Below, in pieces: positions 1 through 64,000 of a stretch of 64,000 nt of DNA. Numbering within the stretch: position 1 is the stretch's first letter; each line of letters begins with the position of its first letter. The position numbers and the translations under genes were made by a program. The notes under the pieces are model-generated. The model was not told the DNA's origin. It did not search any database and was given only the letters and a program-made list of their open reading frames with translations. This stretch comes from Clostridia bacterium (lineage in GTDB: Bacteria > Bacillota > Clostridia > Acetivibrionales > DSM-27016), in the NCBI GenBank assembly GCA_026414765.1, contig JAOAIJ010000029.1, positions 1-64,000 on the forward strand, written 5' to 3'.

Positions 1-20
1 CAGATGTGTATAAGAGACAG
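1..20. other. Nextera/Tn5 mosaic-end adapter remnant (not genomic)
   Basis: Bases 1-20 are the 3' end of the Illumina Nextera read-1 transposase adapter: the 19-bp Tn5 mosaic end AGATGTGTATAAGAGACAG preceded by the C of the adapter tail. It sits exactly at the contig end. Translated in frame with the following gene it gives MCIRDR, a false N-terminus well known as a contaminant in protein databases. Genomic sequence begins at about base 21. Confidence 0.97.
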
Positions 21-825
21 GATCACAACTCCGCTTTATGCATACCCTGTAACAGACAAAGAAAATGATGCTATCTGGAAGAATAAGATAGCAGCTACTG
101 ATAAGGAAAATCAGGAAATCAAGGTAAGAGGTTTACTCGCTGGCGGAACTAAGGTATTGATGCCTAATGTTGACCTAACCGGTGCTGACATCGCAAATAA
201 TAAAGTCGGTATCATCCTGAATAGCTATGGCGTAGGCAATACTAGCCGCTTTGCAACAGTTGGCAATTATGTATATGCTCTTCCTGTAGGCACTAATGAA
301 ACCGGAGCAGAATCTACAGTATATGCACAGGTAAGGGGATATGACAAGGTTGTTTACACACCAACAACAACAGTTAAATCATCCAATGTAGCTCCAACAG
401 CTCAGAGTGCAGCAGTAAGCTTGTACGGCGCAACCAGAAGTGGTACAGATGTTAAGTTTACTGAACAGCCTGTTGTTAAGAAGGCTGAAGGTTACTACGA
501 AGTATCTCTTGCAAACTTTAAGAAGTTCTTCATTGGCGACCCGACAGCTAGCCCAGTATTGCCAGCAAGAAGCATGAGTGCTACAGGTGATGCAGGCATC
601 AGATTCAGATTTGCAGATCAGTACGGTAAATCTGATAAGGAAGACACCTTCCACGGCCCAACAAACCTGATGGTAGTATCCAGCACTAGCGGTAAGTACA
701 CTATCGGTAGCGGAAAATACCTCCAGTTAGTAGGTAGCGCAGTAGCTGAAGCAAACGATGAAATCGTAATGTCAGCAGCTAAGGATGGTAAGTCCATCAC
801 TGTAACTCTTAGAATTACTGAGTAA
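21..825 (+). CDS. S-layer-type protein, C-terminal fragment (5' truncated)
   Basis: Open from the contig end; the apparent ATG at position 4 lies inside the adapter and is false, so the true start and probably most of the protein are missing. About 267 residues remain, rich in Thr, Val, Ala, Ser and Gly and beta-type in character, with one ADQYG motif near the end typical of S-layer Ig-like repeats. The segment resembles the last 270 residues of the next gene in layout: a G-x-K-x-x-G-T-K-V stretch, then N-x-V-Y-A, then DQYG, then a short beta-strand tail. It therefore looks like a tandem paralogue. Codon choice (many GGC, AGC and ATC) suggests high expression. It ends at a strong terminator. 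Function as a cell-surface or S-layer protein is inferred; no anchoring domain can be seen in what is left. Confidence 0.8.
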
Positions 826-840
826 TTAATAACTGAAATA

Positions 841-877
841 AAAAGACACCTCACAAATTTTGTGAGGTGTCTTTTTT
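841..877 (+). terminator. Rho-independent terminator of the first S-layer gene
   Basis: Perfect inverted repeat with 17-nt arms at 841-857 and 859-875, whose GC-rich core is GACACCTCAC / GTGAGGTGTC, running into a T tract. It lies 15 bases after the stop codon. Confidence 0.93.
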
Positions 878-911
878 CTGTTACAATTTCTTTACACTTA
901 ATTCCCCTATG

Positions 912-940
912 TTGACTGGCAAAATTTACGATGATATAAT
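912..940 (+). promoter_or_regulatory. SigA-type promoter of the intact S-layer gene
   Basis: TTGACT at 912-917 and a perfect TATAAT at 935-940, separated by 17 bases. The predicted transcript starts near 947 and has a leader of about 127 nt before the ATG at 1074. This is one of the best promoter matches in the window, as expected for a very abundant surface protein. Confidence 0.85.
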
Positions 941-951
941 TAGTTTGAATT

Positions 952-978
952 CAGGATAGGTAAACTTTGCTTACCCTG
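952..978 (+). promoter_or_regulatory. Stem-loop at the 5' end of the S-layer mRNA leader
   Basis: CAG (952-954) and GGTAA (959-963) can pair with TTACC (971-975) and CTG (976-978), leaving a 4-base bulge and a 7-base loop. It sits within the first 30 nt of the predicted transcript, where stem-loops commonly protect stable mRNAs from 5' decay. The role is inferred. A second small hairpin, GAGC/GCTC, lies near 1013-1027. Confidence 0.4.
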
Positions 979-1073
979 AGAAAAGCAACACAAGCTGGGT
1001 TATATTACTGGGGAGCGGACCCGGCTCTAAAATAAGGCTCACCCAAAATAATATTACAGGAGGATTTGAGAGC

Positions 1074-4052
1074 ATGAGAAATCTCAAGAAATTTTTGGCA
1101 ATAGTAGTTGCTATCGCTGTTATGATGACAGCTATGGTTCCTGCTTTCGCAGCAGAAACTACTATGACAGATGCAAAAAAAGCTGAAACCCTCAAAGTTC
1201 TTAGGGGTGGAAACGACGGAGTTACTGATGCATACCTTGCAACAGAATCATCAAGATTCCAGTCAGCTATGGTTCTTTTAAGGCTTGTTGGTAAATACGA
1301 CGCAGCAGAAGCTTTTGATGCAACCGGTAAGGAAACTTTTAAAGATCAAAATTTGGTTGGTTGGGAAAAAGGTAAAAACATACTTGCATACCTGAAGGCT
1401 CATCCTGAGTTTGGTTTTACAGGTATCAAAGGTGGAACAGAGTTCGGTGTAAATCAGATTTTAGTTCCACAGCAGGCTTACAAGATTCTTCTTCAGGCTT
1501 TGGGATATACTCAGACTACAGCTACTGTAAAAGGTGACTATGAGTATTCAAAAATCCTTGAATTTGCAGCTGAAAAAGGTTTGACTAAAATAGCTGACCT
1601 TACAAAGGTTACTAACAACGACTTGGCAGTAGCTATCGTTGAAACTTTAGCTGTAAAAGTTAAAGGTACTGAAAAAACTCTTGTTGAAAAGTTAGTAGAA
1701 GAAAAAGTTATAGCTCAGGCTGATGCTGAAACTACTGGTCTTATAAAAGTAACAGCTCTTTCAGCTACAGCAGCTCCTACTGGTGCTAAGAAGTTAACCG
1801 TAACTTTCAACCAGGCAGTTGATTCAACAAAGGCTACCTTCGATGTTAAGAAGGGTACAATTGCTGTAACTAAGAAGGAAACAACATGGGATTCCGCTAA
1901 GAAGGCTGCAACTATAGAATTAAACAGCAAAATGACTGCTGGTGATTATACTGTAACAGTAGGCGGTATCGAAATTGCTACTAAGGAGTACAAAGTTACT
2001 GTTAAAGATGAAACAGTTACTAAGATTACCTTAGGAACTACTTTGGTTATGGACAGATCAAACGCTAAAAAGGCAACTACAGGCTATAAAGTATACAATC
2101 AGTATGACGAAGAGATTACAAACGGAACAGCTTTAACAATTTCAGCAGGTAAAGCTCAGACAAGCGCAACTGCAAACGGTTCAAATGCTACTATTACACT
2201 GGATAATACCGGTGGAGCTGATTTTGCTAAGGACGAAAAAGTTGCAGTAACAGCTATCCATGTTTCAAGTGGTACTAATGCATCAGCTGTTCTTACAGTT
2301 GTTGACAAGGCTTCAGTAGCTGAAATAGCAATTGAAAAATTGTGGAATGCAGATGGTAAGACTTTAACAGCTGGTGGTGGTGCAGAACCTTCAACAAACT
2401 TCTTCCTCGTTGTAACTGCAAAAGACCAGTATGGTAATGAAGTAACAAGCACTGGTGCTATTGAAGCAGACGTAATCGTTACAGTATCAGATTCTTCTAA
2501 AGTTGATGTTAAGGGTGGAGCTGGAAACCCTGATTTCGAAACTAAGAAGATAGACGATAAAGACAGAACAGTATTGGCTCTTGCTGATACTCAGGCTGAA
2601 GGAACAAGCACAGTTAGAATGATAGCTAAATCTACTGCTAAAATGGCATCATTTGATGTAGTAGTAAAAGCAGCAGTTAAAGCTGACAGCTTTACATTTA
2701 CTGCTCCTGATGTAGCAGTAGCTGGTGAAAAGTTCAATATACCTTTCTCAGCAGTTGACCAGTTCGGAGCTGCTTTGACAGATGAAACAGCACTTGATCT
2801 TGTTAGCACAAAGACATTCACATTCAATGGTTATTCTGCAACAGTTGACTTCAAACGTGACCATGTTAAAGGTGTAACTAACCTTGAAATTGATACAACT
2901 ACTGCTAACTCAACTCAGAAGAAAGAAGGAACTGGAACACTTACAATCGTCACTCAGACTGGTAAGATATATACATTAACTGTAGCAGTTAAAGATCCTG
3001 CTAAGTGTGTTGCAATCGGCGGAATCAAAGATTTGACAACTACACTTGCTAAGGGTGCTACAGTAGATGTTACAACATCAAAAATTATAGTAAAAGACCA
3101 ATATGGTAGAGATATCACTGCTCCTCTTGGAACAGCTGCTGGTGTATACAGAATTATAGTTGAGTCTTCAGCTACTGACAAAGTATATGCACAGGCTAAT
3201 GATACTATACGCACAATGGCAAGAATTGACGGTCAGGCTGGAACTGATAAGGTTGTACTTGAAGCAAAAGCTAAAGGTACATCTACTGTAACTATCAAAC
3301 TCCAGAAGGGTGACGGAACAGCTATAGACAACACTGAATATACATTCACTGTAACTGTAGTTGAAAAAGCTGACGTTGCTTCATATGAATTAGCTGCAAT
3401 GGCTAAAGCATATGTTCAGGATCCTTTAGTTAACGACCATGGTGTGGAAATAGTTGTAAACGGTGTTAAAGCTGACGGTACAAAGGTAGCGGTGCCTTCA
3501 TCCTACTACAGTGTACAGCTTGCTACTACCGACACTAATGTACAGTATAAATCTGCAGCAAACAGAGTATACGCATACTATGGAGCATCTGTAGACAGTA
3601 CTTCTAAGGAAGCAACTATACCTGTAGTTGTAACTGTATTCGGTGCAAATGGTCCTGTAGTAGTAACTGGTAGCGTAGTAATTTCAACAAAAGTTCCTGA
3701 AATTGCTGATTTCTATCTTGCGGATACAGATACAACAGTTGCAAGTGGATTTAAAGTAACTGATAAAGCTGCTAAAGCAGTTTCAATAGCAGCAGGTGAT
3801 ATTACAAACGCAGCTACATTGTCTACTAAGATAATTGCTGTACTCAGAGCAAAAGATCAGTATGGGGCTGACTACACAGTAACTGCTAGTGATATAGCAG
3901 CTTCAGTAACATCAAACATCTCTACTAGTGATCGTACTATAAGCGGTGTAGATGGTTCAAGTACAACTAACTTACAGGCTGGTGACACATTCAGCATGAC
4001 TGTAATAACTAAGACTAATAAAGTGTTGGTTATTAAGGTAGTTGTAGTATAA
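1074..4052 (+). CDS. S-layer protein with N-terminal anchoring module and Ig-like DQYG repeats
   Basis: 992 residues. The signal peptide ends around residue 26 (PAFA/AE). Residues about 30-220 form an SLH-like wall-anchoring module closing with a K-G-T...LV-EKVI...TGL segment that recurs in the SLH protein at 57467. The remainder is a series of beta-rich Ig-like (Big-type) domains marked by Q-[YF]-[DG] turns: NQYDE near residue 342, KDQYG near 451, DQFG near 562, KDQYG near 674 and KDQYG near 928. The start is fixed by AGGAGG at 1058-1063. It has its own promoter (912-940) and terminator (4074-4106), so it is monocistronic. Family knowledge says such proteins form the paracrystalline surface layer and are often O-glycosylated; the large glycan locus immediately downstream fits this. 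The C-terminal third is paralogous to the truncated gene upstream. Confidence 0.9.
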   Translation: MRNLKKFLAIVVAIAVMMTAMVPAFAAETTMTDAKKAETLKVLRGGNDGVTDAYLATESSRFQSAMVLLRLVGKYDAAEAFDATGKETFKDQNLVGWEKGKNILAYLKAHPEFGFTGIKGGTEFGVNQILVPQQAYKILLQALGYTQTTATVKGDYEYSKILEFAAEKGLTKIADLTKVTNNDLAVAIVETLAVKVKGTEKTLVEKLVEEKVIAQADAETTGLIKVTALSATAAPTGAKKLTVTFNQAVDSTKATFDVKKGTIAVTKKETTWDSAKKAATIELNSKMTAGDYTVTVGGIEIATKEYKVTVKDETVTKITLGTTLVMDRSNAKKATTGYKVYNQYDEEITNGTALTISAGKAQTSATANGSNATITLDNTGGADFAKDEKVAVTAIHVSSGTNASAVLTVVDKASVAEIAIEKLWNADGKTLTAGGGAEPSTNFFLVVTAKDQYGNEVTSTGAIEADVIVTVSDSSKVDVKGGAGNPDFETKKIDDKDRTVLALADTQAEGTSTVRMIAKSTAKMASFDVVVKAAVKADSFTFTAPDVAVAGEKFNIPFSAVDQFGAALTDETALDLVSTKTFTFNGYSATVDFKRDHVKGVTNLEIDTTTANSTQKKEGTGTLTIVTQTGKIYTLTVAVKDPAKCVAIGGIKDLTTTLAKGATVDVTTSKIIVKDQYGRDITAPLGTAAGVYRIIVESSATDKVYAQANDTIRTMARIDGQAGTDKVVLEAKAKGTSTVTIKLQKGDGTAIDNTEYTFTVTVVEKADVASYELAAMAKAYVQDPLVNDHGVEIVVNGVKADGTKVAVPSSYYSVQLATTDTNVQYKSAANRVYAYYGASVDSTSKEATIPVVVTVFGANGPVVVTGSVVISTKVPEIADFYLADTDTTVASGFKVTDKAAKAVSIAAGDITNAATLSTKIIAVLRAKDQYGADYTVTASDIAASVTSNISTSDRTISGVDGSSTTNLQAGDTFSMTVITKTNKVLVIKVVVV

Positions 4053-4073
4053 TATCAATAAAAATAGTTAGTG

Positions 4074-4106
4074 AGAAGTGCCGATTTTATCGGCACTTCT
4101 TTTTTA
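4074..4106 (+). terminator. Rho-independent terminator of the S-layer gene
   Basis: 12-bp perfect stem AGAAGTGCCGAT / ATCGGCACTTCT (4074-4085 and 4089-4100) with a 3-base loop and a T-rich tail, 22 bases after the stop codon. Confidence 0.93.
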
Positions 4107-4267
4107 TTATAATAAGTAGTCCCCCCTGGCTACACCAAGAGAGAGAAATATCTTTAGACTTAAGCAGGAAAATAAGGCCTCTGATGCTGAAATATCGAAA
4201 TTTAGTTACAATAATTTTACTTTTATTAATTATTAATATTTGCTAATGTGTGTAGCCGCCTAAGGAA

Positions 4268-4296
4268 TTGACTTAATAAAATTATTAATATACAAT
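4268..4296 (+). promoter_or_regulatory. Promoter of the glycan-locus 5' genes
   Basis: TTGACT (4268-4273), 17-base spacer, TACAAT (4291-4296). The transcript would start near 4303 and lead into the Wzy_C-type gene at 4462. Confidence 0.65.
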
Positions 4297-4327
4297 AAAA
4301 TTAAAAAACCGTGAGCTATTCATTATC

Positions 4328-4349
4328 AACAGAGTAATTCTGTTTTTTT
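4328..4349 (+). terminator. Weak leader terminator or attenuator
   Basis: AACAGA / TCTGTT stem (4328-4333 and 4339-4344), 5-base loop, followed by a run of T. It lies inside the leader of the following gene, between its promoter and its start, so it could attenuate transcription. The 6-bp AT-rich stem is weak. Confidence 0.3.
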
Positions 4350-4461
4350 ATTGTTACAATTCAAAATTCTTTTATTAGCTTTTTTAGTACTATGGGAATA
4401 GAATAATAAGCATACATAGTAGGCCACAAAATTTGTGAGGAAAATAAGGAGAGGTAGTCAG

Positions 4462-6285
4462 ATGTCAAGTACTAATAAAAGGAGAAGGAAAGCAGAAAAA
4501 TTGACTCAGAAATATGATATTTACTTTTTAATACCTCTGGTTTTAATATTATCAATAGTTCCAACTATTGTACTAATGAAACCCATACAATTGAAAGGGA
4601 TATCTGCTGAAACATGGATTTCACCTCAAAGTGTGGATTTTTTTAGCTATTACAAGTCTGTAATATTTATAGTTTTCAGTTCTTTATTGTTGATAACATT
4701 TGTTTTTAGAGTGGGTATGCAAGGTTTGGAAACTAAAAAATCCATATATTATTATCCTTTAGGCATTTATGCATTAGTGGTCATAGTATCTCTTATCGCT
4801 GCTAAATACCCTGATGTAGCGCTATTTGGTTATGTTGAAAGGTATGAAGGTACTCTGGTGCTCCTTGGATATATTATTGTTATGGTTGTTGGCATGAATC
4901 TTGCTAAAGGAGAAAGGACAATCAAGATATTGGTTGCTTCAATACTTATTTCTGCAGCCATCATCGCCCTCATAGGAGTATTTCAACTTATCGGCTGGGA
5001 CTTTTATAAGTCAGTACTTGGAAAACAATTAATTGTTCCTTCTCTATATGCTCATATAAGGGATCAGTTGAATTTTACTTTCCCTAAGCACCAGGTATAT
5101 ACTTCAGTGTATAATCCGAACTATGTGGGAAGCTATGTTGCTCTTATTTTGCCTGTTTTAGTTGGACTTACCTTATACTTTAAAAATATATTTCAAAAGA
5201 TAGGCTTATTTTTATTCAGTTGCTGCCTGATAGTTTCTCTGATCGGCTCAGGTTCAAAGACAGGTATGGGTATATCAGTAGTTGCATTTATATTACTGAT
5301 AGTTTTTTTGAGAAAGCCAATTATCAGTAACTATAAATTCATTGGGGTAATGGTTATTGCAAGCATCGTACTTTCAGTAGGAGCAAATATCGTATCTAAC
5401 GGTTTCTTGTACTATAAACTTTCTTCTGTTGGTGAGAGTATAATAGAGTCTGTAAGAATTGCTAAAAAAGACAGTTCTGTAAAGAAAAAGCTAGATAGGC
5501 TACAGGCTGTGTTTACGGACCGAGATGAGATGAAAATAAAAACTGAAAAAGCTATTCTTATATTAAAGAATGTGAAATCACAGATTATTTTTTTAGATGG
5601 CAATAAGAATTCCTTAGATACAATAACTGATGATGGAGGTAGTATCGGGTTCAGAAATGAAACGTATTCAGACATTAAGGTTACAGTAAGGAATAATGGC
5701 GGCAATAGTACCGTCTATGTAAGCGGTAAAGAAATATTATTCTTTCTGACCAAAGAAGGTTTTAAAGTTCCAAGTGTGCAAAATAGATTGATAGATGCTG
5801 GAAATCCACCAAAATGGGGGTTCGTTGGAATAGAAGATTTTGCGTCAGGAAGAGGCTTTATTTGGTCTAGAACTTTGCCAATGTTAAGGGATACTATCAT
5901 TTTTGGTCACGGTGCTGATACCTTTGCTATATTCTTTCCACAGGATGATATAGCTGGTAAATTACTTGGTCTAGATAGTTCCATCATAGTAGTCGATAAG
6001 CCGCACAATATGTATCTTCAGATGGCAGTAAATACGGGTGTAGTTTCAGTATTAGCGTTTTTGTTCATAATATTTGCATATACGGTATCATCAATTAGAA
6101 TATACATTAAAGCGAGACTGGATTCATTTTTGGGCATAATAGGAGTAAGTGTTTTTATTGGAGTTTTGAGCTATTGCCTTACAGGTATTTTTAACGACAG
6201 TACCATTTCTGTAGCTCCTGTATTTTGGACCATGCTGGGTATAGGCATTTCAATAAATGGTATTATTAAAAAGCAAATAGCTTGA
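4462..6285 (+). CDS. O-antigen ligase/polymerase family (Wzy_C) membrane protein
   Basis: 607 residues from the ATG at 4462, chosen because AAGGAGAGG (4446-4454) precedes it at normal spacing; an in-frame GTG at 4435 has no such site. About eleven hydrophobic segments surround a large hydrophilic insert at roughly residues 323-466. A RYEGT motif follows the first helices, a GSGSKTG segment lies in mid-protein, and HGADTF (about residue 482) and PHN (about 514) mark the Wzy_C domain. Family members polymerise lipid-linked glycan units or transfer them onto acceptors at the outer face of the membrane. Placed between the S-layer genes and the sugar-nucleotide cluster, it is either the polymerase or one of two transferases of this locus. 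Which one cannot be decided from sequence. Confidence 0.85.
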   Translation: MSSTNKRRRKAEKLTQKYDIYFLIPLVLILSIVPTIVLMKPIQLKGISAETWISPQSVDFFSYYKSVIFIVFSSLLLITFVFRVGMQGLETKKSIYYYPLGIYALVVIVSLIAAKYPDVALFGYVERYEGTLVLLGYIIVMVVGMNLAKGERTIKILVASILISAAIIALIGVFQLIGWDFYKSVLGKQLIVPSLYAHIRDQLNFTFPKHQVYTSVYNPNYVGSYVALILPVLVGLTLYFKNIFQKIGLFLFSCCLIVSLIGSGSKTGMGISVVAFILLIVFLRKPIISNYKFIGVMVIASIVLSVGANIVSNGFLYYKLSSVGESIIESVRIAKKDSSVKKKLDRLQAVFTDRDEMKIKTEKAILILKNVKSQIIFLDGNKNSLDTITDDGGSIGFRNETYSDIKVTVRNNGGNSTVYVSGKEILFFLTKEGFKVPSVQNRLIDAGNPPKWGFVGIEDFASGRGFIWSRTLPMLRDTIIFGHGADTFAIFFPQDDIAGKLLGLDSSIIVVDKPHNMYLQMAVNTGVVSVLAFLFIIFAYTVSSIRIYIKARLDSFLGIIGVSVFIGVLSYCLTGIFNDSTISVAPVFWTMLGIGISINGIIKKQIA

Positions 6286-6362
6286 GTTTGCATATATAGT
6301 TTTTTTGCTTATATTAAGTGTATATTATTAATATGTTTCAATCATATTAATAAATACTGGAA

Positions 6363-6391
6363 TTGACTTATACAGACTAATGTAATAAAAT
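6363..6391 (+). promoter_or_regulatory. Promoter upstream of the Wzy_C-TPR gene
   Basis: TTGACT (6363-6368), 17-base spacer, TAAAAT (6386-6391). The -10 element lies inside the left arm of a 25-bp perfect inverted repeat (6379-6431), so the same DNA could be promoter, operator or terminator. Confidence 0.5.
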
Positions 6392-6431
6392 AGTCATGTT
6401 CATATAATGAACATGACTATTTTATTACATT
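6379..6431. repeat. Perfect 25-bp inverted repeat (terminator or operator)
   Basis: Arms 6379-6403 and 6407-6431 are perfectly complementary with a 3-base ATA loop. The inner core is TAGTCATGTTCAT, the outer part is A/T-only for several bases, and TTTT follows. It can act as a terminator for the gene ending at 6285, but it overlaps the -10 region and start of the predicted promoter at 6363-6391. An AT-rich hairpin (about 6325-6353) lies just upstream. Confidence 0.75.
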
Positions 6432-6455
6432 TTGTCCTGAGAGGAAAATATTTAT

Positions 6456-9440
6456 ATGAAAATGAAAAAAGATACTAGTACAGTTGATTTTGTTTCAGTC
6501 TTAAAAGGTTTTATTTATTGTTTAGTTTTCATTGTAATATTTTATCCACCCTTCATAAGAGGACTCTTCTTTGATGAAGAGATATTTCCTACTGAAGTTT
6601 TTGTTCTGTTGCTGTTTGCTATATATTGGATTTATAAATCTCTTAAAAAAGATAAGAAATTTCTCCAAACTCCATTGGAATATGGTACTTTTTTATTAAC
6701 AGTCATATATTTTATCAGTATATTTGTTTCAGCAAATATTCATCTTGCTGTTTCAGAATGGCTCAAATATGTAATGTATTTTTCTGTTTTCTTTATTCTG
6801 TCAGATATTATTAATTCTTATAAAAGCAAAATGAGGGTTTTAGGTGTAATGGTTGCTGCTACAGTCGGAGTTTGCATATTAGGATTTGATGGTGCAACTG
6901 GAGGTAGTATAGCGAGCGTATTCAATAGTATATTTAGTGGCTTAGGACTGAGGATTAAGTTCTTTGACTTATATGTCAATAATAGAATGACTGCTTCTAT
7001 ACAATATCCTAATGCCCTGGCTTCTTATTTGATGGCTGTATTTTTTATAGTTATGCCAATCAGTATATATACCGTATCAAAGCTTAAAAGAACGGTTTCT
7101 TTTATTGTATGTACTTTTATACTAGTAACATTCTTACTTACCTTAAGTAGAGGGGCTTTCTTGTTCTTACCTGTGGCCGCATTTATCTTTATTTTACTTC
7201 TTCCGAAAGGTTTTAGAGTCCGGGGTTTTATAAATGTAGCTATAATTGCCATAGTTTCATCTAGTATTGCTGTTTTGGAGTATATGAATATTTCAGGCAC
7301 TAGAGAAAAGGCTTTAATTATTTGGTTAGTCCTGTTATTAGGGTTAGGTATTTCTGCTGTGTTTTCTGCTATTTCTGATAAAGTTATAGCATGGTTTGAA
7401 CACCTTAATTGGAAGGTATATTTATGTGGAGTAATAACACTTTGCTTACTAGGTTTTGCGGCTATTATTTATGTGCTTAATGCTTATGAACCAATGCAAG
7501 TGTCAGAAACTGTAAAGAAAAGTATAGTATTAGAGCCGGGTAGCAGATATAAACTACTATATGATATTGATGCAAAAAATAATTCTGGTAATGCTTACAC
7601 TGTAAGATTAACTGCACAAAAAGAGACAGACATCATCTTTGGTGAAGAAAAGCAGCTAGTAAATATGGTAGGAAAAAATACCAACGGTAGAGAGACACGT
7701 GAAGTTACATTCTTTGTTCCAAATGGATTAAAGATTGTAAATATATATTTTAGCAGTAGTGATACTAACCAAGCTGCCATTCTTAATAATGCAAGAATAA
7801 TAGAAAAGGACTCGGGTAAAACAGTAAAAAGCATACCTATGAAACATAGATTTCTACCTGATAATATAGCTTCCAGGTTTGAGAACTTATCTGTTTCCAA
7901 AAGTGCTATAGAAAGAAAGATTTTTTATGGAGATGCTTTTAAGATTTTAAAGGATAATTTGATATTGGGTGCAGGTGGTGGGGCCTGGTTCATATTGCAT
8001 CCTTCTTATCAGTCATATAGCTATTCTACCACTGAGACTCATAACTATTATCTGCAGCTAGCTCTAGAAACTGGAGCAATAGGGTTTGTAATAATTTTAT
8101 TCATAATTGTTTCACTAATAGCTATGTTTTTACGTGAGTACAGATACACAATGAAGAGTGATTTTAAAGAGAGGATTCTGCAAACAGGTATCTTCACAGC
8201 TATTATAGCAATGTTAATGCATGCTATCATTGATTGGGATCTTTCAATGTCAGCTGTGTCACTACTGCTCTGGGAACTTATGGCATTATTTAATTCTAGG
8301 TATAGGAATGGTAGGGAAGACAGGGAATTGATGTACAAGAAAAACTTTGTGAATAACATACTTTCAGTTATCAGTAGAGCTCAAAGGTTTAAGATTATAC
8401 AAGTCTACCCTGTCATTGGTATTGTATTAGCACTTGTAATATTGATAATTCCATTTAGGTTTAATATGGGGTTCATTTTTGGAAAAGAAGCTGCTTTAGC
8501 TTCAGTAAATAATGATTCCCAGAGAGCTTTTGACTATATGAAAAGGGCTGTAGCAGCAGATCCTTTGATGGATGGATATAGGATTGACTATGCAAACTTG
8601 CTAGTGACGAAGAAGGATGTTACTCAAAAAGATATTGATTTAGCGATAGAGCAAGCGGAAGGTGCAGAAAAGTATGGTAAATATAAGTTAGATGTAATAA
8701 ATAAACTAGGTACATTTTATTTGTTTATTAATCAAGTTGAAAAGGGCTTAAGCTTTTTTGATTATGGTAATAAGTTAGCACCTTTAGATATAAACCAATG
8801 GGAGAAAAGAATTGATACGTATAAAAAGGTTGCTCTTTATAACTTCAGCCAAAATAACAATCAAAATGCAGTACAAGTTATAGATAGAATGAAACATATA
8901 TTTGATGATGCAGTGAAAGCCAATAAAAGCAATTTAAATCCATTTATATTCTCTGCCCAATCCATGGAAGCATATGAAAAGCTTAAGTATATTAAAGACA
9001 ATTTGGGCAAGCAAAATTTTATAGATTATGAAAAAATAAAACTGTATAATGTGTTTGATTTGGATATAAATTCAGATGGTGTTCCAGATCAATGGAATAT
9101 AAAGAAAGATAGTAATATTAAAACTATAAATGACTTTAAAAGTTTTAATATTGAAATTCCAGACAATAATGAGACTTATATCAGCACTAGAGGTCTCGGA
9201 CTATTGCCAAATAAAACTTACAATATTAATGCAAATATTCAGACAGGAAGTCAAAGTTTACAAATACCATTTACTATTGATGGGGCTACCGATGTCAGTG
9301 GGTTTCTGTCACAATCAGTAGGAACCACTTATACCGCTTCATTTAAAACCCCAAATAATATCACACAATATGATGTTAGCCTAAAATTAATAATAAAAGG
9401 AAAGTTTAAGTTAAGCAATATAAGCATTATTGAACAGTAA
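6456..9440 (+). CDS. Wzy_C-type oligosaccharyltransferase/ligase with TPRs and a C-terminal sugar-binding-like domain
   Basis: 994 residues, start supported by GAGAGG (6439-6444). The N-terminal half is polytopic, with an SRGAF motif near residue 231, a soluble loop at about 350-490, GAGGGAW near 504 and ETHNYYLQLALETG near 527, matching the Wzy_C (O-antigen ligase) family. After a further helix at about 645-672, residues about 690-810 look like tetratricopeptide repeats. At about 868 a DINSDGVPD motif, of the type that precedes carbohydrate-binding beta-sandwiches, introduces a beta-rich tail. The combination of Wzy_C and TPR is that of the S-layer O-oligosaccharyltransferase WsfB of Paenibacillus alvei and its relatives. 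Adjacency to S-layer genes makes this the best candidate for the enzyme attaching the glycan to the S-layer; this role is inferred. Only 17 bases separate it from the next gene. Confidence 0.85.
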   Translation: MKMKKDTSTVDFVSVLKGFIYCLVFIVIFYPPFIRGLFFDEEIFPTEVFVLLLFAIYWIYKSLKKDKKFLQTPLEYGTFLLTVIYFISIFVSANIHLAVSEWLKYVMYFSVFFILSDIINSYKSKMRVLGVMVAATVGVCILGFDGATGGSIASVFNSIFSGLGLRIKFFDLYVNNRMTASIQYPNALASYLMAVFFIVMPISIYTVSKLKRTVSFIVCTFILVTFLLTLSRGAFLFLPVAAFIFILLLPKGFRVRGFINVAIIAIVSSSIAVLEYMNISGTREKALIIWLVLLLGLGISAVFSAISDKVIAWFEHLNWKVYLCGVITLCLLGFAAIIYVLNAYEPMQVSETVKKSIVLEPGSRYKLLYDIDAKNNSGNAYTVRLTAQKETDIIFGEEKQLVNMVGKNTNGRETREVTFFVPNGLKIVNIYFSSSDTNQAAILNNARIIEKDSGKTVKSIPMKHRFLPDNIASRFENLSVSKSAIERKIFYGDAFKILKDNLILGAGGGAWFILHPSYQSYSYSTTETHNYYLQLALETGAIGFVIILFIIVSLIAMFLREYRYTMKSDFKERILQTGIFTAIIAMLMHAIIDWDLSMSAVSLLLWELMALFNSRYRNGREDRELMYKKNFVNNILSVISRAQRFKIIQVYPVIGIVLALVILIIPFRFNMGFIFGKEAALASVNNDSQRAFDYMKRAVAADPLMDGYRIDYANLLVTKKDVTQKDIDLAIEQAEGAEKYGKYKLDVINKLGTFYLFINQVEKGLSFFDYGNKLAPLDINQWEKRIDTYKKVALYNFSQNNNQNAVQVIDRMKHIFDDAVKANKSNLNPFIFSAQSMEAYEKLKYIKDNLGKQNFIDYEKIKLYNVFDLDINSDGVPDQWNIKKDSNIKTINDFKSFNIEIPDNNETYISTRGLGLLPNKTYNINANIQTGSQSLQIPFTIDGATDVSGFLSQSVGTTYTASFKTPNNITQYDVSLKLIIKGKFKLSNISIIEQ

Positions 9441-9457
9441 TCAATAAAATTTTTATC

Positions 9458-9988
9458 ATGAATGGGTGTATAGTCTTGGATAAAGAATATGAAATATTAC
9501 AGTATATATCTATGGATAAAAACGTAACGCAAAGGAAAATAGCCGAAAAAGCAGGTTTGTCTTTAGGAGCTGCAAATATACTAATAAAACGGTTAATAAA
9601 AAAAGGTCTTATTAAAATAGAACACGTTAATAGTAGAGCTGTTAGATATATGCTGACTCCGACAGGTTTTATTCAAAAAACGCAAAGAGCATGTGAGTTT
9701 ATAGCTTATTCGTATAATTATATAACTGGTTTAAATTCTAAAATCAAGGGGATGTTAAATGAAAATACAAGACTTGAAAGAGTATATCTCCTTGGTGTTC
9801 ATAATGAGCTATATGATATTGTTTCAAATGCAGTTCGAGAAGTTGGTATAGCTTTATATAGCGTTTCAAGTGCCCAATTGGACAGTTTCGATAAAAATGT
9901 TGAATATATTGTTCTCTGTTGGGATTACGAAAATGAATTATTACTAACTGAAAAAGGTATTAAGTATGTAAACTTGTTTAATTTGTAG
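9458..9988 (+). CDS. MarR-like winged-helix regulator of the polysaccharide locus
   Basis: 176 residues from the ATG at 9458; a TTG at 9476 preceded by GGGTG is an equally plausible start (170 residues). Residues about 10-75 form a winged helix-turn-helix: NVTQRKIAEKAGLSLGAAN is the recognition region, then a KRLIKKGLI helix and wing. This arrangement is seen in MarR-type regulators placed at the head of exopolysaccharide clusters. The C-terminal half, about 100 residues, is not a standard MarR dimerisation domain; its LERVYLLGVHNE and VLCWDYENE segments suggest a small alpha/beta fold. It is co-transcribed with the Wzy_C-TPR gene and probably controls this locus. The ligand is unknown. Confidence 0.75.
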   Translation: MNGCIVLDKEYEILQYISMDKNVTQRKIAEKAGLSLGAANILIKRLIKKGLIKIEHVNSRAVRYMLTPTGFIQKTQRACEFIAYSYNYITGLNSKIKGMLNENTRLERVYLLGVHNELYDIVSNAVREVGIALYSVSSAQLDSFDKNVEYIVLCWDYENELLLTEKGIKYVNLFNL

Positions 9989-10027
9989 ACAAATAATAGA
10001 CCAGATTATGTGAATTGGTGGGTGTAT

Positions 10028-11050
10028 ATGGAGGATAACACGTATTATAAAAAGAAAATCTTAGTAGTTGGTGGTACTGGTACTATTGGAAAAAGGCTTG
10101 TCAACGAACTGCTAAAGCATGAACCTGAAGTAATCAGAGTTTTCAGCCGTGATGAGTTTAAACAATTTGAAATGGAAAATGAATTAGGCCACAAAGACAA
10201 TATAAGGTATTTGATTGGTGATGTTAGAGACTATGAGAGAATTGAAAGAGCGAGTAAAGGTATAAATGTAATTTTCCATTTGGCAGCAATGAAACATGTT
10301 CCTGCTTGTGAATATAACCCATTTGAAGCAGTAAAAACTAATGTTATTGGAACCCAAAATTTAATTATTTCTGCAATTAAGAATAATGTTGGGAGAGTTA
10401 TCTTTACAAGTTCTGATAAAGCTATAAGTCCTACTAATGCTATGGGCGCTACTAAGCTATTAGCTGAAAAACTAATTTCAAGTGCAGATTATAACAAGGG
10501 TGAAGCTAAAACAATATTTTCAGCTGTACGTTTTGGGAACGTTATGGGCTCAAGAGGGTCTGTTATTCCTTTGTTTAAGAAACAAATACTTGAAAGTAAA
10601 GAAATAACGGTTACTAATCCTGAAATGAGCAGGTTTATGATGTCAATAGGACAAGCTGTTTCATTAACTATGAAAGCGGCTCTAGTATCTACTGGTGGGG
10701 AGGTTTTTGTTCTTAAAATGCCAGTAGTGAGAATAAAAGACCTTTGTGAAGTAGTTATTGAAGAAATGTGTAAAAAGTATGGTATGAATAAGGAATCAAT
10801 TAGGACTAAAGTTGTTGGACTTAGACCAGGAGAAAAGATGTATGAAGAATTAATGACAAAGGAAGAATCATTTTCTACTTATGATTTGGGCGAGATGTTT
10901 GCCATAACTACCGGGTTACATGAAAAGGATTATGAAAGTACTTATAAAAATTATAGGAAAGTAAATGAAATGAGTTACAGCTCCGAAGAGCAAGAACCCA
11001 TAAGTAAGGATCAAATAAGAGATATTATTCTAAGCGAATCATTGTTATAG
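10028..11050 (+). CDS. UDP-N-acetylhexosamine 4,6-dehydratase, SDR family, Ser-Met-Lys type
   Basis: 340 residues from the ATG at 10028 (a GGTGG element lies just upstream; the GTG at 10010 is less likely). The N-terminal Rossmann motif GGTGTIG is followed by a GDVRDYER adenine-pocket motif, AAMKHVP and SSDKAISPTNAMGATK. The position normally held by catalytic Tyr in PseB-type enzymes is Met139, with Lys143 conserved, as in WbpM/PglF enzymes, which retain the D configuration. RFGNVMGSRGSVIPLF and GLRPGEKMYEEL complete the family signature. It probably makes a UDP-4-keto-6-deoxy-HexNAc as the first step of the nonulosonic-acid type pathway encoded downstream. The Met suggests a bacillosamine/legionaminic-like rather than pseudaminic branch; this is inference. 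Confidence 0.85.
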   Translation: MEDNTYYKKKILVVGGTGTIGKRLVNELLKHEPEVIRVFSRDEFKQFEMENELGHKDNIRYLIGDVRDYERIERASKGINVIFHLAAMKHVPACEYNPFEAVKTNVIGTQNLIISAIKNNVGRVIFTSSDKAISPTNAMGATKLLAEKLISSADYNKGEAKTIFSAVRFGNVMGSRGSVIPLFKKQILESKEITVTNPEMSRFMMSIGQAVSLTMKAALVSTGGEVFVLKMPVVRIKDLCEVVIEEMCKKYGMNKESIRTKVVGLRPGEKMYEELMTKEESFSTYDLGEMFAITTGLHEKDYESTYKNYRKVNEMSYSSEEQEPISKDQIRDIILSESLL

Positions 11051-11063
11051 AGGTGAAAATACT

Positions 11064-12011
11064 ATGAGAGTATTACTAACAGGTGGAGCAGGTTTTATTG
11101 GTAGATGGGTAGCAAAAAAGTTGATAGAAATGGGGAATGATGTTTGGATCCTTGATAATCTATCAAACGGGCGAGTTGAAAATTTAGAAGAGTTTAAAGA
11201 AAGTAAGCAACTTAAAGCTTTTATTAATGGCGATATAAAGGATAATGATTTACTAAGTACACTTTTTGAAAACAAAATTGATATATGTTACCATCTTGGA
11301 GCGAGTATTAATGTTCAGGATAGTATCGATGATCCGGAAACCACTTTTAATAATGATGTTATTGGTACATTCAATGTACTTGAGTTATGTAGGAAATACC
11401 ATACAAGAATGGTGTTTATGAGTACCTGTATGGTGTATGATAGAGCAAATAATGAAAACGGTATTATTGAAAGCCATCCCTTAAAACCTGCTTCACCTTA
11501 TGCTGGAGCAAAAATATCAGGAGAAAACTTAGTTCTTTCATATTGGTATGCTTACAAATTACCTGTTACTATCTTACGTCCGTTCAATACGTATGGTCCA
11601 TTCCAGAAGAGCGGTGGAGAAGGAGGAGTAGTTGCCATTTTCTGTAAACGCGCACTAGGAGGAAAGGATTTAAATATATATGGAGAGGGTAAGCAAACTC
11701 GAGATCTTCTATATGTTGAAGACTGTGCAAGGTTTGTTATAGAAGCAGGTTTAAACGATATGGCTATAGGGGAAACGATTAATGCCGGAACAGGTTATGA
11801 TATAAGTATAAATGAACTTGCAATGCGTATATGTGGGGATAGCAGTAAAATAAAGCATGTTGAACATATACATCCACAAAGTGAAATTCAGAAGCTACTG
11901 TGTAATTACAGCAAGGCAAGTAAAATACTGTCATGGAGACCTGAGATATCACTTGACGAAGGTATTGCAAGAACTATGAAATGGATTAGTGAAAATCCCT
12001 CACTTGTTTAG
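11064..12011 (+). CDS. NAD-dependent nucleotide-sugar epimerase/dehydratase (extended SDR)
   Basis: 315 residues. Rossmann motif TGGAGFIG at the N-terminus, DNLSNG turn, STCMVYD with catalytic Ser/Thr, and SPYAGAK with Tyr146 and Lys150. RPFNTYGPFQ and RDLLYVED are typical of GalE/RmlB-like extended SDRs. The start lies 13 bases after the previous stop and has AGAGGTG upstream. It acts on a UDP- or GDP-sugar within the nonulosonic-acid cluster. Because it sits where legionaminic-type clusters often have an additional SDR, it may epimerise or dehydrate the precursor, but the exact substrate cannot be told. About 250 bases with the remnant of an aminotransferase follow. Confidence 0.8.
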   Translation: MRVLLTGGAGFIGRWVAKKLIEMGNDVWILDNLSNGRVENLEEFKESKQLKAFINGDIKDNDLLSTLFENKIDICYHLGASINVQDSIDDPETTFNNDVIGTFNVLELCRKYHTRMVFMSTCMVYDRANNENGIIESHPLKPASPYAGAKISGENLVLSYWYAYKLPVTILRPFNTYGPFQKSGGEGGVVAIFCKRALGGKDLNIYGEGKQTRDLLYVEDCARFVIEAGLNDMAIGETINAGTGYDISINELAMRICGDSSKIKHVEHIHPQSEIQKLLCNYSKASKILSWRPEISLDEGIARTMKWISENPSLV

Positions 12012-12120
12012 GGAGAGAGTATGAAAATATATTATTAATGAATAAAACAAAAAAGTATAGAGGTAAAGGTGTAATATATAACTATTTATTTTCATCTATA
12101 ATAAAAAAAGTTAGGGTATA

Positions 12121-12240
12121 GAAAGAACATGTCCTAATGCTAAGTCGTTATATCAAAATACCATTACTCTTCCTTTATATCCTAGCTTAAGTACTGAAGG
12201 TATTAAGTAAGCTATAGAGTGTATAGGAGATCTGCGACAA
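12121..12240 (+). pseudogene. C-terminal remnant of a DegT/DnrJ/EryC1 (PseC-like) aminotransferase
   Basis: Read in the frame starting at 12121, the DNA gives ERTCPNAKSLYQNTITLPLY, then PSLSTEGIK, a TAA at 12208-12210, and AIECIGD. This reproduces the conserved C-terminus of sugar aminotransferases (pattern CPNAE-x-x-Y-x-x-x-x-SLPLYP-x-L-x-x-E...VI-x-x-I). It has an in-frame stop and no start, PLP-binding region or other domain in the 110 bases upstream. It lies between dehydratase/SDR genes and the cytidylyltransferase, exactly where pseC sits in pseB-pseC-pseF clusters. I infer that the original aminotransferase was deleted, leaving this scar. The remaining bases of 12012-12261 show nothing else. 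Confidence 0.72.
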
Positions 12241-12261
12241 TTGTTTTGAGGTGATATTAAA

Positions 12262-13026
12262 ATGATTCTAGCAATTATTCAAGCAAGAATGGGCTCATCA
12301 AGGCTACCAGGTAAAGTTCTAATAGAGTTATTAGGAAAAACTGTTTTGTGGCATGTGGTTAACAGGGTAAAACAAAGTAATTTAGTAGATAAGGTACTAG
12401 TTGCGACTAGTACTAATGAAAAAGATGATCTTATAGTACAAGAATGTAAAAGATACAATATCAATTGTTTCACAGGAAATGAAAATGATGTACTAGATAG
12501 ATTTTATAACGCTGCTGTCAAATATAGTTTACGTGAAAATGATAGTGTCGTAAGGATTACTGCAGACTGTCCACTGATAGATCCAAAGGTAATAGATAAT
12601 GTAATCTCTGTATATCTCAACAATAAATGTGACTATGCATCAAATATCAATCCGCCGACTTTTCCTGACGGATTAGATATAGAAATATTTAAATTTTCAG
12701 CACTGGAAAAAAGTTATAGAGAGGCTAGACTCACTTCTGAAAGAGAACATGTGACTTTATACGTTAGAAATCATCCAGAATTATTTAGTACAGTAAATTT
12801 TGAGTATGAAAAAGATATATCAAATCTTAGATGGACTTTAGATGAAAAGGAAGATTTAGATGTAATACTTAAAATATATAGAAATTTATATTTAGAGAAT
12901 AATATTTTTTTCCTTGGAGATATTTTGGATTTGTTAGAAAAAGTGCCGGAAATCTCAAAGGGAAATATTATGTTCAAGAGAAATGAAGGATTGGAAAAGT
13001 CTCTAAAAAATGATAAAGCTATATAA
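12262..13026 (+). CDS. SpsF/PseF-like cytidylyltransferase (CMP-sugar synthase family)
   Basis: 254 residues. Opens with IIQARMGSSRLPGK, the nucleotide-binding loop of CTP_transf_3 enzymes, followed by VVRITADCPLIDP (the D-C-P metal/nucleotide site) and later DGLDIEIF and LRWTLDEKEDL, hallmarks of the SpsF group. These enzymes couple CTP to a 2-ulosonic acid to make a CMP-sugar. With the PseI/NeuB-like and PseG-like genes at 19088 and 21076, it supplies the activation step of the nonulosonic-acid pathway. A TGAGGTG element precedes the ATG. No C-terminal PseG domain is fused; that function is on a separate gene here. Confidence 0.85.
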   Translation: MILAIIQARMGSSRLPGKVLIELLGKTVLWHVVNRVKQSNLVDKVLVATSTNEKDDLIVQECKRYNINCFTGNENDVLDRFYNAAVKYSLRENDSVVRITADCPLIDPKVIDNVISVYLNNKCDYASNINPPTFPDGLDIEIFKFSALEKSYREARLTSEREHVTLYVRNHPELFSTVNFEYEKDISNLRWTLDEKEDLDVILKIYRNLYLENNIFFLGDILDLLEKVPEISKGNIMFKRNEGLEKSLKNDKAI

Positions 13027-13085
13027 TATTTTCATAATAAAATGAATTGTTAAAATATAAAGTTTTTAGTGGAGGATTATTGAAT

Positions 13086-14333
13086 ATGAACGAATTAAAA
13101 AGGTGTTCAAAATGTACTATTCCTGAGACTCACGAAACAATAACTTTTGATAATGTAGGTGTATGCAATATTTGTTCACAACACCAATATAAGAAGGAAA
13201 ATATAGATTGGGAAGCAAGACATAAGGAGTTTATCGAAATAATCGAAGAGTATCGTGGGAAAAATGATTATGATTGTTTAGTTCCTTTTAGTGGAGGAAA
13301 AGATAGTACCTTTACTCTATATGAGCTTGTTGAAAAGTATAAACTTAAACCTTTGGTAATTTCCTTTGATCATGGGTTTTATAGGCCCCAGGTAGAGGAA
13401 AACAAGCTAAAAACTTTTAGGAAGCTGGGGGTAGATGTTCTTAAGTACACACCTAATTGGAAGGTTGTAAAAAAATTGCTGCTTGAAAGTCTTAAAAGAA
13501 AAGGGGATTTCTGCTGGCACTGTCACACCGGTATTTTTGCATACCCTATGCATATAGCAGTAAAATTTAAGGTTCCCCTTGTTATATGGGGAGAACCTAG
13601 TGCAGAATATACATCATACTATTCATATGATGATGGCATTGAAGAGGTTGATGAAGAAAGATTTAATCGTTTTGTTAACCTTGGTATTACCGCTGAGGAT
13701 ATGGTAGGAATGCTTGATGGTACGGTAACAATGAGAGATCTAACGCCGTTTACTTACCCCAAATTAAAAGATTTAAAGTCTATAAATTACAGATCTTTTT
13801 GCTTAGGAAGTTATATTCCGTGGGATGTAAAGAAACAATCTGATTTAATTAAAAAAGAACTGGGATGGCAGGAAGAGGAAGTTGAAGGGGTATTACCGGG
13901 ATATGGATATGAAAAGATTGAATGTCAAATGCAGGGTGTAAGAGATTATCTTAAGTATATAAAAAGAGGATATTCTAGGGTCTCTCATCTTACAAGTATA
14001 GATATTAGAAATGGTCGTATGAGCCGTGAGGAAGCAATGAAATATATTAAAGAGTATGAGGGGAAACGGCCCGCTAGTCTTGATGTCTTTCTTGACTATG
14101 TAGGTATTTCGGAGGAGGAATTTAACGAAATTGCTGTTAGCCTTATGGTACATCCCAATAGAGTGAATCCGGAAAAGCTTGGGAAGGGAAATCAAGTTTG
14201 GGATCAGAGATTATGGTATAGGGAGAATACAAAAGGACTTTCGCTAAAAGAGCTAGTTAAGGACTATGATTATATAAAATCAGAAAATGAGATATTGAAG
14301 GCGGAGTTGGATAGATTAAAGGGAAATAAGTAG
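13086..14333 (+). CDS. N-acetyl sugar amidotransferase (WbuX/PseA/LegA-type)
   Basis: 415 residues from the ATG at 13086, selected for the GGAGG at 13071-13075; a TTG further upstream lacks one. Cys7/Cys10 and Cys27/Cys30 form a putative zinc ribbon, then a PP-loop ATP pyrophosphatase signature PFSGGKDST near residue 67. HCHTG and a downstream WGEPS match the WbuX family. With a HisH-like glutaminase and a HisF-like cyclase, as in Pseudomonas O5 (WbpG/HisH2/HisF2), it converts an acetamido group to an acetamidino group. The next two genes are exactly those partners. In this context it should decorate the nonulosonic acid. The C-terminal 20 residues are a short coiled coil. Confidence 0.88.
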   Translation: MNELKRCSKCTIPETHETITFDNVGVCNICSQHQYKKENIDWEARHKEFIEIIEEYRGKNDYDCLVPFSGGKDSTFTLYELVEKYKLKPLVISFDHGFYRPQVEENKLKTFRKLGVDVLKYTPNWKVVKKLLLESLKRKGDFCWHCHTGIFAYPMHIAVKFKVPLVIWGEPSAEYTSYYSYDDGIEEVDEERFNRFVNLGITAEDMVGMLDGTVTMRDLTPFTYPKLKDLKSINYRSFCLGSYIPWDVKKQSDLIKKELGWQEEEVEGVLPGYGYEKIECQMQGVRDYLKYIKRGYSRVSHLTSIDIRNGRMSREEAMKYIKEYEGKRPASLDVFLDYVGISEEEFNEIAVSLMVHPNRVNPEKLGKGNQVWDQRLWYRENTKGLSLKELVKDYDYIKSENEILKAELDRLKGNK

Positions 14334-14369
14334 ATTTTGCAAACTATTTTATTAAGGAGAATCCTAAAT

Positions 14370-14987
14370 ATGATTGCAATAATTGATTATGGGATGGGCA
14401 ACACGTTTTCCGTATTCAATGCTTTAGACTATATAGGAGTTGAAGCGGTTATTACAAATAAGGAGACGGAAATAAAGAATGCTGATAGGATTATCCTTCC
14501 AGGTGTCGGTGCATTTGGTGATTGTATAGAAAACTTAAAACAATTAGGGTTAAAGGATCTTTTAATGGAAGAAGTAGTAGAAAAAGGTAAGCCATTTATG
14601 GGGATTTGTCTGGGAATGCAGGTTTTGGCTGATTACGGTACGGAAAAAGGTATATTTGAGGGTCTAGGGTGGATAAAGGGTAATGTTCAGAGATTTCTAG
14701 TTGAGGATCAGTCCTTGAAAATTCCCCATGTAGGCTGGAATGACATAAATATTGAAAAAGAAACCCCACTATTTAAAGGTCTAATAAAAGAGCGGGCTTT
14801 CTATTTTGTACACAGTTATCATTTTGAGGCACAAAATAAAGAAGAAGTTTTAGCAACCTGCGACTATGGTGGGAATTTTAATGCAGCTTTAATCAAAGAC
14901 AATATTTTCGCTACACAGTTTCATCCTGAAAAAAGCCAAAAGAATGGACTAATTGTACTGGAGAACTTTGTTAAGTGGAGGGTCTGA
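14370..14987 (+). CDS. hisH: HisH-like glutamine amidotransferase subunit
   Basis: 205 residues from the ATG at 14370, preceded by AAGGAG (14354-14359). Class I glutaminase with nucleophile Cys80 in GICLGMQ and the His185/Glu187 dyad in FHPEKS; IIDYGMGN and LPGVGAFGD are typical of HisH. It delivers ammonia from glutamine. No other histidine-biosynthesis gene is nearby, and the neighbours are WbuX-like and HisF-like, so this is the sugar-modification paralogue (HisH2), not the histidine enzyme. It overlaps closely with the HisF-like gene, which suggests translational coupling. Confidence 0.85.
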   Translation: MIAIIDYGMGNTFSVFNALDYIGVEAVITNKETEIKNADRIILPGVGAFGDCIENLKQLGLKDLLMEEVVEKGKPFMGICLGMQVLADYGTEKGIFEGLGWIKGNVQRFLVEDQSLKIPHVGWNDINIEKETPLFKGLIKERAFYFVHSYHFEAQNKEEVLATCDYGGNFNAALIKDNIFATQFHPEKSQKNGLIVLENFVKWRV

Positions 14988-14989
14988 AT

Positions 14990-15748
14990 TTGCTAAAAAG
15001 AAGAATTATTCCAACCTTACTATTAAAAGACGGAAGAATGGTTAAGGGATCTAATTTTACAAATTTCAGGGATGTAGGTAATCCAGTAACAGCTGCTAGA
15101 GTTTACAATGCCCAAAAGGTGGACGAGCTTGTATTTTTAGATATTTGTCCCACATATGAGAGCAGGGAAAAGGTTAATGAAATAATTCGCAATGTTGCAT
15201 CAGAGTGTTTTATGCCACTGACTGTAGGTGGCGGTATTAAAAGCATAGGCGATATTAAAAACTTTTTGGAGATTGGTGCAGATAAGGTTTCTATTAATTC
15301 CGAAGCATATAGAAACCCATCGCTCATAAAGGATGCGGCGCAGAAGTTTGGAGACCAGTGTATAGTTATCAGTGTGGATTACAAAAAAACTATAGATGGA
15401 AATTTAAAAGTATTTATTGATTCGGGGCAAACACAAACTGATGTTGAGCCACTGGAATATATTAAGAGGTGTACACAGCTTGGTGCTGGTGAAATACTAT
15501 TGACTAATATTGATAGAGAAGGCACAATGCAAGGATATGACATTGAGCTAATACAGAAAGCTTCAGAAAGTGTTAATGTGCCTATTATTGCTTCAGGAGG
15601 AGCCGGAACACTCGAGGACTTATTAACAGCGTTTAACAAGGCTAAGGCAGCTGCAGTATCAGCTGGGAGTATATTCCATTTTACGGACCAAAGTCCAATA
15701 AAAGCCAGATACTATCTATCTACACATGATATAGATGTTAGGATTTGA
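14990..15748 (+). CDS. hisF: HisF-like synthase subunit for sugar amidination
   Basis: 252 residues, starting with TTG at 14990 placed 7 bases after GGAGGG (14977-14982) that lies inside the end of the hisH-like gene. (beta/alpha)8 barrel with Asp14 (KDG), Asp130 in VISVDYKK and Asp175 in NIDREGTMQGYD, and the phosphate-binding VGGGIKS and SGGAG loops. The catalytic residues of HisF are thus present. As part of the WbuX/HisH2/HisF2 set it channels ammonia to the amidotransferase. HisF from histidine synthesis is almost identical in layout, and only context separates the two. Confidence 0.85.
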   Translation: MLKRRIIPTLLLKDGRMVKGSNFTNFRDVGNPVTAARVYNAQKVDELVFLDICPTYESREKVNEIIRNVASECFMPLTVGGGIKSIGDIKNFLEIGADKVSINSEAYRNPSLIKDAAQKFGDQCIVISVDYKKTIDGNLKVFIDSGQTQTDVEPLEYIKRCTQLGAGEILLTNIDREGTMQGYDIELIQKASESVNVPIIASGGAGTLEDLLTAFNKAKAAAVSAGSIFHFTDQSPIKARYYLSTHDIDVRI

Positions 15749-15759
15749 GGAGGGTATGT

Positions 15760-16773
15760 ATGAATTTTGGCAAAGTAACACAGTGTATGCTTTTCGGGGG
15801 AGGACAATTGTTATCTGAACTAGCATTAAAACTGGTAAACGAAGGCTTTAAAGTTTTAGTTGTAACCAGTGAAAGGCACTCGGAAGAGCTTATATGTGTT
15901 GATGAGACACACTTATCACTTAAAAACTTCTTAATTGAAAAAGGAATCAATTATGTAGTTTCCTCAAATGTTAACAATGATAATGCTGTAATTAGCAGAA
16001 TTACTGATAGTACAATCGGTATTTCAATGGGGGCAGCTTGGATATTTAGGACTGAATTTATTAATCACTTTGGGGGACGATTAGTAAATTTACATGGAAC
16101 TAGACTCCCACAGGATAGAGGTGGCGGAGGATTTTCATGGAGAATCCTTAGAAGTGAGCGGCTTGGATATAGCATAATTCACCAGATAGATCCTGGAGTA
16201 GATACCGGAGATATAATTAAGTATAAGGAATATTTCTATCCACCGTCCTGTAGATTACCAGTGGATTACCAGAATTACACAATAAAGCAATATCATATTC
16301 TTTTGGAAGAATTTTTTAATGAAATTATCTCAGGAATGGATTTTCATAAGCTTAGTCAACAGGAATACCTAAGTGAATACTGGCCTAGACTTTCAACTGA
16401 TTTACATGGATATATAGATTGGAGTTGGAGACTTAGGGATATTGAGCAATTTATATGTGCATTTGATGACCCATATAGGGGAGCTTCTACTTTTATAAAC
16501 GGTATAAAGGTAAGGGTCAAAAGCTGCTTTAGCTCAACAAATGATGGAGTATTCCACCCTTTCCAAAAGGGTATTGTATATAGAATAAGTGCTGGTGCAC
16601 TATTTGTTGCAACAGAAGATGGAACACTTATAATAAAGAGTGTTAGTACGGAAAGTGGGGAAGATTTTATAAAACAAATAAGTGTTGGAGATAGGCTTTA
16701 TACTCCATTAAAGTACATCGAAGATGCTAAACTCTTCAGGGCAATTTACACACCTACAGGACTTAAAAAGTAA
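15760..16773 (+). CDS. Sugar N-formyltransferase-like protein (first of two)
   Basis: 337 residues from the ATG at 15760, directly after GAGGAGGG (15747-15754). It has the 10-formyl-tetrahydrofolate transferase fold: NLHGTRLPQDRG supplies the Asn/His pair and IDPGVDTGDI the catalytic Asp loop. The C-terminal OB-like part (about 225-330) resembles that of Fmt. Relatives such as WbkC/VioF/FdtF/PseJ formylate amino sugars on nucleotide sugars. The G-G-G-G-F-S-W segment after RG, replacing the usual RAPLNW, is unusual and may reflect a different acceptor. It is likely to put a formyl group on the nonulosonic acid precursor. Genuine Met-tRNA formyltransferase is unlikely in this position. Confidence 0.78.
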   Translation: MNFGKVTQCMLFGGGQLLSELALKLVNEGFKVLVVTSERHSEELICVDETHLSLKNFLIEKGINYVVSSNVNNDNAVISRITDSTIGISMGAAWIFRTEFINHFGGRLVNLHGTRLPQDRGGGGFSWRILRSERLGYSIIHQIDPGVDTGDIIKYKEYFYPPSCRLPVDYQNYTIKQYHILLEEFFNEIISGMDFHKLSQQEYLSEYWPRLSTDLHGYIDWSWRLRDIEQFICAFDDPYRGASTFINGIKVRVKSCFSSTNDGVFHPFQKGIVYRISAGALFVATEDGTLIIKSVSTESGEDFIKQISVGDRLYTPLKYIEDAKLFRAIYTPTGLKK

Positions 16774-16799
16774 AAGCTTATATTTTGGAGAAACTAGCT

Positions 16800-17726
16800 A
16801 TGAGAAAAAAGAGATTAGGAAAGACAAATTACTATCTTTCAGAAATTGGCTTGGGGACAGTTCAGTTTGGTCTTGACTATGGATTTAATAAAAAGTTGGA
16901 TCAAGACAGTGTGAATGAAATTCTTTCTTGTGCTAAAAAGCAGGGAATTAATTTTATTGATACGGCAAGCAGCTATGGGGATAGTGAAGAAAAAATAGGT
17001 AATTATGTTTCGCAAAATGATAATGACTTTATTATTGCAACTAAACTTGCAAAAATAAGTCCTCAGGATGTAGAAAATAAGGAAAGCATTAAAAACATTA
17101 TCTACAGTTCCGTAGAATTATCATTAAGCAATTTAAAGCTGGACAAACTAAATTTGTTACAATTACACCAAGCTGACAGCTATATAACTAATTCCGAATA
17201 TTTTTGGCATGCAATTTCAAACCTGAAGTCAGAAAATCTAATAGATAGTTTTGGCATATCTGTTTACGAGACTAAAGAGACAATAAAATTAGTAAATGAG
17301 TATAGACAATATATTGATTTTTTTCAAATACCTTATAACGTTTTTGATAGAAGATTTGATGACTTAGTTGATACATTTAAAGAGTTTAAAATTGGTATTA
17401 TTAGCAGATCTGCTTTTCTTAAGGGCGTAATCACTTGCAGGGAAGATTCTTTGCCCAAGGAATTATTTCAATTAGGAGAATATAAAAACAAGCTTAATAC
17501 CCTTGCAAAGGAGCTAGAACTAGGAGTTGACGAGTTAGTATTACAATTTGTTAATAGTAAAGATTTTATATCAACTACTATACTTGGAATAAATTCAGTT
17601 AGTGAGCTACAAAGGAATATAGATATCATCCAGGGATCTAAGATTAATAACCAGTTACACGAGCTAGAGCAACTAAAGGTAACCGATATAGCACTTATAG
17701 ACCCGCGTAATTGGACTAGTTTATAA
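16800..17726 (+). CDS. Aldo/keto reductase
   Basis: 308 residues from the ATG at 16800 (GGAG at 16787-16790). AKR barrel with the complete catalytic set: Asp and Tyr in FIDTASSYG, Lys in IATKLAK and His in LLQLHQAD. The C-terminal SRSAFLKG and TTILGINS are typical NADP-binding loops. Directly followed by a class III aminotransferase, so the pair could oxidise/reduce and aminate one carbon of the sugar. Such pairs recur in nonulosonic-acid clusters of spirochaetes and clostridia as far as I know, but the reaction has not been assigned here. Confidence 0.8.
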   Translation: MRKKRLGKTNYYLSEIGLGTVQFGLDYGFNKKLDQDSVNEILSCAKKQGINFIDTASSYGDSEEKIGNYVSQNDNDFIIATKLAKISPQDVENKESIKNIIYSSVELSLSNLKLDKLNLLQLHQADSYITNSEYFWHAISNLKSENLIDSFGISVYETKETIKLVNEYRQYIDFFQIPYNVFDRRFDDLVDTFKEFKIGIISRSAFLKGVITCREDSLPKELFQLGEYKNKLNTLAKELELGVDELVLQFVNSKDFISTTILGINSVSELQRNIDIIQGSKINNQLHELEQLKVTDIALIDPRNWTSL

Positions 17727-17745
17727 ATTACGAGGAGATGAAGTT

Positions 17746-19047
17746 ATGTCAAGAAATTACAGCAATAGTAACATTCTACTCGAAAGAGCAAAAAGGGTTA
17801 CACCATTAGGGGCACAAACTTACAGTAAGAGTTACAGGTATTTTTGTGAAGGAAACTCCCCATCTTTTATTGAAAAAGGTGAGGGGTGTTATGTATGGGA
17901 TATTGATGGAAATAAATATATTGATTTCATCTGTGCATTAGGACCTGTTATTATAGGTTATAATGATGCTCGTGTAAATAAAGCCATTATTGCTCAATTA
18001 GAAAAGGGAATTTCTTTTTCTATGTCGTCAAGGGTTGAACTAGAACTTGCAGAAAAGTTAACAGAGATAATTCCTTGCGCAGAGATGGTCAGATTTGTAA
18101 AGAACGGTTCAGATGCTACAACTGCTGCTATAAGGTTGGCAAGAGCTTATACGAATAGAGATATAGTAGCTGTATGCGGCTATCATGGAATGCACGATTG
18201 GTATATAGGTTCAACTGTTAATAATAGGGGCGTTCCTAAGCAAGTATGTGAATTAACTAAGACTTTTGAATATAATAACATTGATTCTCTGAAGGAAGTT
18301 TTTAATAAGTACCCTAATCAGGTAGCGGCTGTTATCTTAGAGCCTATTCAAGGAAATGGTGCAGAAGAAGGTTATTTGCAAGTATTAAAGGAACTTGTTC
18401 ACTCAAATGGTGCGATTTTGGTTTTTGATGAGGTAGTCTCGGGATTCAGATATGCTCTAGGCGGTGCATCAGAGCTTTATAATGTAGTGCCTGACATGGC
18501 TGCTTTTGGTAAAGGTATGGGTAATGGCCTTCCGATTTCTGTATTAGCAGGCAAAAAGGAGATTATGGAACTAATAGGCACTAAGGGAGTGTTTATTTCT
18601 ACTACTTTTGGTGGAGAGGCGTTATCATTATCTGGTGCTTTGGAAACAATTAAAGTTCTTGAGCAACCCGGAACTTATGAATATATTTGGAAGCTTGGAA
18701 AAATGATGCTAAATGGAATCCAGACTCTTGTAGAGAAGTATGATGTTAGTGAGGCTGTAAAATTGACAGGGCTACCTCCTCACGGGGGAGTAGTGTTTGA
18801 AGGAATAGGCTCATTAGATTATCTAGATATAAACTCGGTTTACCAGCAGAGAATGATAGATATGGGAATATTGACAGTTGGAGTAAATAATATTTGTTTA
18901 TCACATACGGAAAGGGAAGTTGCCAAATATTTAGAGGCTACAGAAAGTGCCATTCTAGATATTAGAAGGGCAAGAGAGAACGATTCTTTAGATGGAATTT
19001 TACATGGGGGAAAGGTTAATCCCATATTTAAGAGAAATTCTAGATAA
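17746..19047 (+). CDS. Class III PLP aminotransferase, glutamate-1-semialdehyde aminomutase-like
   Basis: 433 residues, GAGGAG ahead of the ATG. PLP-binding features: NGSDATTAAIRLARAYT, LVFDEVVSGFR and the Schiff-base Lys256 in AFGKGMGNG. It is like HemL but lacks any heme-synthesis neighbours and lies between an aldo/keto reductase and a sialic-acid-synthase-type gene. It therefore most likely transfers an amino group to a keto-sugar or ulosonic acid intermediate. It may replace the lost DegT-type aminotransferase (remnant at 12121-12240), although class III enzymes usually aminate terminal aldehydes or open-chain ketones, so an amination at another carbon is the better guess. Confidence 0.8.
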   Translation: MSRNYSNSNILLERAKRVTPLGAQTYSKSYRYFCEGNSPSFIEKGEGCYVWDIDGNKYIDFICALGPVIIGYNDARVNKAIIAQLEKGISFSMSSRVELELAEKLTEIIPCAEMVRFVKNGSDATTAAIRLARAYTNRDIVAVCGYHGMHDWYIGSTVNNRGVPKQVCELTKTFEYNNIDSLKEVFNKYPNQVAAVILEPIQGNGAEEGYLQVLKELVHSNGAILVFDEVVSGFRYALGGASELYNVVPDMAAFGKGMGNGLPISVLAGKKEIMELIGTKGVFISTTFGGEALSLSGALETIKVLEQPGTYEYIWKLGKMMLNGIQTLVEKYDVSEAVKLTGLPPHGGVVFEGIGSLDYLDINSVYQQRMIDMGILTVGVNNICLSHTEREVAKYLEATESAILDIRRARENDSLDGILHGGKVNPIFKRNSR

Positions 19048-19087
19048 GTGTAAAATGTATTAATATTTGCAATGAAAGGTATAAGAT

Positions 19088-20137
19088 ATGCCAAAATCTA
19101 TTAATATCGGATATAGAACCATAGGGGAAGGTAATCCCTGTTATATAATTGCAGAGATGTCGGCAAACCATGCTGGAGATATAAACAATGCGATGGAGAT
19201 AATTTATGCCGCAAAAGAATCAGGAGCAGACTGCATTAAAATTCAAACATATACACCGGATACTTTAACAATTGATTGTAACAACGACTACTTCCAAATA
19301 AAAGAAGGGACATGGAAGGGCGAGAATCTATACAATCTATATAAGAAGGCATATACTCCGTGGGAATGGCAGAGCGATTTAAAGAAAGAGGCAGATAAGA
19401 TAGGAATAGATTTCCTGTCCACCCCATTTGACAAGACAGCGGTAGACTTCTTAGAAAGTATAGACGTGAAATTTTATAAGATTGCGTCGTTTGAATTAGT
19501 TGATATACCTTTGATAAAATACGTTGCGTCTAAAGGAAAACCTATTATTCTTTCAACAGGCATGGCTAGCCTCGGGGAAATAGAAATGGCAGTTAAAACT
19601 ATGGAATCCCAGGGTAATGATAAAATTTGCCTGTTAAAATGTTCAAGTTCTTATCCGGCTATACCAGTTGATATGAATCTATTGACTTTAAAGCATTTAA
19701 GTGATTCCTTTGATGTACCGGTAGGGTTATCCGATCATTCGTACGGTTCGGTAAGTTCAATAGCAGCAGTGGCATTAGGTGCTAAAGTGATTGAAAAACA
19801 CTTTTGCTTAAGTAAGGAAATTGATAACCCTGATGTTTCATTTTCGATGGAACCTGATCAATTTAAAAAAATGGTTGGAGATATTAGAAATGTTGAAAAG
19901 GCTATTGGGGAAATCAGCTATGAAATATCTGAACGTGAAGCATCTAGTAGAATCTTCAGAAAATCTATATTTGTTGTTGAAAATATAAAAAAGGGTGAGT
20001 GTTTTACAGAACAAAATATAAGAGTTATTAGGCCTGGAAATGGTCTTGAGCCAAAATACTATGAAGAAGTATTGGGAGAGCGTGCATCCAGAGATATTGA
20101 CAGAGGCACTCCTTTGAACTGGAAAATGGTTGAATAG
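19088..20137 (+). CDS. Nonulosonic acid synthase (NeuB/PseI/LegI family)
   Basis: 349 residues. N-terminal TIM barrel begins with CYIIAEMSANHAGD (catalytic-metal region), then CIKIQTYTPDT, FKIASFELVD, STGMASLGEIE, LLKCSSSYPA and GLSDHSYG, all family hallmarks. Residues about 285-349 form the SAF/antifreeze-like lid (KGECFTEQNIRVIRPGNGLEP). The enzyme condenses phosphoenolpyruvate with a 6-carbon amino sugar to give a 9-carbon 2-keto acid. YKIASFE and the absence of an epimerase-type NeuC nearby, plus a PseG-like hydrolase downstream, argue for a pseudaminic/legionaminic-type rather than sialic acid product. Confidence 0.9.
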   Translation: MPKSINIGYRTIGEGNPCYIIAEMSANHAGDINNAMEIIYAAKESGADCIKIQTYTPDTLTIDCNNDYFQIKEGTWKGENLYNLYKKAYTPWEWQSDLKKEADKIGIDFLSTPFDKTAVDFLESIDVKFYKIASFELVDIPLIKYVASKGKPIILSTGMASLGEIEMAVKTMESQGNDKICLLKCSSSYPAIPVDMNLLTLKHLSDSFDVPVGLSDHSYGSVSSIAAVALGAKVIEKHFCLSKEIDNPDVSFSMEPDQFKKMVGDIRNVEKAIGEISYEISEREASSRIFRKSIFVVENIKKGECFTEQNIRVIRPGNGLEPKYYEEVLGERASRDIDRGTPLNWKMVE

Positions 20138-20150
20138 TATAAGGTAGGAG

Positions 20151-21083
20151 ATGGTTGTTATTAGAATTTTATTTATGGGTGGACATGAGCTTGGAAAAAT
20201 TGCTCTCGAAAGTCTCATTAAAAGTAACAAAAACATTATTGGTGTTGTTATAACCGATACCACAGATGAGTGGTATAAGGGTGTAGATGAGGTTGCCCAA
20301 AAGCATAGTATACTGGTTTTTAAAGAAAAGAATATTAATAATACAGACTTTGTAGTGACGGTAAGGAAAATGTCACCAGAATTAATTGTAGTAGTTAATT
20401 TCGATCAAATATTAAAAGAAGAAATTATTAGTATCCCAATAAAAGGGTGTATAAACACACATGCTTCATTACTTCCTAAATATAGGGGTAGAGCACCTCT
20501 TAATTGGGCAATTATTAATGGTGAAAAGGAAACCGGTGTTACAGTACACTATATAAATAAAGGTATTGATACAGGCGATATAATAGTTCAGGTTAGTATA
20601 GATATTGAAGAGAATGATTATATAGAAGATATTCTAGGAAAAGTAAAGAAAGTATATTCATATATAGTTAAAGATAGTGTTGAGAAAATTATTAAAGGTA
20701 CAGTTGTTCCTATAAAACAAGATATATCTAGTGGGTGCTATTGTTCAAAAAGAACGCCTAAGGATGGTCAGATAAACTGGGATAAGCCAGCAATACAAAT
20801 ATATAACTTAATTAGGGCTACCTCTGAACCTTATCCAGGTTCTTATACTTATTATAACGGGTTTAAGGTTATCATTTGGAAAGCAGAATTGGCAGAACAG
20901 GATCAGAAACATAGAGAGTATAAAAATGGGAAGGTTCTAGAGGTTCGGGATAATCATATTTTAGTGAAATCTGTGGGTAATAATTTGAAGATTACCAAGT
21001 ACGACATAATAAGTGATAAAAACCAATTTGTTAGAATAAGAGAAAATGAAAGTTTTAATTTCAAGGATGATATAAATGATTAA
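20151..21083 (+). CDS. Sugar N-formyltransferase-like protein (second of two)
   Basis: 310 residues from the ATG at 20151. The strong purine run AGGTAGGAG abuts this ATG; using AAGG (20141-20144) as the ribosome site gives normal spacing. The family usually begins M-R-I-L-F-M-G, which would correspond to an ATT at 20160. Canonical Fmt-type motifs are complete: NTHASLLPKYRGRAPLNWAI gives the Asn/His pair and KGIDTGDI the Asp. It is closer to typical Fmt/ArnA-type formyltransferases than the paralogue at 15760. It overlaps the PseG-like gene by 8 bases. It is expected to formylate an amino sugar, taking the place of the usual PseH/LegH acetyltransferase; that substitution is inferred. Confidence 0.8.
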   Translation: MVVIRILFMGGHELGKIALESLIKSNKNIIGVVITDTTDEWYKGVDEVAQKHSILVFKEKNINNTDFVVTVRKMSPELIVVVNFDQILKEEIISIPIKGCINTHASLLPKYRGRAPLNWAIINGEKETGVTVHYINKGIDTGDIIVQVSIDIEENDYIEDILGKVKKVYSYIVKDSVEKIIKGTVVPIKQDISSGCYCSKRTPKDGQINWDKPAIQIYNLIRATSEPYPGSYTYYNGFKVIIWKAELAEQDQKHREYKNGKVLEVRDNHILVKSVGNNLKITKYDIISDKNQFVRIRENESFNFKDDIND

Positions 21084-22155
21084 AGTAGCCTTTAGGGCGG
21101 ATGGTGGACCGCAAATGGGAATGGGGCATATTATAAGATGCCTTTCATTAGCCAGCGAATTTAGAAAGCAAGGTTTTGATGTAATTTTTCTCAGTAAATA
21201 TCAAGAAGGAATTGATCGGATAATTAATGAAAAATTTGAAATTTTCCGCTTAGAAAGCACATTTAGTGCTGTAGAGCATGAACAAGGATTCCATTATGGA
21301 GATATGTTATCTTTGGAAAAAGAAGCAGGAGAAATAATAAAGTGCATTAATGAAAACTGTATTGATATATTGGTTGTAGACAGTTATAACGTAACACATG
21401 AGTATTTACTGCTAATAAAAAAATTTGTAAAGATACTTTCATATATTGATGATATTAATAAGTTTACATACCCTGTTAATATTCTTATAAATGGAAATAT
21501 TACAGGAGAATATATGAATTATACCAAATACTATAATGATGAGATTATGCTGCTAGGGCCTAAATACAATTTAATAAGAAATGAGTTTAAAAATATTCCT
21601 TTAAGAAGTATTAATAGAAAGATAAATAAGATAATGATAACTACGGGAGGAGCTGATCCGTACAATCTTACCTGTAAGATAGTAGAGGATTTAATGGAAG
21701 ATAGTTACTTTAACAATATTACTTTTAATATTATTGTTGGTAATGCGTTTACAAATAAAGAGGAAATAATAAAAATGGTTGGAAGATATAGTAATTTAAT
21801 CCTACATGAAAATGTGAAAAGTATGGCCAAAATTATGCTCGATTCAGATATAGCAATATCATCAGGTGGAAGTACTCTTTATGAATTATGTGCTTGCGGG
21901 ACTCCAACTACGGCAATTATCCTTGCAAATAATCAGGAGTTCATAGTAAAAAAGATGGATGAGGCTGGATATGTAATTGATTTAGGATGGTATAATGAAA
22001 TGAAAAAAGATATCATAACAAAAAAGATAAAGCAACTATCTGAGAACTATAGCCATAGACTTGAATTGTGTAAAAGAGCAATAGGATTGATAGATGGTTA
22101 TGGAACAGAGCGGATAGTTGAAGTCTTTAGAAAGTATATTAATGTATTGTTGTAA
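21076..22155 (+). CDS. PseG-like UDP-sugar hydrolase
   Basis: 359 residues, start overlapping the previous stop by 8 bases (ATGATTAA). GT-B type fold with the PseG signature RADGGPQMGMGHIIRCLSLA at the N-terminus, a GGADPYNLTCKI nucleotide-binding turn and SGGSTLYELCACGTPT near residue 275. PseG removes UDP from a 2,4-diamido-trideoxyhexose to release the sugar that PseI condenses with PEP. This completes the dehydratase - (lost aminotransferase) - acyl/formyl transferase - hydrolase - synthase - cytidylyltransferase route. After its TAA the reading frame stays open for 29 more codons (to about 22245) without a start, which may be chance. Confidence 0.87.
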   Translation: MIKVAFRADGGPQMGMGHIIRCLSLASEFRKQGFDVIFLSKYQEGIDRIINEKFEIFRLESTFSAVEHEQGFHYGDMLSLEKEAGEIIKCINENCIDILVVDSYNVTHEYLLLIKKFVKILSYIDDINKFTYPVNILINGNITGEYMNYTKYYNDEIMLLGPKYNLIRNEFKNIPLRSINRKINKIMITTGGADPYNLTCKIVEDLMEDSYFNNITFNIIVGNAFTNKEEIIKMVGRYSNLILHENVKSMAKIMLDSDIAISSGGSTLYELCACGTPTTAIILANNQEFIVKKMDEAGYVIDLGWYNEMKKDIITKKIKQLSENYSHRLELCKRAIGLIDGYGTERIVEVFRKYINVLL

Positions 22156-22303
22156 TGTGTTCTAAAGCAACTCGGTGAACTAAAATGCATAAGCCTAAAA
22201 GGGGATTTGGAACTATCGCTAGCTGTTCTGTTTTTTGAAGCGGTCTAAAATTTGTTCAATTCAAAGGGTTTATATAGATTATAATATAAGTGAAGGTAAT
22301 ATA

Positions 22304-23851
22304 ATGGAAAAAACTGATTCATTAAAAAAAAGGTATTTATATAAGCTGCTTACAAATATTGCAGGTTTCTGTATAAGCCTTTTTTCACAGGGTATAGTTT
22401 TGAGGGGTCTTGGACCTAAGAATTTTGGTGATTTTAACTTCTTAACAAGTAATTTATCGCAAATAGTCAGTTTCTTTGACATGGGCTCTTCAATAGGGTT
22501 TTATACAAAATTATCAAAAAGGCCAAAGGAAAAAGGATTAGTTTACTATTACCTGTATTTTGTTGGGATAGTATTTTTTTTAATCTTTGTATTTGTTCTT
22601 ATGACTCATCTAACAACGATTTATGAGAAATTGTGGCCAGATCAGGCATTGAAATTTATTTATCTCGCTGCAGGGTATGCAATAATAAATTGGGCTCTTC
22701 AAATAATAAATAGTATAGGGGATGCATTTGGTCTCACGGTTTCAACTGAGCGAGCTCGGATAGCACAAAAAATATTTAATGCTGTAGTAATTATGCTCTT
22801 TTTCTACCTTGGTGTTTTAAATCTTACTAATTACTTTTTGTGTTATTATTTATCAATGCTTTTATTGATTTTTTTATTAGCAAGAATAATTAACAAGGAC
22901 AATAATATATTTAAAGGACACTGGAAGGCATCAATACAAGATATTAAAGAATATACATATGAGTTTTATACTTACTGCCATCCTCTTTTTATTTATTCTT
23001 TTTTTGGGGTATTATTCTCTATTTTAGATAGGTGGATGCTTCAAAGTTTTGCAGGAAGTGTTCAACAGGGTTTTTTTGGACTTTCGTATCAGTTAAGCTC
23101 AATATGTTTTGCTTTTACGGGTGCAATGACGCCGTTATTAACAAGAGAATTTTCTATTGCATATGCTAATAAAGATTTTAGCGGTATGGCAAGATTGTTT
23201 CGACGGTTTATTCCACTTATGTATTCAGTTACGGCTTTTTTTGCATGTTTTACAGCTGTACAAGCCGAAAAAGTAATTTATATACTTGGGGGGACTTCTT
23301 ATAAAGGTGCACTTTTACCGGTTATAATAATGGCTTTTTACCCGATTCATCAGACTTATGGGCAGATGAGCGGCAGCATTTTTTATGCAGCTGATAAAAC
23401 GAAGACATATAGAAATATTGGAATAACTCTCATGGTTGTCGGTCTACCGATTACATATATATTAATTGCGCCAAAAAGCATAATGGGTCTAGATACTGGA
23501 GCAGTAGGCTTGGCTGCAAAGATGGTTCTTATGCAGTTTCTCGGGGTAAATGTACAGCTATACTTTAATGCAAAATTGTTAAAGTTAAAGTTTTGGAAAT
23601 ATGTGCTACATCAACTTATTAGTGTTAGTTTTTTCATTGGTATAGGATTAGTTTCAGCTATTATAGGAGATATACTTTTAGGACTAAAAGAAAATACTTT
23701 TGCTAGCTTTATAGTTGAAGGGGTAATATACACTGTAATTGTACTTGTATTAGTGTATTTAATACCTGAAATAGTGGGACTAAGCAAAAAGGATGTTAAG
23801 TCATTCTCGAATATACTTATAACTAAGTATATATCTAGATTGAAGGATTGA
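22304..23851 (+). CDS. Wzx-type polysaccharide flippase
   Basis: 515 residues from the ATG at 22304 (AAGG upstream); an upstream in-frame TTG would add 23 implausible residues. Twelve or more hydrophobic segments, and an N-terminal LLTNIAGFCISLFSQGIVLR helix followed by LGPKNFGDFNF, typical of the MOP/PST (Wzx) family. Translocates undecaprenyl-linked oligosaccharide across the membrane. With two Wzy_C proteins and an initiating transferase in the same locus, assembly follows a Wzx/Wzy-like route, rather than the ABC-transporter route of the characterised Geobacillus S-layer glycans. Confidence 0.9.
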   Translation: MEKTDSLKKRYLYKLLTNIAGFCISLFSQGIVLRGLGPKNFGDFNFLTSNLSQIVSFFDMGSSIGFYTKLSKRPKEKGLVYYYLYFVGIVFFLIFVFVLMTHLTTIYEKLWPDQALKFIYLAAGYAIINWALQIINSIGDAFGLTVSTERARIAQKIFNAVVIMLFFYLGVLNLTNYFLCYYLSMLLLIFLLARIINKDNNIFKGHWKASIQDIKEYTYEFYTYCHPLFIYSFFGVLFSILDRWMLQSFAGSVQQGFFGLSYQLSSICFAFTGAMTPLLTREFSIAYANKDFSGMARLFRRFIPLMYSVTAFFACFTAVQAEKVIYILGGTSYKGALLPVIIMAFYPIHQTYGQMSGSIFYAADKTKTYRNIGITLMVVGLPITYILIAPKSIMGLDTGAVGLAAKMVLMQFLGVNVQLYFNAKLLKLKFWKYVLHQLISVSFFIGIGLVSAIIGDILLGLKENTFASFIVEGVIYTVIVLVLVYLIPEIVGLSKKDVKSFSNILITKYISRLKD

Positions 23852-23968
23852 CACAATACTGTATTAGAAATACTATTTCTAATTACATACAAGTTAATTA
23901 CTTGAGGGAGAATTTATATATTATTGAGTAACTATTTGTGTGTGGAAAAGGTTATGGAGGGAATTGAA

Positions 23969-25759
23969 TTGAAGAATCTGAAAGATGAAGCTACTACATA
24001 TTTTGTTGCTACTACAGCTTTAGAAGATTTTTGGGACAAATCAAAACCCATAATTTTTCTTGGCGAGTGGTGTATGCGGCATAGTAGAAAAGAAGGTTGG
24101 GAAAACCTTGATCATAAGGTTGTTACTAATATGTGGGAAGATGTAAATAAGCATAGAGAAGCATTTTACTATATACTTGATTTATATGAAAGAGTATTGG
24201 ATTCACTAGGAAATAGCCTAAACACTTTACATGGTGTAAATTATAGCAACAGGTATTGGAGGATATTGCTTGGCCCGTGGCTCTACCATTACTTAAGCAG
24301 TACGTATGACAGATTTTTGTCTATAAAAATGATCATGACTGATTACGGTCAGTTTGAAACAATGGGATTAAAGGAAGAATCTTTTTTTGTACCGGAAGAT
24401 ACAATTGAATTTATTTCATTAATTAATGATGATCCTTACAATCTTCAATTTTATACTAAAATAATGACTTTCTTTAACATTAAATTTGAAAAGAAGTATC
24501 TTGATATTACTCCAGAACAGATAGGGTATTCTGGTCCAATCACTCTAAAAAAGAAGTTTAGTGATAAAATCAATGAGGTGCTTAAATCTATTGTTAGATT
24601 AGTCAGCAACAAAAACTCTATCTTAATGACACTATCCAATTTTAGAAGAAATAATATTCTAAAAATGACAATAGGGTCATGTGGAAAAATATTGCCATTT
24701 GAGTTTAATAATTCGAAAAAGATTGGTTTTATGCCAGTGAACCAAGAAAGTAGGTTAGTGGTAAAGAATTTTTTTAATATTAATTCTAATAATGAGTTTG
24801 AAATATTTTTATCAACAGTAATAGCTAATGACATACCAAAATGCTTTATTGAGGGATATAACGAAATAAAAAGGGGAGTTGAAAAAAATTATCCGCTAAA
24901 TATTAAAGCATTATTTACAGTTTATGGCTGGTATTTTGATGAGACTTTCAAGCAATGGGCTGGGATGCTAACCGAAAGAGGCGTGCATCTTTTAGGTGCC
25001 CAACATGGGGGTAATTATGGCGTTGAAGAGTTTTTTTTCTTTGACAGGCATGAAACAAAAATATCAGATAGGTTCTATTCGTGGGGATGGGATAGATTTA
25101 CTAATACTGCAAACATAGTACCTATGCCAGCACCTAAACTTGTTGACAGGAATAAAATTGAAGCACATAATAATTTTGAAGGTATTCTATATACAACAAC
25201 TTCTATAACAAGATATTTAGTAAGGTTTCAGGAACCAAAAAGTTTTTCGGATAATTATGAAAACTGGCAGAAAAGATTTGTTTGTACAATTTCTTCAAAT
25301 ATACGAGAAAGAATCCGTATACGTCTCCACGGTGAAATGTTCGGAAGAGATTATGACATGAAATGGAAGGAACTGAAATACGGACATCTTATAGAAAGTT
25401 ATGATAGTATTAGTTTTTTAGAGAGCATGACCCAATGCCGTATTTATGTTTGCGACCATTTATCTACAACGTTTCTGGAGGCACTTTCTGCGAATAAACC
25501 AACAATTTTGTTCTGGGATCCGGAAATGTTTGTGCTTAATAGTGAAGCAGAAGTAGATTATAGCGAATTACGAAGGATGGGAATTTTATATTATACACCA
25601 GAAGAGGCGGCGGTGGCTATAAATAGAATATACCCCAATGTGGAAGAATGGTGGAATGATAATGAAAGGCAGGAGGTTATAATTAATTTCTGCAAAAAAT
25701 ATGTTTTAGTATCTGACTCTGCTTTAAATCAATGGCTGCGAGAACTAAAAAAGATATGA
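23969..25759 (+). CDS. LIC12162-family putative transferase
   Basis: 596 residues from the TTG at 23969, which lies 8 bases after GGAGGG (about 23957-23961); an earlier TTG at 23924 is poorly placed. The N-terminus TTYFVATTALEDFWD...IIFLGEWCMRHSRK and the LLGPWLYHYLSSTYDRF segment are characteristic of the LIC12162 family named from Leptospira O-antigen loci. The C-terminal half has GT-B-like elements (LLGAQHGGNYG, RIRLHGE, then a CDHLSTTFLEALSANKPTILFWD donor-site-like stretch near 510). The reaction is not established to my knowledge. Co-occurrence with nonulosonic-acid genes suggests it moves a CMP-ulosonic acid; inference. Confidence 0.8.
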   Translation: MKNLKDEATTYFVATTALEDFWDKSKPIIFLGEWCMRHSRKEGWENLDHKVVTNMWEDVNKHREAFYYILDLYERVLDSLGNSLNTLHGVNYSNRYWRILLGPWLYHYLSSTYDRFLSIKMIMTDYGQFETMGLKEESFFVPEDTIEFISLINDDPYNLQFYTKIMTFFNIKFEKKYLDITPEQIGYSGPITLKKKFSDKINEVLKSIVRLVSNKNSILMTLSNFRRNNILKMTIGSCGKILPFEFNNSKKIGFMPVNQESRLVVKNFFNINSNNEFEIFLSTVIANDIPKCFIEGYNEIKRGVEKNYPLNIKALFTVYGWYFDETFKQWAGMLTERGVHLLGAQHGGNYGVEEFFFFDRHETKISDRFYSWGWDRFTNTANIVPMPAPKLVDRNKIEAHNNFEGILYTTTSITRYLVRFQEPKSFSDNYENWQKRFVCTISSNIRERIRIRLHGEMFGRDYDMKWKELKYGHLIESYDSISFLESMTQCRIYVCDHLSTTFLEALSANKPTILFWDPEMFVLNSEAEVDYSELRRMGILYYTPEEAAVAINRIYPNVEEWWNDNERQEVIINFCKKYVLVSDSALNQWLRELKKI

Positions 25760-25809
25760 TATGAAATATGTATAACAAGTTTGATAATAATAATGTAGAG
25801 GTACTCCTG

Positions 25810-26481
25810 ATGACATTCAATGTATTTAAGAAAGTACAAAGAGAAAAAAACAACAAAAAGTTCTTATACGATCGCATATGTGCTTTATATATAAAGGGAC
25901 AAGACTTTTTGTCTGTTTTTTTTGGCACCTTTGTTTTTAGGCTAAAAGCATTCATGTTTGGAGTGGAATATGGAAGAGGTATCAAATGTTATGGACCAAT
26001 ACATATAATAAGGGCGGTAGGAAGTAAAATAAGTGTAGGTAATAATGTAATGTTCTTATCATCTTCTCCAAGATGCACTGCTAGCTCAATATATGCACCA
26101 GTGAGGCTAAAGACATATTCTGATACAGCACAAATTATTATTGAAGATGATGCAGGAATTAACGGAACGTCTATTACAGCTAGGACAAGATGCATCTATA
26201 TAGGTAGGAATACAAGGTTGGCACCTAATGTTACAATAATGGATTCAGATTTTCATGCTTTATGGCCACCTGAAACAAGAATGGAGAATCCTGCTTTGGA
26301 AGAAGATAGGGATGTAAGAATTGGTAATAATGTTTGGATAGCAACACAGTGTATCATACTTAAAGGGGTAACAATAGGGGAAAATTCAATTATTGCAGCA
26401 GGTAGCGTTGTAACTGGAGACATACCTCCAAATGTCATAGCTGGTGGAGTACCTGCAAAAGTAATTCGAAATTTACCATAG
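25810..26481 (+). CDS. Hexapeptide-repeat acyltransferase (WbbJ/LbH family)
   Basis: 223 residues from the ATG at 25810 with AGAGG upstream; an ATG at 25768 would add 14 residues with no site. Left-handed beta-helix hexapeptides run from about residue 75 to 215. DSDFHALWP holds the catalytic His region, and GNNVWIATQCIILKGVTIGENSIIAAGSVVTGDIPPNVIAGGVPAKVI is the standard closing repeat. It probably O- or N-acetylates a sugar of the glycan. The N-terminal 60 residues include a hydrophobic segment that may associate with the membrane. Confidence 0.85.
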   Translation: MTFNVFKKVQREKNNKKFLYDRICALYIKGQDFLSVFFGTFVFRLKAFMFGVEYGRGIKCYGPIHIIRAVGSKISVGNNVMFLSSSPRCTASSIYAPVRLKTYSDTAQIIIEDDAGINGTSITARTRCIYIGRNTRLAPNVTIMDSDFHALWPPETRMENPALEEDRDVRIGNNVWIATQCIILKGVTIGENSIIAAGSVVTGDIPPNVIAGGVPAKVIRNLP

Positions 26482-26494
26482 AGAGAGGTATATT

Positions 26495-27271
26495 ATGATA
26501 AATCTGAAACAAAAACTCCAAAAGAAAGAACTTACTATAGGTTCATGGATCAGTATAGGGCATCCGAATGTTGCAGAAATAATGGCCCAGTCTGGATTTG
26601 AGTGGCTGACGATTGACTTGGAACATAGCGCCATATCAATCAGTCAAGCCCAGGAGCTCATCAGGGTGATTGAATTGTCAGATGTTGTTCCTTTAGTTAG
26701 AATTGGGGAGAATGATCCTACTATCATAAAGAGGGTCATGGATGCAGGTGCCCATGGTATAATCGTCCCAATGGTCAACTCAAAGGAGGAAGCTGAGGCG
26801 GCAGTCAGTGCTATGAGGTATCCACCTGTTGGAAAACGTGGGGTAGGCTTATCCAGGGCACAAAAATATGGTTATGGATTTGATGACTACAGAAAATGGG
26901 TAGAAAATGACAGTGTACTGGTAGTGCAGATAGAGCATATAAATGCAGTAGAAAACCTGGAGGGAATATTGAGAACTCCAGGAATTGATGCTTTTATGGT
27001 GGGGCCATATGATCTTTCGGGTTCACTTGGTATTCCAGGAGATTTTACACATCCCAAAATGATCGAAGCTCTTAATGAGATAAAAAGGATTTCGGAAAAA
27101 ATGAATGCAACCTCCGGATTCCATGTAGTTTTTCCGCAAAAGGAATCGGTCAATCAAAAGATAAAAGATGGTTACTCTTTTATTGCATATGGAGTAGACT
27201 TTATATATATTGGAGATTCCTGCAGAAGGGCATTGAAAGAAATAGATGGAAATAGATTTGCGGAGGCTTGA
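26495..27271 (+). CDS. HpcH/HpaI-family aldolase
   Basis: 258 residues, preceded by GAGAGG. Class II pyruvate aldolase fold with all expected residues: His44 (DLEHS), Arg69 (LVRIGEND), Glu147 (QIEH) and Asp173 (GPYDLSGSLG), plus KRGVGLSRA. Such enzymes join or split pyruvate and an aldehyde to give 4-hydroxy-2-oxo acids. Sitting 1 kb upstream of a KdsB-like gene with no KdsA in sight, it could make a 3-deoxy-2-ulosonic acid for CMP activation, a role not established for the family in glycan loci. Base composition of this and the next six genes is clearly less AT-rich than the genes before it. Confidence 0.85.
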   Translation: MINLKQKLQKKELTIGSWISIGHPNVAEIMAQSGFEWLTIDLEHSAISISQAQELIRVIELSDVVPLVRIGENDPTIIKRVMDAGAHGIIVPMVNSKEEAEAAVSAMRYPPVGKRGVGLSRAQKYGYGFDDYRKWVENDSVLVVQIEHINAVENLEGILRTPGIDAFMVGPYDLSGSLGIPGDFTHPKMIEALNEIKRISEKMNATSGFHVVFPQKESVNQKIKDGYSFIAYGVDFIYIGDSCRRALKEIDGNRFAEA

Positions 27272-27274
27272 TAT

Positions 27275-28258
27275 ATGAAAGAAAATGATATTCGTAAAAA
27301 GGAAGCACATGAGACATATTTAAGACTGGTCAAGGAAGATTGTGAAAAATATTTTAGCGATTCAGAAAGCTTTTATATAGGTAGGTGTCCTGCATGTGTG
27401 AATGAAAGCTATTCTAGCCAATTTGAAAAGAGCTCTTTCAAATACGTGACATGTGACAGCTGCAATACCTTATATGCAAAGACAAGACCTTCGCTGGATA
27501 AGCTCAATGAATTCTATTCTAAGTCGGTTTCTACTTCATATTGGGTCAATGAGTTTTTTATGCCTGTTGCGGAAGCCAGAAGAGAGAAAATTTTCCGACC
27601 AAGGGCGGAGTACTTTGCTCAACGCTTCGGTGAGGATCCACAGTGGAGAATAGGAGATATCGGAGCCGGGTTTGGTATTTTCTTGGATGAATTACGGAAG
27701 CTTTGGCCTAGCTCCAGCTATACAGCGATAGAGCCATCTAGTGAGCAGGCGGAGATTTGCCGGAAGCAAGGATTCCAAACCGAGTGTTCAATGTTAGAAG
27801 ATTTAAAAGGATATGATGATTACTTTGATTTCCTGACAGCCTTTGAATTGATGGAGCATCTGTCAGATCCAGCAGAGTTTCTGTCAAAAGTACATAGACT
27901 GTTAAAGCCGGGGGGGTGGCTCTGGATGAGTACTCTTAACGGAGAAGGCTTTGATATTCAGGTTCTTTGGAAAGATTCAAAAAGTATCTATCCTCCTGCA
28001 CATATCAACTTTTTTAATCCTGATTCACTCAGTAGTCTGCTTGAATCTGTCGGATTTGAGGTATTAGAGGCGGAAACCCCCGGGCAGCTAGACTGGAATA
28101 TAGTAGAAGATGCAATTAGTATAAGGGATGAAAAAGAAGATAGATTTTGGAAACTGGTAGCAAAAAAAGCTACTCCTGAAGCTAAGAAGGAATTGCAGGA
28201 ATGGATAAAAAATAACAGATTCAGTTCTCACATGAGGATATTAGCAAGGAAAAGGTAG
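27275..28258 (+). CDS. SAM-dependent methyltransferase with zinc-ribbon N-terminus
   Basis: 327 residues, start 4 bases after the aldolase stop. CPAC near residue 38 and CDSC near 64 suggest a zinc ribbon, as in C-methyltransferases of deoxysugars (Methyltransf_13/14 type). Class I SAM-binding motif IGDIGAGFGIFLDEL near 128, LTAFELMEHLSDP and RLLKPGGWLWMST follow. Likely methylates the sugar formed by the neighbouring aldolase/KdsB pathway, or a glycan position. Translational coupling to the aldolase supports a joint pathway. Confidence 0.82.
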   Translation: MKENDIRKKEAHETYLRLVKEDCEKYFSDSESFYIGRCPACVNESYSSQFEKSSFKYVTCDSCNTLYAKTRPSLDKLNEFYSKSVSTSYWVNEFFMPVAEARREKIFRPRAEYFAQRFGEDPQWRIGDIGAGFGIFLDELRKLWPSSSYTAIEPSSEQAEICRKQGFQTECSMLEDLKGYDDYFDFLTAFELMEHLSDPAEFLSKVHRLLKPGGWLWMSTLNGEGFDIQVLWKDSKSIYPPAHINFFNPDSLSSLLESVGFEVLEAETPGQLDWNIVEDAISIRDEKEDRFWKLVAKKATPEAKKELQEWIKNNRFSSHMRILARKR

Positions 28259-28283
28259 AATAAGAATTGGAAGGTGATTTTAT

Positions 28284-29039
28284 ATGAAAATAGTTGCTGT
28301 TGTACCCGCAAGAATGAGTGCAACTAGATTTCCAGGCAAGCCTCTGGCAAATATCTCCGGATTACCGATGATTGAGCATGTCCGTAGAAGGGTTGCCATG
28401 TGTTCGTTGATTGATGATGTTTTTGTAGCAACATGTGATAAAGAAATTTATGAGGCTGTCGTTAATTTTGGCGGAAAGTCTGTAATGACAGCTGATACGC
28501 ATGAGCGGTGCACTGATAGGGTCGCTGAAGCTGCTCTTGATATAGACGCTGATATAATTGTAAATGTGCAAGGTGATGAGCCTCTGGTAATGCCCGAAAT
28601 GTTTGAACCTCTTTTAAAGCCTTTGATTGATGATAAGGGTGTATATTGTACGAACCTGATGGCAGAGATTCATGAAGAACAGGATTTCGTCAGTTCAAAT
28701 GTAGTGAAAACAGTTTATGACCTGTCAGGTAATGCGGTTTATTTTTCCAGGGAACCTATACCTTCTGCAAGTAAAGCAAAAGGAATGAGCTATAAGAAAT
28801 ATAAGCAACTTGGTATTATTGCATTTAGAAAAGATTTCTTACAGAAATTCACTGCATTGACACCGACTCCTTTGGAGATTGTTGAATCAGTGGATATGTT
28901 AAGAGCTATTGAACATGGGTATAAGATCCGAATGGTTTTGACTGAGTTCCAATCTATAGGTGTCGATACGCCTGAGGATTTGGAAAGAGCAGAAAAACTC
29001 ATGGCAAAGGACAAGCTTGTTAAAAACTACATTAGATGA
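28284..29039 (+). CDS. kdsB: 3-deoxy-manno-octulosonate cytidylyltransferase-like (KdsB family)
   Basis: 251 residues, AAGGTG upstream. The full KdsB signature is present: VVPARMSATRFPGKPL (CTP loop), RCTDRVAEAA, VNVQGDEPLVMP (metal site), YFSREPIPS and IVESVDMLRAIEHG. The family makes CMP-Kdo or CMP-8-amino-Kdo in Gram-negatives. In a Gram-positive genome, with no kdsA or lipid A genes around, it more likely activates a Kdo-like sugar for the surface glycan. KdsB enzymes are distinct from the SpsF-type gene at 12262, so the locus encodes two separate CMP-sugar syntheses. Confidence 0.85.
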   Translation: MKIVAVVPARMSATRFPGKPLANISGLPMIEHVRRRVAMCSLIDDVFVATCDKEIYEAVVNFGGKSVMTADTHERCTDRVAEAALDIDADIIVNVQGDEPLVMPEMFEPLLKPLIDDKGVYCTNLMAEIHEEQDFVSSNVVKTVYDLSGNAVYFSREPIPSASKAKGMSYKKYKQLGIIAFRKDFLQKFTALTPTPLEIVESVDMLRAIEHGYKIRMVLTEFQSIGVDTPEDLERAEKLMAKDKLVKNYIR

Positions 29040-29057
29040 AACCGGGGTGACACATTA

Positions 29058-30089
29058 ATGAAATCCAATGATAACCTTAGAGTCGGGATTGTGGGTTATG
29101 GAGTGGTAGGAAAACGACGTCGTCATTATATAGATCAGCATCCTAACATGAAGACTGTGGCAGTTTGTGATCAGAATTTCAGTGAACCTTGTGTAATGGC
29201 TGATGGGATTAGGTGTTACAATGATTACAATGAGATTCTTAAAGAGGATTTAGATGCAGTCTTTGTAAGCTTACCGAACTATCTTGCTGCGGAGGTAACT
29301 ATTGCTGGTCTTGAAAGGGGCATGCATATATTCTGTGAAAAGCCTCCGGGCCGTGATGTAGCTGATATAGAAAAGGTTGTGGAAGCTGAAAAAAAGAACA
29401 AAGGACTCGTACTTAAATATGGGTTCAATCACCGGTATCACGAATCCGTCAAGGAGGCCATACGAATTATTAAGTCAGGTGAGCTGGGCGAAATAGTCAG
29501 CTTACGTGGTGTATATGGCAAAAGTAAGATAATCCCATTTTCAGGTGGATGGCGTGCTGAAAGAAAGTATTCAGGTGGTGGAATACTTCTTGATCAAGGC
29601 ATTCACATGGTTGACCTTATGAGGCTCTTCTGTGGAGAGTTTGTTGAAGTGAAAAGCTATATATCAAATAGTTATTGGAAACATGATGTTGAGGATAATG
29701 CATATGCGTTAATGCGTGATAGATTGGGACGGATAGCAATGCTTCATTCCACAGCTACTCAATGGCAACATAAGTTTTCTTTAGAAATCAGCCTTACTGA
29801 AGGGTTTATTGAACTGAGGGGAATCCTGTCAGGTTCAAAAAGCTATGGGCAGGAGATGCTGATATTAGGCAAGAGAGACGAATCGGATGTGGGAGCAACG
29901 CGGGAGCAGGTTACTACATATCTTGAGGATAATTCCTGGAGGGATGAAGTAAACGAATTTGCAGATGCTATACTAAAGGGAATTGAATTGAAATCTGGTA
30001 ACAGTGCTGATGCCCTTGATACAATGAAGCTGATTTATGAGATTTATGGAGCAGATTCAGAATGGTGTTCACGCTTTAATATTAAATGA
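29058..30089 (+). CDS. Gfo/Idh/MocA-family oxidoreductase
   Basis: 343 residues, starting 18 bases after the kdsB-like stop. N-terminal Rossmann motif VGIVGYGVVGKRR, the FCEKPPGRD catalytic-Lys motif near residue 95, and GGGILLDQGIHMVDL with the conserved Asp/His pair. NAD(P)-dependent oxidation or reduction of a sugar hydroxyl/keto group. Wedged between KdsB and a SIS isomerase, it is probably part of the same Kdo-like sugar pathway; the substrate is unknown. Confidence 0.85.
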   Translation: MKSNDNLRVGIVGYGVVGKRRRHYIDQHPNMKTVAVCDQNFSEPCVMADGIRCYNDYNEILKEDLDAVFVSLPNYLAAEVTIAGLERGMHIFCEKPPGRDVADIEKVVEAEKKNKGLVLKYGFNHRYHESVKEAIRIIKSGELGEIVSLRGVYGKSKIIPFSGGWRAERKYSGGGILLDQGIHMVDLMRLFCGEFVEVKSYISNSYWKHDVEDNAYALMRDRLGRIAMLHSTATQWQHKFSLEISLTEGFIELRGILSGSKSYGQEMLILGKRDESDVGATREQVTTYLEDNSWRDEVNEFADAILKGIELKSGNSADALDTMKLIYEIYGADSEWCSRFNIK

Positions 30090-30133
30090 TTTGTTAGTGT
30101 TCGTAGGCTTTATATATGAAAGGAGATGCTTTA

Positions 30134-30751
30134 ATGAATAATATGGAACGCCTTTTTGCAGAAAGTTCAAATGCAAAAGAGTTTGCAGCTGGATATCTTG
30201 ATTATCTGGCAAATCTACTTAGGAAACTAGATTTAGATGAAATAACAGCGTTTATAGACGAAATGGATAGGTGCCATAAAAGTCAGAATAATATATTCAT
30301 TGTCGGGAATGGAGGCTCCGCGGCAACTGCTTCACATATGGTAAACGACTTAGGGATGGATGTGTTAAAAAAAGCAGGTATTGAAGTTCCTTTCCGTGCT
30401 ATGTCACTGACTGATAATATTCCCTTGATAATGGCTATATCTAATGATGACAGTTATGATAATGTGTTTGTGAATCAACTTAAGATATATTATAAAGAAG
30501 GCGATATCCTTATAGGAATTTCTGCAAGTGGAAACTCGCCTAACATAATAAATGCGGCGGAGTGGGTAAAGCAAAGAAATGGTAAGGTAATAGGACTTAC
30601 TGGTTTTGATGGAGGAAAGCTTAAAGAAATCAGTGACATAGTGGTCCATGTAGACACTCCGAAAGGTGAGTATGGACCTGTAGAAGACATCCATTTGGTT
30701 ATTAACCACCTATTAGCTATGTGGTTTCAAAACAAGATGAAGGTAAGGTAA
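30134..30751 (+). CDS. SIS-domain phosphosugar isomerase (GmhA/KdsD-like)
   Basis: 205 residues from the ATG at 30134, 8 bases after AAAGGAG; the ATG at 30116 overlaps that site and is rejected. SIS fold with FIVGNGGSAATASHMVNDL near residue 55, ISASGNSPNIINA near 120 and a closing E-D-I-H-L-V-I-N-H-L helix. It resembles sedoheptulose-7-phosphate isomerase (GmhA) more than the two-domain KdsD, lacking CBS domains. Family members interconvert aldose and ketose phosphates, here plausibly supplying the aldehyde acceptor for the aldolase at 26495. Confidence 0.82.
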   Translation: MNNMERLFAESSNAKEFAAGYLDYLANLLRKLDLDEITAFIDEMDRCHKSQNNIFIVGNGGSAATASHMVNDLGMDVLKKAGIEVPFRAMSLTDNIPLIMAISNDDSYDNVFVNQLKIYYKEGDILIGISASGNSPNIINAAEWVKQRNGKVIGLTGFDGGKLKEISDIVVHVDTPKGEYGPVEDIHLVINHLLAMWFQNKMKVR

Positions 30752-30809
30752 GAAAAGTGATATAGTGGGCTTTTGTCGTAAATTTTGGGATTGAAAGGAA
30801 GGGTCATTT

Positions 30810-31727
30810 ATGAAGCTTGTGGTTGCGATAGGAGCGTCTTCCTTCGCTGTAGAGGATGATACTCCATTGAGACTGTTAATAGATTCAGGAGTGGAAGTCA
30901 GAAATAATACATATGGACGCCGTCTGACAGAAGAGGAGACAATTCAGCATCTTAGGGGTGTGGACGGCTTACTTGCAGGGTTGGAACCCTTGAATAAAAA
31001 TGTCCTTTCAGCATCACCTGAACTAAAGGCTATTGCCAGAATTGGTATAGGTATGACAAATGTTGACATAGTGGAAGCAAAAGAACGTGGTATCAAAGTA
31101 TCAAATACACCTGACGGGCCTACTAAAGCTGTAGCTGAGATGACCCTGACTGCTGCATTGGCATTATGCCGTAAGCTAACGGTTGAAAACTCATTATTAC
31201 ACCAAGGCAGGTGGGAAAAACACATAAGTAGTAGTCTAGACGGTGCGAAGGTTTTGATTATCGGGTATGGCCGCATCGGAAGACGCACGGGTGAATTGTT
31301 TCAAGTTTTTGGTGCAGATATACTTGTAGTTGATCCAGCTGTAAAACCAGAGATGCTTTGCAATAATGAAAGGTTGGTGTCACTGGAAGAGGGATTGAAT
31401 GAGGCTCAATTGATTTCAATTCATGCAAGCGGTACTGATGTCTTACTGGGACACAGGGAGTTTGAACTGATGAAAGAGGGTGTAATTCTGCTGAATTCGG
31501 CACGCGGTGAGTTGGTAGATGAAAATGCCCTTGTTCGTGCATTGGATGAGGAAAGGGTCAGTGGTGCTTGGTTTGATGCCTTCTGGGAAGAACCTTACAA
31601 AGGAGTGCTTTGCAGGTATGAACAGGTCTTGCTTACTCCCCATGTCAGCACATATACTCGGGAGTGCCGTCTTTCGATGGAAACAGAAGCAGTAAAGAAC
31701 TTGCTTAGAGATTTGGGGGTAAGGTAG
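30810..31727 (+). CDS. D-2-hydroxyacid dehydrogenase (SerA-like)
   Basis: 305 residues; GAAAGGAAGG upstream. Two-domain D-isomer hydroxyacid dehydrogenase: substrate domain with IARIGIGMTNVD, NAD-binding VLIIGYGRIGRRTGEL, catalytic Arg near 232 in SARGELVDENAL, Glu in EEPY and His278 in TPHVST. There is no ACT or ASB domain, so it is shorter than SerA of serine biosynthesis. Located among sugar genes, it may reduce or oxidise the 2-keto acid function of an intermediate. Its stop overlaps the next start by one base. Confidence 0.82.
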   Translation: MKLVVAIGASSFAVEDDTPLRLLIDSGVEVRNNTYGRRLTEEETIQHLRGVDGLLAGLEPLNKNVLSASPELKAIARIGIGMTNVDIVEAKERGIKVSNTPDGPTKAVAEMTLTAALALCRKLTVENSLLHQGRWEKHISSSLDGAKVLIIGYGRIGRRTGELFQVFGADILVVDPAVKPEMLCNNERLVSLEEGLNEAQLISIHASGTDVLLGHREFELMKEGVILLNSARGELVDENALVRALDEERVSGAWFDAFWEEPYKGVLCRYEQVLLTPHVSTYTRECRLSMETEAVKNLLRDLGVR

Positions 31728-32482
31728 TGGAGTGGCAGGCTGAACTGGAAATGGCTGTTTGTGCTGCAAAAGCAGCAGGAGATAAGCTTAAGGAATTACA
31801 AAACGGTTGTTTGGATATTATCAGTGAGTATGGGAAGGATATAAAATTAGGAGCAGACAGAGAAGCGGAGAGTATGATTATACAAACGCTTACAAGCAAT
31901 AGCAGATACCCGGTTTTGGCTGAGGAAAGCGGAGAACATGGAAAAATTGATGGAGATGAGCCTGTTTGGATTATAGATCCTTTAGATGGTACATTCAATT
32001 ATAGTAGGAATATCCCATTATGCTGTGTATCTATTGCTCTCTGGAAAGGGAAAAGGCCAATTCTGGGTGTCATAAATAATTTTAATACAGGTGAGATATA
32101 TACGGGTATAGTAGGTGTCGGTGCATGGTGTAATGATAAGATGATATCAGTATCACAAATTCAGAAGGAAGAAGCGGCTGTTTTAGTAACAGGGTTTCCT
32201 GTCAATAGGGATTTTGGACAAGACTCTCTTATGAGCTCTATATCTCAGATTAAGTCATTCAAAAAAATCAGAATGCTAGGAACTGCTGCGTTGTCACTTG
32301 CATATGTAGCGTGTGGATATGCAGATACATATATAGAAGAGAATATCATGTTTTGGGATGTTGCCGCGGGGATTGCTCTGGTTGAAGCGGCAGGAGGATG
32401 GATTAGCTTTAAAGATTCTGTTAATAAGAAATGGGCTAAGGATGTAATATGTTCTTCATTTAGAATTGATAGCTCGAAATAA
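31727..32482 (+). CDS. Inositol monophosphatase-family phosphatase
   Basis: 251 residues; GTG start overlapping the TAG of the previous gene (TAGTG) with GGGGGTAAGG before it. Metal-binding motifs are complete: ESGEHG near residue 66, WIIDPLDGTFNYSR near 83, and FWDVAAGIALVEAAGG near 208. Mg-dependent sugar-phosphate phosphatase. In the KdsB block it could replace KdsC by removing a phosphate before CMP activation; inferred from position only. Confidence 0.82.
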   Translation: MEWQAELEMAVCAAKAAGDKLKELQNGCLDIISEYGKDIKLGADREAESMIIQTLTSNSRYPVLAEESGEHGKIDGDEPVWIIDPLDGTFNYSRNIPLCCVSIALWKGKRPILGVINNFNTGEIYTGIVGVGAWCNDKMISVSQIQKEEAAVLVTGFPVNRDFGQDSLMSSISQIKSFKKIRMLGTAALSLAYVACGYADTYIEENIMFWDVAAGIALVEAAGGWISFKDSVNKKWAKDVICSSFRIDSSK

Positions 32483-32559
32483 ATTATGAAAGATTGTACC
32501 CAATGAATTTTTTAGTAGCCAAGAATAATTAAGAAATCAGTCAAAGTGGGGTGAGACTA

Positions 32560-34338
32560 TTGAGAGACAACCTCATTGTGTTTTATAGGGATGTTAAAAA
32601 AGCATCATTGATGCTCAATGGAGAGAAATATTTATGGACATACCTTGGTAGTGATGTAAAAGGAAAAAAGGAAACTGCTGCCTTGCTAGGGGATGATAGC
32701 CGTCTTTTGATAGGAGAACTTCTACAGAGCGAGGCATATAGAATTAAAGATAGCTTTATGGAATTTGTAACCGATATTGGGTTTAACAAAAAAAACATGC
32801 TTAATTGGTGGGCTTTGAATTTTGCAAGCAAAAGTCCCCTTCAGGGGGATTTATTTAAGCTCTATTGCTTTGAAGCGGTTATTAAGGATATGTCTAAAAA
32901 GCACTCATCTGATAATTTGGTTTTCATCATTGAGGATGTGTGGTTTTATAAATACTTAGCGAGCAACTACAGGAAGGAATACACGTTTATCGGTAAGCGG
33001 AGCCGTTTACCCAGTGCTTTCAGATTAGCTCTATTGGGAGTATATTCTGGACTAGACATATGCTTTGGTATGCTAAAAAACAAATTATTCAATAAGAAAA
33101 CTAACAACAAAATCCCGTCAGATATTGATGTATTTATATACTCTTGGGTAGAAGATAGGTTTTTTAAGCAGAATGAAATAGTCAACCCTTATTTCGGACG
33201 ATTGAGTGATATTTTGAATGATGCCGACATCAGGTTTACAAATCTTACACCTTTACATATAAGATCAGATATAAGAAAGAAATGTATAGAAAGCGGAAAG
33301 TTTATAATTCTAGATAGCTATGTTGGTGTGACTGATCTTATCAAGAGTGTTTTTTCAACCATTATGATCACTTGTTTTGCGTTACTAAAATTTTCTGGAC
33401 AGAGTTCTCTGTTGTTAAGAGAGATTTTTTACGAGTTTTCCAATGTCTCGTTTTTCACTAACAAATTGACATACTATGCGTTTGTTAACTGGGCAAAGAG
33501 TATTGGCGATAGAAAAATCAGTTTCATATATACTTTTGAAAATCATCCGTGGGAAAAACTCATGTGTATTGCATGTAAAAAACATTCCTTGAATACTCGG
33601 TTGGTGGGATACCAGCACTCTACAATACCTCAGCTATTGCTAAATTATTTCTTTACGGAAAAGGAAGGCGAAATAATGCCTCTTCCTGACTATATTGTTG
33701 CAAACGGTGAGCATTATCAAAATGTTTTGATAGAAGCGGGATATGCAAAAAGAGTAAATGTAATCAATGGTGGAGCATTAAGATATGAAGCGTTGCACAA
33801 TTTGAAAGCGACAGATGATGATATTGACACTATGTACAAAAAGGTATTGATCATTTTTCCATCTTCAAGAGTCCTGACGGAAGAAATTCTATTGGTTTTA
33901 ATCGATTATTGTAATGAATTCTCGGCCCAAGACTTTGAATTTCTGTTAAAGTTTCATCCTGATACACCAATGAAGACCTTACAGGATTTATTAGAGGAGT
34001 TACCTGATAATTTCAGAGTGTCAAAAAGTCCTATGAATGAAGTATTGGCTGAAGCTGGGCTTGTCATATATTCATCGTCTACATCAGGATTGGAAGCTTT
34101 ATTGGCTGGGAAAAAAGTTGTGAAATACTATTCAGAACATGCTATAGATCTTGATCCTCTTGACTCGTTTACCGAGGTAGAAATTAGAAGTTGTTTCGAG
34201 GGGAATATGCGTGATATAATTTTGTCTATGTTTAATGAAAAAGATTTCCTTTGTCAAAGGAAAGACATTCTGAACTTAAGTAAAGTGTTCTCTCCTGTTA
34301 GGGAAGATGTTTGGAAAACTGTATTACTTAATAGATAG
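32560..34338 (+). CDS. Putative surface-polysaccharide glycosyltransferase (GT-B-like, unknown donor)
   Basis: 592 residues from the TTG at 32560, preceded by GGGGTGAG (32548-32555); a GTG at 32551 overlaps that site. I cannot place it firmly. The C-terminal half has GT-B features: YQHSTIPQL near residue 350, GGALRYE, LIIFPSSRV, FLLKFHPD and an IYSSSTSGLEALLAGKKVVKY donor-site loop, reminiscent of CMP-sialic/Kdo and CDP-glycerol-type transferases. The N-terminal half is helical and unlike anything I recognise. As the last gene of the KdsB block it is the natural candidate to transfer the CMP-activated Kdo-like sugar. Functionally comparable to, but not obviously homologous with, the LIC12162-type protein at 23969. 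Confidence 0.65.
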   Translation: MRDNLIVFYRDVKKASLMLNGEKYLWTYLGSDVKGKKETAALLGDDSRLLIGELLQSEAYRIKDSFMEFVTDIGFNKKNMLNWWALNFASKSPLQGDLFKLYCFEAVIKDMSKKHSSDNLVFIIEDVWFYKYLASNYRKEYTFIGKRSRLPSAFRLALLGVYSGLDICFGMLKNKLFNKKTNNKIPSDIDVFIYSWVEDRFFKQNEIVNPYFGRLSDILNDADIRFTNLTPLHIRSDIRKKCIESGKFIILDSYVGVTDLIKSVFSTIMITCFALLKFSGQSSLLLREIFYEFSNVSFFTNKLTYYAFVNWAKSIGDRKISFIYTFENHPWEKLMCIACKKHSLNTRLVGYQHSTIPQLLLNYFFTEKEGEIMPLPDYIVANGEHYQNVLIEAGYAKRVNVINGGALRYEALHNLKATDDDIDTMYKKVLIIFPSSRVLTEEILLVLIDYCNEFSAQDFEFLLKFHPDTPMKTLQDLLEELPDNFRVSKSPMNEVLAEAGLVIYSSSTSGLEALLAGKKVVKYYSEHAIDLDPLDSFTEVEIRSCFEGNMRDIILSMFNEKDFLCQRKDILNLSKVFSPVREDVWKTVLLNR

Positions 34339-34435
34339 AAGTTGGACAAGTATTCTTTTGACCAATAACTTGGAAGTCCTTGGATTCAATAATCTTCATA
34401 TAGAGAACAAAAAATTAGTAGAAGAGGTATAGGTT

Positions 34436-35941
34436 ATGGTAGTAAGTAGCAGAAAAATAAAGAGGGTTCTTTTGATTACTCCTCCAGCATTTACATTTGC
34501 GGATAATATTGATATTAATCCTGTACCACCTCTTGGACTTGCGTATATAGCAGCTGTTTTGGAGAAAAACGGTATAGAGGTTAAAATTGTAGATAGTCTT
34601 ATCGAAGGATGGGACAATAGGGTAGTCATTCACGATAATGTAATCAGAGTGGGATTGAACTTTGATGAAATTAAAGATATTATTACAGAATTTTCTCCTG
34701 ATATTGTAGGGGTAAGTAATCTTTTTAGTAAACAGAGCGAGAATGCTCATGCCATACATGCTAAGGTAAAGGAAATTGACAAAAATATAATAACAGTTGC
34801 CGGTGGGGCTCATCCTACAGTAATGCCTGAAAAAGTCCTAAGTGATAATAATGTTGATTTTGTAATCATGGGTGAGGGAGAATTCGTCTTTATTGACCTT
34901 ATCAGGGAAATAGAAGGACAACAGAGATTTGATACTCTGGATGGTGTAGGTTATCACGATGCAGGCGAGATTAGGATAAACCCAAAAACTAGTTTCATTG
35001 AAAATCTGGATGAAATCCCATTTCCAGCAAGGCATCTTCTAAACATGGAAAAGTATTATGGACTTAACGCTTCTCATGGTGAAAGAAGAAAAAGAAAGTT
35101 TTCTCCTATTATTACATCAAGAGGTTGTCCTGCCAATTGTACTTTCTGTTCTGCCCATAAAGTATGGGGTAAAAGGTATAGATACCGTTCTGCAGAAAAT
35201 GTTGTCGCGGAAATGAAAGAACTTAAGGAAAAGTTCGGAATAGAAGAACTTATGTTTGAAGATGATAATCTGACACTTAATCCTAAGAGGGCAGAGAAAA
35301 TTTTCGATATGATGATAGAGCAGAAGCTTGACTTTGTATGGGATACCCCCAACGGTGTAGCGGCATATTCATTGAATGAGGCGTTAATTGATAAAATGAA
35401 ACTAAGTGGATGCTATAATATAAATCTGGCTGTGGAAACAGGCAACCAGTATATAATGGATAACGTAATCAAAAAGCCGTTAAAACTTGAAAATGTTAAA
35501 CCGATTATTGAATATGCTAGAAAAATCAAGATAAAAGTGGGAATTTTTCTTGTTATTGGTATGCCAGGAGAAACAGTGGAACAAATATGGGACAGTTTTC
35601 GCTTTGCTAGAGAACTGAAGATTTATTACCCTCATATCTCTGTTGCTACTCCTTACCCAGGTTCCGTGCTTTATGACACTTGTGTCGAAAACAAGTATAT
35701 TTCTGAAACTTTTTCTACTGATGACTTGTATATAAGAAGTTTTAGCATAACAACTGAAAACTGGGATGGGGATAAGCTTCAACAGTTACTGCAAGAGGGT
35801 CATGAATACCTGTTGGCAGCATATTTTAGGGACAATCCTATAAAATTTATGGCAGCACATCTACCCAAACTGGTAGTAAGACCATTGACCTTAATGAAAA
35901 AAACTTTTAGGATGCTTAAGGCGGCTAAAGGAAAAGGATGA
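34436..35941 (+). CDS. B12-binding radical SAM protein (BchE-like)
   Basis: 501 residues; GAGGTATAGG upstream. N-terminal cobalamin-binding domain (residues about 10-150: PPLGLAYIAAVLE, VGVSNLFSKQ, VAGGAHPTVMPE) followed by the radical SAM core with Cys231, Cys235 and Cys238 in SRGCPANCTFCSAH for the 4Fe-4S cluster, and ETGNQ and VGIFLVIGMPGET for SAM binding. Family members methylate unactivated carbons or rearrange skeletons. In this locus it may C-methylate or otherwise remodel a sugar or lipid carrier; the substrate is unknown. No DxHxxG motif is seen, which is usual for B12 sites of this group. Confidence 0.85.
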   Translation: MVVSSRKIKRVLLITPPAFTFADNIDINPVPPLGLAYIAAVLEKNGIEVKIVDSLIEGWDNRVVIHDNVIRVGLNFDEIKDIITEFSPDIVGVSNLFSKQSENAHAIHAKVKEIDKNIITVAGGAHPTVMPEKVLSDNNVDFVIMGEGEFVFIDLIREIEGQQRFDTLDGVGYHDAGEIRINPKTSFIENLDEIPFPARHLLNMEKYYGLNASHGERRKRKFSPIITSRGCPANCTFCSAHKVWGKRYRYRSAENVVAEMKELKEKFGIEELMFEDDNLTLNPKRAEKIFDMMIEQKLDFVWDTPNGVAAYSLNEALIDKMKLSGCYNINLAVETGNQYIMDNVIKKPLKLENVKPIIEYARKIKIKVGIFLVIGMPGETVEQIWDSFRFARELKIYYPHISVATPYPGSVLYDTCVENKYISETFSTDDLYIRSFSITTENWDGDKLQQLLQEGHEYLLAAYFRDNPIKFMAAHLPKLVVRPLTLMKKTFRMLKAAKGKG

Positions 35942-36016
35942 AATACTTAATGTTTAGTCCTGTAAGGATTATATAGAGGCATTGATACTAAAAAGATTTG
36001 GAAAGAGGTTTTGTTG

Positions 36017-37132
36017 ATGATCAAATATGCTAAGGGATGTCTAGGAGAAGAAGAACTTATAGAAGTAAAAGAAGCGTTTGAGTATGGTTATTTCGGGCTT
36101 GCTGGAAAGGTGCTTCAATTTGAAGATGCTTTGAAAAACTATCTGGATGCAAAGAACGCGGTTGCAGTGAACACAGGTACTTCAGCTTTACATCTCTCGC
36201 TTGATGCGCTGGGAATAACAAAAGGTGATGAGGTCATAGTACCGTCAATGACTTTTGTTGCCACATATCAGGTTATTACACTTACAGGTGCGACTCCGGT
36301 ATCTTGTGATATATACCCAGAAAACCTTCTTATCGATATAAATGATGTAAAAAATAAAATCACTGATAGAACTAAAGCTATTATTCCTGTCCATTACTTA
36401 GGAAATCCTTGTAATATGGATGAACTGCTGAAGCTAAAAGAACAATACGGTATAAGGATTGTTGAAGATGCTGCACATGCCATAGGATCCGAATATAATG
36501 GGAGAAAAATAGGCAGCTTCGGAGATATTACATGTTTCAGTTTCGATTCGATTAAAACTATAACTTGTGGTGAGGGTGGCGCTGTCATTTGCCAGGATCC
36601 TGAGTTTGCTGATATTTTAAGACAGAAGAGGCTTCTAGGGATAGATCGCAAATCGCATACTGCAGAGTGGAAAGAGCGCAGTTGGCTATATGATGTCAAT
36701 ATGCAGGGATATCGATACCATATGAGTAATATAAATGCAGCTATTGGTTTAGGGCAGCTAAGAAAGATCGATAAATTCATAGCTAGAAGAAGAGAGATTT
36801 GCGCAAGATATGATGATGCATTTTCTAATATTGAAGGGATTAGACTGCTTGATGTGGATTACGACAGAATAACACCGTTCATGTATGTAATAAGAGCCGA
36901 AAATGGTAAGCGGGATGAGTTGATGTCATATCTGAAAAATATTGACATAGAGACAAGCATCAGCTATATACCTAACCATTTCCATACTCTCTATAAGAAG
37001 GAAAACGAGTCTTTACCACATACTGAAAAGGCGTTTGAGGAAATTCTTTCTATACCGCTTCATTATGGATTATCTGATGAAGATGTTGAAAAGGTCATTG
37101 CAGGGGTAAAGAGCTATTTTAAACAAGTGTGA
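36017..37132 (+). CDS. DegT/DnrJ/EryC1 sugar aminotransferase
   Basis: 371 residues from the ATG at 36017 (AAGAGG at 36003-36008; two preceding TTG codons are too close to it). NTGTSALHLSL, PSMTFVATYQV, EDAAHAIGSEYNG and the PLP-binding FSFDSIKTITCGEGG with Lys180. The Lys, rather than the His of RfbH-type 3-dehydrases, shows a true transaminase. Next to RfbF/RfbG it should aminate a CDP-4-keto-6-deoxyhexose, an uncommon combination. It could also stand in for the lost aminotransferase at 12121. It belongs to the same family as that remnant. Confidence 0.87.
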   Translation: MIKYAKGCLGEEELIEVKEAFEYGYFGLAGKVLQFEDALKNYLDAKNAVAVNTGTSALHLSLDALGITKGDEVIVPSMTFVATYQVITLTGATPVSCDIYPENLLIDINDVKNKITDRTKAIIPVHYLGNPCNMDELLKLKEQYGIRIVEDAAHAIGSEYNGRKIGSFGDITCFSFDSIKTITCGEGGAVICQDPEFADILRQKRLLGIDRKSHTAEWKERSWLYDVNMQGYRYHMSNINAAIGLGQLRKIDKFIARRREICARYDDAFSNIEGIRLLDVDYDRITPFMYVIRAENGKRDELMSYLKNIDIETSISYIPNHFHTLYKKENESLPHTEKAFEEILSIPLHYGLSDEDVEKVIAGVKSYFKQV

Positions 37133-37161
37133 GGTATATGAGGAAGAAAGGGTGATGAGTA

Positions 37162-37950
37162 GTGAATCCGAAGGTCATAATTTTTTGTGGAGGACTAGGG
37201 ACAAGGTTGAAGGAAGAGACCGAATACAAACCAAAGCCTATGGTTGAAGTAGGTAATAAGCCCATCCTTTGGCATATCATGAAACTTTACTCCCATTACG
37301 GATTAAAAGACTTTGTATTGTGCCTTGGATATAAGGGCGAAAAAATCAAGGAATATTTCTTGAACTATGAGATGATAAATAATGATTTTAGAGTAAAGCT
37401 TGGTTCTAACAAGGAAATAACCATATTCAAGAATTCAGATGAGAATGATTGGAATGTTACGCTTGTAGATACTGGAAAGACAGCATTAAAGGGTTCGAGA
37501 CTGAAAAAAGTCGAGAAATACATCGACAGTGACATATTTATGGTTACCTATGGTGATGGAGTTGCTGATATAGATATAAACAAGCTGCTGGAATTCCATA
37601 AATCACATGGAAAAATCGGTACAGTCACCGGGGTACGTCCTCCGTCATTATTTGGTGAATTGCTGGTAGAAAACGATAAAGCACTGTTGTTTTCTGAAAA
37701 ACCTCAGACTTCATCGGGTTTGATTAGTGGTGGGTTCTTCGTATTCAATAAAAAGCTGTTTGATTACTTATCTATTGATGATAATTGTGATTTTGAAAAA
37801 GGCCCTTTAGAAAAGCTTGCTGCAGAAGGGGAGCTGATGGTATATACACATACAGGCAAATGGGGCTGTATGGATACACAAAGGGATATGGAATATCTAA
37901 ATAACCTGTGGAATATGGATAAAGCATTTTGGAAGCTGTGGGACTGTTAA
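37162..37950 (+). CDS. rfbF: Glucose-1-phosphate cytidylyltransferase
   Basis: 262 residues from GTG 37162, AAGGGTGATG upstream. Nucleotidyltransferase motif [26 protein letters not shown] with the E-Y-K-P-K-P-M signature specific to RfbF, then [25 protein letters not shown] and [10 protein letters not shown]. Forms CDP-glucose from CTP and glucose 1-phosphate. It is immediately followed by the CDP-glucose dehydratase, giving the first two steps of CDP-6-deoxyhexose synthesis. Confidence 0.92.
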
Positions 37951-37981
37951 TTCAGATTATATAAAAGGAGATAGGAATATT

Positions 37982-38965
37982 ATGGTGAAACACTACTGGC
38001 AGCATAAAAATGTCCTGGTAACTGGTTGTACTGGGCTATTAGGTTCTTCCCTGACACAGGCACTAGTTGAAAAAGGTGCAAATGTGATAGGGTTGGTAAG
38101 AGATAATGTACCAAAATCAAATTTTGTCAAGCTCGGTTTGGATAAACGTATAAATATAGTACGCGGTGAAGTAGAGGATTACTCGCTTATGGAAAGGATC
38201 ATTAATGAGTATGAGATTGAAGCTGTGTTTCATTTAGCGGCTCAAACGATAGTTACTATAGCGAATAGAAATCCTATATCCACCTTCGAAACAAATATAA
38301 AAGGGACATGGTCGCTGTTAGAGGCTTGTAGAAAAAACTCGACGGTAAAAAGAGTGATTATTGCATCAAGTGACAAAGCATATGGGAAACATGAGCATTT
38401 GCCTTATAGAGAGGATGCTCAACTGAAAGGCTCCCACCCATATGATGTATCAAAAAGTTGCGCAGATTTGATTTCTCATACCTACTATAACACTTATAAA
38501 CTACCTGTTTGTATAACAAGATGTGGGAATTTTTACGGTGGAGGGGATTTGAATTTTAACAGGATAGTTCCTGGGACAATACGTTCTGTCCTATTCAATG
38601 AAAGCCCGGTAATAAGAAGTAACGGTGAGTATATAAGAGACTATGTATATATTAAGGATGCTGTTGAGGCATACCTTTTCCTAGCAGAAAAAATGGACAG
38701 TAGAGAGATTCATGGAGAGGCTTTTAACTTCAGTAATGAAATACAGCTGACTGTTTTGGAGCTTACCAATCTTATCCTGAAGATCATGGGAAGGGAAGAT
38801 CTGAAGCCTAAAGTCCTTAACGAGACAAGTGGTGAAATCGAGCATCAGTATCTTTCAGCAGAAAAGGCCAGGACAATACTTGGCTGGAAGCCTAAGTACA
38901 ATGTCGAAGAGGGGCTCAAAGAGACTATACAATGGTATACAGAGTTTTTTAACAATAAGGAATAG
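37982..38965 (+). CDS. rfbG: CDP-glucose 4,6-dehydratase-like SDR
   Basis: 327 residues; AAAGGAGATAGG upstream. NAD motif [35 protein letters not shown] (the D-K-A-Y-G active-site loop) and [15 protein letters not shown] with catalytic Tyr/Lys, as in Rfb[23 protein letters not shown] is a strong RfbG-type signature. Converts CDP-glucose to CDP-4-keto-6-deoxyglucose for use by the aminotransferase upstream and the cupin epimerase-like gene downstream. Confidence 0.9.
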
Positions 38966-38978
38966 AGAGGTATTGATA

Positions 38979-39428
38979 ATGATAGAGGGAGTAAGGATAA
39001 CCCCATTAAGAAAGATTCCTGATGAGCGTGGAATGATAATGCATATGCTTCGTTCTGATAGTCCCAACTTTGAAAAGTTTGGTGAAATATACTTTTCTGT
39101 TGTTAATCCAGAAGCAATAAAGGCGTGGCATCTACACAAGGAGATGACTTTGAACTATGCAGTCGTATCTGGTATGATAAAATTTGTTCTCTATGATGAC
39201 AGAAAAGATTCACCGACAAGGGGTGAACTTCAGGAAATGTTCATAGGCGAAGACAATTATGTACTGGTGACTGTTCCACCCTTTATCTATAACGGGTTTA
39301 AGGGAATAGGAGTCAAACCTGCCATAGTAGCAAACTGTGCTACAATTCCCCATGATCCTAATGAAATAATCAGGGTTGATCCTTTCACGAAGGATATTCC
39401 TTATGACTGGCAAATAAGACATGGGTGA
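38979..39428 (+). CDS. dTDP-4-dehydrorhamnose 3,5-epimerase-like cupin
   Basis: 149 residues from the ATG at 38979 with AGAGAGG (38964-38970). Cupin with RKIPDERGMIMHMLR near the N-terminus, AWHLHKEMTLNYAVVSGMIKFVLYDDR holding the catalytic His, and VPPFIYNGFKG. At about 150 residues it is shorter than RmlC (about 180) and fits the WxcM/FdtA or RfbC-like subgroup. It likely epimerises or isomerises the keto-deoxyhexose made by rfbF-rfbG. Confidence 0.82.
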   Translation: MIEGVRITPLRKIPDERGMIMHMLRSDSPNFEKFGEIYFSVVNPEAIKAWHLHKEMTLNYAVVSGMIKFVLYDDRKDSPTRGELQEMFIGEDNYVLVTVPPFIYNGFKGIGVKPAIVANCATIPHDPNEIIRVDPFTKDIPYDWQIRHG

Positions 39429-39458
39429 ATCCTTACTTCTGTATAGGGGGATTTTTGA

Positions 39459-40409
39459 ATGCCACTAGTAAGTGTAATAATGAATTGCTATAACTCGGAC
39501 AAATACCTGAATGAGGCTTTGGACAGCTTATATAAGCAAACCTTCAAGGATTTTGAAATAATATTCTGGGACAATCAGTCGACAGATAAAAGTGCAGAAA
39601 TAGCTATGAGCTATGGTAAGCCTTTGAGGTATTTCAAAGGAGAAACCTTCCTACCCCTTGGCGCAGCAAGAAATGAGGCTCTCAAAAAGGCAGAAGGTAA
39701 ATATATCGCTTTCCTTGACTGTGATGATAGATGGGCAGTTGATAAACTAGAAAGGCAGATTGAGCTGATAGAGCGTTTGCCTAAAGAAGTGGGGTTTGTC
39801 TATAGTAACTATTATGAATTGAATATGGCGCATATGGAAGAAGTTGTTGCACATAAGAATCCGCAGCCTGAAGGTAAAGTATTTGGTAGATTTCTCAATG
39901 AGTACCCAGTTGGAATGGTCACAGTACTACTAAGGAAAAGTGAGTTGGATAAGGTTGACACGCTATTTGATGAAAATCTTAACATAGCTGAAGAATATGA
40001 TTTATTCATGAGGATATTGTATAGTTGCCAGGCAGCATATATCCATGAACCACTGGCAGTATATCGTATATATCCGGAAAATACTACTAACACAAAAAGA
40101 GAAAAATGGCCGGATGAGGTCATTTATGTAGTAAACAATCTTAAATCTATCCTGTCTGAATCCGATAAGCAAAGATATGTGCATGAATTGAAGTTAATGG
40201 AACTTATGGCTAAACTCGAACGTGCTAAAATTCTAAGGACTAAGGGTGATAATAGTGGAGCGAGGGAAAATATCAAATTTTATATTCATTTAAGTAAGAC
40301 CTCGACTATCCACAACCTGAGATGTCTGGCTAGATATATTGAAACATATATGCCTTACAAGCTCAGTGGGCTTATAAGAAATAACATAAATCGTTTCAGA
40401 CGCATCTAA
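39459..40409 (+). CDS. GT2-family glycosyltransferase
   Basis: 316 residues; GGGGGA before the ATG. GT-A fold: VSVIMNCYNSDKYLNEALDSLYKQTFKDFEIIFWDNQSTD, GAARNEALKKAEGKYIAFLDCDDRW with the D-x-D metal site near residue 88, and an AEEYDLFMRI acceptor motif. Cytoplasmic inverting transferase that extends the lipid-linked glycan. The C-terminal 80 residues are helical and basic, possibly for membrane contact. Confidence 0.88.
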   Translation: MPLVSVIMNCYNSDKYLNEALDSLYKQTFKDFEIIFWDNQSTDKSAEIAMSYGKPLRYFKGETFLPLGAARNEALKKAEGKYIAFLDCDDRWAVDKLERQIELIERLPKEVGFVYSNYYELNMAHMEEVVAHKNPQPEGKVFGRFLNEYPVGMVTVLLRKSELDKVDTLFDENLNIAEEYDLFMRILYSCQAAYIHEPLAVYRIYPENTTNTKREKWPDEVIYVVNNLKSILSESDKQRYVHELKLMELMAKLERAKILRTKGDNSGARENIKFYIHLSKTSTIHNLRCLARYIETYMPYKLSGLIRNNINRFRRI

Positions 40410-40432
40410 GAAAAATAGAATGAGGAATAAAA

Positions 40433-42307
40433 ATGTGCGGTATTTGTGGATTTACTCAATCTAAACAGAGAAATTTAGCAATAGATAGTCTGAGGGTCAT
40501 GAATGATACTCTTTCACATAGAGGTCCTGATGATGAAGGGTTCTATATAGATGAAGGAGTGGGCCTTGCGCAGCGCAGATTAAGCATACTTGACCTAAGT
40601 CCAGCAGGTCACCAGCCCATGAGTGATAGTACAGGAGCTTTGTGGGTGGTTTTCAATGGCGAGATTTATAACTATCTGGAACTGCAGAATGAACTGAGAC
40701 AGTTAGGATTCTCGTTTAACTCCCATTGTGATACCGAAGTTATAATATATGCATACCAAGCCTGGGGAGAAAAATGTTTTGAACGGTTCAACGGTATGTT
40801 TGCCATTGTTTTATGGGACAAGAAAAATAATAAAGTGATTCTGGCCAGGGATCGTTTAGGGAAAAAACCCTTATACTATTACTCAAGGAATGGTCAATTC
40901 GCTTTTGCCTCAGAGCTTAAGGCCATAATGAAATACCCTCTTCTGAAAAAAGAGATAGATGAAGATAGTTTATACATGTATTTTATTTTTGGGAATATTC
41001 CTTCTCCCAATACCATATTCAAGGATGTATATAAACTGGAAGCCGGACATTACATGGTTATACAGGATGGCTGCGTCGAGGACCATATTTATTGGAATCC
41101 CATTAATGTTGCTCGTGAGCAGCAATACAAGGACATATCCTATGATGAGGCACAGAATGAATTGGAGAGATTGATAAGAAGTGCTGTAGAATACCGACTT
41201 ATAAGTGATGTAAATCTTGGTGCATTCTTAAGCGGGGGTATAGACTCAAGTCTTATTGTTTCAATGATGGCTGCTATCGACAAAAGGGCTGTTAAGACTT
41301 TCACAATAGGCTTTGAAAGCACCAATTTCAATGAAGCAGAGCATGCAAAGGAAATTGCGAAACACTTGAATACTGAGCATCATGAGCTATATGTCAGTCC
41401 AAAGGATTGCTTTGATACGATTATGCGACTTCCTGACATATACGATGAGCCCTTTGCGGATTCTTCTGCAATACCAACCTTCCTGGTATCAAAAATGACA
41501 CGGGAGCATGTAACGGTAGCACTCTCGGGAGATGGTGGGGATGAGCTTTTCTGTGGATATGAGCATTATAGGAGAATCAATAGACTAGATAGGTTATTGC
41601 ACCTGCCTCATGTTGTTAAGAAGTCTGTTTTAGAGGTAGTCAGACCTTTTATAGGAAATAACAGAAGACTAAGGAATTTCACAGAGGCTATACTCGGTAA
41701 TGGGGCTCCAGGCTTGCATGAGCATATTATGAGCCAGTGGAGGGCAAAGGACCTAAGTCAGTTGTTTATTGATAAAACTTCTTCTAAGCTTATCTTACAG
41801 AATAGCAAGTTCAGGCAAACTCATGAGGATGTAAAGGATATGGGTTTACTACAGAGACTGATGTTAGTTGACATCAAGAATTACCTACAGGAGGATATTC
41901 TTACTAAGGTGGACAGAGCAAGTATGGCAACATCATTAGAAGTCAGGGCACCTTTGTTGGATTACAGGATAGTTGAATTTGCTTTAAGAACGCCACTGGA
42001 GTATAAGTTTAGTGATGGGATCACGAAAAGGATACTAAAGAACATACTTTACAAATATGTACCTAAGGAATTGGTCGAAAGACCCAAAATGGGCTTTGCT
42101 ATACCGCTTTCCGATTGGTTGAAAAAAGATTTGAGGCACTTGGTAGACCATTATCTTAATCCTACTAGATTGAAAGAGCAAGGAATATTTGAAGATAGGA
42201 TTGTTTCGACTATTATAGCAGAACATATGAGTGGAAGACTCAATAACATGAACATGATCTGGTCCATGCTTATGTTTCAAATGTGGTTTGATAGATATAT
42301 GATATGA
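40433..42307 (+). CDS. asnB: Asparagine synthetase B-type amidotransferase
   Basis: 624 residues. Begins MCGICGF, with Cys2 as the glutaminase nucleophile after Met removal; SHRGPDDEG and AQRRLSILDLSPAGHQPM follow. The synthetase domain has the PP-loop LGAFLSGGIDSSLIV near residue 265 and LSGDGGDELFCGYEHY. In polysaccharide loci such AsnB paralogues (for example WbpS of Pseudomonas) amidate uronic acid carboxyls. A UDP-HexNAc 6-dehydrogenase at 49492 could provide the uronic acid. General asparagine synthesis cannot be excluded by sequence. Confidence 0.88.
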   Translation: MCGICGFTQSKQRNLAIDSLRVMNDTLSHRGPDDEGFYIDEGVGLAQRRLSILDLSPAGHQPMSDSTGALWVVFNGEIYNYLELQNELRQLGFSFNSHCDTEVIIYAYQAWGEKCFERFNGMFAIVLWDKKNNKVILARDRLGKKPLYYYSRNGQFAFASELKAIMKYPLLKKEIDEDSLYMYFIFGNIPSPNTIFKDVYKLEAGHYMVIQDGCVEDHIYWNPINVAREQQYKDISYDEAQNELERLIRSAVEYRLISDVNLGAFLSGGIDSSLIVSMMAAIDKRAVKTFTIGFESTNFNEAEHAKEIAKHLNTEHHELYVSPKDCFDTIMRLPDIYDEPFADSSAIPTFLVSKMTREHVTVALSGDGGDELFCGYEHYRRINRLDRLLHLPHVVKKSVLEVVRPFIGNNRRLRNFTEAILGNGAPGLHEHIMSQWRAKDLSQLFIDKTSSKLILQNSKFRQTHEDVKDMGLLQRLMLVDIKNYLQEDILTKVDRASMATSLEVRAPLLDYRIVEFALRTPLEYKFSDGITKRILKNILYKYVPKELVERPKMGFAIPLSDWLKKDLRHLVDHYLNPTRLKEQGIFEDRIVSTIIAEHMSGRLNNMNMIWSMLMFQMWFDRYMI

Positions 42308-42356
42308 TCGAGGGCATTTATAAACATATATGCCTAACTATAGTGGAGGAATATTG

Positions 42357-43184
42357 ATGAGTGATCATGCAAAAGAGGTATCTGAAGGAAAACGTTTTGA
42401 GTTTGGTAAGAATTGGGCTCAATTCTTATCAAAGCTGAACGATGAACGTATTTTGGTAGCAGAAAAATCATTAAAAGAGATGTTGAATGTAGATACTCTT
42501 GAAAAAAAGACATTCATAGATGTTGGTTCCGGTAGCGGCTTGTTCTCTCTTTGTGCGAGGAGATTAGGTGCAAGAGTCCATTCATTTGATTATGATCCAA
42601 ATTCTGTTAATTGTACAGCTGAACTAAAGAGAAGATATTACAATGGTGACGCGCAGTGGACAGTTGAGGAAGGAAATGCATTAGACAAAGGCTATTTAGA
42701 ATCTTTAGGCAAATTTGACATTGTATATTCCTGGGGTGTATTACATCACACGGGTAATATGTGGCGGGCTCTGGACAATGTTTCCAGCCTGGTTGCTCCT
42801 GAAGGGATGCTGTTCATTTCCATATATAATAATCAAGGAAGAGCCAGCAATCAGTGGTTGGCTGTTAAGAAGCTATACAATAAACTACCTGGAGGGATGA
42901 AGTTCATTGTATTGTGGCCTTCGTTTATAAGACTAAGAGGGCCTATGTTCCTAAGAGATTTGTTTAAGGGAAAGCCTATGTATACCTGGAATACCTATAT
43001 CAAAAGGCGCGGTATGTCACCATGGAGTGATGTTGTTGACTGGGTAGGAGGATATCCATTTGAAGTAGCAAAACCGGAAGAAATATTTGACTTCTATAGA
43101 GATAGAGGATTTAAGCTTCTAAACATGAAAACATGCGCTGGTGGTAGGGGTTGTAATGAGTTTGTCTTTAAAAAGGAAAATTAG
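42357..43184 (+). CDS. Class I SAM-dependent methyltransferase
   Basis: 275 residues from the ATG at 42357, 6 bases after GGAGGA; an ATG at 42330 would add 9 residues upstream of that site. Motif I FIDVGSGSGLFSLCARRLGARVHSFD near residue 57, then YSWGVLHHTGNMWRALDN and LVAPEGMLFISIYNNQG. The long C-terminal segment (MYTWNTYIKRRGMSPWSD...) is found in methyltransferases of surface glycan loci. Probably methylates a glycan unit or its terminal residue. Confidence 0.85.
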   Translation: MSDHAKEVSEGKRFEFGKNWAQFLSKLNDERILVAEKSLKEMLNVDTLEKKTFIDVGSGSGLFSLCARRLGARVHSFDYDPNSVNCTAELKRRYYNGDAQWTVEEGNALDKGYLESLGKFDIVYSWGVLHHTGNMWRALDNVSSLVAPEGMLFISIYNNQGRASNQWLAVKKLYNKLPGGMKFIVLWPSFIRLRGPMFLRDLFKGKPMYTWNTYIKRRGMSPWSDVVDWVGGYPFEVAKPEEIFDFYRDRGFKLLNMKTCAGGRGCNEFVFKKEN

Positions 43185-43210
43185 TAGAGTAGTGTATAAT
43201 TGAGGTTGAC

Positions 43211-44359
43211 ATGGTAAAAAAAATAAAAGTTCTCCATATCATTCCGACTTTGACAATTGGGGGGGCTGAGCGGCAGCTCTTGAGCTTGGTTAGCGGATAT
43301 GATAAAGAAAAATTCGAAATGAAGGTTTTCTGTACCACTTCGGGGGGGGCACTGCATAAAGAATTTATAGCAGCAGGACAGGAGCCTGTCATATTTGATA
43401 AATGCAGCAAAGCGGATTTGAAGTTTTTCATCCGCTTGATTAAGGCTATCAAGCGGTACAAACCGGATATAGTTCACACATGGCTGGATACGGCAAATAT
43501 CTGGGGAGGGCTCGCTGCATTTATAGCAGGTGTCAAAGTCATCATTTCATCTGAAAGAAGTGATGGGAACAAAAGCAGGCTGTTCGCTTTCATTACGAAG
43601 ACATTATCTAATATATTTACTTTAGTGATCTGTAACAGTAGGAGTGCTCAGGATACACTACACAAAAAAATCGGTATACCTGCCAAAAAGCTTACTACAG
43701 TATATAATGGTATTGACACCAGCCGGATTCCTCCTATTCAGAGTATAAGGCAATCCAGTAGAGACACTCGAAGTGAGTATGGTATAGAGCAGGATGACCT
43801 GTTAATCGGTATGGCATGCAGAATTGATGTGGCTAAGGATCTTGAGACCTTTGCAAAGATTGCTGAAAAGCTGACAGGTACTTATTATAGTTTTAAGATG
43901 CTTATCATAGGAGATGCTCTCTTTCCAGAGGAGAAAACGTATAAGGAGCAGATAATCAAGCTCTTAGATGATAAGGGACTAAGAGACCGAATCATAATCA
44001 CTGGTTTTAAGAATGATATTTCAAAAGAGATAGGTATGTTGGATATATATATTCATACTTCCATTAGAGAAGGTTTAAGCAACTCCATAGCAGAAGCAAT
44101 GCTTTTAGAAAAGCCTATCATAGCTACTGATGCAGGGGGGAATGCTGAACTGATAGAGGATAAGGTTTGCGGTATAATTGTTAAAACGGGTGATGAACAA
44201 GGGTTTACGGACGGTATTCTTAGGCTGGTTTCTGATAAAGAGTTAGCTTTTGGGTATGCAGTCAAAGCGCGGGAGAAAATCTTAAGGGCTTTTAGTAAAG
44301 AAGTTATGGTCGACAATATGCAAAATATTTATTTAACTATAAAGGATAGAGGCAAATGA
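43211..44359 (+). CDS. GT4-family glycosyltransferase
   Basis: 382 residues. GT-B fold: LHIIPTLTIGGAERQLLSLV at the N-terminus, IVHTWLDTANIWGGL, VYNGID, and the EX7E donor motif REGLSNSIAEAMLLEKPIIATDAGGNAE near residue 285. Retaining transferase using a nucleotide sugar. Its stop overlaps the ATG of the following deacetylase (ATGA), indicating coupled translation. Confidence 0.88.
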   Translation: MVKKIKVLHIIPTLTIGGAERQLLSLVSGYDKEKFEMKVFCTTSGGALHKEFIAAGQEPVIFDKCSKADLKFFIRLIKAIKRYKPDIVHTWLDTANIWGGLAAFIAGVKVIISSERSDGNKSRLFAFITKTLSNIFTLVICNSRSAQDTLHKKIGIPAKKLTTVYNGIDTSRIPPIQSIRQSSRDTRSEYGIEQDDLLIGMACRIDVAKDLETFAKIAEKLTGTYYSFKMLIIGDALFPEEKTYKEQIIKLLDDKGLRDRIIITGFKNDISKEIGMLDIYIHTSIREGLSNSIAEAMLLEKPIIATDAGGNAELIEDKVCGIIVKTGDEQGFTDGILRLVSDKELAFGYAVKAREKILRAFSKEVMVDNMQNIYLTIKDRGK

Positions 44360-45093
44360 AAAATCTGAAAATATATGCCTACCACAGAATCACTCCTATA
44401 GAGAGAGGAACATTATCTGTAACTATCGAAAACTTTGATAGGCAGATTAGGTATATGCTGGATAAAGGATATGAATGCATAAACCTGGCACAATTATATG
44501 ATAAGTATATCAAGGCAGGCAGAGAACCAGAAAAGAAGTGTTTTGTCATAACCTTTGATGATGGTTATGCAGACAACTATATGCATGCATACCCTGTATT
44601 GAAGAAGTACGGCATAACTGCGAGCATATTCTTGACTGCTAACTATATATCAAGCAGAGAGATTTTTCCTTGGGATAAGCAAAGGTTTGAAATACCGGTT
44701 TCTGAGGACTACCCTATGACAAAAAATAATATAGAGGAAATGCTTGCATATGGAATAGATTTTGGCTCTCATACGTTGAACCATCATTTACTTACAACAG
44801 TCAGCATTGATACAGCAAAAGAAGAAATAGAAAAATCAAAAAAAGTACTTGAGGATATGCTTGGAAAAGAGATTCTATCCTTTTGTTATCCCGCAGGAAA
44901 TCTGAACGAGGAAGTGTGCAAACTAGTTGAAAGTGCTGGATATAAGCTTGCTGTAGTCACTCCGCCGAGAAAAGGGATAAAAGAGACTGACTTTACCTTG
45001 AAGCGTATAGGTATATACCAGAAGGACGATATGTTCAGGTTTGCTATGAAAAGTAATAAATTAATCTACTATATAAAAGAAATCACTAAATAG
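44356..45093 (+). CDS. Polysaccharide deacetylase (NodB/CE4 domain)
   Basis: 245 residues. Catalytic motifs intact: FVITFDDGYADNY (Asp-Asp, residues about 66-71) and DFGSHTLNHHLL (metal His pair), then SFCYPAGN. No signal peptide is visible, so it may act in the cytoplasm on a lipid-linked HexNAc, as in some O-antigen and PIA-type systems, rather than on peptidoglycan. Translationally coupled to the GT4 upstream, suggesting it de-N-acetylates the sugar that enzyme adds; this coupling is an inference. Confidence 0.85.
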   Translation: MKNLKIYAYHRITPIERGTLSVTIENFDRQIRYMLDKGYECINLAQLYDKYIKAGREPEKKCFVITFDDGYADNYMHAYPVLKKYGITASIFLTANYISSREIFPWDKQRFEIPVSEDYPMTKNNIEEMLAYGIDFGSHTLNHHLLTTVSIDTAKEEIEKSKKVLEDMLGKEILSFCYPAGNLNEEVCKLVESAGYKLAVVTPPRKGIKETDFTLKRIGIYQKDDMFRFAMKSNKLIYYIKEITK

Positions 45094-45107
45094 TGACAGA
45101 GGGAAAA

Positions 45108-45956
45108 ATGATAGATAATTCACAAGTATGTGGATTCTGTAAATCGAAAAAACTGAATGTGTTTATGAAGTTCAATGGCTTCAACCTTATGAAATGCAAA
45201 GGCTGTGCTATAGTTACGACACAGCATGGAAACCACATAGATACCACTAATAAAAAGTTCGATTCAGAGTATCTTGATAAGCTTTTATCAAACTCAGCTG
45301 CAAGCGATATATTTTTTAAGAAGAATTCAGCGGTTATAAAAGAATATTTGCAACACGGAAAGCTATTGGATGTGGGATTTGGCGCGGGGCACTTTCTTGC
45401 CGAAATGGCTGGCGCGGGGTATGACGTATATGGTGTAGAAATATCTGAAAGTGCCTGTGAATACGTGAAGCAAAAGTATGGTATCGGAAACGTAGTTTGT
45501 GGTAGTTTTTTGAATTTGGAATTGGATAAAAAGGTGGATATGGTAACATTTTGGGATTCTCTTCAGTACGTAGAGTCTCCTATGGCATATCTGGTGAAGG
45601 CAAATGCGTGTCTCGAGGACGATGGATTAGTGGTTGTACAAGTTCCTAATAGGGGACGGCTTAATATGGCCTATGCCAGGTTCTTATACCGAATCAGCAG
45701 CGAACTTGCCAGAGTATTCCTTCATATCCCAGCTGCTGTGACACTATTTAATGAACATTCACTGGAGAAGGTACTCGGGACAGCTGGTTTTAAACTGCTA
45801 GAGGTAGTAAATAACCCTACAGTCAAGAAATTCAGATGGAGTGGGAACTTAAGTCTGAAGAGTATTGTTGTAAATGTAATAGAAAATGTGTATATAGCCA
45901 TTGCGCGGTTTAAAAAGGAAAAAGAGTCCCTCATTGCAATTGCTAAGAAAGTATAA
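45108..45956 (+). CDS. SAM-dependent methyltransferase with Cys-rich N-terminus
   Basis: 282 residues from the ATG at 45108; an in-frame GTG at 45093 overlaps the previous stop but has no ribosome site. CGFCKSKK and MKCKGCAIV suggest a zinc ribbon. Motif I KLLDVGFGAGHFLAEMAGAGYDVYGVEIS near residue 84, TFWDSLQYVESP and DGLVVVQVPNRG. It has the same architecture as the methyltransferase at 27275 but is only distantly similar. Acts on a sugar or on the glycan chain; target unknown. Confidence 0.82.
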   Translation: MIDNSQVCGFCKSKKLNVFMKFNGFNLMKCKGCAIVTTQHGNHIDTTNKKFDSEYLDKLLSNSAASDIFFKKNSAVIKEYLQHGKLLDVGFGAGHFLAEMAGAGYDVYGVEISESACEYVKQKYGIGNVVCGSFLNLELDKKVDMVTFWDSLQYVESPMAYLVKANACLEDDGLVVVQVPNRGRLNMAYARFLYRISSELARVFLHIPAAVTLFNEHSLEKVLGTAGFKLLEVVNNPTVKKFRWSGNLSLKSIVVNVIENVYIAIARFKKEKESLIAIAKKV

Positions 45957-45999
45957 AAGAATATGATTCACTAGTATATTAGAAAGGCTGAAATTTTTA

Positions 46000-47103
46000 A
46001 TGAATATAGGGTTCGTTTGTTCTTCTGATGGTATAGGCGGGGCTGAGAAGAATATCAAGCTTACATGTGAGCACCTTAATAAAAAAGGCTTTAGTACAAG
46101 TGTGATATTATTAAGAAACTGTCCTAAGCTAAAGGATTTTTATGAAAAAAACAATATAGAAGTATACAGCTTCAACCTGGTATCTATCAGAAGCGTTTTA
46201 AAGGATTTTGTTAGGCTGTGTTCATTGTTGAGGAGTAAAAAATTCGATGCGATACAGTTGTTCGGGCTCAGGACGAACATTATCATGAGGCCTATCGGGA
46301 AGCTTATAGCCAGGACAAAAGTAGTTACTGCCGTAGTCAGTACTGATGATTGGCGGAAATGGTATCACATAATGCTAGACAGAATTACTGCCCCTTTTGT
46401 AGATATGTACGTTTCCAACTCTATTGCAGGTAAGGAAGCAGTCATGAAAAGAGAAAAGGTCAAGGAGAGCAAAATAAAGGTAGTATATTATGGTATAAAC
46501 CTGGATAGCTATGAGCCATTGACCGAAGGTGAAAAGGAAGCTGCGAGGGGAAAATATGGAATAAAAGCTCAGAATTTTGTGATAAGCGAGATAGCCAATC
46601 TAAGAATCATGAAGGGGCATAAGCTTGTAATAGATGCTGTTGAAAATCTAGTGAAGGATTTTGATAATATTAGGGTGATTTTTGCAGGTAAGGATGACAG
46701 TAATGGTGAAATACCCAATTATATAAAAGAAAAGAGGTTGGAAAAGTATTTTATATTAGCTGGGTTTGTGGATGATATCCGCTCTCTATTAGGTATCACA
46801 GATTTGTTCCTGCTCCCCTCTGATTGGGAAGGAATGCCTACTTGTGTCCTCGAAGCCATGTCAATGAAGGTTCCAGTCATTACTACTAAGGTAGGCGGGA
46901 TTCATGAACTCACTGGAGATGACGGAGGAATACTAATTCCAAAAGGTGATTCAAAAGCCCTTGAAAGAGCTATCAGGACGATGCTAGGAAATGAAAATAC
47001 CAGAAAAAATTGCGTTATGAATGGCTATATTCGAGCAAAAGAGATTTTTTCAGAAAATGATACTTTTGACAAACTGGCAAAAGTATTCAAAAGCATGCCG
47101 TAA
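46000..47103 (+). CDS. GT4-family glycosyltransferase
   Basis: 367 residues, AGAAAGG upstream. GT-B fold: GFVCSSDGIGGAEKNIKLTCEHL at the N-terminus, VVYYGINLDSYEPL linker, KGHKLVIDAVENL and the donor motif PSDWEGMPTCVLEAMSMKVPVITTKVGGIHE near residue 275. Retaining glycosyltransferase of the cytoplasmic assembly line. Paralogous in plan, but not in close sequence, to the genes at 43211 and 50962. Confidence 0.88.
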   Translation: MNIGFVCSSDGIGGAEKNIKLTCEHLNKKGFSTSVILLRNCPKLKDFYEKNNIEVYSFNLVSIRSVLKDFVRLCSLLRSKKFDAIQLFGLRTNIIMRPIGKLIARTKVVTAVVSTDDWRKWYHIMLDRITAPFVDMYVSNSIAGKEAVMKREKVKESKIKVVYYGINLDSYEPLTEGEKEAARGKYGIKAQNFVISEIANLRIMKGHKLVIDAVENLVKDFDNIRVIFAGKDDSNGEIPNYIKEKRLEKYFILAGFVDDIRSLLGITDLFLLPSDWEGMPTCVLEAMSMKVPVITTKVGGIHELTGDDGGILIPKGDSKALERAIRTMLGNENTRKNCVMNGYIRAKEIFSENDTFDKLAKVFKSMP

Positions 47104-47137
47104 GCATGAGCTATATTATAAAATTGAGGTTGAGTAC

Positions 47138-48457
47138 ATGACGGAGCAGGTATCTGGCAACAAGAATAGAATCATCAAGAGTAGCTTAATCGTATCAATT
47201 ACTACAGGAATATTTTTGTTCTACTTGACGGGGTACGTTTATTTCTTATGGATGGTATCCATTGTGGTATTATCATGGTCTCTAAGGCTTTTAGCTGAAA
47301 GGATTGGTACTGACAGGAAAGAAATTGACTTCTTGAGTCTGATAAGCATAATTGGTCTTGTATTAAGAATCCTATCAGTGATAATAAATTCCGTATATCC
47401 TGTATTATACTTATCAGATGCACAGACTTACGAACAGGAAGGTATGAAGATAGTAGAAGAATGGAGAAATGGGAATTTGTTTTTTACATCACCCTCTGAG
47501 CACTTCTTTTACTATACGTATAATGCAATAATATATTTTCTGTTTGGCTTTCACCCGTCTATTGTGAATATTGTAAATAGCTTTCTTGGTGTTGCTGCAG
47601 CTTTGAACATATATGTGATATGTAACAGAATGTTTGGCTATAAGGCAGCCAAGGTATCGTTGATTTTATGCTTATTCTTCCCTTCCCTGGTAGTTTGGCA
47701 GATTTTGAACCTGAAGGAAGCAATGGTTGTCTTTTTGCTTACGGCTATTATCAGGAATCTATACTATGTCCAAAAGCAGATACGAGCAAGAACTATTGTT
47801 TCATTAGCCATATATGTAGTTGTTCTGACTATTACCAGAAGCTATGCCGGGATATTCATGGCATGTGTTGTTTGTGTATACTTCCTGATTGCCTTAAGGG
47901 TGACAGTCATGAAGAAAGTTGCTGTTTCTTTTGCTATGGTAGCAGCTATGGGAATCGTGACATACAAAGCAGGGATGGGCTTTTTCGGATGGGAATTTTT
48001 GAAGTACTATAATCTTGACACCCTGGATTTATTCAGAAACACTAGGTATAGAGGCGGGTCAGAAGTTTTATTGGACATGCATATAAACACATTGTCAGGA
48101 TTACTTAAGTTTTTGCCTGTAGCTTTTCTTTACTTTATGTTTTCCCCTTTTCCCTGGCAATTTGGGGGAACCATGCTCCAAATGGCTGGGGCACTGGAAA
48201 ATATCTTATGGTATATATTATTCTTCATATTTACTTTACCAGGGATATATTATACTTTAAAATTAAAGAAGGATAGGCTCTTCAGTAGTGTTCTGATTTT
48301 GATCTTAATGGCTTTTACAGGACTCTACTGTTTGCAGATGGGAAATATGGGCTTTGCATATAGGATGAGAGGGCAGCTGTTACCAATATATTTTATTTTT
48401 GCTTCGTATGGATTTGTGCAGTCATACAATATACGGAAGTCGTTAAAGAACCGTTAA
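47138..48457 (+). CDS. Polytopic membrane protein, GT-C/Wzy-like
   Basis: 439 residues from the ATG at 47138 (GAGG 8 bases upstream); the frame stays open further back into the previous gene but without a sensible start. About ten to twelve hydrophobic segments. After the third helix an outside loop with YLSDAQTYEQEG carries acidic residues placed like the D-x-D/E loop of GT-C (PMT/ArnT-type) transferases, followed by ILNLKEAMVVFLL. No confident family assignment. It may be a lipid-sugar-dependent transferase decorating the glycan outside the cell, or an additional polymerase. Confidence 0.65.
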   Translation: MTEQVSGNKNRIIKSSLIVSITTGIFLFYLTGYVYFLWMVSIVVLSWSLRLLAERIGTDRKEIDFLSLISIIGLVLRILSVIINSVYPVLYLSDAQTYEQEGMKIVEEWRNGNLFFTSPSEHFFYYTYNAIIYFLFGFHPSIVNIVNSFLGVAAALNIYVICNRMFGYKAAKVSLILCLFFPSLVVWQILNLKEAMVVFLLTAIIRNLYYVQKQIRARTIVSLAIYVVVLTITRSYAGIFMACVVCVYFLIALRVTVMKKVAVSFAMVAAMGIVTYKAGMGFFGWEFLKYYNLDTLDLFRNTRYRGGSEVLLDMHINTLSGLLKFLPVAFLYFMFSPFPWQFGGTMLQMAGALENILWYILFFIFTLPGIYYTLKLKKDRLFSSVLILILMAFTGLYCLQMGNMGFAYRMRGQLLPIYFIFASYGFVQSYNIRKSLKNR

Positions 48458-48478
48458 TCTAAGGATAGAGGTGTAGCA

Positions 48479-49423
48479 ATGGCAAGTTACTTAGTTACAG
48501 GTGGAGCGGGCTTTATAGGCTCCAACATAGTTGAAAGGCTATTAAAGGATGGAAATAAGGTAAGGATTGTAGATAATCTGGTAACAGGTAAGTTTGATAA
48601 TATCAGGGAATTCATTGATATTGCTGATTTCATCTGTGGGGACCTGGCTGATTATAGAATTGCAGAAAAAGCTGTAGATGGTATTGACTATATAATACAC
48701 CAGGCAGCTATACCTTCAGTACCCAGGTCTGTTAAAGATCCTATCGCAACAAATGAAAGCATAGTTACAGCTACGGTGAATCTTTTTAAGGCAGCCGTTG
48801 AAGGTAAATCAGTAAAAAGAGTCGTTCAGGCGGCATCTTCATCAGCGTATGGAGATACACCGACTCTGCCGAAGAGGGAAGATATGATACCTAACCCTCT
48901 TTCACCATATGCAGTGGCTAAATTGACACAGGAATACTATGGAAAAGCCTTCTATAACGTATATGGATTAGAGGTGTTGTCCCTCAGATATTTCAACGTA
49001 TTTGGACCAAAACAGGATCCAAAATCCTTTTATTCTGCTGTCATTCCAAAATTCATCAGCATAATTATGGAAGGGAAGCAACCTACTATTTATGGGGATG
49101 GAGAAACCAGCAGAGACTTTACTTATATTGATAATGTAGTGGAGGCAAATTTATCAGCCTGTCTATGTAAATGGCCCGGTAGCTCTGAAGTAATGAATAT
49201 CGGCTGCGGAGAGCGGATTTCACTAAACGAATTGGTTGTAAAGATAAATAGCATACTTAGCACAGATATTATTCCTCTATATGCAGAAACTAGAGTGGGA
49301 GATGTCAAACATTCCTTGGCGGATATCACGAAGGCAAAAGAAATATTAGGTTATGATGTAAAAGTTAGTGTTGATGAGGGTCTAAGGAAGCTAATAAAAT
49401 GGTTGTCTAATAATAACCAGTAA
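48479..49423 (+). CDS. UDP-N-acetylglucosamine 4-epimerase-like SDR (WbpP/TviC type)
   Basis: 314 residues, GAGGTG upstream. VTGGAGFIGSNIVERLLKDGNKVRIVDNLVTGK, HQAAIPSVPRSV, AASSSAYGDTPTLPKRE and SPYAVAK with catalytic Tyr/Lys are typical of WbpP-class epimerases, and YFNVFGPKQDP with YSAVIPKF also belong to it. Interconverts UDP-GlcNAc and UDP-GalNAc or the corresponding uronic acids. The following dehydrogenase completes a TviB/TviC-like pair for UDP-HexNAcA. Confidence 0.88.
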   Translation: MASYLVTGGAGFIGSNIVERLLKDGNKVRIVDNLVTGKFDNIREFIDIADFICGDLADYRIAEKAVDGIDYIIHQAAIPSVPRSVKDPIATNESIVTATVNLFKAAVEGKSVKRVVQAASSSAYGDTPTLPKREDMIPNPLSPYAVAKLTQEYYGKAFYNVYGLEVLSLRYFNVFGPKQDPKSFYSAVIPKFISIIMEGKQPTIYGDGETSRDFTYIDNVVEANLSACLCKWPGSSEVMNIGCGERISLNELVVKINSILSTDIIPLYAETRVGDVKHSLADITKAKEILGYDVKVSVDEGLRKLIKWLSNNNQ

Positions 49424-49491
49424 ACAAACATTTGTATATGTGCTATAATGATAGGCGAACGAGTTGACAGAGGAATGTGGAGGCGGCTAAA

Positions 49492-50802
49492 ATGAGTCTT
49501 TATAATAATATAATAAAGAAAAATGAATTTGTGTCGGTAATTGGACTTGGGTATGTCGGACTTCCCCTTGCAATCGAATTTGCGAAAAAAATCAATGTTA
49601 TTGGATACGACATCAATCAAGATAAAATCAGTAAACTAAAAGAAGGTATCGATCCTACAAAGGAAGTCGGTAGTGAGGCACTTAAGTCCACAGCAATGAG
49701 ATTTACCAGCAACGAGGCTGATTTACGTAAAGTCAAATTCCATATTGTAGCTGTTCCAACTCCTATAAACAGCGACAGAACACCGGATCTGAGACCTGTA
49801 GAAGGAGCGAGCGCGATACTTGGACGAAACCTTTCTAAAGGCTCGATTGTAGTATACGAATCGACTGTATATCCTGGGGTTACGGAGGAAATATGTGTTC
49901 CTATACTGGAAAAGATGTCAGGACTTAAGTGCGGTGTTGACTTTAAGGTAGGGTATTCTCCAGAGAGAATAAACCCAGGGGATAAGGTCCATACAGTAAC
50001 CCAAATAACCAAGGTAGTGTCCGGTATGGATGAAGAATCCCTAGGTGAGATAGCAAATATCTACAGTATCATAGTTGAAGCCGGGGTGTATAGGGCAGAA
50101 AGTATCAAAGTTGCTGAGGCAGCAAAGGTAATTGAAAACTCTCAACGTGATATTAATATAGCTTTTATGAATGAATTATCAATTATATTTAATAAGATGG
50201 GCATAAGTACAAATGCCGTACTGAAAGCTGCCGGCACTAAGTGGAACTTTATGAAATTCTTTCCCGGATTGGTAGGAGGGCATTGCATAGGAGTAGACCC
50301 TTACTACCTTACTTATAAGGCTGAGCAAATAGGCTATCACCCTCAGGTTATACTGTCAGGTAGAAGGATTAATGATAGTATGGGAAAATACATTGCTGAG
50401 AATACGGTAAAACAGATCATTAAGGCGGACAAACCTATAAAGGGCGCCAAAGTGCTTATAATGGGATTTACATTTAAAGAAAATGTACCCGATACAAGAA
50501 ATACAAGGGTTATCGATATTGTAAATGAGCTCAGGGAATACGGCATAGAAGTGCATGTGGCAGACCCTGTAGCAGATAAAGAAGAAGCAATGCATGAATA
50601 CGGCCTTGTGATTGAGGAAGTAGATAAGATTAAGGATGTAGATGCCATAATTCTCGCAGTAGCTCATAAGGAATTTGAACATATAAACATAGAAGAGCTT
50701 AAGAAAAAATACAGAAACGGCAAATATATTCTGGTAGATGTTAAAGGTTTGATAGATAGAAGGGTTGTTGAAGAGGCAGGTATCTTCTATTGGAGTTTGT
50801 AG
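49492..50802 (+). CDS. UDP-N-acetyl-hexosamine 6-dehydrogenase (WbpO/TviB type)
   Basis: 436 residues from the ATG at 49492, 8 bases after GGAGG; GTG at 49477 overlaps that site. NAD motif [55 protein letters not shown], then the catalytic Cys in [17 protein letters not shown] near residue 265, [15 protein letters not shown] and ADPVAD. The D-P-T-K-E-V segment and [15 protein letters not shown] match Vi-antigen TviB. Oxidises C6 of UDP-HexNAc to give a uronic acid, which the AsnB-like enzyme at 40433 could amidate. Confidence 0.9.
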
Positions 50803-50854
50803 GCTGTGCCATAGGTGAAATGGTGTTTTATAGAAGGTGTGCATGAATTGACAA

Positions 50855-50883
50855 TTGAGAGTTATTACTTATAGTGATATAAT
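50855..50883 (+). promoter_or_regulatory. Internal SigA-type promoter
   Basis: TTGAGA (50855-50860), 17-base spacer, TATAAT (50878-50883), within the gap after the dehydrogenase gene. Transcripts would start near 50890, 72 bases before the next ATG, giving a distinct unit for the initiating transferase genes. Confidence 0.6.
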
Positions 50884-50961
50884 ATGATATATTTGTTTAG
50901 AGAGCGGGGAGGACAAATTACCTATTTTTTCTTCGTTCTCTATTACTTTGAGGGGCAAATT

Positions 50962-52140
50962 ATGCAGGAAAAAAGAAAATTGAAGGTGCTTCAGATGTGC
51001 GCAGTAGGGTTTACAGTGGAAAAGCTCCTGCTTCCACTTGTAAATGAGATGAGTAAGTATTATGATGTTACCATATTATGTGGCAGAGATGAAGTGACTG
51101 ACCTGTTAAAAGAAAAAGGCTACAGGATAGAAAACGTATATATCGGAAGGCGTATACATCCGATAAATAACATAAGATCACTATTTCAACTTTTCTGGTT
51201 TTTGAAACGGGAGAGGTTTGATATTGTTCATGTGCATACGCCATTAGCCAGCTTGATTGGTCGTGTTGCTGCAAAGCTGGCGGGTGTACCTGTAGTTATT
51301 TATACAGCACATGGCTTTTACTTTCATGATAATATGGATACTTTTAAAAGAAATTTATTTATTTTGTTTGAGAAAATTGGAGGCTGGTTGTCCGATTACA
51401 TTTTTACTCAAAGTACAGAAGACTATAATACAGCAATAAAAGAGAGAATTATTCATAAATCAAAAATTTCTGTGATTGGAAATGGTGTTGATATAAGTAG
51501 GTTTGACGGTAAAAGATTAAGCAATGAAACAGATCGGGAGATACTTAAGAGCTGTCTGGGTATCAACTGCAACGATTTAGTAGTAACAATCATTGGAAGG
51601 GTTGTGAGGGAAAAAGGATATATGGAGTGGATCCAGGCAGCAAATGAGGTCTTACTAAAATATAAAAACGTGAAGTTTATGGCTGTAGGAGACACATTGG
51701 AGTCTGACAGGGATGGAATAAAAAAAGAGTTGGATGAATATATAGCAGAGAACAATTTGGAAGGACATATTATTTTTACAGGCTCAAGGGCTGACGTGCC
51801 TGAACTGTTGGATATTACTGATATTTTTACGCTTCCTTCCTATAGGGAAGGGATGCCGCGTTCATTGATAGAAGCAATGTGCATGGAAAAGCCGGCAGTT
51901 GCCACAGACATACGGGGTTGTAGAGAGGAAATAGATGAGGGAATAACTGGCTTTTTAGTTCCAGTACGAAATTCGAAAATGTTGGCTGAAAAGATAGAGG
52001 CTCTTATTAATAACCCTGAATTGCGTGTAAAGATGGGTAAAATGGCCAGGAAAAAGGCTGAGCAGGAATTTGACGAAAGATTGGTCATAGAAAGACAAAT
52101 TAGATTAATAGAAGAAGTATTAAGGGAAAAAATGCTATAA
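50962..52140 (+). CDS. GT4-family glycosyltransferase
   Basis: 392 residues from the ATG at 50962 (GAGGGG 6 bases upstream); an ATG at 50884 would overlap the -10 element, so the longer form is rejected. KVLQMCAVGFTVEKLLLPLVNEM, VHVHTPLASLIGRVAAKLAG, YTAHGFYFHDN and the donor motif SYREGMPRSLIEAMCMEKPAVATDIRGCREEI near residue 297. Typical of the transferase that works with the initiating enzyme encoded just downstream, adding the second sugar (PglA/TuaC-like); inferred by position. Confidence 0.87.
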   Translation: MQEKRKLKVLQMCAVGFTVEKLLLPLVNEMSKYYDVTILCGRDEVTDLLKEKGYRIENVYIGRRIHPINNIRSLFQLFWFLKRERFDIVHVHTPLASLIGRVAAKLAGVPVVIYTAHGFYFHDNMDTFKRNLFILFEKIGGWLSDYIFTQSTEDYNTAIKERIIHKSKISVIGNGVDISRFDGKRLSNETDREILKSCLGINCNDLVVTIIGRVVREKGYMEWIQAANEVLLKYKNVKFMAVGDTLESDRDGIKKELDEYIAENNLEGHIIFTGSRADVPELLDITDIFTLPSYREGMPRSLIEAMCMEKPAVATDIRGCREEIDEGITGFLVPVRNSKMLAEKIEALINNPELRVKMGKMARKKAEQEFDERLVIERQIRLIEEVLREKML

Positions 52141-52192
52141 ACGAAGTGTGCCAAAAAGAAAATTATTTTTATATAGATTAGGGGGCGAAACT

Positions 52193-52783
52193 GTGAAGAG
52201 GCTTATAGATTTATTTATGTCTATTGTGTCTATCATTATGCTTTCTCCAGTATTATTGATATTAGTTGGCTTAATTAAGGTTACATCAAGAGGGCCTGTA
52301 GTTTTCAAACAGAAGAGAATAGGCAAGGGAAAACACGAATTTTATATATATAAGTTCAGAACAATGTACACTAACACACCTAAAGATGTACCCACCCATA
52401 TGCTGGAAAATCCCGACAAATATATTACCCCTATAGGAAAATTCTTAAGAAGAACTAGCCTTGACGAGCTTCCTCAGTTAATTAACATACTAAAAGGGGA
52501 TATGAGTTTTGTTGGGCCACGACCAGCATTATACAACCAGTATGACCTAATAGAGCTGAGAGACTGCTATGGAGTAAATAACATAGCACCGGGCTTGACA
52601 GGCTGGGCACAAGTTAACGGAAGGGATGAACTGCCGATACCTGTAAAGGTTGAATATGACAAGTATTATTCAGACAATAAATCCATTTGGTTGGACATAA
52701 AAATTTTATTTATTACTTTTATAAATGTTATATCAAAGAAAGGTATTGTAGAGGGGAAACAGACTCTGGATAAGAATTGTTAG
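52193..52783 (+). CDS. Initiating sugar-phosphate transferase (bacterial sugar transferase family)
   Basis: 196 residues from GTG 52193 with GGGGGCG upstream; an earlier GTG at 52148 lacks one. One N-terminal hydrophobic hairpin (about 5-30), then FKQKRIGKGKHEFYIYKFRTM, RRTSLDELPQLINILKGDMSFVGPRP with the catalytic Asp/Glu pair, and PGLTGWAQVNGRDEL. Short PglC/TuaA-like monotopic form. Transfers a sugar phosphate (probably a bacillosamine- or HexNAc-type sugar, given the dehydratase next door) to undecaprenyl phosphate, starting the glycan. Confidence 0.92.
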   Translation: MKRLIDLFMSIVSIIMLSPVLLILVGLIKVTSRGPVVFKQKRIGKGKHEFYIYKFRTMYTNTPKDVPTHMLENPDKYITPIGKFLRRTSLDELPQLINILKGDMSFVGPRPALYNQYDLIELRDCYGVNNIAPGLTGWAQVNGRDELPIPVKVEYDKYYSDNKSIWLDIKILFITFINVISKKGIVEGKQTLDKNC

Positions 52784-52872
52784 TATGACAAATAAGTAAT
52801 AGACTTTTAGTTGTTGCATTTGGAGATATACTGCAAACATTCAGACATTTTTTATTTAGGAGGGAGGTCGTT

Positions 52873-54702
52873 ATGAAGCAAAAAATCAGGTCAAACCTGT
52901 TAATAATACTTGATATAGTACTTGTGAATATATCTCTTGCTATGGCCTACTTTCTTCGGGCTGTTGATAATGGTGGAATACCGACTGAGTTCCTAAAGGA
53001 TGTTAACCAGCTGGTAATTACAGCAACTATAATTAAAATTGCTACTTATGTATTTTTCAAGCTGTATAGCAGTTTATGGAGATATGCGAGCATATATGAA
53101 ATGATTAATATCATTGTTGCCGCATTTATAAGTAATACTATAATGACGGGATATATGTATGTAGTTGATGTACGGCCCAGAAGTATATTCATAATTACAT
53201 TTTTTACCGATGTGTTTGTAATTGGCGGAATTAGATTTGCATACAGAGCATTCAGGAGAATAGCTAAGGGAGAAGTAATCCGCCTTAAAGATTATAAAAG
53301 AGTACTGATCATTGGTGGAGGAGATGCGGGAGCGATAATTGTAAGAGAACTAAAGCTTCACCATGAATTAAAGAGTAGACCTGTAGCTATTATAGATGAT
53401 GATGTTATGAAGCAGGGGAAGAAGCTGAATGGTGTTCCGATTGTAGGCCAAAGAAAAGATATAGCAGATATCATACAAAAGAAGCAGATTGATGAGATAA
53501 TCATCGCAATACCATCAGCAAGTAACAAAGTTGTAAATGAAATATTCACAGAGTGTTCAAAAACGGACTGTAAGGTGAAAATATTACCATCTGTTGCCCA
53601 GCTTATCGATGAATCGGTTATGATTCAAAAAATAAGGGATGTGGACATTGAGGATTTACTGGGAAGAGACCCTATAAAACTCGATAATGACGAAATAGCA
53701 TCATATATAAATGGAAAGGTTGTGCTTGTTACAGGGGGAGGAGGCTCTATCGGATCTGAGCTATGCAGGCAGGTGATTTCTTTTCAGCCAAGACAGATTA
53801 TCATACTGGATAATTATGAAAATAACCTTTATGACATCCAGAATGAACTTATAGCTGCTTACCCGGATATGGATATTGTAGGAATAATCGCAAGCATAAG
53901 GGAAAAATACAGACTTGAAAATGTCTTTGCTAAGTATAAACCCGAAGTGGTATTTCATGCAGCTGCGCATAAGCATGTTCCATTGATGGAAGCCAATCCT
54001 ACGGAAGCGATAAAGAATAATGTATTTGGTACGCTAAATGTTGCTGAATGTGCAGATAGGTTTGGAGTAAAAAGATTTGTTCTAATTTCTACAGACAAGG
54101 CAGTTAACCCGACTAATATAATGGGGGCAACCAAAAGAATTGCTGAAATGATAATACAAGCAATTAACAAATATAGTAATACAGAATTTGTAGCAGTAAG
54201 GTTTGGGAATGTACTTGGAAGCAACGGGAGTGTTATTCCCTTATTTAAGAAACAGATTGAACAAGGGGGGCCGGTTACGGTAACTCATCCAGAAATTATC
54301 AGATACTTTATGACTATACCTGAAGCAGTACAGCTTGTCATGCAGGCAGGAGCTATGGCTAAAGGCGGGGAGATATTCGTACTTGATATGGGTGAGCCTG
54401 TAAAGATTTATGACTTGGCACGAAATTTAATAAAGCTTTCGGGTTTTGAGCCAGATGTAGATATTAAGATAGAATTTACAGGCTTGAGGCCAGGAGAAAA
54501 ACTTTATGAAGAGCTTTTAATGGCGGAAGAAGGACTGCAAGCAACTAAAAATAACAAGATATTTGTTGCTCAGCCCGTGTTTACAGACCTTGCTTTATTA
54601 AAGCGTGAAATTGACGCATTAAAAGATGTCATACTGGCCAATTCAGACCAAGTAATTGAATATATTCAAAATATTGTTCCCACCTATGTAAAATCTCGAT
54701 AA
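52873..54702 (+). CDS. Membrane-bound UDP-HexNAc 4,6-dehydratase (CapD/PglF/WbpM family)
   Basis: 609 residues; AGGAGGGAGG before the ATG. Four N-terminal hydrophobic segments (residues about 8-130), a CoA-binding-like Rossmann domain (RVLIIGGGDAGAIIVREL near 145), then the catalytic SDR domain: VTGGGGSIGSELCRQ near 285, AAAHKHVPLMEANPTEA and STDKAVNPTNIMGATK with Met417 and Lys421 in place of the Tyr-x-x-x-Lys pair, as in WbpM and PglF. Forms UDP-4-keto-6-deoxy-HexNAc. The soluble homologue at 10028 is a shorter paralogue. Last gene of its unit, followed by a terminator. Confidence 0.92.
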   Translation: MKQKIRSNLLIILDIVLVNISLAMAYFLRAVDNGGIPTEFLKDVNQLVITATIIKIATYVFFKLYSSLWRYASIYEMINIIVAAFISNTIMTGYMYVVDVRPRSIFIITFFTDVFVIGGIRFAYRAFRRIAKGEVIRLKDYKRVLIIGGGDAGAIIVRELKLHHELKSRPVAIIDDDVMKQGKKLNGVPIVGQRKDIADIIQKKQIDEIIIAIPSASNKVVNEIFTECSKTDCKVKILPSVAQLIDESVMIQKIRDVDIEDLLGRDPIKLDNDEIASYINGKVVLVTGGGGSIGSELCRQVISFQPRQIIILDNYENNLYDIQNELIAAYPDMDIVGIIASIREKYRLENVFAKYKPEVVFHAAAHKHVPLMEANPTEAIKNNVFGTLNVAECADRFGVKRFVLISTDKAVNPTNIMGATKRIAEMIIQAINKYSNTEFVAVRFGNVLGSNGSVIPLFKKQIEQGGPVTVTHPEIIRYFMTIPEAVQLVMQAGAMAKGGEIFVLDMGEPVKIYDLARNLIKLSGFEPDVDIKIEFTGLRPGEKLYEELLMAEEGLQATKNNKIFVAQPVFTDLALLKREIDALKDVILANSDQVIEYIQNIVPTYVKSR

Positions 54703-54720
54703 ACTTAGTAGTTAGGAATT

Positions 54721-54759
54721 ACCTCACTTTGTATAAATTATGTATGGAGTGGGGTTTTT
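54721..54759 (+). terminator. Terminator closing the glycan locus
   Basis: ACCTCACT (54721-54728) pairs with AGTGGGGT (one G-T pair), enclosing an AT-rich loop that can extend the stem, followed by TTTTT. It lies 18 bases after the dehydratase stop. Confidence 0.75.
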
Positions 54760-55013
54760 CATTTATTACAAATTTATAAACAATTATAATTGCTACTTTA
54801 TAACAATATTGAAAAGTGGTAATATATATTTATTGTGCAAATACTGGATTCTGATATATTTAAAAAATACATGACTAAAATTAGACTTTTTATATCATTT
54901 ATCGTAAATATATCTGATGCTGTTAATTATTATTAATCTATGATTTTATTTCTGATTTTTACAGCATATATCCTTTAAGTATATAATAATCGATCTGAGA
55001 TAGGGGGAATAAA
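54760..55013 (+). promoter_or_regulatory. AT-rich gap with promoter for the TolC-like pair
   Basis: With the terminator this makes a 311-base gene-free stretch (54703-55013). It is very AT-rich and contains no convincing gene or remnant. Its end holds TTTACA (54958-54963), 18-base spacer, TATAAT (54982-54987), then AGGGGG and the GTG start at 55014. Confidence 0.55.
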
Positions 55014-56162
55014 GTGAAAAAAACAATTTCTGTAGTTTTACTGGTTAGTATTCTCTTTACATTCATTACATCTTACGCATCTGATAATATTATTAGATAT
55101 GTGGATGCGAAGAGAAGTCTTATTGAGAACAGCAGTGTGCTAAAAAAGTTAAGCTATACAACTTACAAGTATAGTGGCCAGTATGAGAATGCAAAAAAAA
55201 ATGCTGATGAGATAAGTATAGAAACCGCCAAACAAATATATAGCTTTATGAATTGGACATTCAGTGCTTATGATGAAATGCTTCTTATAAAGCAAAGAGA
55301 TTACCTGCCCGAGCAGATGAAATACTATTATGAATTATCTAAAAGTAGAGAAATAACAACGCAAAACAACTTGATAGTAGGACTAAGAGGTGTATATTTA
55401 GTACTATTGAATGCAGATATGGATAGTAAGCTAAAACAGAAAAAGTTTGAATTAGCACAGAAAAAAAATGAGCAGGATAGTAAAAAGTATAAATTAGGGT
55501 TAATTTCTAAATTAGATGTTGAAGCTTCAGAGTATAACCTGATAAAAGCAAAAAGCGAACTCGAGGCTATAAAGAGAAGCAGAGAAAATGCATGTAGAGC
55601 ACTTAATAAGTATATAGGCGCTCCACTTAACTCAAGTTATGGCATAATTACCTATGATGAAACCTTTGATACCAGCATTGTAAATAAAGACATAAACTAT
55701 TACATAGAAAAAGCTTTAAAAGAAAGAGCTGAAATTGTAGATGCTCAAAAAGAAATAGCACTAAAACAGTTAGAAAAAAGCATTCTTGAAGTAAATGATG
55801 TAGGTAATATATATAGAGATACAAAAAGAGATTATTCAACTATAAAAAATGAGATTGAAAGTCTATATCTAAAAATAGAAAAGGCAAAGCTTGATATTGA
55901 AAATGAGATTAAAAAAGCATATTTAGAAATAAAAAAGGAAGAAAATAATGTAAAGAGGTTACTAAGTTCAATTGATGCTCAAAAGAGAAACCATGAGAAG
56001 TTAAAGGCATTACTTAAACAGGGCATGACAACAGAAATGGCTGTTGATGAAATGCAAATATCAATAAATGAGATGGAAAACGGATATAAAATCGCTGTGT
56101 ATAACTATAATACGAAGTTGATTAAACTTGTATATGCAGCCGGTATCGGACCAGCATACTAA
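55014..56162 (+). CDS. Exported TolC-like coiled-coil protein (first of pair)
   Basis: 382 residues from GTG 55014, with AGGGGGAA upstream. Signal peptide of about 22 residues (SYA/SD). The mature part is almost wholly helical and charged (Lys/Glu-rich), with the two-fold pattern of outer membrane efflux proteins (TolC/OEP): a KKYKLGLISKLDVEASEYNLIKAKSELE segment near 160 and a matching KALLKQGMTTEMAVDEMQISINEMENG segment near 340. A YIGAPLNS turn ends the first repeat. A Gram-positive cell has no outer membrane pore for TolC, so the role is probably different, for instance a periplasmic-like wall-spanning or S-layer-associated coiled coil. Paired with a paralogue 15 bases downstream. Confidence 0.75.
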   Translation: MKKTISVVLLVSILFTFITSYASDNIIRYVDAKRSLIENSSVLKKLSYTTYKYSGQYENAKKNADEISIETAKQIYSFMNWTFSAYDEMLLIKQRDYLPEQMKYYYELSKSREITTQNNLIVGLRGVYLVLLNADMDSKLKQKKFELAQKKNEQDSKKYKLGLISKLDVEASEYNLIKAKSELEAIKRSRENACRALNKYIGAPLNSSYGIITYDETFDTSIVNKDINYYIEKALKERAEIVDAQKEIALKQLEKSILEVNDVGNIYRDTKRDYSTIKNEIESLYLKIEKAKLDIENEIKKAYLEIKKEENNVKRLLSSIDAQKRNHEKLKALLKQGMTTEMAVDEMQISINEMENGYKIAVYNYNTKLIKLVYAAGIGPAY

Positions 56163-56176
56163 GAGAGGGGTATACT

Positions 56177-57247
56177 ATGAAAAGATTAGTATCTATAATG
56201 CTAACATTGTTTATTACACTTTCATTCACTACAGTATTTGCTAGTGGACAAAAAGTTACTTTAACTATAGAGGAAGCAAAAAAGCTGGCAGTTGAAAAGA
56301 GTAGGCAAGCGGTATTAGATGATTTATATATAAAAGTTAAAGAGATTATTTTAAATGATTCAAAATATGACATTCTTCCTAATTCTGGCTCTTCGCTGGA
56401 AAATGCATATAAAAAAGGTGTAGAACCGATAGAGGTTGAAATGAACCTGGAGTTAGCTAAAAGGGCTAAGCGAGATAATCTTGAAACTCTAAACTATAGC
56501 GTATTAAAGGTAGCTACAGAAATACTAGTAATAAATAAAGAGCTTGAGACGGAGAAACAGAAGCTGAGTATTTTGCAAGATAAGTATTCTATGGTACAAG
56601 CGAAATTTAAGCAAAAATCAGTTACACAAAATGATGTAAATGATGCTGAATACAGTGTTGAGTGCAAGAAAAACGACATTATTAGGGTGGAAGATAACTT
56701 AGAGGCCGCTAAACTTGAATTGCAAAAGCTATTAAATATGCCTGTAAACGAGGTTCTGGTTGATATAAAAGATGTGATTGAATATAAATTTTTACAAAAG
56801 GCAGATATTGAAAATATAATAACAAAAGCTTTTGAAACAGATAAAAATATTTATGAGAAAGAGCAGGGCTTAAAAATAAAAGAAAAGAATCTTGAGGAAA
56901 TCAATCATTACCTCAAACCGGGTAGTTCTGCATATGATAATGCTTACTATGATGTGGAAATTGCAAAAATTGAACTAGCTGATGCCAAGGCAAATCTTGA
57001 AACGGATATCAGAAATAAGTACAATGATTTACTTAACCAACAGGGAAAGGTAGAGACTGCGGAAAAATTCGCATTACTTTTAACCAAAAAATTGTCGGCA
57101 GCAGAAACTAAATATAAAAAGGGAACACTAAATAAAGAATCATTCCTGAATGAAAAAGAAAAATACATAGACGCTGTATATCAAAAATATTCATCTATTC
57201 GCGACTATAACGTAATAAAGGCAGAATTTGAAAATTTAGTATCATGA
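56177..57247 (+). CDS. Exported TolC-like coiled-coil protein (second of pair)
   Basis: 356 residues; AGAGAGGGG upstream. Signal peptide to about residue 22 (VFA/SG). Helical, with VTLTIEEAKKLAVEKSRQAVLDD at the start, the usual opening of TolC-family repeats, KFKQKSVTQNDVNDAEYSVECKKNDI near 160 and AAETKYKKGTLNKESFLNEKEKYIDAVY near 315. Shares the layout of the preceding protein but little sequence. Together they look like two halves of a TolC-like system in a cell whose other genes suggest a single membrane. Followed by a strong terminator, so the two genes form one operon. Confidence 0.75.
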   Translation: MKRLVSIMLTLFITLSFTTVFASGQKVTLTIEEAKKLAVEKSRQAVLDDLYIKVKEIILNDSKYDILPNSGSSLENAYKKGVEPIEVEMNLELAKRAKRDNLETLNYSVLKVATEILVINKELETEKQKLSILQDKYSMVQAKFKQKSVTQNDVNDAEYSVECKKNDIIRVEDNLEAAKLELQKLLNMPVNEVLVDIKDVIEYKFLQKADIENIITKAFETDKNIYEKEQGLKIKEKNLEEINHYLKPGSSAYDNAYYDVEIAKIELADAKANLETDIRNKYNDLLNQQGKVETAEKFALLLTKKLSAAETKYKKGTLNKESFLNEKEKYIDAVYQKYSSIRDYNVIKAEFENLVS

Positions 57248-57270
57248 TATAAAATAGTACTGTACAAGAG

Positions 57271-57313
57271 GGTATTGAATCAGAATTGTTCTGATTCAAT
57301 ACCTTTTGATTTT
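57271..57313 (+). terminator. Terminator of the TolC-like operon
   Basis: Perfect 15-bp stem starting GGTATTGAATCAG (57271-57285) and its complement (57289-57303), 3-base loop, followed by TTTTGATTTT. Confidence 0.9.
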
Positions 57314-57401
57314 ATAGCGGATATTATTGCTTTACTACTTATGTAAATGTTCCGATATACTAAGATATTGGAACTTTGTGTCACATATTAACGTCATATA
57401 G

Positions 57402-57431
57402 CTGTTAATATATAGCAAAAAGTGATATACT
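57402..57431 (+). promoter_or_regulatory. Weak promoter of the SLH-type gene
   Basis: CTGTTA (57402-57407), 18-base spacer, TATACT (57426-57431), 36 bases before the ATG at 57467 and its AAAGGGG site. The -10 is fair, the -35 poor. Confidence 0.35.
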
Positions 57432-57466
57432 GATATCTATATAACTAATGAAAAGGGGTTTTATAA

Positions 57467-59749
57467 ATGAGGTCAAAGAGAATACTTTCCACCATACTGA
57501 CAATCTGTATTTTCCTTTCACTTCTGGTACCAGCAAAAGCCACAGGATTAACAAGTTCTGAAAAGGCTGATGTCCTTAAAAGCTTAGCAGTGTTTGGGAG
57601 CAGCAATCTTGAGGCACAGGTAAAGAGGTATGAGGCAGCCATATATGCAGTAAGAGTACTTGGAAAGGAAGCATATGTAAAAGAAAACGCCGACACACTA
57701 AAGCAGACAAAATATACCGATGTAGACAGTAAACAGGCATATGCTCCATATATCGGGTATTGTGAAGGAGCGGGATTGATAAAAGATTCTTCGGCAGGTA
57801 AGTTTAATCCTGATAAAAATATAACTGAGAAAGCTTTCTTAAATATAATATTAGGTACTATGGGATACATATATAAAACTGACTATACTATATCCAACAT
57901 ATATTCAAAGGCATATGATATAGGTTTGTATACGGATTCTTCCTATAAAACCAAAACTGCAGATAATACCAACTTTAAGAAATCTGATGTTGTTAATATA
58001 CTTTATAACGCACTAAGTAAAAACAAGAAGGGCACCAAAATAAGGCTGATTCAAAATCTCGTGTCTGAGAAGGTTATTTCAAAGGAAACAGCTATTTCCA
58101 CAGGGCTTTTATCAGATAGTGTATTAACTGCCATAGAAAAAGTTATGGTATTGGATCAGACTAATATATTTGTAAAAATCAATGAGCCTATTCAAAATCT
58201 GACAATAAATAATATAAAAATATATAAGACCGGTAAACCAGATAAAGTACTTACCTTCACAATAAAGTCTCAGGGGAGTGACGGATCATTTGTACTAAAT
58301 ACCGGCGCTCAGGAGGCTTTAGAATCATATACTATAGAAATGATTAATATTAAAGATATAGAAGGAAATGAAGCCGGTACTTTAACAAGCACTTTTGAGG
58401 GTGTACAGGGCTCTGAGATAAAATCAGACTTTTTTAGAATAAGCAAAGTCATGCCTATAAGCAAGGATTGCATTAATATTTACTTCACCCATCCGGTGAA
58501 TATTAACAGCCAGGTAGCCTCCAGCTATGAGATATGGGAGGGGGAGAAGCTGTTTGTTAAAGGGTCATCACAGACTATAGCTGTTCGAACAATTCCTGAG
58601 ACTGAAAATGCCGTTTCATTATATTTAAACAGGACATCGTTTGTCAAAGACAGTATATATGTACTAAAAATAAACGGCAATCTTACAAGTGCATATGGAG
58701 TTAAAATAAATGATGGGAGTGGGGATAGTGTTAAGTTTAAAGGCACTGATAGTATTATAAACAGTTCCTCTGGCAACAATAGTCCGAGTGAGCTTACACT
58801 TTCAAATATTAGTCTTGTAGATAACCAGACCATGCGGCTGGAATTCAATATGGAGATTAGCCCTACTCTTGCAAAGCAGCTACTTAACTACTACATAACA
58901 GACTCAAACGGTGTACAGCTTACTGTAAAACAGGCTGCTTTGGCTACAGAAACCGGCAAGAAGGACCGGATTGTATTTGTAAGTATAAATGGGGTATTTA
59001 CCCAAGGGGCAAGCTATTCTCTCACTATTGATTATATGACAGATGTTACAAGACAGTATATTATTGACGGAAAGAAATATCCATTCACCGCAAGCTACCC
59101 GGGTAAAGTGAATATGCTTATAAACGGAATTACCGGAATAGATGGTAATACACTGAAGATAACCTTTAACAAGGCACTGGATAAGGAATCCGCTGAAAAT
59201 ATATCCAATTACTTAATTACAGGAATAAATCACACTAACTATAGCGCAGTTCCTGTCAAGGCTATATATGATCCAGTAGCAGACCCAAATTCAGTTAAGC
59301 TTTACCTTGTGTCAACAAATCCCATGCAGAAGGATAAGGTATATATAGTTAGTGTGATGAGTACACTAAAAGATAATATAGGCAATTCTCTATCTGGCAG
59401 ACTTCAAGGTGTGCTGACATGCACTAATGGAACAGTAACAAAGCCTGCAATAAAGGAAGCTGTTATTATTTCGTCAGACTCCATTAGAGTTAGCTTTAAT
59501 AAGGAAGTATTAATTGAAAAGCAGACAATACTCACATCGAACTATATTCTGCAATACAATGACGGTAGGGATACCGTGGTAAAAGTGCCAATAGGGATTT
59601 GTGTTATTAATGAAACAACTTTTATACTAAAGTTTGATTCGTTGGATTTTAATACAGCTTACAAGCTGTCATGCGTAAATATCAAGGATTTTACAGGAGC
59701 TACCTCAGATGCACAAAGCTTTAAAGACGTTACTATGGGCAGCAAGTAG
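57467..59749 (+). CDS. SLH-type surface protein with Ig-like repeats
   Basis: 760 residues. Signal peptide to about residue 26. SLH-like module from about 28 to 220: TKYTDVDSKQAYAPYIGYCEGAGLIKD is a clear SLH repeat, and the closing K-G-T...NLVSEKVISKETAISTGLL matches the S-layer protein at 1074 (LVEEKVIAQADAETTGLI), so the anchoring modules are homologous. The remainder has at least four Ig-like/SbsA-type units recognisable by the [IV]-x-F-N-K-x-[LV]...SNY pattern (about residues 460, 565 and 670). It is a wall-attached protein. Partners, enzymatic activity and a surface role beyond attachment are not visible. It has its own terminator. Confidence 0.85.
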   Translation: MRSKRILSTILTICIFLSLLVPAKATGLTSSEKADVLKSLAVFGSSNLEAQVKRYEAAIYAVRVLGKEAYVKENADTLKQTKYTDVDSKQAYAPYIGYCEGAGLIKDSSAGKFNPDKNITEKAFLNIILGTMGYIYKTDYTISNIYSKAYDIGLYTDSSYKTKTADNTNFKKSDVVNILYNALSKNKKGTKIRLIQNLVSEKVISKETAISTGLLSDSVLTAIEKVMVLDQTNIFVKINEPIQNLTINNIKIYKTGKPDKVLTFTIKSQGSDGSFVLNTGAQEALESYTIEMINIKDIEGNEAGTLTSTFEGVQGSEIKSDFFRISKVMPISKDCINIYFTHPVNINSQVASSYEIWEGEKLFVKGSSQTIAVRTIPETENAVSLYLNRTSFVKDSIYVLKINGNLTSAYGVKINDGSGDSVKFKGTDSIINSSSGNNSPSELTLSNISLVDNQTMRLEFNMEISPTLAKQLLNYYITDSNGVQLTVKQAALATETGKKDRIVFVSINGVFTQGASYSLTIDYMTDVTRQYIIDGKKYPFTASYPGKVNMLINGITGIDGNTLKITFNKALDKESAENISNYLITGINHTNYSAVPVKAIYDPVADPNSVKLYLVSTNPMQKDKVYIVSVMSTLKDNIGNSLSGRLQGVLTCTNGTVTKPAIKEAVIISSDSIRVSFNKEVLIEKQTILTSNYILQYNDGRDTVVKVPIGICVINETTFILKFDSLDFNTAYKLSCVNIKDFTGATSDAQSFKDVTMGSK

Positions 59750-59777
59750 CAGGAGATGAAACTAATGAAGATATATG

Positions 59778-59819
59778 TTCAGGGTGTAGTAAGAAGTCTT
59801 ACTACACCCTGAATTTTTT
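59778..59819 (+). terminator. Terminator between convergent SLH and Spo0E-like genes
   Basis: Perfect 16-bp stem: the left arm at 59778-59793 starts TTCAGGGTGTAGT and the right arm is 59798-59813; 4-base loop, then TTTTTT. Oriented for the forward gene. Confidence 0.93.
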
Positions 59820-59820
59820 C

Positions 59821-60045
59821 CTATTTAGCTAGGCAGTTGGCATTTTCCCTTATATAGGAATGGTATTTGCAGTCATATTTTTTTGCATACTCAAGAGTTT
59901 TGTTGTAGCGTGAAAGAACCCTGTCCAATCTTCTGCTATAATGTTGGACATCATTATTAAGTAAATTGAAATTATTGCATTCAATAATCTTGTTTAGCTT
60001 AATATGCATATTTGCGATTAGGACGTACATCAACTCTTTTGACAT
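59821..60045 (-). CDS. Spo0E-like aspartyl-phosphate phosphatase
   Basis: 74 residues, the only well-supported reverse-strand gene in the window. Start CAT at 60043-60045, preceded on its own strand by TAGGGGGT at good spacing. Two short helices with the family signature: IKLNKIIECNN in helix 1 and a Ser-x-x-L-Asp type motif in helix 2 (SRRLDRVLSRYNKTLEYAKK). Members dephosphorylate Spo0A and delay sporulation. It indicates an endospore-forming Gram-positive host. The C-terminal extension with two Cys (YDCKYHSYIRENANC) is unusual in length. Confidence 0.82.
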   Translation of the reverse strand: MSKELMYVLIANMHIKLNKIIECNNFNLLNNDVQHYSRRLDRVLSRYNKTLEYAKKYDCKYHSYIRENANCLAK

Positions 60046-60507
60046 AGTAAATACCCCCTAAATATTCATTTATAGCTGAAAACTAAAACTTGAATAGGCC
60101 GTTAACAACTCATATTTCTTTAATATTTTAGTACTCTTGTAATACTAAATTTTCTATAGGTTTAGAAGTAGTAAAAACAAAACATAAGAAAGGGGAAATA
60201 GAATATGTGTATAATTTGAAAAACAAATTTAAAATGCAATCTTTCTGGACAAGCTGGAATATATTTATGATATAATTATAACATATTATGGAAATAAATC
60301 AACTAATATTAGCATATACTTTTAAATAATTGCTTAATATAGATAAAGCATTATTTCTTCAGTATCTCCCAGAGTAAGAAAATACACATTTACTATTATT
60401 AGTACAATAGCATGCTATATGGAATAATTGTTTTAAAATTGCTGTTCAAAAATTTAAAATAAATGTTATAATAAAAGCAATTGAGATTAGAATGCGGGGG
60501 TTGTTTT
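60046..60507. other. Divergent AT-rich gap between the Spo0E-like gene and walR
   Basis: 462 bases without a gene. Contains weak signals only: an inverted repeat TTTAGTA/TACTAAA near 60127-60148, a possible promoter TGGACA-19-TATAAT (60246-60276), and the better walR promoter at 60445-60472. No convincing promoter for the reverse gene was found. Confidence 0.5.
60445..60472 (+). promoter_or_regulatory. walR promoter
   Basis: TTCAAA (60445-60450), 16-base spacer, TATAAT (60467-60472), 35 bases before the GTG at 60508. Confidence 0.5.
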
Positions 60508-61221
60508 GTGGCGAAGAAAATTCTTATTGTAGATGACGAGAAAAACATTGTAGATATATTAAAGTTTAACCTCAAAAAGGAAGGATTTGATACTATCGAA
60601 GCCTATGACGGTGAACAGGCAATAGAAATGGTTCTGAGTCAAAAACCGGATTTGATATTATTGGATGTAATGCTTCCTAAAATGGATGGGTTTACTGTAT
60701 GCCGGAAACTTCGTCAGACTATCTCAACTCCTATACTGATGCTTACAGCAAAAGAAGAAGAAGTTGATAAGGTCTTAGGACTTGAATTAGGTGCTGACGA
60801 TTATATTACAAAACCTTTCAGTCCCAGAGAACTGATGGCAAGGGTTAAAGCGAACTTGCGACGTATGACTGTTGAAGACGGCGCAGCTGGAAATGATACC
60901 GCTAAAAAGGCTGGTAATATGCTTAAATGCGGGGACCTGGAAATAGATATAGACCGTTATGAAGTTAAACGTAATAACATGGTTATAGAATTGACACTAA
61001 GAGAGTTCGAGCTTGTTAAGTTTTTAGCTTCTCAGCAGGATCAAATATTTTCCAGAGAAAGCTTGCTGGAAAAAGTATGGGGCTATGAATACTATGGGGA
61101 TGTCCGTACTGTAGATGTCACTGTAAGGCGCTTGAGGGAAAAGCTGGAGAAGGAACCCAGCAATCCTGAATATATTATGACAAAGAGGGGCGTTGGATAT
61201 TATTTCAATAAGGTAAGCTAG
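60508..61221 (+). CDS. walR: WalR (YycF)-type response regulator
   Basis: 237 residues from GTG 60508, preceded by GCGGGGG at 7 bases; the TTG at 60481 is upstream of that site. Receiver domain with Asp9/Asp10 acidic pocket, phospho-acceptor Asp53 in LILLDVMLPKMDGF and the conserved Lys in YITKPFSP. OmpR-type winged helix from about 140, with LTLREFELVKFLASQ and the recognition/wing region DVRTVDVTVRRLREKLE ending GVGYYF. Gene order with a HAMP-PAS kinase, a small secreted protein and a yycH-like gene supports WalR, the essential cell wall regulator. Confidence 0.9.
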   Translation: MAKKILIVDDEKNIVDILKFNLKKEGFDTIEAYDGEQAIEMVLSQKPDLILLDVMLPKMDGFTVCRKLRQTISTPILMLTAKEEEVDKVLGLELGADDYITKPFSPRELMARVKANLRRMTVEDGAAGNDTAKKAGNMLKCGDLEIDIDRYEVKRNNMVIELTLREFELVKFLASQQDQIFSRESLLEKVWGYEYYGDVRTVDVTVRRLREKLEKEPSNPEYIMTKRGVGYYFNKVS

Positions 61222-61250
61222 ATGAAAAGCATAGCATAAGTGGGGTTAAC

Positions 61251-63095
61251 ATGACTTTCAGAAGAATACTTGTCGGCTTATTAAGGAGCCTTCAGTGGAA
61301 ATTGGTTTTTATTTTTATAGCGATGACTATAGTTCTTATTGCTCCTATAGGAATAATGTTAAAGGTTCAGGTAGAGAATTCATACTACGATGATTTTATT
61401 GATAAAATCAAAATGGGATATGCAGAATGGAAGATTCCGGGAAACCCAACTATAGAGGATATATGGAAGAATTTATATATTCTTCATGATAGAAATGCTT
61501 TATATGTATTCAATATTGCAGGGGAAATTAAAACTTTTTCCATAGTTAACTATAAAAATTTGAATGAAGGAAAAACAATAGATAAAAATTTAGAGATTAA
61601 TAATGATGCAAATAAAATCAATGTAGGTGAAATTCTAAATTCTGAAAATTTTATATCAGCTATGGGAAAAGCCGGGGTAGGCTATAAAAAAGACCTCTTG
61701 CATACAAAAGGGAAAGCTTTTTTTGATTGTGCCATAAAAATAAAAGATACGGAATATGCCTTGTATTTCAGATATTATAGTGAAGGTTGGAGCAAAATGT
61801 TGAGGAACCTCAATAACATAATATTGACAAGCATATTCTTTTCAATCATTATTTCTCTTATTATCGGATATATGCTCTCAAAGACTATTACAGTCCCTAT
61901 AGTTAACCTGATGCATAAGGCTCAGGATGTGGCGAAGGGTAACTTTGACCAGGTATTGGAGGCAAAAGCCGATGATGAGATTGGCAAACTGACAAAAACC
62001 TTTAATTATATGGCAGGAGAATTGAAAAATACTTTAACAGAAATTTCTAGCGAGAAAAGCAAGATAGAGACTATTTTGAAGTATATGACAGATGGAATTA
62101 TAGCTTTTAATATTAAGGGTGAAGTGGTTCATATAAATCCTACTGCAAAAAAAATGCTTGGTGTAATCAACATAGAGGAAAGCTTTAATGAATTTTCAAA
62201 AAGGTATAACCTTGGGCTATTCCTTGAAGAAATATCGTACCTTAATTTTTCCGGCAACAAGGAAGTAGGTATTACTATAGGGGATAAGTTTATAAGAGCC
62301 TATTTTGCAGTATTTACTGATGAAGAAGAAATTGCAGAAGGAATTATTATAGTTCTTCAGGATGTTACAGAGCAGCAGAAACTGGAAAATATGAGAAAAG
62401 AATTCGTTGCAAATGTATCGCATGAATTAAGAACGCCATTAACATCAATTAAGAGTTATACGGAAACCTTACTGGATGGGGCTTTGGAAGACAGGGAGAC
62501 GACGGAGAAATTTCTGAGTGTAGTAAACTCTGAGGCCGACAGAATGACAAGGCTTGTTAAGGATCTGCTGCATCTCACGAGACTTGACAATCAACAGATG
62601 CACTGGAATATGCGGTTATTTTCAATCGAATCTCTTATAAAAAAGTCTGTTGAGAAAATGCAAATTGAAGCAAAGAATAAAAATCAGCTCCTAGAGAGTT
62701 ATACAATAGGTGAAATACCCGATATAGTAGCTGATCGTGACAGGATTGAACAGGTAATAATTAATATAATCAGTAACGCTATTAAGTACACCCCTGATAG
62801 AGGGAAAATTACTATATATACAAGCAGATTGTATAATGATGTTTGCATAAAATTCATCGATAACGGGATAGGTATTCCGGAAAAGGATTTACCAAGGATA
62901 TTCGAAAGATTCTACAGGGTTGATAAGGCCAGGTCAAGGGAAATGGGTGGTACGGGTCTTGGATTGGCTATAGCAAAAGAAATCGTAGAAGCACATAATG
63001 GAAGTATAAATATTACCAGTGAATTCGAAAAAGGGACGGAAGTATGCATAAAATTGCCTGTAAATGCTATTGAAGTTAGAGAGAGTAATCAGTAA
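61251..63095 (+). CDS. walK: WalK (YycG)-type sensor histidine kinase
   Basis: 614 residues. Two membrane segments (about 18-38 and 188-208) flank an extracytoplasmic domain of about 150 residues. HAMP (210-262), PAS (270-375, with GIIAFNIKGEVVHINPTAKKMLGV), HisKA with His391 in VANVSHELRTPLTSIKSY, and HATPase with NIISNAIKYTPD, DNGIGIPE and GGTGLGLAI. The layout TM-extracellular-TM-HAMP-PAS-kinase is that of WalK. The start follows a 29-base gap after walR; the TGGGGTT before the ATG is a moderate ribosome site. Phosphorylates WalR. Confidence 0.9.
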   Translation: MTFRRILVGLLRSLQWKLVFIFIAMTIVLIAPIGIMLKVQVENSYYDDFIDKIKMGYAEWKIPGNPTIEDIWKNLYILHDRNALYVFNIAGEIKTFSIVNYKNLNEGKTIDKNLEINNDANKINVGEILNSENFISAMGKAGVGYKKDLLHTKGKAFFDCAIKIKDTEYALYFRYYSEGWSKMLRNLNNIILTSIFFSIIISLIIGYMLSKTITVPIVNLMHKAQDVAKGNFDQVLEAKADDEIGKLTKTFNYMAGELKNTLTEISSEKSKIETILKYMTDGIIAFNIKGEVVHINPTAKKMLGVINIEESFNEFSKRYNLGLFLEEISYLNFSGNKEVGITIGDKFIRAYFAVFTDEEEIAEGIIIVLQDVTEQQKLENMRKEFVANVSHELRTPLTSIKSYTETLLDGALEDRETTEKFLSVVNSEADRMTRLVKDLLHLTRLDNQQMHWNMRLFSIESLIKKSVEKMQIEAKNKNQLLESYTIGEIPDIVADRDRIEQVIINIISNAIKYTPDRGKITIYTSRLYNDVCIKFIDNGIGIPEKDLPRIFERFYRVDKARSREMGGTGLGLAIAKEIVEAHNGSINITSEFEKGTEVCIKLPVNAIEVRESNQ

Positions 63096-63164
63096 AGGTA
63101 TTTGTTTCGGGAAATTAGGGAAATAATTAGATTGTATAAAATCCCGGAAACATATGGATATACA

Positions 63165-63220
63165 TGTAACTTATTCTTAAATGGGTTGTAATGGATTTGT
63201 AATATAAAATAATGTATAAT
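63165..63220 (+). promoter_or_regulatory. WalR box and promoter of the small secreted protein gene
   Basis: TGTAAT (63187-63192), 5 bases, TGTAAT (63198-63203): an exact match to the WalR/YycF consensus TGTWAH-N5-TGTWAH. A third half-site, TGTAAC, lies exactly 22 bases (two 11-base repeats) upstream at 63165-63170. TATAAT follows at 63215-63220, 11 bases after the box, with no -35, the spacing used by PhoB-type activators. The gene at 63292 is therefore a predicted WalR-activated gene. Confidence 0.7.
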
Positions 63221-63291
63221 AAATGTATGAAGTAAAATGGAATGAATTTATTTTGGTTAATATGTTAAATTGTGTATGAGGTGCTCTTAAA

Positions 63292-63798
63292 ATGGTTAAA
63301 AAGATTTGTTTCATGCTGGTGTTCTTAATACTATTTTCTGTTTGCAGTATATCTGTATTTGCCGCTCCCGATGAGAGTGGATATGATGCCGATACCAAAG
63401 CAACTAAAGAAAAGTATGTAACTATTACAAAACCCGAGGATGGCAAAAACGAGATAACATATAACAAATCTTATTCCATATGCGGTGTAACAGAGCTGGA
63501 AAATATAAGAGTGGAACTGCACAGACTAAATGAGGATAAGAAGAAATACGAAAAGATAGTAATAGATGGGAAAAGTTATTGGGATATAGGCGAGTCAGGA
63601 TTTTTTGCTAAAGAGATAGATTTAAAAGAAGGTAATAACAAGATAATGCTGGTGGCATACAAGATTTCTGATGACAAAAAGAATACTGACAGCAGGAATG
63701 AACAGAGAAGCATATTTGAAATAAAAAGAGACAAAAGGAATTTGTTGGAATCTATAAAAGATAAGATATTTGATCCGCTTAAATCATTGTTCGAGTAA
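63292..63798 (+). CDS. Small secreted protein of the wal locus (unknown function)
   Basis: 168 residues; GAGGTG before the ATG. Signal peptide to about residue 24 (VFA/AP). The mature part (about 144 residues) has an Ig/FlgD-like beta-domain look: ITKPEDGKNEITYNKSYSICGVTE...IRVELHRLN, then GFFAKEIDLKEGNNKIMLVAYK, the pattern of domains with an exposed beta-hairpin. It ends in a basic/acidic helix without a wall anchor. I do not recognise a named family. Position between walK and a yycH-like gene, and the WalR box in its promoter, suggest an extracellular effector or sensor partner of the Wal system. Confidence 0.8.
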   Translation: MVKKICFMLVFLILFSVCSISVFAAPDESGYDADTKATKEKYVTITKPEDGKNEITYNKSYSICGVTELENIRVELHRLNEDKKKYEKIVIDGKSYWDIGESGFFAKEIDLKEGNNKIMLVAYKISDDKKNTDSRNEQRSIFEIKRDKRNLLESIKDKIFDPLKSLFE

Positions 63799-63822
63799 AA
63801 CAAAACTAATCCGGGGTTTTAA

Positions 63823-64000
63823 ATGAATAAGCTAAGTTGGGAAAGGCTAAAGTTTTATTTTCTTATTGTTTTAATAATGACAAGTATATTACAAGTAGGA
63901 ATCCTATGGAGCTATCAAGACTATGGGTTTCCTATTAATTTTTTCGGCAGAAATACAGTTCCGGAAGATATCAGTGATGAGCATGCAGCAAAAAGTCTTT
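63823..64000 (+). CDS. yycH: YycH-like regulator of WalK, N-terminal fragment
   Basis: Begins at the ATG at 63823 (CCGGGG upstream) and runs off the window end; the first 59 codons are visible. A short cytoplasmic start (MNKLSWERLKF), one membrane helix (YFLIVLIMTSILQVGILW), then an extracytoplasmic part opening SYQDYGFPINFFG, the plan of YycH, which binds WalK outside the cell and restrains it. The gene order walR-walK-(secreted protein)-yycH supports this. Confidence 0.7.
   Translation, partial: MNKLSWERLKFYFLIVLIMTSILQVGILWSYQDYGFPINFFGRNTVPEDISDEHAAKSL

Follow-up and report, generated by a model that had tools for sequence, protein, structure and literature searches.

Can a KdsB-like CMP-sugar synthetase be supplied with its sugar acid by an aldolase rather than by a PEP-dependent synthase? 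This question is raised by a block of genes in a stretch of 64,000 nucleotides from a Clostridia bacterium (assembly GCA_026414765.1, contig JAOAIJ010000029.1; hereafter the window). Where CMP-activated ulosonic acids, of the Kdo and sialic types, are known to be made de novo, the sugar skeleton is formed by PEP-dependent synthases of the KdsA and NeuB families. The block is likely to encode an aldolase-first pathway of its own, with a 2-ulosonic acid for a surface glycan as its product; this sugar would be CMP-activated, often methylated and distinct from Kdo. No description of an aldolase-fed CMP-ulosonate route was found in the literature searched. This reading draws on sequence evidence, namely gene content, the failure to find KdsA, the conservation of catalytic positions, a clade-wide linkage between aldolase and synthetase, and altered sugar-side residues in the synthetase.

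Organization of the locus

The block (26495–34338) comprises eight consecutive and intact open reading frames, all on the + strand and placed as in the original prediction, as identified from the list of reading frames and from Pfam and NCBIfam profiles. The tight packing previously described was confirmed, with gaps of 3, 25, 18, 26, 58 and 68 bp, but the overlaps mentioned reduce to one, of 1 bp at 31727, between the dehydrogenase and phosphatase genes. Upstream, on the same strand, lie a LIC12162-family transferase (GT0; 23924..25759; TIGR04331, 495 against a cut-off of 225), found in eight of the 82 loci considered below (own window counted), and, 13 bp from the block, a hexapeptide acyltransferase-like protein (25768..26481; PF00132) with homologues by blastp in nine of them. 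Downstream is a B12-binding radical SAM protein (34436..35941, + strand; PF04055 and PF02310), a possible tailoring enzyme. The window also encodes the PEP-type nonulosonate synthase PseI (481 against 340) together with PseG (232 against 154), so that the claim of a second CMP-ulosonate in the same cell is borne out at the gene level.

The aldolase and its distribution

The proposed carbon–carbon bond-forming enzyme is a class II aldolase of the HpcH/HpaI type (26495..27271, + strand; PF03328, 120.8 bits, cut-off 25). Its nearest NCBIfam models are those of the catabolic aldolases HpaI, GarL and RhmA, with which it shares family membership, but it does not reach their equivalog cut-offs (185 against 369, 172 against 407 and 164 against 441, respectively). 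Positions E43, H44, R69, E147 and D173 (window numbering) are common to cluster and control aldolases, and W18, W37, Q123 and H210 are kept in all 82 cluster aldolases. In a tree, the cluster aldolases form one group, within which phyla are mixed, apart from the control HpcH/HpaI aldolases.

A scan for this aldolase kept 80 of 199 loci, and 82 loci were examined, with family HMMs derived from the same 82 loci that were scored. They represent 21 named phyla, archaea included. A CMP-ulosonate synthetase of the KdsB or NeuA type lies within 8 kb of the aldolase in 80/82 loci (64/66 after dereplication at 85%), and the two exceptions are at contig ends. The median gap is 442 bp, the two genes are on the same strand in 78 of 80 cases, and in 37 of 80 they are no more than 100 bp apart. 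No such synthetase was found near other HpcH/HpaI aldolases at 20 control loci, all of them drawn from the order and phylum to which the window belongs and several cut by contig ends. This contrast supports the original proposal that the KdsB-like enzyme probably receives its substrate from an aldolase and not from a PEP-dependent synthase.

The two synthetase types are nearly exclusive of each other (KdsB alone in 49 loci, NeuA-like alone in 24, both in seven, neither in two; p 2e-12, with NeuA-like genes counted regardless of other nearby genes), as would be expected of two ways to do one step. NeuB occurs within 8 kb of the aldolase in only seven of the 82 loci; in one of these, L090, the NeuA may serve another sugar. 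Nine of the 24 NeuA-only loci carry a gene of the YhcH family, to which N-acetylneuraminate anomerase belongs. The block is thus not unique to the window, and has relatives across bacteria and archaea of many phyla. A search for it in other genomes, as had been suggested, recovered the aldolase, methyltransferase, KdsB, Gfo, SIS, dehydrogenase and IMPase genes all within 8 kb in two loci (L065 and L067), and KdsB with Gfo and either SIS or IMPase in ten more. Gene order differs between loci. Of the recurrent neighbour families, those that were annotated modify sugars or belong to synthetases or transferases, many families being left unannotated.

The synthetase and the search for KdsA

The KdsB-like CMP-ulosonate synthetase (28284..29039, + strand; CTP_transf_3) exceeds the cut-offs of two KdsB models (PRK13368, 316 against 255; TIGR00466, 181 against 155). 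Passages on Aquifex KdsB describe roles for R10, T14, R15, K19, D95 and D219 and a Kdo-binding C-terminal domain (PMC3149649), and the motif RHIGVYAYR, placed here at residues 180–188 of E. coli KdsB by a spacing-based alignment, is termed substrate-binding in a passage of PMC7717453. A branch with SH-aLRT 100 separates 55 aldolase-linked KdsBs from 28 comparison proteins, mostly from KdsA-bearing genomes. The CTP and metal motifs (R10, R15, K19, QGDEP and the second Asp) are kept in both groups, the window protein included. On the putative sugar side, Q175, I179, F181, D204 and M205 of the window protein stand against H181, Y185, Y187, E210 and Q211 of E. coli KdsB; at E. coli positions 181, 185, 210 and 211, Q, I, D and M occur in 54, 49, 54 and 54 of the 55 aldolase-linked proteins, and H, Y, E and Q in all 28 others. 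These swaps suggest that the product is probably not Kdo, and the label 'Kdo-like' originally given to it is probably wrong.

A kdsA gene elsewhere in the genome had been named as evidence that would speak against the proposal. A profile search of the assembly (53 contigs, 96.9% complete, so that a gene might have been missed) did not find one: the best TIGR01362 score was 122.6 bits against a cut-off of 314, and the best scores fall on two reading frames of 342 and 341 aa, which are also the only PF00793 matches in the genome. LpxC likewise gave no match in the same assembly, in keeping with a cell that lacks lipid A. One NeuB-family gene of the genome is the PseI that belongs to the pse genes of the window; the other is on contig C28, where a cytidylyltransferase-family gene is also found.

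Further tests were made in other genomes. KdsB was detected at E <= 1e-35 in 43 genomes of the phylum, of which 36 have KdsA over the cut-off. The cluster-type aldolase is present in only three of the 43 (G000, G191 and G101), all without KdsA; four others have KdsB, no KdsA over the cut-off and no cluster aldolase, so a KdsB without KdsA has other explanations too. KdsA exceeded its cut-off in none of 14 module-bearing genomes, own genome included, which were chosen as likely non-LPS hosts. A reverse test took KdsB as its anchor and covered 392 genomes from a single archaeal phylum; an HpcH-type aldolase lay nearby in seven of nine KdsA-less genomes (two of the seven aldolases being divergent) and in none of five KdsA-bearing ones; two archaeal genomes (G802 and G651) have the swapped KdsB signature and no aldolase within 8 kb. 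Among the 12 plasmid matches listed, the top-ranked one (44%, 223 bits, against 145–174 for the rest) belongs to a five-gene operon of aldolase, acylneuraminate cytidylyltransferase, phosphoglycerate dehydrogenase, HAD hydrolase and NAD oxidoreductase. In two weaker plasmid matches inspected, none of the other four operon genes was listed beside the aldolase. The KdsA results, the reverse test and the plasmid operon favour the earlier suggestion that the aldolase feeds the KdsB-like enzyme.

Partner enzymes

The class I SAM methyltransferase (27275..28258, + strand; Methyltransf_23) has an N-terminal four-cysteine motif, C38, C41, C60 and C63, kept in 32/32 homologues. Any of three methyltransferase families is found in 44 of 56 KdsB loci, against one of 24 NeuA-only loci. 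The Gfo/Idh/MocA sugar oxidoreductase (29058..30089, + strand; GFO_IDH_MocA, PF01408/PF22725) and SDR proteins are nearly exclusive, with both in 4/82 loci (Fisher p 4e-11).

The sugar-phosphate isomerase (30116..30751, + strand; PF13580, SIS_2) is a single SIS domain of 211 aa. It is not a KdsD, the enzyme for which it had been proposed as a stand-in: its identity is 28% to E. coli GmhA and 17% to E. coli KdsD. It also falls short of the GmhA cut-off (TIGR00441, 109 against 209), and H61 and H180 of GmhA are kept while E65 is D in 17/18 and Q172 is E in 16/18 homologues. The inositol-monophosphatase-family sugar phosphatase (31727..32482, + strand; PF00459, Inositol_P) has the motifs EESGE, DPLDGT and WD as in SuhB. 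SIS and IMPase are optional across loci, SDR and HAD phosphatase being present instead elsewhere; IMPase and HAD phosphatase occur together in only one of 82 loci (p 0.003). The two families were seen in no more than 51 of the 82, which counts against the scheme set out below.

The D-2-hydroxyacid dehydrogenase (HADH; 30810..31727, + strand; PF02826/PF00389, 2-Hacid_dh) is PGDH-like, PGDH being its best model, below cut-off, and R232, E261, H278 and D175 are kept in 67–69 of 70 homologues. It lies within 8 kb of the aldolase in 66 of 82 loci and is the commonest partner after the CMP synthetase. The original scheme listed it among the eight genes but left it out of the pathway.

The last gene of the block encodes a candidate glycosyltransferase for the product (32551..34338, + strand), a distant relative of TIGR04326 (LIC13510) by comparison with the family model (106 bits, under the cut-off of 250). 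TIGR04326 and TIGR04331, of which GT0 is a member over the cut-off, are surface carbohydrate families with Leptospira-derived names. Its AlphaFold model (pLDDT 84.9) has a GT-B fold, with a UDP-GlcNAc 2-epimerase as the best structural match (Z 14.4, rmsd 4.0, 312 aligned, residues 190–595). UDP-GlcNAc 2-epimerases and UDP enzymes match best; a CMP-bound capsule enzyme ranks 36 and TarL with CDP-ribitol ranks 40.

Proposed pathway and alternatives

In the proposed pathway, the metal-dependent aldolase would combine pyruvate (or hydroxypyruvate) with an aldose, either free or phosphorylated, taking over the task performed elsewhere with PEP by KdsA or NeuB. A phosphatase, of the IMPase type in the window and the HAD type in other loci, would remove the phosphate, and Gfo/Idh, SIS and HADH in the window, or SDR and HADH elsewhere, may supply or modify the aldehyde, the donor or the product. 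In KdsB-type loci a methyltransferase would usually decorate the sugar, the KdsB-like enzyme would activate it as a CMP-sugar, and the GT-B transferase probably uses the latter. The individual reactions, the sequence in which they run and the choice of aldehyde, donor and product are all inferred, and the scheme is incomplete in that HADH has no settled role.

Pyruvate is a plausible donor and hydroxypyruvate a possible one. With hydroxypyruvate, HADH would oxidise 3-phosphoglycerate or D-glycerate, a phosphatase would yield the donor, and the aldolase would add it to an aldose phosphate with the 3-hydroxyl kept; this third chemistry would need neither oxygen nor PEP and would give methylated ulosonic acids of the non-deoxy Ko type in CMP-activated form, in archaea and LPS-less bacteria as well. 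Both the variant and this wider consequence are rather unlikely. The frequency and PGDH-like score of HADH are in keeping with them, as are the one HAD phosphatase scanned, whose closest model is that of phosphoglycolate phosphatase (at 40 bits, well short of the cut-off), and a match of the aldolase to the hydroxyketoacid aldolase structure 6r62 (E 1.6e-29), of a type that accepts hydroxypyruvate. However, RhmA (YfaU) and GarL are closer structural matches, the aldolase showed no hydroxypyruvate-specific feature, another hydroxy acid could be the substrate of HADH, and the window's phosphatase is of the IMPase type. It is improbable that the aldolase is a bystander and that the substrate of KdsB, whether true Kdo or a different ulosonate, is taken up or comes from a PEP-dependent synthase encoded elsewhere. 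The KdsB scores would agree with this, and the C28 NeuB could in principle feed KdsB, but C28 carries a cytidylyltransferase-family gene of its own, and the KdsA search, the clade-wide linkage against the controls and the swapped residues all argue for an aldolase-fed synthetase.

HADH might also produce the ulosonate by oxidising an aldonic acid at C2, with the aldolase working in the cleavage direction, in turnover or by-product removal. The abundance of HADH and the catabolic nature of the nearest aldolase models are consistent with this quite improbable reading; the close spacing of aldolase and synthetase, the separate grouping of the aldolases and the annotated neighbour families weigh against it. 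Varied gene order and the mixing of phyla in the aldolase tree would be expected of a chance gathering of mobile surface-polysaccharide genes with no common pathway, which is nonetheless very improbable: the same partners recur across the phyla, with patterns of exclusivity, aldolase and KdsB both group by module, and the co-occurrence, control and archaeal results contradict it.

Relation to known pathways

The preferred aldolase-first route resembles the canonical CMP-Kdo pathway (KdsD, KdsA, KdsC and KdsB) in combining an isomerase, a C–C bond step, a phosphatase and CMP transfer by a KdsB-family synthetase within one locus. It differs in its aldolase, GmhA-like isomerase, IMPase-family phosphatase and altered synthetase, and in the addition of HADH, Gfo and a methyltransferase. 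A kdsB in a Gram-positive has precedent in a genomic island of Bacillus coahuilensis m2-6, reported as horizontally acquired, but in that island the canonical genes are all present, kdsA, kdsD and kdsC among them (PMC4744853), whereas the window block has no kdsA. With nonulosonic (sialic, pseudaminic and legionaminic) pathways, which use NeuB/PseI and NeuA/PseF, the route would share a CMP-activated 2-keto acid sugar, and in the NeuA-only loci a NeuA/PseF-like enzyme is the sole synthetase found; the C–C bond would be formed by an HpcH-type aldolase.

If the proposal is correct, a dedicated aldolase route with its own synthetase group in some 20 phyla would constitute a second biosynthetic logic for these sugars, and model names such as CMP-Kdo synthetase and 2-dehydro-3-deoxyglucarate aldolase could mislead for module genes. 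Its enzymes would be reversible and engineerable for CMP-sugar synthesis, and useful to glycobiologists. The proposal would also predict an unknown family of acidic sugars on the surfaces of Gram-positive bacteria and archaea.

Gene content and genomic setting

ORF coordinates together with family models place eight intact plus-strand genes at 26495-34338, the position given in the original prediction. They run in the order HpcH/HpaI aldolase, SAM methyltransferase (MT), KdsB-like synthetase, Gfo/Idh protein, GmhA-like SIS isomerase, D-2-hydroxyacid dehydrogenase (HADH), IMPase-family phosphatase (IMP) and TIGR04326-like transferase (32551..34338), with which the block ends. The block continues a long co-directional surface-glycan locus, and upstream of it lie a pseudaminic-type set of PseI, PseG and a WbuX-type amidotransferase (PseI 481 > 340, PseG 232 > 154 bits), a Polysacc_synt (flippase-type) gene, an LIC12162-family transferase (GT0, 23924..25759) and an acetyltransferase-like gene. 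The pseudaminic-type nonulosonate set, at 10010-22155, includes the WbuX amidotransferase, a GATase/HisF-like pair, PseI, PseG and two formyltransferase-family genes, and its product is perhaps an acetamidino- or formyl-decorated Pse derivative. Directly after the block (34436-35941) stands a B12-binding radical SAM protein, for which the best model, a P-methyltransferase, scores below cut-off; relatives also occur near other aldolase loci (L119, L078 and L082). A promoter and terminator scan returned about as many sites as in shuffled sequence, and its output was set aside.

The organism's own assembly (4.56 Mb, 96.9% complete, 53 contigs) yielded no KdsA, the highest score against TIGR01362 being 122.6 bits with a cut-off of 314. 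The top scores belong to a pair of ORFs, 342 and 341 aa long, that are the sole PF00793 matches in the genome and from family and length are read as aromatic-pathway DAHP synthases. LpxC likewise had no match in this genome. Its full-length NeuB-family synthases are the PseI of the window and one on another contig, C28, and the KdsB-like enzyme of the window is without an evident PEP-dependent partner.

A recurrent module in other genomes

Within the window's order (58 genomes) other aldolases are distant, the best reaching 37% identity. A species-genome collection scanned with a three-sequence aldolase alignment gave 199 relatives, and the best 80 of these 199, the window and a locus of the same phylum (L059, genome G101) form the 82 loci analysed, for which NCBI labels name 21 phyla, five loci being labelled archaeal and nine unlabelled. 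Neighbours within 8 kb of the aldolase were counted with HMMs made from the gene families of the same loci; L058, which shares its contig with L081, was left out of these counts. Similar loci (Nitrosomonas, Deferribacteres) inflate the raw counts, and dereplication at 85% reduced the set to 66 clusters.

A KdsB-type or NeuA-type synthetase accompanies the aldolase in 80 of the 82 loci, and both exceptions (L111, L112) lie at contig ends; one locus, L090, has NeuB besides its synthetase. The other partners are HADH (66/82), SDR (53/82), HAD phosphatase (40/82), MT (32/82), Gfo (27/82), the cyclase family PF04199 (24/82), SIS (16/82), IMP (12/82) and NeuB (7/82). Several of them replace one another: KdsB and NeuA-like synthetases are near-exclusive (49 vs 24, both 7, neither 2; Fisher 2e-12), as are Gfo and SDR (23 vs 49, both 4, neither 6; Fisher 4e-11), SIS (16) and HAD phosphatase (40) never occur together (p 5e-6), and IMP and HAD phosphatase do so in a single locus (p 0.003). 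After dereplication 64 of the 66 clusters have a synthetase, 50 have HADH and 37 a phosphatase; the exclusivity patterns survive, more weakly for IMP (p 0.02). Because of these counts and exclusivities across the 82 loci, the module is seen to have a near-constant core of aldolase and CMP synthetase, often with HADH, and exchangeable redox and phosphatase components.

The window belongs to the Gfo/SIS/IMP type, and KdsB, Gfo and either SIS or IMP come together in 13 loci including the window. The search for the same block elsewhere, proposed at the outset, showed all seven enzymes from the aldolase to IMP in L065 (Omnitrophota) and L067 (Elusimicrobiota). One of three methyltransferase families is present in 44 of the 56 KdsB loci vs 1 of the 24 NeuA-only loci. 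A YhcH-family gene is present in 9 of the 24 NeuA-only loci; the one member scanned is over the TIGR00022 cut-off and below that of the N-acetylneuraminate anomerase model. A variant with HADH, Gfo, SIS, SDR and AroB-related genes beside a NeuA-like synthetase was observed in L116, L137, L141, L107, L129 and L087, in some of these loci with YhcH-family and MptE-like genes too. The AroB-related gene of L087, the only one scanned, is over the TIGR04425 cut-off, and the variant is possibly a sugar-phosphate cyclase branch tied to the same aldolase.

On plasmids, the first-ranked aldolase match (44%, 223 bits) is from Acuticoccus (L181, NZ_CP094833.1, 7986-12438), where the aldolase forms a compact five-gene operon with an acylneuraminate cytidylyltransferase, a phosphoglycerate dehydrogenase, a HAD hydrolase and an NAD oxidoreductase; this operon perhaps comes near the minimal module. 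Two weaker haloarchaeal plasmid matches have none of these partner genes beside the aldolase in an incomplete gene table. The KdsB query matched 74 plasmid records, with 37-41% identity among the matches listed (best 30 of 74). A phage search gave two records at 30% identity. In one of them, a 282-kb record named Staphylococcus phage (OR844989.1), the HpcH-family aldolase lies at 231519-232217, and the sequence may be host chromosome.

Sequence features of the block enzymes

All 82 cluster aldolases fall on one side of a branch separating them from 21 control rows (the 20 control loci described below less one under 210 aa, plus two from E. coli), with an SH-aLRT of 99 in a tree in which some control branches are long and were flagged by the program. 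The branch separating them from E. coli RhmA and GarL has 100/100 support. Residues E43, H44, R69, E147 and D173 are common to cluster and controls; H44, R69, E147 and D173 we take, following work on HpaI, to be the base, the pyruvate-binding Arg and the metal ligands. W18, W37, Q123 and H210 are invariant in 82/82 cluster aldolases.

The aldolase-linked KdsBs (55 rows from 56 loci, rows under 180 aa being left out) form one side of a branch vs 28 others, namely 27 phylum loci and E. coli (SH-aLRT 100 in a quick tree). CTP and metal positions are retained, and on the sugar side E. coli H181 is replaced by Q (54/55), Y185 by I (49/55), Y187 by F (53/55), E210 by D (54/55) and Q211 by M (54/55). 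The canonical residue stands at each of the five positions in 28/28 comparison KdsBs, including that of L053, from a genome (G390) without KdsA over cut-off. According to PMC3149649 the C-terminal domain is the Kdo-binding one, and the swapped positions fall in its region; a motif matching H181-Y187 is called substrate-binding in PMC7717453. Since the sugar-side positions are swapped and the CTP and metal positions kept, we infer that the product is an ulosonic acid akin to Kdo yet distinct from it.

The SIS protein retains H61 and H180 of GmhA, with E65 replaced by D and Q172 by E. HADH keeps the R/E/H set and IMP its metal motifs. A model of the terminal transferase, built on a 15-sequence alignment, has a predicted GT-B fold at residues 190-595 (best Z 14.4, rmsd 4.0, 312 aligned); that of GT0 was built on 8 sequences (pLDDT 73.6). 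Both have GT-type structural matches without a pointer to the donor, and Kdo transferases are absent among the best 50 matches listed, which excludes nothing. For Leptospira rfb, to which the family names LIC12162/LIC13510 point, PMC4758666 describes only the distribution of kdsB1/kdsB2.

Alternative readings and comparative tests

That the KdsB of the window is an ordinary Kdo enzyme was rejected on the swapped sugar-side residues, and a KdsD role for the SIS isomerase on comparison with E. coli KdsD and GmhA. A catabolic cluster was considered against 20 control loci (15 of 24 aldolase matches of the window's order and 5 of 8 non-cluster matches of the phylum, 27-37% identical), whose flanks extend up to 8 kb and are in some cases cut by contig ends. 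No KdsB- or NeuA-type synthetase lies near the aldolase in any of the 20, and HADH does so in 3/20; the neighbours of the module differ from those of the controls, only part of the neighbour families being annotated, and the catabolic reading was rejected.

The association was also approached from the KdsB side. In the phylum (398 genomes, 102 with a KdsB match) the 43 with an E value of 1e-35 or lower were taken, and KdsA is over cut-off in 36/43. The cluster-type aldolase is present among the 43 in G000, G191 and G101 only, none of which has KdsA; four further genomes without KdsA over cut-off (G390, G402, G069, G264) have no cluster-type aldolase by KdsB. Of 392 genomes in the archaeal phylum to which a Methanoperedens genome belongs, 14 carry a KdsB with an E value of 1e-30 or lower, KdsA being present in 5/14 and absent from 9/14. 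The KdsB has an HpcH-type aldolase within 8 kb in 7/9 KdsA-less vs 0/5 KdsA-bearing archaea (Fisher 0.02), or 6/8 vs 0/5 when G457, the genome of L078 first found through its aldolase, is set aside for independence. Two of these seven aldolases (G766, G489) are divergent, at 162-166 bits inside the control range of 116-198. Among 14 hosts hand-picked from the 82 as likely non-LPS, many of them MAGs without a completeness figure, KdsA is over cut-off in 0/14; one of them (L115) has a NeuA-like synthetase only and another (L112) no synthetase.

A third KdsB type, with M, V, F, E and Y at E. coli positions 181, 185, 187, 210 and 211, stands beside the divergent HpcH aldolase in L206 (G766) and L207 (G489), with no KdsA match. 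KdsA-less KdsBs were also observed in the vicinity of an HMGL-like (4-hydroxy-2-oxovalerate aldolase-like) protein of 530-550 aa. The two cases are L156 (1359-3682), in a genome from the same phylum as the window (G069), and the archaeal L206 (3086-8153); they perhaps represent another aldolase-type route.

A putative route and its meaning

The most likely sequence is aldol addition, dephosphorylation, CMP activation and transfer. In the window type, SIS and Gfo would set the aldehyde, a sugar or sugar phosphate, which the aldolase would join to pyruvate or hydroxypyruvate to give a 2-keto sugar acid. The phosphatase would release the free acid, MT would methylate at some step, and the KdsB-like enzyme would activate the product with CMP for transfer by the terminal transferase, the reversible aldol step being pulled forward by dephosphorylation and CMP activation. 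The YhcH-family gene of some NeuA-only loci would be in keeping with a 2-keto sugar acid needing the right anomer before CMP transfer. HADH lies outside this simple scheme, making hydroxypyruvate being one possible specific role.

Compared with the CMP-Kdo pathway, the block differs at the defining points, in that no KdsA was found and the sugar side of KdsB is altered; a canonical kdsA/B/C/D set is on record in a Bacillus genomic island (PMC4744853). The literature searched, PMC12409901 included, yielded no description of an aldolase-based CMP-ulosonate pathway, which is weak evidence of absence since most subscription journals were outside its coverage. Our claim is genomic, namely a putative aldolase-linked CMP-ulosonate module read from its genes, and the block should work like a CMP-ulosonate pathway. 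As contig C28 (about 3743-8919) carries the further NeuB-family synthase together with a cytidylyltransferase-family match, the organism may make three CMP-ulosonates.
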